From positions 1-25,931 of the forward strand of contig CAMWKC010000004.1 in the NCBI GenBank assembly GCA_947174735.1: DNA of 25,931 nt. Direction: 5' to 3'. Shown piece by piece: positions 1 through 25,931 of the stretch. Numbering within the stretch: the stretch's first letter is position 1; every line of letters starts with the position of its first letter. The notes under the pieces were generated by a model. That model was given only the letters and a program-made list of their open reading frames with translations, was not told where the DNA came from and did no database searches. This stretch comes from an uncultured Porphyromonadaceae bacterium. GTDB taxonomy: Bacteria > Bacteroidota > Bacteroidia > Bacteroidales > Muribaculaceae. The position numbers and the translations under genes were made by a program.

Positions 1-1048
1 ATTTATGATTAGTCTCAGAACAAATCCGATGTCGGTTTGACCGCCAACGCTGCATGATTTCATTTAATTGACGATGTTCGATCAAAAAACCGTCATGGGC
101 AAAATCTGAGGGCATCTCCTCATAAACGGCTCCGGGAATATTCTCAGCGAGAGCTTTCTGTGTGGCAGGAGGGAAAAGAATATCGGAAGTTATACCAACC
201 ACAAGAGTGTTGGCTTTAATTCGCGACAACGCTTTCTCCACTCCACCTCTTCCGCGGCCCACATCATGAGAATCTCCGCTTTCACATATTCTGACATAAG
301 AATAGACATCAAATCTATCACAAAGTTTCTTACCCTGATATTCCTGATATGTCTGCACTCTGTGAAAGAAAGGGTCGTTTTTTTCTTCAGGGTCCTTCTG
401 ACTCATATTATAGGCAAACGGACCGCGATAACTGATGAGAGCAATGGCACGTGCAGTCGCAAGACCACTTCGGGCAGCGTCAAGCCGAGGTTCCCCGTAA
501 GTAGGATCAGTCTTAATAGCCATATACATGGTCTGATTGAAAGCTGCTAACCAAGGGCTACACGAAGCATCTGTAGCACAAAACATTACATTTTCAGCAA
601 TATCAAGATTTGTCACAGTCCATTCTATTGCCTGAAATCCTCCGAGCGATACTCCTATAAGTTCATGAATTTTCTTTATACCCAGATGATTTGCCAGCAA
701 CTGATGAGCCTTAACCATATCGCGTATCGTGATACGCGGAAAAGCACCACACCATGGCTTACCACTTTGAGGATTGATACTGGACGGACCGGTTGTACCA
801 TAGCAGGAGCCAAGCACATTGGCACAGACAATAAAGTACTTTTGCGGATCAAGAAACAGTCCATCTCCGACAGTACCCGGCCACCAGTCAGCAACATCTG
901 AGTTAGCTGTCAGACCATGCATTACCCATATAACGTTACTTTTATCTTCATTAAGAGTGCCAAAAGTATGATATGCCACTGTCAGTTCAGGGAGAACCTC
1001 TCCTGATCCAAGTCTGAAGGGAAGCTGTGAATGGAATGTACACTTCAT
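1..1048 (-). CDS. metX: Homoserine O-acyltransferase MetX (3' end cut by window edge)
   Basis: Cytoplasmic alpha/beta-hydrolase enzyme that acylates the hydroxyl of L-homoserine, usually with acetyl-CoA, at the entry to methionine synthesis. The frame is open from an ATG at 1048 to the left edge and gives 349 residues, close to the usual family length, so probably only the last few residues and the stop are missing. Visible motifs are the nucleophile elbow GVSLGGFQ (Ser134), the acid in TSDILFPP (Asp289) and the base in AHDGF (His318), a complete Ser-Asp-His triad. The N-terminal half shows the family pattern MHGLTANSD and LGSCYGTTGP. It has its own promoter just upstream and seems separate from the genes to its right. 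Some family members use succinyl-CoA; the sequence as read here does not settle which donor is used. Confidence 0.9.
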   Translation of the reverse strand, partial: MKCTFHSQLPFRLGSGEVLPELTVAYHTFGTLNEDKSNVIWVMHGLTANSDVADWWPGTVGDGLFLDPQKYFIVCANVLGSCYGTTGPSSINPQSGKPWCGAFPRITIRDMVKAHQLLANHLGIKKIHELIGVSLGGFQAIEWTVTNLDIAENVMFCATDASCSPWLAAFNQTMYMAIKTDPTYGEPRLDAARSGLATARAIALISYRGPFAYNMSQKDPEEKNDPFFHRVQTYQEYQGKKLCDRFDVYSYVRICESGDSHDVGRGRGGVEKALSRIKANTLVVGITSDILFPPATQKALAENIPGAVYEEMPSDFAHDGFLIEHRQLNEIMQRWRSNRHRICSETNHK

Positions 1049-1079
1049 ATCCGGAAATATATACCTATATTGTATAGGG

Positions 1080-1111
1080 CAAAATTACTAAAAATCCAAC
1101 ATCTATGCAAA
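1080..1111 (-). promoter_or_regulatory. Bacteroides-type promoter of metX
   Basis: On the minus strand a perfect -7 box TAATTTTG lies at 1087-1080 and a perfect -33 box TTTG at 1111-1108, separated by exactly 20 bp. This matches the established Bacteroidetes primary sigma consensus TTTG-N19-21-TAnnTTTG. Transcription would start near 1075, giving a leader of about 27 nt before the ATG at 1048. No riboswitch-like structure fits in so short a leader. Confidence 0.8.
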
Positions 1112-1169
1112 TAGCGTTTCTGTAGTCAAAATCAGGAACGTTACCAATAAAGGATTACTGATACCTATC

Positions 1170-1207
1170 AATTAAAAGAGTGTATATCAAGCTTTAATAT
1201 ACACTCT
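1170..1207 (-). terminator. Intrinsic terminator after the beta-lactamase/MBL-fold unit
   Basis: A perfect 11-bp inverted repeat pairs 1177-1187 (AGAGTGTATAT) with 1197-1207 (ATATACACTCT) around a 9-nt loop. Read on the minus strand it is followed by TTTTAATT, a weak U-tract, which fits termination of the minus-strand unit whose last stop is at 1265. On the plus strand the flank is not T-rich, so the minus orientation is preferred. No plus-strand gene ends here. Confidence 0.75.
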
Positions 1208-1264
1208 ATTCATTATCTTCAATTATTCATAGAAATAGAGATGTGACCTTTTATCTGTAATAGA

Positions 1265-2122
1265 TTAAAAAATCACACTGTTACCGGGTATATGAGCGCC
1301 AAGTATGGTCAGTGAGTTGGCTGCGGCGTATGAGAGTAGAAGATTACGTGTGGTAACTGCCTGCGCACGGTCGGCGTCATAGTTGGCATTTATTGTCGGG
1401 TCTATGAGTTGTATCGACGCGCCGTGCATCAAGTCACCGGCAAAGAGAAGATTGCCGAGACGGTAAGCAGTATGACCCGGTGTATGGCCTTTGGCCGAGA
1501 TAGGAAGAATGTTATCAGGCAGAATATCTCCCGGCTCAAAAGTTATGATTCTGCCAGCGTATGCAGATGCTATCTGTTCGGAAGCATCTTTCATAGTATC
1601 TCGCATAAACGAAAATTCAGCTGCCGGAATATATACCTTAGCATTAGGATATACAGCTTTTCCCACCTCATCAAGAAGGCCTCCGATATGGTCAAAGTGG
1701 CTATGAGTAATATAGATGGCTGTAATGTCGGCAGGAGCTATTTTCAGTGAAGTCAGACGTTCAAGTGTTTTTCCACCTTTTGAAGCTGGCAGACCGGTAT
1801 CAAACATTATATACCCGCTGCCAGTCCTGACTACAAAGCAATTCATCGAAGTCGGAACTTCGCCTTCCGGAGCCAAAGCGTCTACCTTCTGTTTATCAAC
1901 ATTATTTTCGCCATAAAATAAGGAAGCCGGCTGAAATGATTTGTCGGAACATACGAGTGTATAAACCTCGTAACCGTCGTTAGTAAACCGGAAAGTACCT
2001 TCGGGTGTTTCTCCGCCCTGACGTGCGAATACTGCTCCTACAGGATTGGTTTGCCAGTTAAACTGTGCCATACAGAATGCTGAATTAAGTGTTATGGTAA
2101 AAATCGCTAATAATAATTTCAT
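1265..2122 (-). CDS. Secreted metallo-beta-lactamase-fold hydrolase
   Basis: A 285-residue zinc-type hydrolase with an N-terminal signal peptide (Lys2, hydrophobic run to about residue 17, likely cleavage near MAQ), so probably periplasmic. Metal-ligand motifs are complete: H140-S-H142-F-D144-H145, H213 or H217 within GHTPGHT, D230 in FAGDLMHG and H277 in GAHIPG. This is the lactonase/glyoxalase-II-like arrangement with a bridging Asp, not the Cys-containing site of class B1 beta-lactamases. Its substrate cannot be read from the sequence; relatives include quorum-quenching lactonases and other ester hydrolases. It starts 32 bp after the class A beta-lactamase gene on the same strand, and the next element downstream is a hairpin terminator, so the two genes probably form one transcript. 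Confidence 0.85.
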   Translation of the reverse strand: MKLLLAIFTITLNSAFCMAQFNWQTNPVGAVFARQGGETPEGTFRFTNDGYEVYTLVCSDKSFQPASLFYGENNVDKQKVDALAPEGEVPTSMNCFVVRTGSGYIMFDTGLPASKGGKTLERLTSLKIAPADITAIYITHSHFDHIGGLLDEVGKAVYPNAKVYIPAAEFSFMRDTMKDASEQIASAYAGRIITFEPGDILPDNILPISAKGHTPGHTAYRLGNLLFAGDLMHGASIQLIDPTINANYDADRAQAVTTRNLLLSYAAANSLTILGAHIPGNSVIF

Positions 2123-2154
2123 AATATTGAAATTGAAATGTGGATTTATTTTCT

Positions 2155-3096
2155 TTATTTCTTACCGAGACCTTTAAAAACTATCTCCGATATATCGGCT
2201 ATAATCTGTTCTGTTTCTGCCATTCCATAACCGGAGTCAGATATAAATACAGCTATAGCATATCCATCTTTATTGGGAAGAAAAATATAGCCGGCATCGT
2301 TTACGGCGATAATATGACCTTGTGCATCTGTATCGCCTGTACCGGTCTTATGACCGATTCGGGCATTAGTAGGCATCAGCGGTGCCGGTAGACGACTGTT
2401 CCCGGTCCGACACATCATCATAATCGAACCAACAGACTCATGCACCGGACTATTATGCCACATATCCTGACGATAGAATTTATCAAATAACGCAGCCATC
2501 GCAATCGGTGTAGCACTGTTTTGGTAGCATAATCCTGTATCACGGTGCATATCGTCTTCGGTAGAAACAATTGCAATATCAGAATAACCTAACACTTTCA
2601 TCAGACTATCGGCAACAACCGGACCACCTATCAGGCGGAAGAGAATGTCACAAGCGTTATTATCGCTTTGACTGAGCGAATATTCTAAAATCTCCGAAAG
2701 CGACAGTCGAATGTTCCTTACTCCATATTTATCTCGCATCGGACTCCAGGTGTTTTCCTTCAACTCATCAGTACTGATAGTAACGGTATCAGAAAGCGAC
2801 ATTCCGTTACGCACACAGTAATCAGCTACAGCAAGTGCCTGAGGAAATTTGTAGACACTCAGCATAGGAAAACTGCTGTTACCGTTGACTGCAACAGTGT
2901 CCTCCCCATTGACAATTACTGCCATACCTATACAAGCATCTGTCTTACTTTTCACATAGTCATTAAGCTGAGCTTCTATCTCCGGATAATGACTTTCATG
3001 CCCAGCATAACGCTGAGCAGAACAAGCTGTATTCACCAATATCATAACAACAGAAATAATACTGGTGAAAAACAGGAGAATTTTCTTCATCATCAT
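2155..3096 (-). CDS. Class A beta-lactamase, subclass A2 type
   Basis: Serine beta-lactamase of 313 residues expected to hydrolyse penicillins and/or cephalosporins outside the cytoplasm. The N-terminus (MMMKK, hydrophobic run, then VNTAC with Cys25) is a signal peptide, possibly a lipoprotein signal, although Asn at position -3 is not a textbook lipobox. All catalytic motifs are present: S80-V-Y-K83 (SxxK), S144-D145-N146 (SDN), Glu180 in the omega-loop segment STEDDMH, and K250-T-G252. The omega loop, with EDDMH followed by CYQN, resembles the CfxA/CblA/PER branch (A2), common in Bacteroidetes, rather than TEM/SHV. A promoter lies upstream and the MBL-fold gene follows. Whether it confers resistance, and its substrate range, are unknown from sequence. 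Confidence 0.92.
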   Translation of the reverse strand: MMMKKILLFFTSIISVVMILVNTACSAQRYAGHESHYPEIEAQLNDYVKSKTDACIGMAVIVNGEDTVAVNGNSSFPMLSVYKFPQALAVADYCVRNGMSLSDTVTISTDELKENTWSPMRDKYGVRNIRLSLSEILEYSLSQSDNNACDILFRLIGGPVVADSLMKVLGYSDIAIVSTEDDMHRDTGLCYQNSATPIAMAALFDKFYRQDMWHNSPVHESVGSIMMMCRTGNSRLPAPLMPTNARIGHKTGTGDTDAQGHIIAVNDAGYIFLPNKDGYAIAVFISDSGYGMAETEQIIADISEIVFKGLGKK

Positions 3097-3123
3097 AACT
3101 CATTAATTTTGATTACGATAATG

Positions 3124-3155
3124 CAAAATTACTCACTTTGGTATAAATAACCTAA
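3124..3155 (-). promoter_or_regulatory. Probable promoter of the beta-lactamase gene
   Basis: On the minus strand a perfect -7 box TAATTTTG lies at 3131-3124. Twenty bp upstream at 3155-3152 is TTAG, a three-of-four match to the -33 box TTTG. The beta-lactamase ATG is at 3096, so the leader would be about 20 nt. Confidence 0.6.
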
Positions 3156-3208
3156 TGTTGATAAGCGATTTTTCCTAATATATCACCCGTGCGAAGCTCG
3201 TTTACGTC

Positions 3209-3223
3209 CGGAGCTCTGCTCCG
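3209..3223 (-). terminator. GC-rich hairpin behind the small membrane protein gene (possible weak terminator)
   Basis: The inverted repeat CGGAGC/GCTCCG (3209-3214 and 3218-3223) has a 3-nt loop and begins 4 bp after the stop codon ending at 3228. It could end transcription or protect the 3' end, but no T-tract follows on either strand, so the terminator call is weak. It separates the membrane-protein gene from the beta-lactamase promoter. Confidence 0.35.
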
Positions 3224-3227
3224 TATC

Positions 3228-3662
3228 TCACGTCCGCTTCTGCTTTCTCAAGCCGAAGAAGCCGCTATGCCGACACGTATGCACTATTACCATTACGATA
3301 AATACAAAGCCTATTTTACCATGTATGCCACCAATTGTAGAATGAACCGGATTAATACACCAATGTACTGTAGCTATCACAGCACTAATAAGAGTAAGCA
3401 AAAAGAAAGCGCTAAGCCAGCGTGTACCCTTTTTGGACTGCTTACTTCCAGACTTACAACACATCATACGAACAGCAGGACGATTAAGCGCAAGATGCCA
3501 GAAGATAAAAGCGAAAAAGGCGATTCCAAACACGATGTGAAGCCACACCCATAATGATAACCCCGCCGGATTTATTTCAAGTTGAATACCTGAAGCAAGC
3601 ATTACGATTGTAAGAGCTGCCAATATCCACGCACACAATTTAAGTTTTGTGATTTTTTTCAT
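3228..3662 (-). CDS. Small four-helix membrane protein, cytochrome b-like (DUF4405-type)
   Basis: With the ATG at 3662 the protein is 144 residues (MKKITKLK...). Four hydrophobic helices lie near residues 8-27, 37-59, 82-102 and 115-131. Histidines sit in or next to helices: H42 (WLHIVFG), H56 (FWHLALN), H100, H107, H114 and H128. Paired histidines in a four-helix bundle suggest a b-type heme or quinone-linked membrane protein as in DUF4405 proteins; this is inference. An in-frame ATG at 3725 would add 21 residues but lies upstream of the predicted promoter, and 3662 has the usual lysine-rich start before helix 1. It lies between the AraC regulator and the beta-lactamase unit; no electron-transfer partner is visible. 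Confidence 0.7.
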   Translation of the reverse strand: MKKITKLKLCAWILAALTIVMLASGIQLEINPAGLSLWVWLHIVFGIAFFAFIFWHLALNRPAVRMMCCKSGSKQSKKGTRWLSAFFLLTLISAVIATVHWCINPVHSTIGGIHGKIGFVFIVMVIVHTCRHSGFFGLRKQKRT

Positions 3663-3688
3663 TGCCTTATTTACTTTGATTACAGCTA

Positions 3689-3720
3689 CAAAGTTATAAT
3701 GACAATGACCGACAGACAAT
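3689..3720 (-). promoter_or_regulatory. Probable promoter of the small membrane protein gene
   Basis: Minus-strand -7 box TAACTTTG at 3696-3689 matches TAnnTTTG perfectly. The -33 box at 3720-3717 is ATTG (three of four), at 20 bp spacing. The start site would be near 3684, which supports translation from the ATG at 3662 and not from 3725. A 7-bp direct repeat GACAATG (3701-3707, 3715-3721) lies in the spacer and over the -33 box. Confidence 0.55.
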
Positions 3721-3744
3721 GTCATAAATAAGGCTTAAACCGGA

Positions 3745-4608
3745 CTATTTAAGGTTCTGACGGAATTTTACCGGTGACACACCTACAGCCGATGTAAAGA
3801 TACGTGAGAGATAGGCACTGTCATCGACACCTAATTGTGCAGATATTTCCTTGATACTTAAAGAAGTATAGGCTAACAAACGCTTAGCATTAAGAATAAG
3901 CATGTTGCGTATATACTGACTTGTACTGACTCCACATATATCATTTATAACTTCATTAAGGTAGACAGGCGAAATATACATCAAACCGGCATAAAACGAC
4001 GGACTGCGGTTAATGGCAATATATTCGTTGAGCAGTTGGTTCAAAGTACGTACAATTTCAAGACGACGGTTTTCCTTTCTATCGGATAAAGGCAGTGCAG
4101 ATGCGACACAAGCAGCAACCAATCCCACGAAAGCCTCCGCAAGACTACGCGCTATGCGCTGATATGTCTCTCTTTTATCAGACTCGCTTTCAGACAATGG
4201 AATGTACTTACGGATAAGATCAAACAACATACGAAGTTCCAGCTGACATTCCGAGGGCACGTCAACCTCTATCTCACTGAAGGCTACATCTTGAAACAGA
4301 CAGGTATAACATTTATCAACATAACTGCTATCAACTATCAAAGCAAAACCTTCATAAAACTGTGAACTAACAAACTTATGCACCTGCCCCGGCTGTATAA
4401 GCAAAAGCTGACCAGGGTAAATAGTTCGCTGACTGAAATCCAGTTCGTATGTTACCTGGCCTTTTTCCATGAGACCGAAAATATAATAATCGTCCTGATG
4501 AGCATAGGTAACAGGTATCTGACCTACAGACACACTGCTGATTTCACGGGTTTTCAGTCCGCAATCACTGACCAGTGACACCTTATGTCGGGGTAATACG
4601 CTTTTCAT
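3745..4608 (-). CDS. AraC-family transcriptional regulator
   Basis: A 287-residue DNA-binding regulator. The N-terminal half looks like a cupin sensor domain (IYPGQLLLIQPGQVHKF near residues 63-79). The C-terminal ~95 residues hold the two helix-turn-helix units of AraC/XylS proteins: the first around SPSFYAGLMYISPVYLNEVI, the second SIKEISAQLGVDDSAYLSRI followed by the family signature GVSPVKFR at the extreme C-terminus. The ligand is unknown. It is transcribed divergently from the riboswitch-led cobU operon and lies 82 bp upstream of the small membrane protein gene on the same strand, so it could control either. No corrinoid-binding motif (such as the DxHxxG of B12-binding domains) is visible. 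Confidence 0.88.
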   Translation of the reverse strand: MKSVLPRHKVSLVSDCGLKTREISSVSVGQIPVTYAHQDDYYIFGLMEKGQVTYELDFSQRTIYPGQLLLIQPGQVHKFVSSQFYEGFALIVDSSYVDKCYTCLFQDVAFSEIEVDVPSECQLELRMLFDLIRKYIPLSESESDKRETYQRIARSLAEAFVGLVAACVASALPLSDRKENRRLEIVRTLNQLLNEYIAINRSPSFYAGLMYISPVYLNEVINDICGVSTSQYIRNMLILNAKRLLAYTSLSIKEISAQLGVDDSAYLSRIFTSAVGVSPVKFRQNLK

Positions 4609-4832
4609 ACCATATATAATTAAGCCGCACAGACAAAATGATAATATGTTATATCTTTACTAAAATTATACCGTCACTGATTTATTAACGCCTTAATCTT
4701 GAAATATTGACAATAAGCAGCTGGATTAATTTGATAATATGTACTCAGAGTAGAGAAAAATATAAAATACCTTATAGCGGACCGAAGGCCGGACTTTATA
4801 GTGAGAAATAAGGCCGAATCAAAGATTTTTTG
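4609..4832. promoter_or_regulatory. Divergent intergenic region between the AraC regulator gene and the cobU riboswitch
   Basis: AT-rich, with no credible reading frame. On the AraC side the best -7 candidate is TCATTTTG at 4641-4634 (one mismatch to TAnnTTTG) with TTTT about 20 bp further upstream; this is only suggestive. On the cobU side a spaced repeat lies at 4771-4801 (listed separately). From about 4650 to 4770 I see no structure beyond AT-richness. Confidence 0.4.
4771..4801 (+). repeat. Spaced direct repeat CTTATAG / CTTTATAG, candidate operator
   Basis: CTTATAG (4771-4777) recurs as CTTTATAG (4794-4801), start to start 23 bp or about two helical turns. The GC-rich segment between them contains CGGACC and CCGGAC. 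The pair lies directly upstream of the predicted -33 position of the cobU operon promoter and between two divergent genes, where an AraC dimer could bind adjacent half-sites. Binding is not shown by the sequence. Confidence 0.3.
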
Positions 4833-4840
4833 TAAATTTG
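4833..4840 (+). promoter_or_regulatory. -7 box of the cobU operon promoter
   Basis: TAAATTTG is a perfect match to the Bacteroidetes -7 box TAnnTTTG. The expected -33 position (about 4809-4812) reads TAAG, a poor match, so the promoter may need an activator. Transcription would start around 4845, at the beginning of the riboswitch P1 stem. Confidence 0.55.
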
Positions 4841-4843
4841 CCG

Positions 4844-5063
4844 TGCAATATGGTGAACGGACAGGTGTTGTCCGTGAGAGGGAACCCGGTGTGAATCCGA
4901 GACAGTACCAGCTACTGTAAGGCCCGATGAATACAGAACAATCACATCTTTATGGTCACTGCACACAATGTGTGGGAAGGCCGTTCGGATTGTTCGGGCT
5001 AAGTCAGGAAACCTGCCTTTTGCAATACATGAGAGTTATTTCTGGATTAAAATAAGATTACTC
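4844..5063 (+). promoter_or_regulatory. Cobalamin riboswitch (B12 aptamer with L5-L13 kissing loop)
   Basis: A complete aptamer can be folded by eye: P1 TGCAA 4844-4848 with TTGCA 5020-5024; hairpin CGGACA/TGTCCG 4858-4874; conserved core with GGGAAC, GGTG and GAATCC at 4880-4899; P5 ACAGTA/TACTGT 4902-4918 with loop CCAGC; GCCCGA 4922-4927 with TCGGGC 4994-4999; GAACAATC 4936-4943 with GATTGTTC 4988-4995; CACAC/GTGTG 4962-4974 followed by GGGAAGGCC; and the B12 box AAGTCAGGAAACCTGCC at 5001-5017. Downstream, TTATTT/AAATAA (5036-5041, 5050-5055) forms P13, whose loop carries CTGG (5042-5045), complementary to L5 CCAG (4908-4911). Cobalamin binding should favour the kissing loop and repress the cobUTSC operon, probably at translation, since P13 ends at or near the cobU ribosome-binding site and no terminator follows. 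Confidence 0.95.
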
Positions 5064-5071
5064 AAACGACA

Positions 5072-5599
5072 TTGAAAGCAAAAGTCATAATGGTGACAGG
5101 AGGGCAACGCTCCGGGAAGAGTGTGTTTGCAGAAAATCTGGCCCTCAGCCTGTCTGAACGCCCGGTATACTTAGCTACGGCAGAAATCTTCGATGAGGAG
5201 ATGCGTCGCAGAGTCACGATTCACCGTCAACGCAGGGAAAAGCGATGGCACAATCTTGAAGAACCTTTACATATTTCCGCCATTACCCTGAATGAAGAAG
5301 ATACAGTGCTGATTGACTGTCTTACTCTGTGGGCCAGCAATTGGTTTTTCAGATATAATGAGAATATTACACAGGCGCTCGAAACAATGCAGCATGAGCT
5401 GAAGCAACTGTTCAGTCATAATATTACCCTGATTATTGTAACTAATGAAATAGGTCTCGGCGGTGTAAGCGAAAACGCAACCCAGCGCCACTTTACTGAT
5501 CTGCAAGGCTCAATCAATCAGTTTGTAGCCTCAGCAGCTGATGAAGTATATCTGACAGTATCCGGTATTCCAGTAAAAATAAAATCTGATAAACCATGA
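5072..5599 (+). CDS. cobU: Adenosylcobinamide kinase / adenosylcobinamide-phosphate guanylyltransferase
   Basis: Bifunctional enzyme that phosphorylates adenosylcobinamide and then transfers GMP from GTP to give AdoCbi-GDP, the first step of nucleotide loop assembly. Visible motifs: P-loop GGQRSGKS (residues 10-17 from the TTG start), His51 in IHRQRR near the usual GMP-accepting histidine, VLIDCLTLW as the Walker B-like strand, and the conserved block [16 protein letters not shown]. Length 175 residues fits the family. The start is uncertain: TTG at 5072 keeps the usual hydrophobic residues before VTGG, while the ATG at 5090 would begin [11 protein letters not shown] and sits further from the riboswitch P13 hairpin. 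An in-frame stop at 5048 rules out any longer form. It is the first gene of the riboswitch operon and overlaps cobT by 4 bp (ATGA). Confidence 0.95.
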
Positions 5600-6633
5600 A
5601 ATTCAATATCAAACCCATTGACCATCAAATCGAACCACAGATTACAGACAAAATCGATAACCTGACAAAACCGAAAGGTTCACTTGGAAGACTGGAAGAA
5701 TTAGCTAAAAAGATATGTCTGATTCAACAAACCCTTACACCTGAGTTACGCAGTCCGCACAATGTACTTTTCGCAGCAGATCACGGTATACTCGAAGAGG
5801 ATGTAAGCGTATCTCCTAAAGAAGTGACATGGCAGCAGCTCAGTCACTTTTCCAAAGGAGGAGCAGGTATTAACTTTCTCTGTGAGCAACACGGATTCCG
5901 GTTAATCTTAGTAGACGCCGGTACAGACTATGATATACCTTCCGGACATGGTATCATAGATATGAAAGTACGCAAAGGCACCAGAAACTTTCTTCATGGT
6001 CCGGCTATGACTATCGCAGAGATGGAATTATGCATAGAGCGTGGTGCGAAGGTAGTAAAAGACATTATTGCTGCTACTGACTGCAACGTAATCAGTTTCG
6101 GTGAAATGGGTAGCGGCAATACCTCACCCTCGGCAATCTGGATGCACCTCTTCACCGGTATCGAATTGAATAAATGTATCGGAGCCGGCGCAGGTCTTGA
6201 TAATCCCGGAGTGAGACATAAGGCTGAAGTGCTTTCGGCAGCCTTAGCCAACTATCAGGGTGAAGATGATGCAAAGTCAAAAACAGCATGGTTCGGAGGC
6301 TACGAAATGGTTATGGCTATGGGGGCGATGCTACAGGCCGCCGAATCGGGTATGCTGATAATCGTAGATGGCTTTATAATGACTGCTGTCATACTTGCAG
6401 CTTCACAATTTTATCCTCATATACTCGATTATGCCGTATTCGGACATCAGGGAGATGAAAGCGGTCACAAACTCATGCTCGAAGCAATGAAGGTCAGAGC
6501 TCTGCTCCATCTTGATCTCCGCCTCGGCGAAGGTACAGGAGCTGTATGCGCTTATCCTATACTCGAGTCAGCTGTCAGAATGATAAACTGTATGGATAAC
6601 TTCCAGTCAGCGAACGTCACTAAATATTTCTGA
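5596..6633 (+). CDS. cobT: Nicotinate-nucleotide:dimethylbenzimidazole phosphoribosyltransferase
   Basis: Activates the lower-ligand base to its alpha-ribotide phosphate using nicotinate mononucleotide, in the cytoplasm. The 345-residue length is typical. Motifs: [15 protein letters not shown] near residues 23-37, FAADHGI followed by [25 protein letters not shown] (often GEMGIGNT in the family), [14 protein letters not shown], and LGEGTGA with Glu312 matching the catalytic glutamate. It starts inside the cobU stop and ends with TGATG shared with cobS, so translational coupling is likely. No bluB or bza genes for making the base are in the window, so which lower ligand the cell uses is unknown. 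Confidence 0.95.
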
Positions 6634-7382
6634 TGAAACATATTGCTGCAGCTCTCACGTTGTTTACCCGTCTGCCGGTGTGGCGTCTGACTGATATTCC
6701 CTCTTCATATTACTCTACCGCTGTAGTATGCTGGCCTCTGACAGGCTGGCTTACAGGTGGCCTTACAGGTCTGACACTTTACACTCTGTCTTTTGTGTTA
6801 CCACTGTTGCCTGCTGTGGTATCAGCTATCATCATACGGTTGTTACTCACAGGAGCACTGCATGAAGACGGTCTGGCAGATTTCTGCGACGGATTCGGAG
6901 GAGGACATGATAGAGAAGGAATACTCCGGATAATGAAAGATTCCCATATCGGAACATACGGAGTAATAGGTCTGATATGCTATTTCCTTCTTACATGCTC
7001 ACTTTTAGACTCACTTCCTGCAGAAACAGGAGTTATGGCTATCTTCGCAGCTGACCCGTTTGCAAAATGCTGTGCCTCGCAGTTGACCAATATACTGAAC
7101 TACGCACGTCCGGAAGGTGCAAAAAACAGAATATCATATTCACGTATGACCATTGGGCAACTTACTTTTAACCTGCTTTCAGGCATTCTACCGATTACTC
7201 CTATAATAATTTATTCACCTCTGACTGCCTGTGCGGTAATATTTCCGTTAACTGCATTGTTCTTTATGATAAAGATAATGAAACATCGCATAGGAGGCTA
7301 TACCGGTGACTGCTGCGGAGCCACTTTTCTTATCTGTGAAGCAGCTATGTTAACCGGTATCGTAATATTAACAGCAATATGA
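6633..7382 (+). CDS. cobS: Adenosylcobinamide-GDP ribazoletransferase (cobalamin synthase)
   Basis: Integral inner-membrane enzyme that joins AdoCbi-GDP with alpha-ribazole (phosphate) to make cobalamin (phosphate). The 249 residues are mostly hydrophobic, with about six membrane segments. The conserved acidic signature is clear: TGALHEDGLADFCDGFGGG at residues 73-91 (His77, Glu78, Asp79, Asp83, Asp86), followed by RIMKDSHIGTYGVIGL. It shares one base with the cobT stop and overlaps cobC by 4 bp, consistent with a single riboswitch-controlled operon. Confidence 0.95.
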   Translation: MKHIAAALTLFTRLPVWRLTDIPSSYYSTAVVCWPLTGWLTGGLTGLTLYTLSFVLPLLPAVVSAIIIRLLLTGALHEDGLADFCDGFGGGHDREGILRIMKDSHIGTYGVIGLICYFLLTCSLLDSLPAETGVMAIFAADPFAKCCASQLTNILNYARPEGAKNRISYSRMTIGQLTFNLLSGILPITPIIIYSPLTACAVIFPLTALFFMIKIMKHRIGGYTGDCCGATFLICEAAMLTGIVILTAI

Positions 7383-7909
7383 GACTTATATTAATCCGTC
7401 ATACTTCTGTTGCCGTACCCAAAGGGGTATGTTATGGACAGACTGATGTACCGCTTGCCGAAAGCTTCACAGAAGAAGCCACAGCAGTGAAAGAACGTCT
7501 TTCAGGCTATAGATTTGATAAAGTATTTTGCAGCCCGCTTTCAAGATGTGTGAAATTAGCGGAATTCTGCGGTTATCCGCAAGCTATAAAAGATGCCAGA
7601 CTGAAAGAACTTAATTTCGGTGAATGGGAAATGATGCCATACGATAAAATAACAGATTCTAAGTTACAGGAGTGGTTTGATGATTATATCAATGTGGCCC
7701 CTCCGGGAGGAGAAACTGTGCTCGAACAACAGAAACGTTTGCTAAGCTTTATCGAAGATCTGCGCAACGAGTCACCGGAAACGACTGTAGGCATTTTTAC
7801 TCATGGCGGTATTCTTATTAACGCTCTCGTAGCGTTAGAAGAAAAATCATTTGAGGAAGTCTATAACAATATTCCTCCCTACGGAGCTATAATAGAAATA
7901 GACATCTGA
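7379..7909 (+). CDS. cobC: Alpha-ribazole / adenosylcobalamin phosphatase (histidine phosphatase family)
   Basis: Histidine phosphatase of 176 residues that removes the 5'-phosphate from alpha-ribazole phosphate or adenosylcobalamin phosphate. The catalytic core is intact: Arg7-His8 in LIRHTSV (the phosphate-accepting His), Arg56 in SPLSRC, Glu82 in NFGEWE and His142 in FTHGGIL. The segment GVCYGQTDVPLA is typical of CobC. The function assignment rests on this motif plus its place as the last gene of cobUTSC, since the family as a whole is broad. Its last 23 bases overlap, on the opposite strand, the end of cbiB. Confidence 0.9.
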   Translation: MRLILIRHTSVAVPKGVCYGQTDVPLAESFTEEATAVKERLSGYRFDKVFCSPLSRCVKLAEFCGYPQAIKDARLKELNFGEWEMMPYDKITDSKLQEWFDDYINVAPPGGETVLEQQKRLLSFIEDLRNESPETTVGIFTHGGILINALVALEEKSFEEVYNNIPPYGAIIEIDI

Positions 7910-8822
7910 CAGCGAAAGTAAGAAGAATCATACAAAACTCTGTTCTACGGTTGACACACACAGCCTGTGAAACATCGGAATAGGTAAAGTCCCGTTCAGT
8001 CACGCCTATATACGGTTTGTAAACACTTTCTCCGAAATAATCGTGCGTACCTCCGAAGCGGCAATCAAGCAGACCGGCTAAAGCAGCCTCCGGATAGCCG
8101 CTGTTGGGACTCGCGTGCTGTGGACCGAAACGCAACACAAAGGAGAACAAATTAAATCTGCCTGATACAAGTATCATCAGCCAGGCAGTGAGACGTGCAG
8201 GTACATAGTTAGCCAAATCATCTATTTTTGCCGCTATCATACCGAAGCTGCGGTAACGTTCGTTTCGGTAGCCTATCATAGAATCAAGAGTATTTATCAT
8301 TTTATAGGCCATCATACCCGGCACACCGAGCAAAGCATACCAAAACAACGGAGCTATTACACCATCACTAAGATTTTCTGCCAGAGTTTCAAGAGCTGCC
8401 GTACGTATCTCCTGTGCTGACAGACAAGCTGTATCACGGCCGACAATACGTCCCACCTGTTGTCGGCCTTTCTCAAGTGAAATCTCAGCAGCCTCAAATA
8501 CCATTCTTACTTCTCTGATAAGAGTAGTACCGGCAAGACAGAAAAATATCAATATTGCCTGTAAGCCCACATCAAACCATATATTAAAGGCAGCAGCAGT
8601 CTTAAGAAATAACCATGTCAATAGATAGACACCAGATATAAGTATGATAGCTGTCAGACCTCCTTTTAAGCGCCGATGAGCACCCTTATTAAGTTTGTGT
8701 TCAAAAAAACTTATAGTTTTTCCAAACCAAACAACAGGGTGAGGCAGCCAGGCCGGATCACCAAGACATATATCCAATACCCATCCTATCAATAAAGGTA
8801 AAATTATGATAACGAAATCCAT
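7887..8822 (-). CDS. cbiB: Adenosylcobinamide-phosphate synthase CbiB
   Basis: Inner-membrane enzyme that attaches (R)-1-amino-2-propanol phosphate, the CobD product, to adenosylcobyric acid. Length 311 residues fits the family. Features: hydrophobic N-terminus followed by GDPAWLPHPVVWFGK (the typical GDP...HPV motif), membrane segments near residues 57-75 and 85-103, RIVGRDTACL, ETLAENLSDGVIAPLFWY, and YKMINTLDSMIGYRNERY. It starts inside the end of cobD (19 bp overlap), so the two partners are likely co-translated. It is the last gene of the long minus-strand operon and its 3' end overlaps that of cobC. No terminator is visible behind it. Confidence 0.95.
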   Translation of the reverse strand: MDFVIIILPLLIGWVLDICLGDPAWLPHPVVWFGKTISFFEHKLNKGAHRRLKGGLTAIILISGVYLLTWLFLKTAAAFNIWFDVGLQAILIFFCLAGTTLIREVRMVFEAAEISLEKGRQQVGRIVGRDTACLSAQEIRTAALETLAENLSDGVIAPLFWYALLGVPGMMAYKMINTLDSMIGYRNERYRSFGMIAAKIDDLANYVPARLTAWLMILVSGRFNLFSFVLRFGPQHASPNSGYPEAALAGLLDCRFGGTHDYFGESVYKPYIGVTERDFTYSDVSQAVCVNRRTEFCMILLTFAVRCLFLL

Positions 8823-9817
8823 TCTTTTAAAGCGTTAATAAGCAGATTATTTTCTTCATAACTTTGTGCCGCGACTCTGAAATGCCGAGGAGATAGCCCT
8901 TCGAAATTCGAAGCATCACGAATCAGCAGACCATGCCTGTCAATAAGCCATTGTTTCAATGCTGAGGCTGTACTGCCAGGAAGACAACCCAATATAAAAT
9001 TACAATCGGTAGTTTCTGTCTTTATACCCATAACAGTCATAGCCTTAGCTATACGCACTGCTTCTGAATGTAATATCGAGGCATCTATTTTATAACTGTC
9101 CGAATGTTCCAGAAGATAATGTGCTGCCTGTATAGCCATAGAATTAACTGACCAAGGCATACGTAATACTCTCAGCCGATTTATAATATCTGCAGAACCT
9201 ATAGCATATCCTATCCTCAGCCCGGGTATGGTAAACTGCTTGGTCAGAGACTTCAGCATAACTATATTATTACGCTTTATCACATCATCTACAGTCAGAA
9301 CCTCACTTACAGAGTAATCAGCATAAGCCTGGTCAACAACAAAAAGAGTATCCTTAAAGCGATCAGCAGTAGCTAAAAGTTCCGTACGGTCAAAAATGTG
9401 ACCGTTCGGATTATTAGGATTACACAGCCATACCATCTGCATATCTCCGCTAACCTCACTTAATACCTTAATAAACTTGATAGTATGTAAGAATATGCTA
9501 CAGGAATCCTGATACTCTCTGAAGGTCGGTATAATTATCCCTGATTTCCCCTCTCTGTAAGCATGAGCAAGAAGATATATAGCTTCAGTGGCACCATTAG
9601 TGACAATAATATTGTCTGTTGCCACACCGTACTTATTAGCCAACTGCTGTTCCACACTCCGGGGTACGGGTTCCGGATAGTTTCTGAATATATCTCCGCA
9701 GGCGAAAAGATGTTTTAACAGACCTGTATGGTCAACTGCCTGCGGAATATTGGTACTGAAATTTACTTTAATCTTATCTCCGTAGAGAAATAAGTCATCA
9801 CCATGTCCTTCAATCAT
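8804..9817 (-). CDS. cobD: Threonine-phosphate decarboxylase CobD
   Basis: PLP enzyme of the class I/II aminotransferase fold that decarboxylates L-threonine O-3-phosphate to (R)-1-amino-2-propanol O-2-phosphate. From the chosen ATG at 9817 it has 337 residues. Motifs: HGDD...VNFSTNIP at the N-terminus, WLCNPNNPNG, VDQAYADYS and the PLP lysine Lys193 in LKSLTKQFTIPGLRIGY. An upstream in-frame ATG at 9853 would add MIYLGFIKLCCV, deep inside cobQ; the 9817 start is preferred because the protein then begins MIEGHGDD, as CobD proteins do, and overlaps the cobQ stop by only 8 bp. Its substrate, threonine phosphate, needs a threonine kinase, and no PduX homologue is present in the window. Confidence 0.93.
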   Translation of the reverse strand: MIEGHGDDLFLYGDKIKVNFSTNIPQAVDHTGLLKHLFACGDIFRNYPEPVPRSVEQQLANKYGVATDNIIVTNGATEAIYLLAHAYREGKSGIIIPTFREYQDSCSIFLHTIKFIKVLSEVSGDMQMVWLCNPNNPNGHIFDRTELLATADRFKDTLFVVDQAYADYSVSEVLTVDDVIKRNNIVMLKSLTKQFTIPGLRIGYAIGSADIINRLRVLRMPWSVNSMAIQAAHYLLEHSDSYKIDASILHSEAVRIAKAMTVMGIKTETTDCNFILGCLPGSTASALKQWLIDRHGLLIRDASNFEGLSPRHFRVAAQSYEENNLLINALKEWISLS

Positions 9818-11279
9818 CACACAGCATAATTTTATAAAGCCGAGGTATATCAATATATTCTCTCAACCAGTCGGCCAACAGATCATATTGCTGCTGCCGG
9901 AAGGTCGGAAAATCAAATTCAGTTTTCATTCTGTCATGCCTGAAAGGTTGCAACAGAAAGTCAACAACCGGAGCATTATCAAGAAGACCATGTACATAAC
10001 TACCGAAACAACGTTCGTCAACCATACACCCTTCTTGGGTACCGTCACCTAAAGTTATAAACGGCCGGTCGGTCACAGTACGGCCGACATGAATCTCATA
10101 ACCCTTACATAACCGGTTATCGTCCATAAATCTGAATTCAGTCTGGCGTGTTGTTTTATCAGCTGTCATTACAGTTCTTACAGGTAATAATCCCAATCCT
10201 GGCAAACTCTCAATCTCCCCCTCAACACCTAATGAATCTGTTACCTCCTCGCCCATAATCTGATAACCTCCGCATATTCCTATTACAGTTTTTCCGGAGC
10301 AACGTGCTTCACATATAGCCTTAGCCATACCTCTTTTCCGCAAGTCGAGCAGGTCGGAAAGTGTATTCTTACTACCCGGTATAATTACTATATCGGCTTC
10401 CTCAAGATCGGCAGGCGACTCAGCGTAGAACAGATTAACTTCCGGATGACGTTCAAGCACATTGAAATCGGTAAAGTTGGAGATATGTTTCAGCAAAACC
10501 ACAGCAATATTCACTTTATCTCTGACAGCATTTCTGTCTTTCACAGCAAGTGAGACTGAATCCTCTTCATCAATATGTATATGTGAGGCCATAGGCACCA
10601 CACCTAATACCGGCACACCACATATTTCTTCCAATAATTTTCTACCCTCTTCAAACAGACGCAGATCACCGCGGAATTTATTGATTATAATTCCTTTTAT
10701 CCGCTTACGGTCCTTCTCAGGCTGAAGCATTACCGAACCGTAAATACTTGCAAACACACCACCACGGTCAATATCAGCTACAAGAATCACTTTCGCACCG
10801 GCATAAGCAGCCATTGACATGTTTACAATATCTCCGTCGCGTAGATTGAGTTCAGAGATGCTACCGGCTCCTTCGAGCACTATCGGATTAAACCGCGCAG
10901 CCAGACGGTCAAAAGCCGCATGAGCAATCTTACGCAATTCCTCCTTACCTTCCTTACGGAAATACTCATAAGCAGATTTATTACCGACAGGCCGACCTTC
11001 AAGCACTACCTGAGAGGTATGTTCGCCTGAAGGTTTCAGAAGCACAGGATTCATATCGGTCGAACAGTCTATACAGGCAGCCTCAGCCTGTACAGCCTGC
11101 GCACGTCCGATTTCCAGTCCGTCAGGGGTGGCATACGAATTAAGAGCCATATTCTGAGCTTTGAAAGGTGCCGGATTGTAACCGTCCTGCCGGAAAATCC
11201 TACACAGTCCGGTAGCTATAAGACTCTTGCCGACATCACTGCCGGTGCCGGCCAACATTACAGGTGATAACCGTTTCAT
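9810..11279 (-). CDS. cobQ: Cobyric acid synthase (glutamine-hydrolysing)
   Basis: ATP-dependent amidotransferase (also called CbiP) that amidates carboxylates b, d, e and g of adenosylcobyrinic acid a,c-diamide, using ammonia from glutamine. The 489-residue protein has an N-terminal synthetase domain beginning LAGTGSDVGKS (modified P-loop, residues 9-19), then PFKAQNMALNSY, EGAGSISELNL, and VILVADIDRGGVFASIYG. The C-terminal glutaminase domain shows the nucleophile Cys336 in GICGGYQ and His430 in YVHGLLDN. It overlaps the adenosyltransferase gene upstream by 4 bp (ATGA) and cobD downstream by 8 bp. Confidence 0.96.
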   Translation of the reverse strand: MKRLSPVMLAGTGSDVGKSLIATGLCRIFRQDGYNPAPFKAQNMALNSYATPDGLEIGRAQAVQAEAACIDCSTDMNPVLLKPSGEHTSQVVLEGRPVGNKSAYEYFRKEGKEELRKIAHAAFDRLAARFNPIVLEGAGSISELNLRDGDIVNMSMAAYAGAKVILVADIDRGGVFASIYGSVMLQPEKDRKRIKGIIINKFRGDLRLFEEGRKLLEEICGVPVLGVVPMASHIHIDEEDSVSLAVKDRNAVRDKVNIAVVLLKHISNFTDFNVLERHPEVNLFYAESPADLEEADIVIIPGSKNTLSDLLDLRKRGMAKAICEARCSGKTVIGICGGYQIMGEEVTDSLGVEGEIESLPGLGLLPVRTVMTADKTTRQTEFRFMDDNRLCKGYEIHVGRTVTDRPFITLGDGTQEGCMVDERCFGSYVHGLLDNAPVVDFLLQPFRHDRMKTEFDFPTFRQQQYDLLADWLREYIDIPRLYKIMLCDD

Positions 11280-11848
11280 TTCAGTTTACGTTTATATCCG
11301 AATTCTCTCCATATTTCCTCCTGACAACCGGAATGTTGAAGTTCGTATCGGGCCATTATAAAAAACAGATCTGAAAGTCTGTTAAGATAACACAGAATGT
11401 TCTCAGGCACCTCATCCTGCTCATTCAGTTTCCATAGCTTTCTCTCGGCTCTTCTGGCTAAGACCCGTGCCTGATGTATAAGTGAAGCTAACGGAGTGCC
11501 TCCCGGCAGAATAAAACTGTCAGACGGCGAACATTCGGAAGTCAATTCATCAATAATTCTTTCAGTCTGTGGCACAATATCACCTGCAAGTGAATTAGGA
11601 TTACTCTCTCTCATTTCACTACGTGTTGCGACAAGACTCATAACAGTCATAAGATTCAGCTGAATATCTTTAAGTATACTCTGCCAGCTATGACCAGACT
11701 CAAGGGAAGTCCGGACAGCACCTATCGCTACATTCAGTTCGTCAAGAGTACCGTTAGCCTCAATCCGTATGTCGGTCTTTGCCACACGCATACCCCCATG
11801 AATAGCAGTCATGCCTTTGTCACCTGTTCTTGTATAAATTCTTTTCAT
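11276..11848 (-). CDS. Corrinoid adenosyltransferase, PduO type
   Basis: Transfers the 5'-deoxyadenosyl group of ATP to cob(I)yrinic acid diamide or other corrinoids, making the adenosyl form that CobQ uses. The N-terminus MKRIYTRTGDKGMT is the PduO-family ATP-binding loop; the C-terminal half has ARRAERKLWKL and YLNRLSDLFFIMARYE, both conserved in this family. It is not homologous to CobA/BtuR. The ATG at 11848 (190 residues) overlaps the upstream stop as ATGA, and typical family members start at this point; an ATG 9 bp earlier (11857) is also possible. Its place between the a,c-diamide synthase and cobyric acid synthase matches the order of reactions. Confidence 0.92.
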   Translation of the reverse strand: MKRIYTRTGDKGMTAIHGGMRVAKTDIRIEANGTLDELNVAIGAVRTSLESGHSWQSILKDIQLNLMTVMSLVATRSEMRESNPNSLAGDIVPQTERIIDELTSECSPSDSFILPGGTPLASLIHQARVLARRAERKLWKLNEQDEVPENILCYLNRLSDLFFIMARYELQHSGCQEEIWREFGYKRKLK

Positions 11849-13119
11849 TGTTCCCATAATTTAAAGATGTCGGTTTCAGCCCAATATAAATGTGTGTAAC
11901 CAGCAATAACATTTTTATATCTGTAGACAGGTGTCTTAACCTCCTCACCATGTACATTAAGCTGTACAGCCACTGAAGGCAAATCCACCAGATTCTCAGT
12001 TTGAGAATAGTGAAATTCATGACCACGCAATTCTATATTGCCAAAACATACTTTGCGATAACCAAGTCTAAGACGTGCATTTTTCATAGTAGTGCTAAGC
12101 GGAAGGATACCACACATTTCTTTACCGTCTATATCTTTAGTCAGATAAATCATTCCGCCACATTCAGCCAACACACGGTACCCACTCTCGGCATATTCTT
12201 TTACCGACTGACGCATAGATAGATTTTTCTCCAAAGCTTCAGCATATAGTTCAGGATAACCACCGGGCAGATATAATACATCAGCCTCAGGAAGTGTCTT
12301 GTCGTACAAGGGTGAAAAGTACGCTATCTCACTGTTCAAAGCCCTTATATTAGCCGGATAAATAAAGCTAAATGCTTCATCACAAGCTACTGCTACTATG
12401 AGATTTCTTTTTACCGGTGTAACCGGCAAAATATCTTCTCTCGGAACTGTTCTTGTAGTTACTAAAAGCCTGTCTATATCTATATGTGCTTCCACTTCAT
12501 CGGCAGCTGTATCAATAAATCGGTTCATTTCCGTCTGACTCTCTAAAGTAAGTCCGAGATGACGTGAAGGTGTGTGAAGGGTGTCGTTTTTACTTATGTA
12601 ACCTAACGCTTCTACACCGGTATCTTCACAAGCTTTCCGAAGATAAGAATAATGGCTTTCCGAAGCCACACGGTTAAAAATAACTCCGGCGACTTTGACA
12701 TCTTTACGGAAATGTGTGAAACCGTATATAGTAGCCGCTACTGAATAGGCTGTCGAGGCAGCGTTTATAAGCAGCACAACAGGTATGTCAAGTCTCTGCG
12801 CTATGTCGGCAGAACTTCCGAGCATCCTGTCATAACCGTCAAACATACCCATTACGCCTTCAACAATACTTACATCAGCAGAAGCGGAATAGGAATTGAA
12901 CAGCCTATGTACATGTTGCGCAGAAGCCATAAACAAATCAAGATTCACCGAGTCATGTCCTGTTGCCTCACGATGATACTGAGTATCTATATAGTCGGGA
13001 CCGCACTTAAACGGCTGTACACTCAGTCCCAGCCGGCATAAAGCCTTCATAAGTCCGAGTGACAATGTAGTTTTACCGCTGCCGGAAGAAGTAGCTGCTA
13101 TCAGAAATGCACTTTTCAT
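11845..13119 (-). CDS. cbiA: Cobyrinic acid a,c-diamide synthase
   Basis: Glutamine-dependent amidotransferase (CbiA in the anaerobic pathway, CobB in the aerobic one) that amidates carboxylates a and c of cobyrinic acid. The 424 residues hold an N-terminal ATP domain with P-loop SSGSGKTT (11-18), KCGPDYIDTQYH and EGVMGMFDG, and a class I glutaminase-like C-terminal domain with YLPGGYPELYAEAL, nucleophile Cys320 in AECGGMIYL, GHEFHYS, and His410 in GYTHLYW. The other genes here (CbiD, CbiG) point to the anaerobic, early-cobalt route, so CbiA is the better name. It overlaps its neighbours on both sides by 4 bp. Confidence 0.95.
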   Translation of the reverse strand: MKSAFLIAATSSGSGKTTLSLGLMKALCRLGLSVQPFKCGPDYIDTQYHREATGHDSVNLDLFMASAQHVHRLFNSYSASADVSIVEGVMGMFDGYDRMLGSSADIAQRLDIPVVLLINAASTAYSVAATIYGFTHFRKDVKVAGVIFNRVASESHYSYLRKACEDTGVEALGYISKNDTLHTPSRHLGLTLESQTEMNRFIDTAADEVEAHIDIDRLLVTTRTVPREDILPVTPVKRNLIVAVACDEAFSFIYPANIRALNSEIAYFSPLYDKTLPEADVLYLPGGYPELYAEALEKNLSMRQSVKEYAESGYRVLAECGGMIYLTKDIDGKEMCGILPLSTTMKNARLRLGYRKVCFGNIELRGHEFHYSQTENLVDLPSVAVQLNVHGEEVKTPVYRYKNVIAGYTHLYWAETDIFKLWEQ

Positions 13120-14912
13120 GATTTTATCCTGCTTAGAATTTTACCATCATCGGCTATCAGTACAGCTTCGAGGTTACCTTGAAATATTGCTGCGCAATGC
13201 TTATGACAGAGTTTAAGAAGAGTTTTAAAAAACACTTCGGCATCTTCCTCAGAAAGAAGTCCGGGTAATTCACGGGCGAGATTTAACCGCTCTATTACTT
13301 CTGACACAGACGACGAACAACCGCACTGCCGTGCTACTTCTTTCAGAAACTCTCTGTTCAGAGTAATTTTGTGACTGTGAGTATCCAGATGGCCTTCGGC
13401 AAGTTTCACTGCCTTACCAAGCATAAGTCCTATAGCCATACGTTTGACTCCCGACTCACGGGCAATCTGCATTATCTCGCCGACAGCATTACCGTAATGA
13501 ATGAAAGCTTGCTGCGGAACTTCAGGATAAAGAGATTTCATAAACCGTTCGCTCTTTCCACCTGAATTGACAATAATTATATCACAGTTTACTGCGATAG
13601 CCACTCCTATCTCACGTCTTATTGACTCGATAAATGCTTCATGGGAGAAAGGTCTTACTATCCCTGTCGTACCTATAATGGAAACTCCTCCTTTAACTCC
13701 GACACGCGGATTGAAAGTTCTGTCTGCCAATGTATCGCCACCCGCCAGCGAGATTGTAACATCAAGACCGCCTGAATAAAGAGTTGACAGCTCAGAAATA
13801 ATCATTTTGCGTGGCACAGGATTGATAGCCGGTTCACCGATAGCAAGTCCTAAGCCCGGCAAAGTGACTATGCCTATACCTTCGCCACCATAGAAATTTA
13901 TACCTGTATGTGAGGCAAAAGCAACAGATACTGTAATACGGCTTTTATCAGTAACATCCGGATCGTCTCCGGCATCTTTGATAACACTTGCAGAAGCTGA
14001 CGCCTGAAAAATATCAACCGAGTCAATCTTCATCTTCATAGTCTCACCCTCAGGTATCCTGAAGCTAATTTCCTTTACTTTTTCACCTGTAAGCAATCCT
14101 TTAAGAGCAGCTTTAGCCGCGGCTGTAGCGCATGAACCCGTAGTGAAACCTGTATGAAGCGGATAAAACTCAGGTAAAAGCCGTTCAATCTCACGGCGTA
14201 ATCCGTGCTTGCCGTCAACAGTTATGAACTCTACAGGCGTTTCCGGACGACGTACTACAAACACTTTTATACCGTATTGTAGAGCGGTCTCCACCTTCTC
14301 GGTAAATCCTCCTGATGTTCCGCTTTCCTTTGTTATTATAGCCTCAGGATTTATATCGCTTATAAGCTCATCGAGATTACCCTCTTTATAGAAGACCAGT
14401 CTGTTCTCAGGAAAACCGTTCTGTTTAGCTTTTGATAATGATTCCTCGCGGTCAAGAATACGAAAGAAAGTTTCGTAATGTCGCCAGTAAGGTCTTAGTC
14501 TCTCAATAGTCTGTACACCTGTAAGAGCCAACAGTCTGCTGATATTATTCCCTTCCAACAGCCTGACAGCATCATCATAATTATCACACCATACAATATC
14601 ATCCGATTTAATATCAGGATAACGACGTTCAAATCTGATGACAGGTAATGCAAGACTCTTTGCAACCTTACTGACAGTAGCATGTAGTCGTGTGGCAAAC
14701 GGATGTGCGGCATCAATTATAAGACGAATATCATGAGACTTACAAAAATCTGTCATGCTGTCCTCAGACATAGCCCCGTGAATATGAGTGCCATGTCCGC
14801 ATTCCACAGCTTGATAATCACTGAAAGTGGAGTAGTAATACATACCTTCACCTTCGTCAAGAGTTTTGATTACAAGCCGTCCTTCCGTAGTGCCGCCTAA
14901 AGCAAGTATCAT
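13116..14912 (-). CDS. CbiJ-CbiD fusion: cobalt-precorrin-6A reductase and C1-methyltransferase
   Basis: One 598-residue chain with two domains. Residues 1 to about 245 are a CbiJ/CobK reductase: N-terminal nucleotide-binding start MILALGGTTEGR, DAAHPFATRLH at 68-77, and TKESGTSGGFTEKV near 194-207. Residues from about 250 to 598 are CbiD: TGFTTGSCATAAAKAAL at 254-270, and further CbiD blocks VTLPGLGLAIGEPAINPVPR and IIGTTGIVRPFS. CbiD methylates C1 of cobalt-precorrin-5B and CbiJ reduces cobalt-precorrin-6A, consecutive reactions, so the fusion may channel an unstable intermediate. CbiD is a marker of the anaerobic pathway. It overlaps both neighbours by 4 bp. Confidence 0.94.
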   Translation of the reverse strand: MILALGGTTEGRLVIKTLDEGEGMYYYSTFSDYQAVECGHGTHIHGAMSEDSMTDFCKSHDIRLIIDAAHPFATRLHATVSKVAKSLALPVIRFERRYPDIKSDDIVWCDNYDDAVRLLEGNNISRLLALTGVQTIERLRPYWRHYETFFRILDREESLSKAKQNGFPENRLVFYKEGNLDELISDINPEAIITKESGTSGGFTEKVETALQYGIKVFVVRRPETPVEFITVDGKHGLRREIERLLPEFYPLHTGFTTGSCATAAAKAALKGLLTGEKVKEISFRIPEGETMKMKIDSVDIFQASASASVIKDAGDDPDVTDKSRITVSVAFASHTGINFYGGEGIGIVTLPGLGLAIGEPAINPVPRKMIISELSTLYSGGLDVTISLAGGDTLADRTFNPRVGVKGGVSIIGTTGIVRPFSHEAFIESIRREIGVAIAVNCDIIIVNSGGKSERFMKSLYPEVPQQAFIHYGNAVGEIMQIARESGVKRMAIGLMLGKAVKLAEGHLDTHSHKITLNREFLKEVARQCGCSSSVSEVIERLNLARELPGLLSEEDAEVFFKTLLKLCHKHCAAIFQGNLEAVLIADDGKILSRIKS

Positions 14913-16678
14913 GGTCTGAACAGATGTCTGAAATCTTCATTATATAGTCTCGACAGTCCTTCTCTGTTATCAATGGCCTCCCCTACTACAAGCAGTGTGG
15001 TAAGGGTAAGATGATTATCATGGACTATACGGGCAAGGTCTTTGAGCACACCGCGATAGATTTTTTCTTCCTTCCATGTCAGTTTATAACAGGCGGCTAC
15101 CGGAGTGTCGGGCGGATAAGCCATAAGTAATTCACGCTGCACGTCATCTACAATACCTGCGCTCAGATATATACACATAGTACTCTGTGACTGTGCGAGT
15201 TTATGTAACTGTTCTTTTTCCGGCATAGGAGTACGACCTTCTCCACGTGTGAGTATTATGGTCTGTACTTTTTCAGGTATGGTAAACTGTGATTTTAAAG
15301 CCGCAGCCGCTGCCTGAAACGAAGATATGCCCGGAGTAATGTGATAAGACATACCGTATCTGTCAAAGAAAGCCATTTGTTCCTGAATGGCACCGTAAAT
15401 ACATGGGTCGCCTGTATGAAGCCGCACAATAAGCAGATCACGGTCATAAAACTTCTTCATCAGCGCAAACTGTTCCTCAAGATTCAGATGTGCCGAACTT
15501 ATCACAGTACAACCGGGTTTAGAGTAATACGTCAGTTCTTTAGGTACAAGACTACCGGCATACAGAATCAGATCAGCCTGCTGAAGAAAGTGCTTGCCAC
15601 GTACTGAAATAAGCTCCGGATCACCCGGCCCGGCACCTACAATCTCTATATGTCCACCGCGCATAGCACCTTTGTCGATAGCTATAGCAAAAGTAAATTC
15701 CGCTCCTTCGTTCAGTTTGCCTTTCTGCTTTTCAACAATAAGTTTTCCCCCTTCAGAGGCCTTAAGAGCACAACTTTCCGCTACTCCGGCTACACCTGTG
15801 ACCGATCTGACTTTTTCCGACGGATTAGGAACTGCGATTTCTCTCAGTTCATCGGAAGTATAGATATTACAAAGGTGTATATTCTTCCAGTGTGACAGCT
15901 CAGATACAAGTGCTTCATCTTTTTTAATATCAATAGTAGATACTGATTTTACTGATAAAGGACTTATTCCGTGATTTATAAGATACTGTTCGATATAATC
16001 AGTTACTCCGTGCGGATTACAATCACGTCTACAGCCAACGCCCATATTTAATACACGCGGCCGAAAATACAGCACAGGCACATCATAATTATAAAGGTAA
16101 GGAGTAACAGCTATAATAAGCCTGAATCCCTCAACTTTATCACGGTCTTTTATCAGCGTCACGTTATGTGGCATAGAACGCTCCAGAGCATCTGTACCAC
16201 GATCACGGACATCAAGAAGCAGACCCACAGATTCACCGTTGACCAGAGCTGCTATCGCCCCGTTCATTTCCTGACGGTCTGCTTCCGTAATCCAATCATG
16301 ATTCATACCTAATGTATCAAGTGCCCACAGACCTGCCGTATCACTCTGAGTGGTTATCACAGGACACGCACCAAGAATATGTGCAACTTCACTACATAGC
16401 CGGTTAGCACCTCCTATATGTCCGGCCAGTACTGCTATAACGTTATGTCCCGCACTGTCCACACACACAACAGCCGGATCGGTATATTTGTCACGGACTG
16501 CCGGAGCAATCATACGCACACATACTCCTAAAGCTCCTATAAATATTATTGCTTCACACTCGGCAAATAATGAAATATCGAAGTTATTGTAGCAGACCTG
16601 ACGATAGTCTTTCAGTTCTGCCTGAATCCTATCGGCTAAAAGTCGTCCTGTCTCGTTCAGGTATATTATTAGTTTCAT
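14909..16678 (-). CDS. CbiG-CbiF fusion: cobalt-precorrin-5A hydrolase and precorrin-4 C11-methyltransferase
   Basis: A 589-residue two-domain protein. The N-terminal CbiG part (1 to about 340) opens the delta-lactone of cobalt-precorrin-5A, releasing the two-carbon fragment; it shows FIGALGVCVRMIAP, VLAGHIGGANRL, NMGVGCRRD and SVTGVAGVAESCAL. The C-terminal CbiF/CobM part (about 342-589) is an SAM-dependent tetrapyrrole methyltransferase: IEIVGAGPGDPELISVRG, LILYAGSLVP, RLHTGDPCIYGA and ITPGISSFQAAAAAL. CbiF makes the substrate of CbiG, so again successive steps are joined. The order CbiG-then-CbiF is the reverse of the reaction order. The presence of CbiG supports the anaerobic route. Confidence 0.94.
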   Translation of the reverse strand: MKLIIYLNETGRLLADRIQAELKDYRQVCYNNFDISLFAECEAIIFIGALGVCVRMIAPAVRDKYTDPAVVCVDSAGHNVIAVLAGHIGGANRLCSEVAHILGACPVITTQSDTAGLWALDTLGMNHDWITEADRQEMNGAIAALVNGESVGLLLDVRDRGTDALERSMPHNVTLIKDRDKVEGFRLIIAVTPYLYNYDVPVLYFRPRVLNMGVGCRRDCNPHGVTDYIEQYLINHGISPLSVKSVSTIDIKKDEALVSELSHWKNIHLCNIYTSDELREIAVPNPSEKVRSVTGVAGVAESCALKASEGGKLIVEKQKGKLNEGAEFTFAIAIDKGAMRGGHIEIVGAGPGDPELISVRGKHFLQQADLILYAGSLVPKELTYYSKPGCTVISSAHLNLEEQFALMKKFYDRDLLIVRLHTGDPCIYGAIQEQMAFFDRYGMSYHITPGISSFQAAAAALKSQFTIPEKVQTIILTRGEGRTPMPEKEQLHKLAQSQSTMCIYLSAGIVDDVQRELLMAYPPDTPVAACYKLTWKEEKIYRGVLKDLARIVHDNHLTLTTLLVVGEAIDNREGLSRLYNEDFRHLFRP

Positions 16679-17859
16679 ACTGCTTTTAAAATAGTTATGC
16701 TATTATGGGCATCTACTTTCAGAATATGTGTGGCCACAACGCTACCTCCGCACCTGCCTACAGCCTCTATAAATGTCTGGCAACTGTCTGCACTTACAGA
16801 ATTAAAAACTATCACACCGCCGGGACATAGAACAGTGTAAATACGTTCTACCATTTCATCCAGTCTACCGCCATGCCCACCGATGAACACAGCCTCCGGA
16901 GCAGGATAACCGCTTAGGTCACAGGTCATAAAGTCAGCTGTTACACCCTTAATACCCGGCGCACCGAATCTCCGGCAATTTTCTTCGAGTAAATGCTTCG
17001 ATTCTTCGCGACGTTCAAAAGATATTATTTCAAGATGAGGAAACTGCAACCGTGCCTCTATAGATACCGAACCGGTGCAATAACCTATATCCCACATTAT
17101 GGTCCTGTTGTAAAGGTCAAGCATCGAGAGAGAAACCAAACGCACAGGCATTTTGGTTATCATATTACTTCGACCTTCAAGATGGGCAAACTGATTTTCA
17201 GGAATACCGAAAAATCTTTGTCTCTGTTCCGTCATCTGTAATATCACGCAGTTAGGAGAATCAAAATCTTTTTCAGTCGCCTCGGAAAGTGCCATAGTTC
17301 TGACTCTTTCTGTTTCATTACCAAGACACTCTCCCACATGCATTATATAATTATCATAGCCATAGTATAAAAGACGCTGCGCTATAGCGGCAGGCGTTTT
17401 CTTCTTATCGGTCAGTACTCCGATGACAGAACGGTTTTCTATTAATGCGGTATCAAGATTTTTCCATGGACGTCCGGTGACAGATACACTAATCATTTCA
17501 TTATATGGCAACAATAGTCTGTGAGCCAAAAGCTGAAGAGAATTGAATGATGGATAAACCGTTATCCGTGCCGTTGGAAATTCGCGCTGAAGTGTTGTGG
17601 CATAACCGTAGAACAGTGGATCACCCGAAGCGAACACCACAACGTCCGGTAAAGAAGCATACCGGATAAATACTTTTTCAAGCGGTACCGTCACATCAAT
17701 CCATTCAGCTCCCGGAGGTAACAGGGATTCGACAATCTGATGATGACGTTTACCGCCCGAGAATACTTTTCCGCACATTATTATACGGCGTACCTCCGGA
17801 GAGAAAAACTGATTGTGACTATCGGAAATTCCGATTACAATAAAATGCTGCTCAGACAT
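16675..17859 (-). CDS. CbiE-CbiT (CobL-type) fusion: C5/C15 methylation and decarboxylation
   Basis: A 394-residue CobL-like protein acting on (cobalt-)precorrin-6B/7. Residues 1 to about 210 form the CbiE tetrapyrrole methyltransferase: VVVFASGDPLFYGYATTL at 73-90, YPSFNSLQLLAHRL, and SVTGRPW. Residues about 215-394 form CbiT, a Rossmann-type SAM methyltransferase that also decarboxylates the acetate side chain: MWDIGYCTGSVSIEA at 255-269, VFIGGHGGRLDEM, and LCPGGVIVFNSV. The SAM loop reads DIGYCTG where most CbiT proteins have DIGAGTG. The gene overlaps the cobJ-cbiC stop by 8 bp and the next gene by 4 bp. Confidence 0.93.
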   Translation of the reverse strand: MSEQHFIVIGISDSHNQFFSPEVRRIIMCGKVFSGGKRHHQIVESLLPPGAEWIDVTVPLEKVFIRYASLPDVVVFASGDPLFYGYATTLQREFPTARITVYPSFNSLQLLAHRLLLPYNEMISVSVTGRPWKNLDTALIENRSVIGVLTDKKKTPAAIAQRLLYYGYDNYIMHVGECLGNETERVRTMALSEATEKDFDSPNCVILQMTEQRQRFFGIPENQFAHLEGRSNMITKMPVRLVSLSMLDLYNRTIMWDIGYCTGSVSIEARLQFPHLEIISFERREESKHLLEENCRRFGAPGIKGVTADFMTCDLSGYPAPEAVFIGGHGGRLDEMVERIYTVLCPGGVIVFNSVSADSCQTFIEAVGRCGGSVVATHILKVDAHNSITILKAV

Positions 17860-19255
17860 CTCTTCCGGGTTTTAATAATTTAGCGTCAGGCCAGCACAGT
17901 ATAGAGTTTACCAGTGTAGCAGCTAAATTACTGCCTCCTTTGCGTCCTTCAACAATGATTTTGGGTATCTCATAAAAAGGTTTGACCATGTGCTTGCTCT
18001 CACAAACATGTACAAATCCTACCGGAGCAGCTATAATACCACAGGGACGGGCTTTATGCTGACGTATAAGTGTACATAGCTCCATAAGTGCGGTAGGGGC
18101 GTTACCGAACACATACAATGCGTCCGGATGTTCGGCAACTGCAAGACGTATGCCCGCCTGTGTTCTTGTGATACCATGCTCTTTGGCAAGTTCAGTAGTT
18201 TTAGAATCATTGAGGTAGCACTTCACTTCAATACCGAGTCTCTGAAGAGCACCTTTCCTTATACCTGCGGCAGCCATTGTCACATCAGTAACAATGGTAC
18301 GTACACCCCCGGCAGTAAGAGCTGCATAAATACGTTCTACCGCCTTACTGTCAGCTCTGACTATATTTTCCATATCGAAGTCGGCAGTGGTATGTATGGC
18401 ATGAAGCATAGGCCATTTGAGATCAAGCGGAATATCAGGATCTGACATTTCTTTTTCGATGGTACGGAAACTCTCTATCATGATTGCCTGTCCCGGAGCA
18501 TTTTCAGAAGTCTCTTCATTTTTATAATAACCACGCGGAGTAATCATAAAGTCTTTCCACTGATAAGTTTGTGAATTACCTATCAACACAACCGTAAACA
18601 TATCCACATCTTCGGGATCAAAATCTTCAAGAGTTGTCAGTTTTATTTCCTCACCGTCTCGTCCGGCCTGACGCACATAACCTACGGGAGTCTGTGGATT
18701 ACGGATTTCAAGAAAGATTTCTTTAAGACGATATAGTTCCCAATAACGTCCGTTGCTTTTAGGATTATAAACCGCAGTTACGAAATCGGCCTCGGCTGCT
18801 GCTCTGATACGTTTTTCAATCATAGCCCACGGAGTCATAAGGTCACTTAATGATATTACACAGAAGTCATGACCCATAGGAGCCCCTAAAAGAGAGGCAG
18901 CTTTCTGAAACGCACTTATGCCCGGAATAACCTCAACCTCAATATCCGAACCACGCTGGCGCAACATCTCATAGACAAGAGGTGCCATACCGTATATACC
19001 GCAGTCACCTGAGCTTATGACACATACATCACGTCCGCTTTCCGCTATTTCAAAAGCTTTCTCAATACGTTTCTGCTCCTGCTTCATGCCGTTCTGCACT
19101 ATCTCAGCACCTTCTTTGAGAATTGAAGAGATAAACGGTATATAGTATTTATACCCTACTATTATGTCGGCCTGTCTGAGTATCTCGACAGCATGTAGCG
19201 TCATGTCGCCCTGACTTCCGGGACCAATACCTATTATTGTTATTTTAGATTTCAT
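17852..19255 (-). CDS. CobJ/CbiH-CbiC fusion: precorrin-3B C17-methyltransferase and precorrin-8 methylmutase
   Basis: A 467-residue protein when started at the ATG at 19255. Residues 1-245 are a CobJ/CbiH methyltransferase that contracts the ring: ITIIGIGPGSQGDMTL, SSGDCGIYGMAPLVYE, IPGISAFQKAASLLGAPMGHD, TAVYNPKSNGR. Residues about 250-467 are CbiC/CobH, which moves the C11 methyl to C12: MLHAIHTTADFD (His288 the likely catalytic residue), VTDVTMAAAGI, FGNAPTALMEL, PVGFVHVCESK. An in-frame ATG at 19390 would lengthen the protein by 45 residues that have no family similarity and overlap the PepSY gene, so 19255 is preferred. Here the joined steps are not consecutive, and CbiC makes the final isomerisation to cobyrinic acid. 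Confidence 0.93.
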   Translation of the reverse strand: MKSKITIIGIGPGSQGDMTLHAVEILRQADIIVGYKYYIPFISSILKEGAEIVQNGMKQEQKRIEKAFEIAESGRDVCVISSGDCGIYGMAPLVYEMLRQRGSDIEVEVIPGISAFQKAASLLGAPMGHDFCVISLSDLMTPWAMIEKRIRAAAEADFVTAVYNPKSNGRYWELYRLKEIFLEIRNPQTPVGYVRQAGRDGEEIKLTTLEDFDPEDVDMFTVVLIGNSQTYQWKDFMITPRGYYKNEETSENAPGQAIMIESFRTIEKEMSDPDIPLDLKWPMLHAIHTTADFDMENIVRADSKAVERIYAALTAGGVRTIVTDVTMAAAGIRKGALQRLGIEVKCYLNDSKTTELAKEHGITRTQAGIRLAVAEHPDALYVFGNAPTALMELCTLIRQHKARPCGIIAAPVGFVHVCESKHMVKPFYEIPKIIVEGRKGGSNLAATLVNSILCWPDAKLLKPGRDV

Positions 19256-19302
19256 ATCACAGTTTCTTATCGACGCTTTTATTATTGTCAAAATGAATCG
19301 AA

Positions 19303-20616
19303 CTATACTTTTTTCCGACAACACAGAGACTTTACAGATAATACCGTACCTGTAGCTACGATTACCATTCCTCCGAGCAAAAGTATCCATAGAAATAAAT
19401 CATGAAGCCATTTTACACGGTTTATGCCCGGTATATTCATAGTGTGCAATACTCTGTAACATATAGCCTGCGCCTTAGCTTTACGGTCCATTACCCTATA
19501 GAAACCCTCAACGTTCCAGTAGACAGTGTAATTCTCAGTTTCAGCTTCATAACCGGGACAGTCATGCTGCCCATAAAAGACTCCGTTATTTATACTTTTT
19601 ACAGACATCACAGACTCACCGGTCTGCCATGCTATAACTTTACCCATATTACCGGGTGAAAAATCCAGCGGTGTGCGGTAATTGACAGGTAGCAGATATT
19701 TGTCTTCGCCAGATGTTACTTTCACAGCCGGTAAAGGATTGGCACTGATAGTAACCACTCCGAAGGTCTCAGGCAGAAGAGAAAGGTCAACATCGCTCTT
19801 AGCAATCATAGCCGACGGATGCGGAAGTGGTCGTGATTTCATTATCCAGTCAGGAATCTTAGCAAGCGACATCATACCGCTGAAAATAAAAGCCAGCATA
19901 CTGAGACCGAAAAACAGACCCCAGGAATAATGCCACCGCCACGACTTACGCGGAAATATTCTTAACCGCCGTGTACGTAACAGAAATCTTACAGCAATAA
20001 TAAGACCGAATATTACCGAAACGGTACACAGACCTGACATCCATATTACTGTATTATGCCACAATTCAGAATCGCGACGCAAAGGAGTTATATATACATA
20101 ATGCGGTAAAGCTCCTATCCATGCCCAGCGTCGGCCACTCAGCGTATTATGCTGTAACACCTCACCGGTCTGAGAAGACACGTATGTGTACGACTTATCA
20201 ATACCTGTTATCCGGTAAATCGGCAGATGCTTCATCAGTCTGTTAAAAGGAATCCATTTATCTATATCACTGAGTGTATCGACTTTTTCAATTTCTGTAC
20301 CGAAACTGCTCTCTATGATTTGGAGGTCATCAAGAGTCGGTGTATAACCTCCTATAAGTTTCCTGTCTGCCTTAATCAGAAGATGTCTGCCCGAAAATGA
20401 CATACGGCAGTCTGAAAAAGTGTCGGGCACTTCCTGCCAAAGCTCTATAAGCTGTGAGGCATCTGCCTCCGCCACCGGTGTAGTGGCGGGGGTCAGATGC
20501 GGAAAAGGATGGTACAGCATTACCGCCCCCGAAACATACCATGCTATAAACATGAGTGCGAGCGGAATGCCGAACCACTTATGACAGCTGTAGAGTATAT
20601 TGAATATCCTCTTCAT
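19303..20616 (-). CDS. PepSY-associated transmembrane protein (putative inner-membrane reductase)
   Basis: A 437-residue inner-membrane protein of the PepSY_TM type. It begins with the family pattern SCHKWFGIPLALMFIAWYVSGAVM (His12 at the start of helix 1) and has further helices near 190-213, 230-251 and 405-428. The segments between helices 1 and 2 and between 3 and 4 are probably periplasmic PepSY domains (e.g. YVSSQTGEVLQHN). Helix-flanking histidines (His12, His172, His187, His229, His391, His405) could hold b-type heme. Relatives such as FoxB/PiuB-type proteins work beside siderophore receptors, probably reducing or releasing metal in the periplasm. It lies 9 bp after the TonB-dependent receptor gene and 47 bp before cobJ-cbiC. 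The exact reaction and substrate are unknown. Confidence 0.82.
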   Translation of the reverse strand: MKRIFNILYSCHKWFGIPLALMFIAWYVSGAVMLYHPFPHLTPATTPVAEADASQLIELWQEVPDTFSDCRMSFSGRHLLIKADRKLIGGYTPTLDDLQIIESSFGTEIEKVDTLSDIDKWIPFNRLMKHLPIYRITGIDKSYTYVSSQTGEVLQHNTLSGRRWAWIGALPHYVYITPLRRDSELWHNTVIWMSGLCTVSVIFGLIIAVRFLLRTRRLRIFPRKSWRWHYSWGLFFGLSMLAFIFSGMMSLAKIPDWIMKSRPLPHPSAMIAKSDVDLSLLPETFGVVTISANPLPAVKVTSGEDKYLLPVNYRTPLDFSPGNMGKVIAWQTGESVMSVKSINNGVFYGQHDCPGYEAETENYTVYWNVEGFYRVMDRKAKAQAICYRVLHTMNIPGINRVKWLHDLFLWILLLGGMVIVATGTVLSVKSLCCRKKV

Positions 20617-20625
20617 TGGCTACTC

Positions 20626-22923
20626 TCAGAATGAGTATCCCACACTTACTTTCCAGTTTATATCCTGTCCGGGAATCATCTGATTACCCAGACACGATAC
20701 ATTATAATGACGGTTAAAAAGATTATTTACCGCCACTTTATATTCCACACCACAGTGCATCTTATAACGTAATGCTATATCAGTAAGGAAGAAAGAATCC
20801 AGCTTTATGCCGTTTGCCAGATTAGTGTACACAGCATCCTGATAAGTCAGTGACAAAGCCGCCCCAAGTCCTTTGACAGGTCCGTGAGACACCTCATAAT
20901 CACCTGTGAAGAAGAACTGGTTTTCGGGTATGTAAGTATAATGATTACCACGGTCTGTATTAACTTGTACATAGTCGTTGGGAGCTATTTTACCTACACG
21001 GGCATTGGTATATGCATAACCGGCCGAGAACAGAAAATCACGCCACGAATAGCTCAGATCCACGTCAACACCCTGCGAGTGCATACGGCCTACCTGACCT
21101 CTTACGGTCTTTACAACATTATCTTCCTCAAGAGTTCCGAGGGAAGTCACCACATTATTTTTATGGATATAGAAGTAAGAGGCATTGGCGGTAAAACCAT
21201 TCCAATCATATTTAATACCGCCTTCTACCTGATAACCCTTTTCAGGAGAAAAGACCTCACCGCCGTCATTGGGATAATAGCGTTTGCCGTCAGCATCAAT
21301 ATAGACTGTGTTATCATTGTAAACCGTATTATTGGGCTTAAAGAATGATCCTACAGAAGCATACACAGAAAGCTCCTGAACAGGCAGGTACACCACACCG
21401 GCACGATACGAGAAGGCATGATTTACTATACTGCTGTAATCACTTCCGGCCGGATGAGTATAGTTTCGGTCCCCATCCTTGAGCTGTACTACAGCTGAAC
21501 GGTACTTATAGTAATCATAACGTCCGGAAAGCATGAACTTGAATTCCTTACATACATCAACTACATCCGACAGATAGACCGACTGCGAGAGTCTGTCGCT
21601 AATCGATACTCTCGACAGCGTAGCGAACATGGCACCACACGAATACGGATGATAAACCGGAATGTGTGAATCTACACCGGGACCTGAAAACTTGCCTCCT
21701 CCGAATGACGGACGGTGAAGATAGTTTACTGCATAGCCTCCGAAGTAAGTATGTTTTACCGAACCGGTATAAAAATCTCCGGTCAGTTCGAGCTGATTTG
21801 AGTAGTGGTAGGCTATGTGATTGAAAGCTAACGGCGATGAGTTAGTCAGAGTATCAAGATTGATATATGTCTTTTTTCCATCACGTTCATAATAATGTTT
21901 GTATATCGGCTCATCACTTGTGAGATAACTCATTGACTCAGTACTCTGATAATTTATATTATCGTAGCGGAACATAGCCACATCACGTAGCTTGACAGCC
22001 GGACTGAAGACATGTTCATAACGCAACTGTACATCCTGGGTGCGGTTAATCAGAAAGTCCGATTCATTGTTGTAACGTGCCTTTCGGTTAAGGCCGGGCA
22101 ACTGCTGAAACTGAGAAAGATACAGTTTGCCGTCGGTTGAATATATATTGTACGGCATGAGTGTCGGCAGACCTGTATCTGTACCGTAACGGTCATTAGC
22201 AAAATAATAAGTCAGCTGTAGGAAGTCCCTGGCTGTAAACCAACCGGATATTGTACCATAGAGAGACAGACGACGTTCCATATTACTACGCCAGCCGTCA
22301 GTCGAGGAAGTATAAGCAGATGCATAGTAGTTGAACGGTCCGACAAGTTTGCCTGACATACCGAACATTGCCTCACGTCCGTGCCACGACGACAGGCCGA
22401 GACGTGTGTAAAGATGGCGTTCAGCCGTGGGTTGCCGACGGGTTATATTGAGCACACCCCCCACTACAGACTGTCCATAAAGAGCCGAGGCAGGCCCACG
22501 TAACAGTTCAACACTTTCAACGTTCGACAAATCGTGCATCGGCATCGAGGTTATAAACGAACGTTGGTCAGCAACTCCGTCAGTGGCAACAAGCTGATTG
22601 GAAAAGCCACGGATATAAAATTCCTGAAAGCCTCCATAAGTGGTACGTGTCTTGACAGAAGGCAGAAAGCGTGTGGCACCTACAATATCAACAATGCCTC
22701 GGTTCTCAAGAGTCGAGTTGTCAACACGGGTCATATTAACCGGCAGAAATTTCTCATCTACTCCGTATGGAAGCATGGTGACACGCTTGTCCTGACTACT
22801 CACTATCTCTACTCCACGTAGATTCACCACCGAGTCAGTATGTTCGACAGCCTGCAAAGGTGTCAGACCTGCGCACAGGCAACCTGAAAAGGTCAACACT
22901 GTGCAGAAAATCTTTGATTGCAT
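20626..22923 (-). CDS. TonB-dependent outer-membrane receptor, siderophore-receptor type
   Basis: A 765-residue outer-membrane beta-barrel with signal peptide (to about residue 25) that would import a large or scarce ligand using TonB energy. A possible TonB box lies near residues 38-43 (GVEIVSS). The plug domain contains EFYIRGFSNQ (101-110), DGVADQRSF, and VESVELLRGPASALYGQSVVGGVLNITRR (135-163), the arrangement of FhuA/FoxA-like siderophore receptors. The chain ends in aromatic Phe (VSVGYSF), the usual barrel-insertion signal. It lacks the N-terminal carboxypeptidase-like domain typical of SusC proteins and has no SusD partner. Operon context suggests a corrinoid, cobalt chelate or related metal complex; the ligand cannot be told from sequence. 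Confidence 0.92.
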   Translation of the reverse strand: MQSKIFCTVLTFSGCLCAGLTPLQAVEHTDSVVNLRGVEIVSSQDKRVTMLPYGVDEKFLPVNMTRVDNSTLENRGIVDIVGATRFLPSVKTRTTYGGFQEFYIRGFSNQLVATDGVADQRSFITSMPMHDLSNVESVELLRGPASALYGQSVVGGVLNITRRQPTAERHLYTRLGLSSWHGREAMFGMSGKLVGPFNYYASAYTSSTDGWRSNMERRLSLYGTISGWFTARDFLQLTYYFANDRYGTDTGLPTLMPYNIYSTDGKLYLSQFQQLPGLNRKARYNNESDFLINRTQDVQLRYEHVFSPAVKLRDVAMFRYDNINYQSTESMSYLTSDEPIYKHYYERDGKKTYINLDTLTNSSPLAFNHIAYHYSNQLELTGDFYTGSVKHTYFGGYAVNYLHRPSFGGGKFSGPGVDSHIPVYHPYSCGAMFATLSRVSISDRLSQSVYLSDVVDVCKEFKFMLSGRYDYYKYRSAVVQLKDGDRNYTHPAGSDYSSIVNHAFSYRAGVVYLPVQELSVYASVGSFFKPNNTVYNDNTVYIDADGKRYYPNDGGEVFSPEKGYQVEGGIKYDWNGFTANASYFYIHKNNVVTSLGTLEEDNVVKTVRGQVGRMHSQGVDVDLSYSWRDFLFSAGYAYTNARVGKIAPNDYVQVNTDRGNHYTYIPENQFFFTGDYEVSHGPVKGLGAALSLTYQDAVYTNLANGIKLDSFFLTDIALRYKMHCGVEYKVAVNNLFNRHYNVSCLGNQMIPGQDINWKVSVGYSF

Positions 22924-22954
22924 AAAGTTTTATTAAAAAGGTTTGTAGAAAATA

Positions 22955-23995
22955 TTAATTATACATCAAGTGTGAATTATATCTGATCTGTTCCACAGGG
23001 ATGGCTAAGTGGCATCCTGTAACCGAAGAAGTAGCATGATCGGCCTGTACAGTAATCTGCAACGGCATGGATATATCAAGCAAAGGACGAAGTATCCTAT
23101 TGTCTATGTCATGCAGAATTCTGACTTTTTCTATGGGATTACGTGCATGTGAGGCTTCGTCGGGAGCTTCGATATGCAGCAGCACAAAATCATGTACATC
23201 AAAGGCTTTTATGGCAGCCTGAAGCTTAGCTTCATAATCGGTTGATGCGTCACCTGTGGCACCATTGACCTCAATTACTTCCATACCCACAGCCTTTGCT
23301 ATTCCTTTTACAACAGGCACAGCTGTCACAACTGCGCCGGCCATAGTAAAAGCCGGGATAAAAGCCCGTCCGGCTCCCCATACCGCTATTCCGTTAATCT
23401 CTCCGACAGCGGGAAGCGAACGTGCTTCCGTTACAAATCTGTTTATAGTGTCTACCGTTTTTTTATCTGTACCACTTACTTTCAGAAAATCAAGTGGTAA
23501 ACCGACAACTTTATGAGGCGGTATGGAATAAATCTGAGCAGGTGTATTATGTATCACTAAAAGACTACGGTAACTTCCTGTATCATACACCGTAAATCTC
23601 TCGTCAGCGATTGTTCTCAACATTTCGACGTACGCCTTCGTCTCCACCGTTCCGGGATTAGCAGCAGAATGTGAAATTAGCTGTCGGCCGTCATGACTTA
23701 TCAGATTACAGCGGAGACATAAGTCAACAGGTTCCGGTTCTATTCCGTTACCTAACGCTTCAAGCCACGCACGTGAACAGAAATCGGGAGTGACCTGATA
23801 ACCGAGTTGTGTCAGCAGGGCCGTATCAGTGGCCGGTTCCACCCCTTCCGGTACACTACACACATATTGATGGCTTCCGTGCTCGCGCATAAAGGCCAAA
23901 GCATCCATATCTGCACATTGAGCAGGTGTTCTGTCTCCGAGGACTGCGACAGGTTCATCGTCCATACCGTCTATAATTATCAGCAGTCTTTTCAT
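22955..23995 (-). CDS. Archaeal-type (ApgM-like) phosphoglycerate mutase family protein, possible threonine/homoserine kinase
   Basis: A 346-residue cytoplasmic member of the alkaline phosphatase superfamily, closest by motif to archaeal cofactor-independent phosphoglycerate mutase (COG3635), though shorter than the usual ~400 residues. Seen: metal-binding Asp9 in IIIDGMDD; PATDTALLTQLGY (54-66) with Thr56 where a Ser/Thr nucleophile is expected; WGAGRAFIPAF; VVKGIAKAVGMEVIEVNGATGDASTDYEAK; LLHIEAPDEASH (Asp279, His283); and ADHATS (Asp319, His320). Relatives in Bacteroidetes have been reported to act as homoserine kinases rather than mutases. Inside a B12 operon, with cobD present and no PduX seen, phosphorylation of L-threonine is an attractive role, but this is inference. 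It starts 3 bp after the ABC ATPase stop. Confidence 0.8.
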   Translation of the reverse strand: MKRLLIIIDGMDDEPVAVLGDRTPAQCADMDALAFMREHGSHQYVCSVPEGVEPATDTALLTQLGYQVTPDFCSRAWLEALGNGIEPEPVDLCLRCNLISHDGRQLISHSAANPGTVETKAYVEMLRTIADERFTVYDTGSYRSLLVIHNTPAQIYSIPPHKVVGLPLDFLKVSGTDKKTVDTINRFVTEARSLPAVGEINGIAVWGAGRAFIPAFTMAGAVVTAVPVVKGIAKAVGMEVIEVNGATGDASTDYEAKLQAAIKAFDVHDFVLLHIEAPDEASHARNPIEKVRILHDIDNRILRPLLDISMPLQITVQADHATSSVTGCHLAIPVEQIRYNSHLMYN

Positions 23996-23998
23996 ACG

Positions 23999-25006
23999 TT
24001 ATTTTTTAAGTGTCAGAAGACGGTCAACCATATCAAGCAATTGGGCTATGGAAGTGACAGAGTAACCATTTATATTGTAATTTTCACCGGAAGTGTCGAT
24101 GGCTATATCCTTGTTGCCGTCAGGAGCGGCATAAATACCACGGCGAGCCAGAGCCTTACGCACCATATTGAAACGAGGTCCGGCACCGTTGAGACATACC
24201 GACTCGTTTAGCTCATGACATATCTTGAAAAGACCGCTTTCCATATCAAATATAACTCCGTCACAACGGAAATACTGGCTCATATCTCCGTTAAGAGCAA
24301 GGTCTTCAGGAGTACCGATTGTCACGCCATGCGGTTTATCAATAAGCCATACTCTATCGGCAATCTGAAGGGCAAGTTCCAAATCGTGAGTTGACAAAAA
24401 CACAGTCTTATTTTTCTCACGTGCCAGACGCTGAAGTAGTTGCATTATCTCGACTTTACTCGGATAATCAAGGAAAGCTGTCGGCTCATCAAGAAATATC
24501 ACAGGAGTTTCCTGTGCAAGCGATTTGGCAATCATTACTTTCTGCCGTTCGCCGTCACTGAGGGTTTGAATCATTCTGTCACGCAGATTACCGATGTTAA
24601 CCAGCGAAATAGACTCGTTTACTACCATACGGTCATATTCACTCATTCTACCCCAGAAGCCGGTGTAAGGACTGCGTCCCATACCTACCAGTTCTTTTAC
24701 TGTCATGTTGTTGATATTTAACCGTTCGGTAAGCACAACTCCTATGACCTTGGCCAGTTCGGCATCGGTATACTCAGAAAGTAATTTTGATTCAACAGTT
24801 ATACTACCGGCAATCGGAGGCAGAAAAGCAGTGAGTGTTTTCAGCAAGGTGGACTTTCCGGCACCGTTAGGTCCTAACAGACAAGTAAGCTCTCCGGAAT
24901 ACAAAGCAGCGTTTATATCGCGGGTAATTACTATGTCGCCTTTCTTACTTCTGTAACCGGTCACAAGATTATCCACACGTATGGTTTCCTTATACTGTCC
25001 TTTCAT
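23999..25006 (-). CDS. ABC transporter ATP-binding protein, FecE/BtuD family, with C-terminal extension
   Basis: A 335-residue ATPase that would drive the FecCD-type permease encoded just upstream (4-bp ATGA overlap). Seen: Walker A GPNGAGKST at 45-53, Q-loop region around TERLNINNMTVKELVGMGRSP, signature LSDGERQKV at 149-157, Walker B VIFLDEP at 169-175 and H-loop His207 in STHD. The pattern fits importers of cobalamin, heme or ferric siderophores (BtuD/HmuV/FecE). Such ATPases usually have about 250-260 residues; here residues about 260-335 form an extra domain (GAGPRFNMVRKALARRG ... YSVTSIAQLLDMVDRLL) of unknown function. Context favours a corrinoid or cobalt-complex substrate, but iron compounds are possible. 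Confidence 0.9.
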   Translation of the reverse strand: MKGQYKETIRVDNLVTGYRSKKGDIVITRDINAALYSGELTCLLGPNGAGKSTLLKTLTAFLPPIAGSITVESKLLSEYTDAELAKVIGVVLTERLNINNMTVKELVGMGRSPYTGFWGRMSEYDRMVVNESISLVNIGNLRDRMIQTLSDGERQKVMIAKSLAQETPVIFLDEPTAFLDYPSKVEIMQLLQRLAREKNKTVFLSTHDLELALQIADRVWLIDKPHGVTIGTPEDLALNGDMSQYFRCDGVIFDMESGLFKICHELNESVCLNGAGPRFNMVRKALARRGIYAAPDGNKDIAIDTSGENYNINGYSVTSIAQLLDMVDRLLTLKK

Positions 25007-25931
25007 ACCTCGTTCCTTCTCTTATCAAACAGTACCCACATCACAACCGGAGCACCTATCAATGCTGTTACCGAATTAACCGGTAAGGCTCCCTCAAACC
25101 CGGGTAACCGGGCAATAAGATTACACAGCAGAGCCAGCGAAGCACCTCCTAACATGGATGCAGGAAGTATCACAGCATGATTAGATGTTTGAAAAAGTCC
25201 ACGGCATATATGAGGCACCGCGAGACCAAGAAAAACCACCGGACCGCAGTAAGCTGTGACTACTGCAACCAAAATACCGGAACTGGCAATCACAAGTAAA
25301 CGAGCCCGTTTAATATTAAGCCCTAAGTTACGTGCATAGGAATCACCGAGAAGGAGGAGATTAAGAGTTTTTATCAGAAAGAACGACATGGGCAGCAGTA
25401 TACACATCAGAATAATGAATACCATAGTCTGACCGCCTGACACTCTTGCAAAGCTACCGAGTCCCCATATCACGTATGCACGTATATCTTCCTCAGCACT
25501 GAAGAATTTTAGCACTCCTATTATAGCGTTGGCTATGTAACCTATCATCACACCCATAATAAGCAGTGTTACATTTCCTCTTACCTTACCGGCTACAAAC
25601 GCTATAAGTGCCATTATAAGCAACGAACCGAAGATAGCCGAAAAAGTTATTGTAACCTCTCCGATAACTCCGAGTTTACTCAGAGCCACCCCACCGATAC
25701 TACCTGACAGCAACACCACAAACGCAACACCCAGACTTGCACCTGAACTGATACCTAATACCGATGGTCCAGCCAGCGGATTGCGGAATACTGTCTGCAT
25801 CAGAAGACCGCTCACTGCCAATCCGGCACCGGCCATAGCCGCAGTGAGAGACTGCGGCAGACGCGACTTCATAATGATATTGGTCCATATCATATTGTCG
25901 GCCCCACGTCCCGACAGTATATCTATAATAC
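25003..25931 (-). CDS. FecCD-family ABC permease (5' end cut by window edge)
   Basis: Inner-membrane permease of the BtuC/FecCD/FhuB family. The reading frame stays open to the right edge (IIDILSGRGADN precedes the internal Met at 25893), so the true start and first membrane helix lie outside the window; 308 residues are present out of a usual 330-350. Family hallmarks: SRLPQSLTAAMAGAGLAVSG, then LMQTVFRNPLAGPSVLGISSGASLG, and GPVVFLGLAVPHICR near the C-terminal third, followed by GALPVNSVTALIGAPV. Eight or so hydrophobic helices remain. With the ATPase downstream it forms half of an uptake system; the substrate-binding protein is not in the window and would be expected just beyond the edge. 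Confidence 0.92.
   Translation of the reverse strand, partial: IIDILSGRGADNMIWTNIIMKSRLPQSLTAAMAGAGLAVSGLLMQTVFRNPLAGPSVLGISSGASLGVAFVVLLSGSIGGVALSKLGVIGEVTITFSAIFGSLLIMALIAFVAGKVRGNVTLLIMGVMIGYIANAIIGVLKFFSAEEDIRAYVIWGLGSFARVSGGQTMVFIILMCILLPMSFFLIKTLNLLLLGDSYARNLGLNIKRARLLVIASSGILVAVVTAYCGPVVFLGLAVPHICRGLFQTSNHAVILPASMLGGASLALLCNLIARLPGFEGALPVNSVTALIGAPVVMWVLFDKRRNEV

Follow-up and report, generated by a model that had tools for sequence, protein, structure and literature searches.

Which enzyme provides the L-threonine phosphate required by CobD is the question raised by a B12 locus within a stretch of 25,931 nucleotides from an uncultured bacterium of the family Muribaculaceae (contig CAMWKC010000004.1), designated here as the window. 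According to the available text of PMC6249242, PduX of Salmonella and BluE of Rhodobacter make threonine phosphate and thereby feed CobD; BluE is termed a PduX homologue there and non-orthologous in the available text of PMC8123684. A sequence-only reading of the window had proposed that the product of the gene at 22955..23995, a phosphoglycerate-mutase-like protein, is the missing threonine kinase. In agreement with that reading, inspection of the window, of whose ORFs a part was scanned against families, revealed no PduX-like ORF. A literature search with narrow terms, outside of which most subscription papers fell, retrieved no paper joining a phosphoglycerate-mutase-like protein with threonine phosphate for cobalamin.

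The gene, its protein and the B12 locus

The gene is real and under purifying selection: in a comparison with the 92%-identical copy of genome G289 (L118), dN was 0.040, dS 0.231 and their ratio 0.17, the corresponding ratios of the ring genes cbiET and cbiGF in the same genome pair being 0.13 and 0.08. As this ratio coincides with a position among B12 genes in all 10 genomes possessing a gene of this short type, its occurrence here is more than chance. The gene was correctly described as lying in the B12 operon with a 3-bp gap to its neighbour, the btuD-like gene ending at 23999 and the enzyme gene beginning at 23995 (Table 1). The window edge truncates this run of genes on its upstream side. 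Adjacent to the B12 cluster, at 1265-3096, proteins with a metallo-beta-lactamase fold and a serine-beta-lactamase-like appearance were recognized by eye, and these are found in G289 as well (L160).

Table 1 Features of the window
Feature	Position	Strand	Basis or remark
COG3635-type metalloenzyme, predicted L-threonine-phosphate-forming phosphotransferase	22955..23995	minus	346 aa, ATG start
Codon of Thr56, predicted phosphoryl-accepting nucleophile	23828..23830	minus	role deduced from fold family
Predicted metal ligands D279, H283, D319, H320, H329 and clade-marking S282, G327	23009..23161	minus	alignment
btuD-like ABC ATPase, 3 bp upstream of enzyme gene	23999..25006	minus	ORF and family matches
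btuC-like permease, at window edge	25003..25893	minus	best family BtuC, below cut-off
TonB-dependent receptor, next downstream (31 bp)	20626..22923	minus	best family below cut-off
PepSY-like membrane protein	19303..20616	minus	named by eye; without NCBIfam match; similar ORFs in relatives
cbiH-cbiC fusion	17852..19390	minus	start probably over-called; 467-469 aa in relatives
cbiP, cobyric acid synthase	9810..11279	minus	named by eye
cobD, threonine-phosphate decarboxylase	8804..9853	minus	TIGR01140 best family, 244.2 bits, below cut-off 290.55
cbiB, adenosylcobinamide-phosphate synthase	7887..8822	minus	PF03186 over cut-off
cobU, cobT, cobS, cobC (late-stage, including remaining phosphate steps)	5072..7909	plus	cobU, cobC over cut-off; cobT, cobS by eye
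Cobalamin riboswitch ahead of cobU	4833..5034	plus	RF00174, 82.4 bits

In a Pfam scan, PF10143 and PF01676 were both over cut-off, and the predicted fold of the protein matches the alkaline-phosphatase or Metalloenzyme superfamily (PF01676, PF10143). The best NCBIfam model, TIGR00306 (apgM), gave 242.3 bits and TIGR02535, the proposed homoserine kinase, 236.6 bits, so that the respective cut-offs of 320 and 446.3 were not reached; a thr-operon copy used as control (L131) scored 544 bits with TIGR02535. With 346 residues compared with about 400 in other family members, the protein is shorter than true ApgM, as had been remarked from the sequence. PduX is presumably a GHMP kinase carrying a PF00288-type domain; the window protein gave no PF00288 match in the Pfam scan (E 0.001), in which the detection of PduX by PF00288 was without positive control. 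In E. coli E24377A, where a PduX control sequence was sought, no pduX is annotated after the pdu genes. The lengths of the CobD ORFs gave no clear sign of a fusion to a kinase.

Residues D279, H283, D319, H320, and H329, which on the basis of the superfamily we take to be metal ligands, are invariant in every aligned group, including all 72 members of the short clade. D9, presumably a further ligand, is present in 63 of the 72 short-clade rows, the other 9 being gapped there, and elsewhere is invariant where ungapped. The assignment of Thr56 to a PATDTA block was correct, and its interpretation as a sign of altered chemistry was dropped: Thr (57) and Ser (15) both occur at this position among the 72 short-clade proteins and Ser in 47 of 47 proteins of a second B12-linked clade, so that the residue is not diagnostic. 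Phosphopentomutase entries among the structural matches bear variants of T85, a residue which we assume to be the nucleophile of that enzyme and which would fit a Thr nucleophile elsewhere in this fold.

Phylogeny, occurrence and gene neighbourhoods

Within COG3635, the window protein falls into a subfamily of short proteins, whose members here came from a single family of the Bacteroidales. The phylogeny suggested along with the sequence-only reading separated the B12-linked copies, which form two clades, from the copies of thr operons. In a tree of 90 rows, for which 32 of the 63 short database proteins were taken, SH-aLRT values were 97 for the short group (41 rows), 98 for the thr-operon copies (13), and 99 for the second B12-linked group (4); in a tree of 82 rows, likewise with a sample of database proteins, they were 99 (25 rows), 77 (13), and 100 (18), respectively. 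Since the hypothesis that both B12-linked clades go back to one origin was not rejected (AU p 0.058 and 0.178), we do not claim two separate recruitments. A third COG3635 paralogue of about 275-300 residues is encoded at L124:639-1541, with similar ORFs in L126, L128, and L133; the one in L124 adjoins apparent polysaccharide-export genes (by eye) and probably does not share this mode of catalysis, because its nucleophile region and DH motif look lost.

The two B12-linked clades share a combination of residues near the metal site. Both S282 and G327 are present in 69 of 72 short-clade and 47 of 47 second-clade proteins, compared with 1 of 13 thr-operon copies (L134, from a genome without CbiB), which mostly have G282/R327, and with 2 of 111 other long homologues; position 327 is Gly in all 72 short-clade members and R or K in 97 of the 111 long homologues. 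The pair was also present in three of five other copies (G140, G098, and G183, all with CbiB), for which the available stretch shows no B12 cluster around the gene. As both positions were picked after looking at the alignment, the signature is a lead only.

The short type, at a threshold of at least 499 bits, was detected in 7 of 297 genomes of the family, all 7 being among the 72 with CbiB (Fisher 4e-5; this and the other co-occurrence tests ignore kinship), and among 393 genomes drawn from the order this score was reached only by the window's own genome. Within the window's genus, the search for COG3635, CbiB, and threonine synthase covered 97 genomes. The short type was found in 7 of them and as a contig-edge fragment in G326, the second type in G165, G300, G309, and G312, each time immediately preceding cobU on a contig that also carries CbiB. 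B12-linked copies thus occur in 12 of the 97 genomes, all 12 belonging to the 28 with CbiB; taken over all genomes, CbiB accompanies the short clade in 10 of 10 and the second clade in 4 of 4 cases.

Threonine synthase was over cut-off in 24 of the 97 genomes, always with a COG3635 copy of about 400 residues beside ThrC (24/24), and was not found in 11 of the 12 genomes with a B12-linked copy. The sole thr operon among the 12 is that of G326, where ThrC is a 94-residue piece at a contig end which the HMM count missed. Among the CbiB-containing genomes of the genus, 16 are without threonine synthase, and 11 of these have a B12-linked copy, compared with 1 of the 12 in which threonine synthase is present (Fisher 0.002); genes can be hidden in these comparisons, as the genomes are 72-100% complete. 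Eleven CbiB-containing genomes have a thr-operon copy without a B12-linked one, some of them also carrying the third paralogue (about 280 residues), and five (G107, G185, G189, G236, and G285) gave a match neither for threonine synthase nor for any COG3635 protein.

The order btuD-X-cbiHC, X being the short-type gene, was found in L112, L113, L116, L249, and L250, X-cbiHC at a contig edge in L251, btuD-X-tonB-PepSY-cbiHC in the window and L118, btuD-X-cbiP in L117, and X-cbiP-cobD-cbiB in L115. CbiC, taken as the marker of ring synthesis, was not found in G180, G047, and the four genomes with the second type, whereas cobD, cbiB, and cobU-T-S-C stay near in genomes of either clade. Because 6 of the 14 genomes with either clade are without CbiC and these late genes are kept, the enzyme can be placed in the late aminopropanol/nucleotide-loop stage. 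A cobalamin riboswitch precedes the co-directional run containing the enzyme gene in L118 and L112; within the available stretches none was detected in the remaining six of eight short-clade loci or in the four second-clade loci, and one was seen in L245 of G189, a genome without the enzyme. Further observations concern a second B12 cluster of G119 (L114:8932-9522) with an enzyme copy lacking about 150 internal residues, the intact copy being on L113, a PHP-domain protein whose gene, in two of the four second-type loci, immediately precedes the COG3635 copy (L123:8628-9440, L247:5362-6201), and ORFs of 671-672 residues at L174:6638 and L187:6806 which match CbiP and are long enough for a cobC-cbiP fusion.

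The predicted threonine-phosphate enzyme and competing explanations

The gene, its clade, the gene order, the co-occurrence data, the predicted fold, and the invariant predicted metal ligands lead us to predict, with moderate confidence, that the window protein is a B12-dedicated enzyme putting phosphate on L-threonine for CobD. Against this reading stand B12-competent relatives with neither such a copy nor an established substitute, namely G107, G185, G189, G236, and G285 and the sampled genomes of genus g18; the eleven genomes with a thr-operon but no B12-linked copy, the availability of homoserine in part of the clade, and the exceptions to the riboswitch and S282/G327 patterns likewise count against it. 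In the locus, the steps of CobU, CobT, and CobC that involve phosphate are accounted for and that of threonine is not, which makes threonine phosphorylation a candidate among the late steps. The enzyme would phosphorylate the hydroxyl of L-threonine to L-threonine O-3-phosphate, and the CobD of the window, its predicted consumer, would decarboxylate this compound to (R)-1-amino-2-propanol O-2-phosphate for CbiB. Thr56, held by two divalent metals, would take the phosphate from a donor and pass it to threonine. The phosphate could come from ATP or from an ester, e.g., phosphoenolpyruvate, phosphoglycerate, or phosphoserine; judged by the mechanism of the family, ATP is not the obvious donor, and the phosphomutase fold would be more in keeping with a ping-pong transfer than with a classical ATP kinase. 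Of the original threonine kinase proposal, the separate B12 clade and the lack of a competing homoserine role in most genomes stand, whereas the arguments from Thr56 and from molecular size do not: threonine was said to be one methyl group larger than homoserine, and the two are isomers, as also stated in the available text of PMC10714395.

The absence of PduX has limited value as an argument. None was seen in the window, and a similar gap exists in genus g18, whose sampled genomes contain CobD and CbiB and gave no COG3635 match; in 16 genomes of this genus, just two GHMP matches per genome were obtained, whose lengths correspond to galactokinase and IspE. The family must therefore possess another source of threonine phosphate, and since the gap is wider than the gene, the notion that a missing PduX proves the function was abandoned. 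The B12 clusters of g18 are L164-L169 and L288-L303. Seven short-type genomes yielded 13 GHMP-kinase matches, of which 8 were scanned (6 IspE and 2 galactokinase-like proteins); the remaining 5 are galactokinase-sized frames of 378-414 residues.

Three readings, namely homoserine kinase, phosphoglycerate mutase, and phosphatase, were ranked below the threonine-phosphate enzyme. That the window protein is simply the ThrB2 homoserine kinase of this organism, relocated to the B12 locus, appears very improbable. TIGR02535 is among its nearest named families, a thr-operon COG3635 copy is missing from 9 of the 10 short-clade genomes, and homoserine should be available in part of the clade, as homoserine dehydrogenase is present in G180, G248, G289, and G168, with a weaker match in G000. 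Yet threonine synthase was over cut-off in none of the 10, the nearest cases being a divergent protein beside thrA in G168 and a paralogue in G047, both below cut-off, and a search for homoserine dehydrogenase, which among the genomes of both clades covered the five just named together with G119, G165, and G047, gave no match in G119 and G165 (both 99% complete) and G047 (87%). Moreover, the protein forms a separate clade encoded in B12 loci in 10 of 10 genomes, and G326, in which thrA was seen along with the ThrC piece, carries a thr-operon copy as well as the B12 copy. As no ThrC was found in 11 of the 12 genomes and no homoserine dehydrogenase in two 99%-complete ones, a homoserine kinase is unlikely, and the objection that this might be the only homoserine kinase of the organism fails in most genomes, 10 having no ThrC over cut-off. 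A GHMP homoserine kinase (ThrB) was over cut-off in none of 22 genomes searched.

A true phosphoglycerate mutase located here by chance is extremely improbable: the protein belongs to the apgM family by fold and HMM, but remains below the apgM cut-off, has the invariant Gly327 where long homologues mostly carry R or K, and occurs only in CbiB-containing genomes and B12 loci. Unlikely is a role as phosphatase or phosphomutase on an intermediate of the B12 pathway (ribazole, cobinamide, or cobalamin phosphate) or on a salvaged cobamide. In its favour are an alkaline-phosphatase fold having all predicted metal ligands and the transport genes among the neighbours; against it, the ribazole phosphatase CobC is over cut-off in the window and lies beside the late genes in relatives, and such a role would leave the association with missing threonine synthase unexplained. 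Improbable, too, is another step tied to corrinoid uptake, e.g., modification or release of a transported substrate. The gene follows btuD, with spacings from a 4-bp overlap to 44 bp, in the loci having btuD, but the L115 copy lies with cbiP without a transporter in the stretch, and second-clade genes stand directly ahead of cobU.

For COG3635-negative genomes, a possible substitute for the threonine-phosphate enzyme is a HAD-IB protein resembling SerB/ThrH, encoded beside B12 genes at L152:4309-4953 (+), L151:16369-16983 (-), L164:10605-11228 (+), and L178 about 10561-11136 (-). In G185 and G189, both without COG3635 and threonine synthase, its gene precedes cobU, at the spot which the second-type COG3635 gene occupies elsewhere. 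In G090 and G154, where COG3635 is likewise missing but threonine synthase is over cut-off, cbiB is the neighbour. Of the 22 loci of g18, one has the gene (L164, already listed). In a first count, the HAD gene was present in 4 of 15 COG3635-negative and 0 of 40 COG3635-positive CbiB loci of relatives; the link weakened when 20 more loci, none with the gene, were added (4/32 versus 0/43, Fisher 0.03). CD0241, a ThrH-like HAD protein, is proposed as a phosphoserine:threonine phosphotransferase in the available text of PMC10714395. It is conceivable, if unlikely, that this one position in the B12 pathway of the family is occupied by several phosphotransferases, none of them classical ATP kinases (the two COG3635 clades and the SerB/ThrH-like HAD ahead of cobU), which make threonine phosphate from a phosphate-ester donor. 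If so, B12 synthesis would have drawn more than once on types of homoserine-phosphorylating enzymes, and the same exchange close to the metal site (G282 to S, R327 to G) would mark both COG3635 clades. In eight loci (L193-L200), thrA is followed directly by a divergent threonine-synthase-like gene (35-44% to the L131 ThrC), and no homoserine kinase gene lies between the two.

Throughout this group of gut bacteria, the B12 pathways predicted in this survey have a gap where threonine phosphate should be supplied, and a new enzyme family at this step would change which of these bacteria are counted as B12 producers or remodellers.

Comparison with known systems

The product predicted for the window protein, L-threonine phosphate, is that of PduX and BluE, but PduX is a GHMP kinase and the window protein has no GHMP domain match. 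ThrH, a phosphoserine:homoserine phosphotransferase of the HAD type, resembles the proposed enzyme in being a phosphotransferase, not an ATP kinase, that acts on an amino-acid hydroxyl, and belongs to a different protein family. PhpG (CMP-5'-phosphonoformate--3-phosphoglycerate phosphonoformyl transferase, NF038358) is an annotated group-transfer enzyme of the same wider family, whose substrates differ and to whose model the window protein scores 112.6 bits, far under the cut-off of 545. The best structural and sequence matches are archaeal proteins resembling cofactor-independent phosphoglycerate mutase, PH0037 (2zkt) and the T. acidophilum entries 3kd8 and 3idd, with 23-28% identity; compared with these, the window protein is without the C-terminal part and without a glycolytic context.

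ThrB2 (TIGR02535), represented by BT2402 (PMC9026213, PMC7311316), shares with the window protein the COG3635 fold family and the same predicted metal ligands. According to the available text of these papers, BT2402 is needed for growth without threonine, and the TIGRFAM curators proposed a donor such as PEP for the family; PMC7311316, in the same measure, reports that an E. coli thrB strain was not rescued by BT2402. As the support given there is genetic, not biochemical, the role of ThrB2 as homoserine kinase is not biochemically proven. ThrB2 proteins have about 400 residues, are encoded in thr operons beside thrC, exceed their own HMM cut-off (L131), and mostly carry G282/R327, whereas the window protein has 346 residues, is B12-linked and not beside ThrC, carries S282/G327, and remains 210 bits below the TIGR02535 cut-off. 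ThrB2 is predicted to phosphorylate an amino-acid hydroxyl, as is proposed for the window protein, whose function would be a sister to that of the predicted homoserine-phosphorylating enzyme of thr operons. A paralogue that is kept without threonine synthesis and beside CobD would also offer a handle on ThrB2 itself, since it would point to a shared chemistry of amino-acid-hydroxyl phosphorylation.
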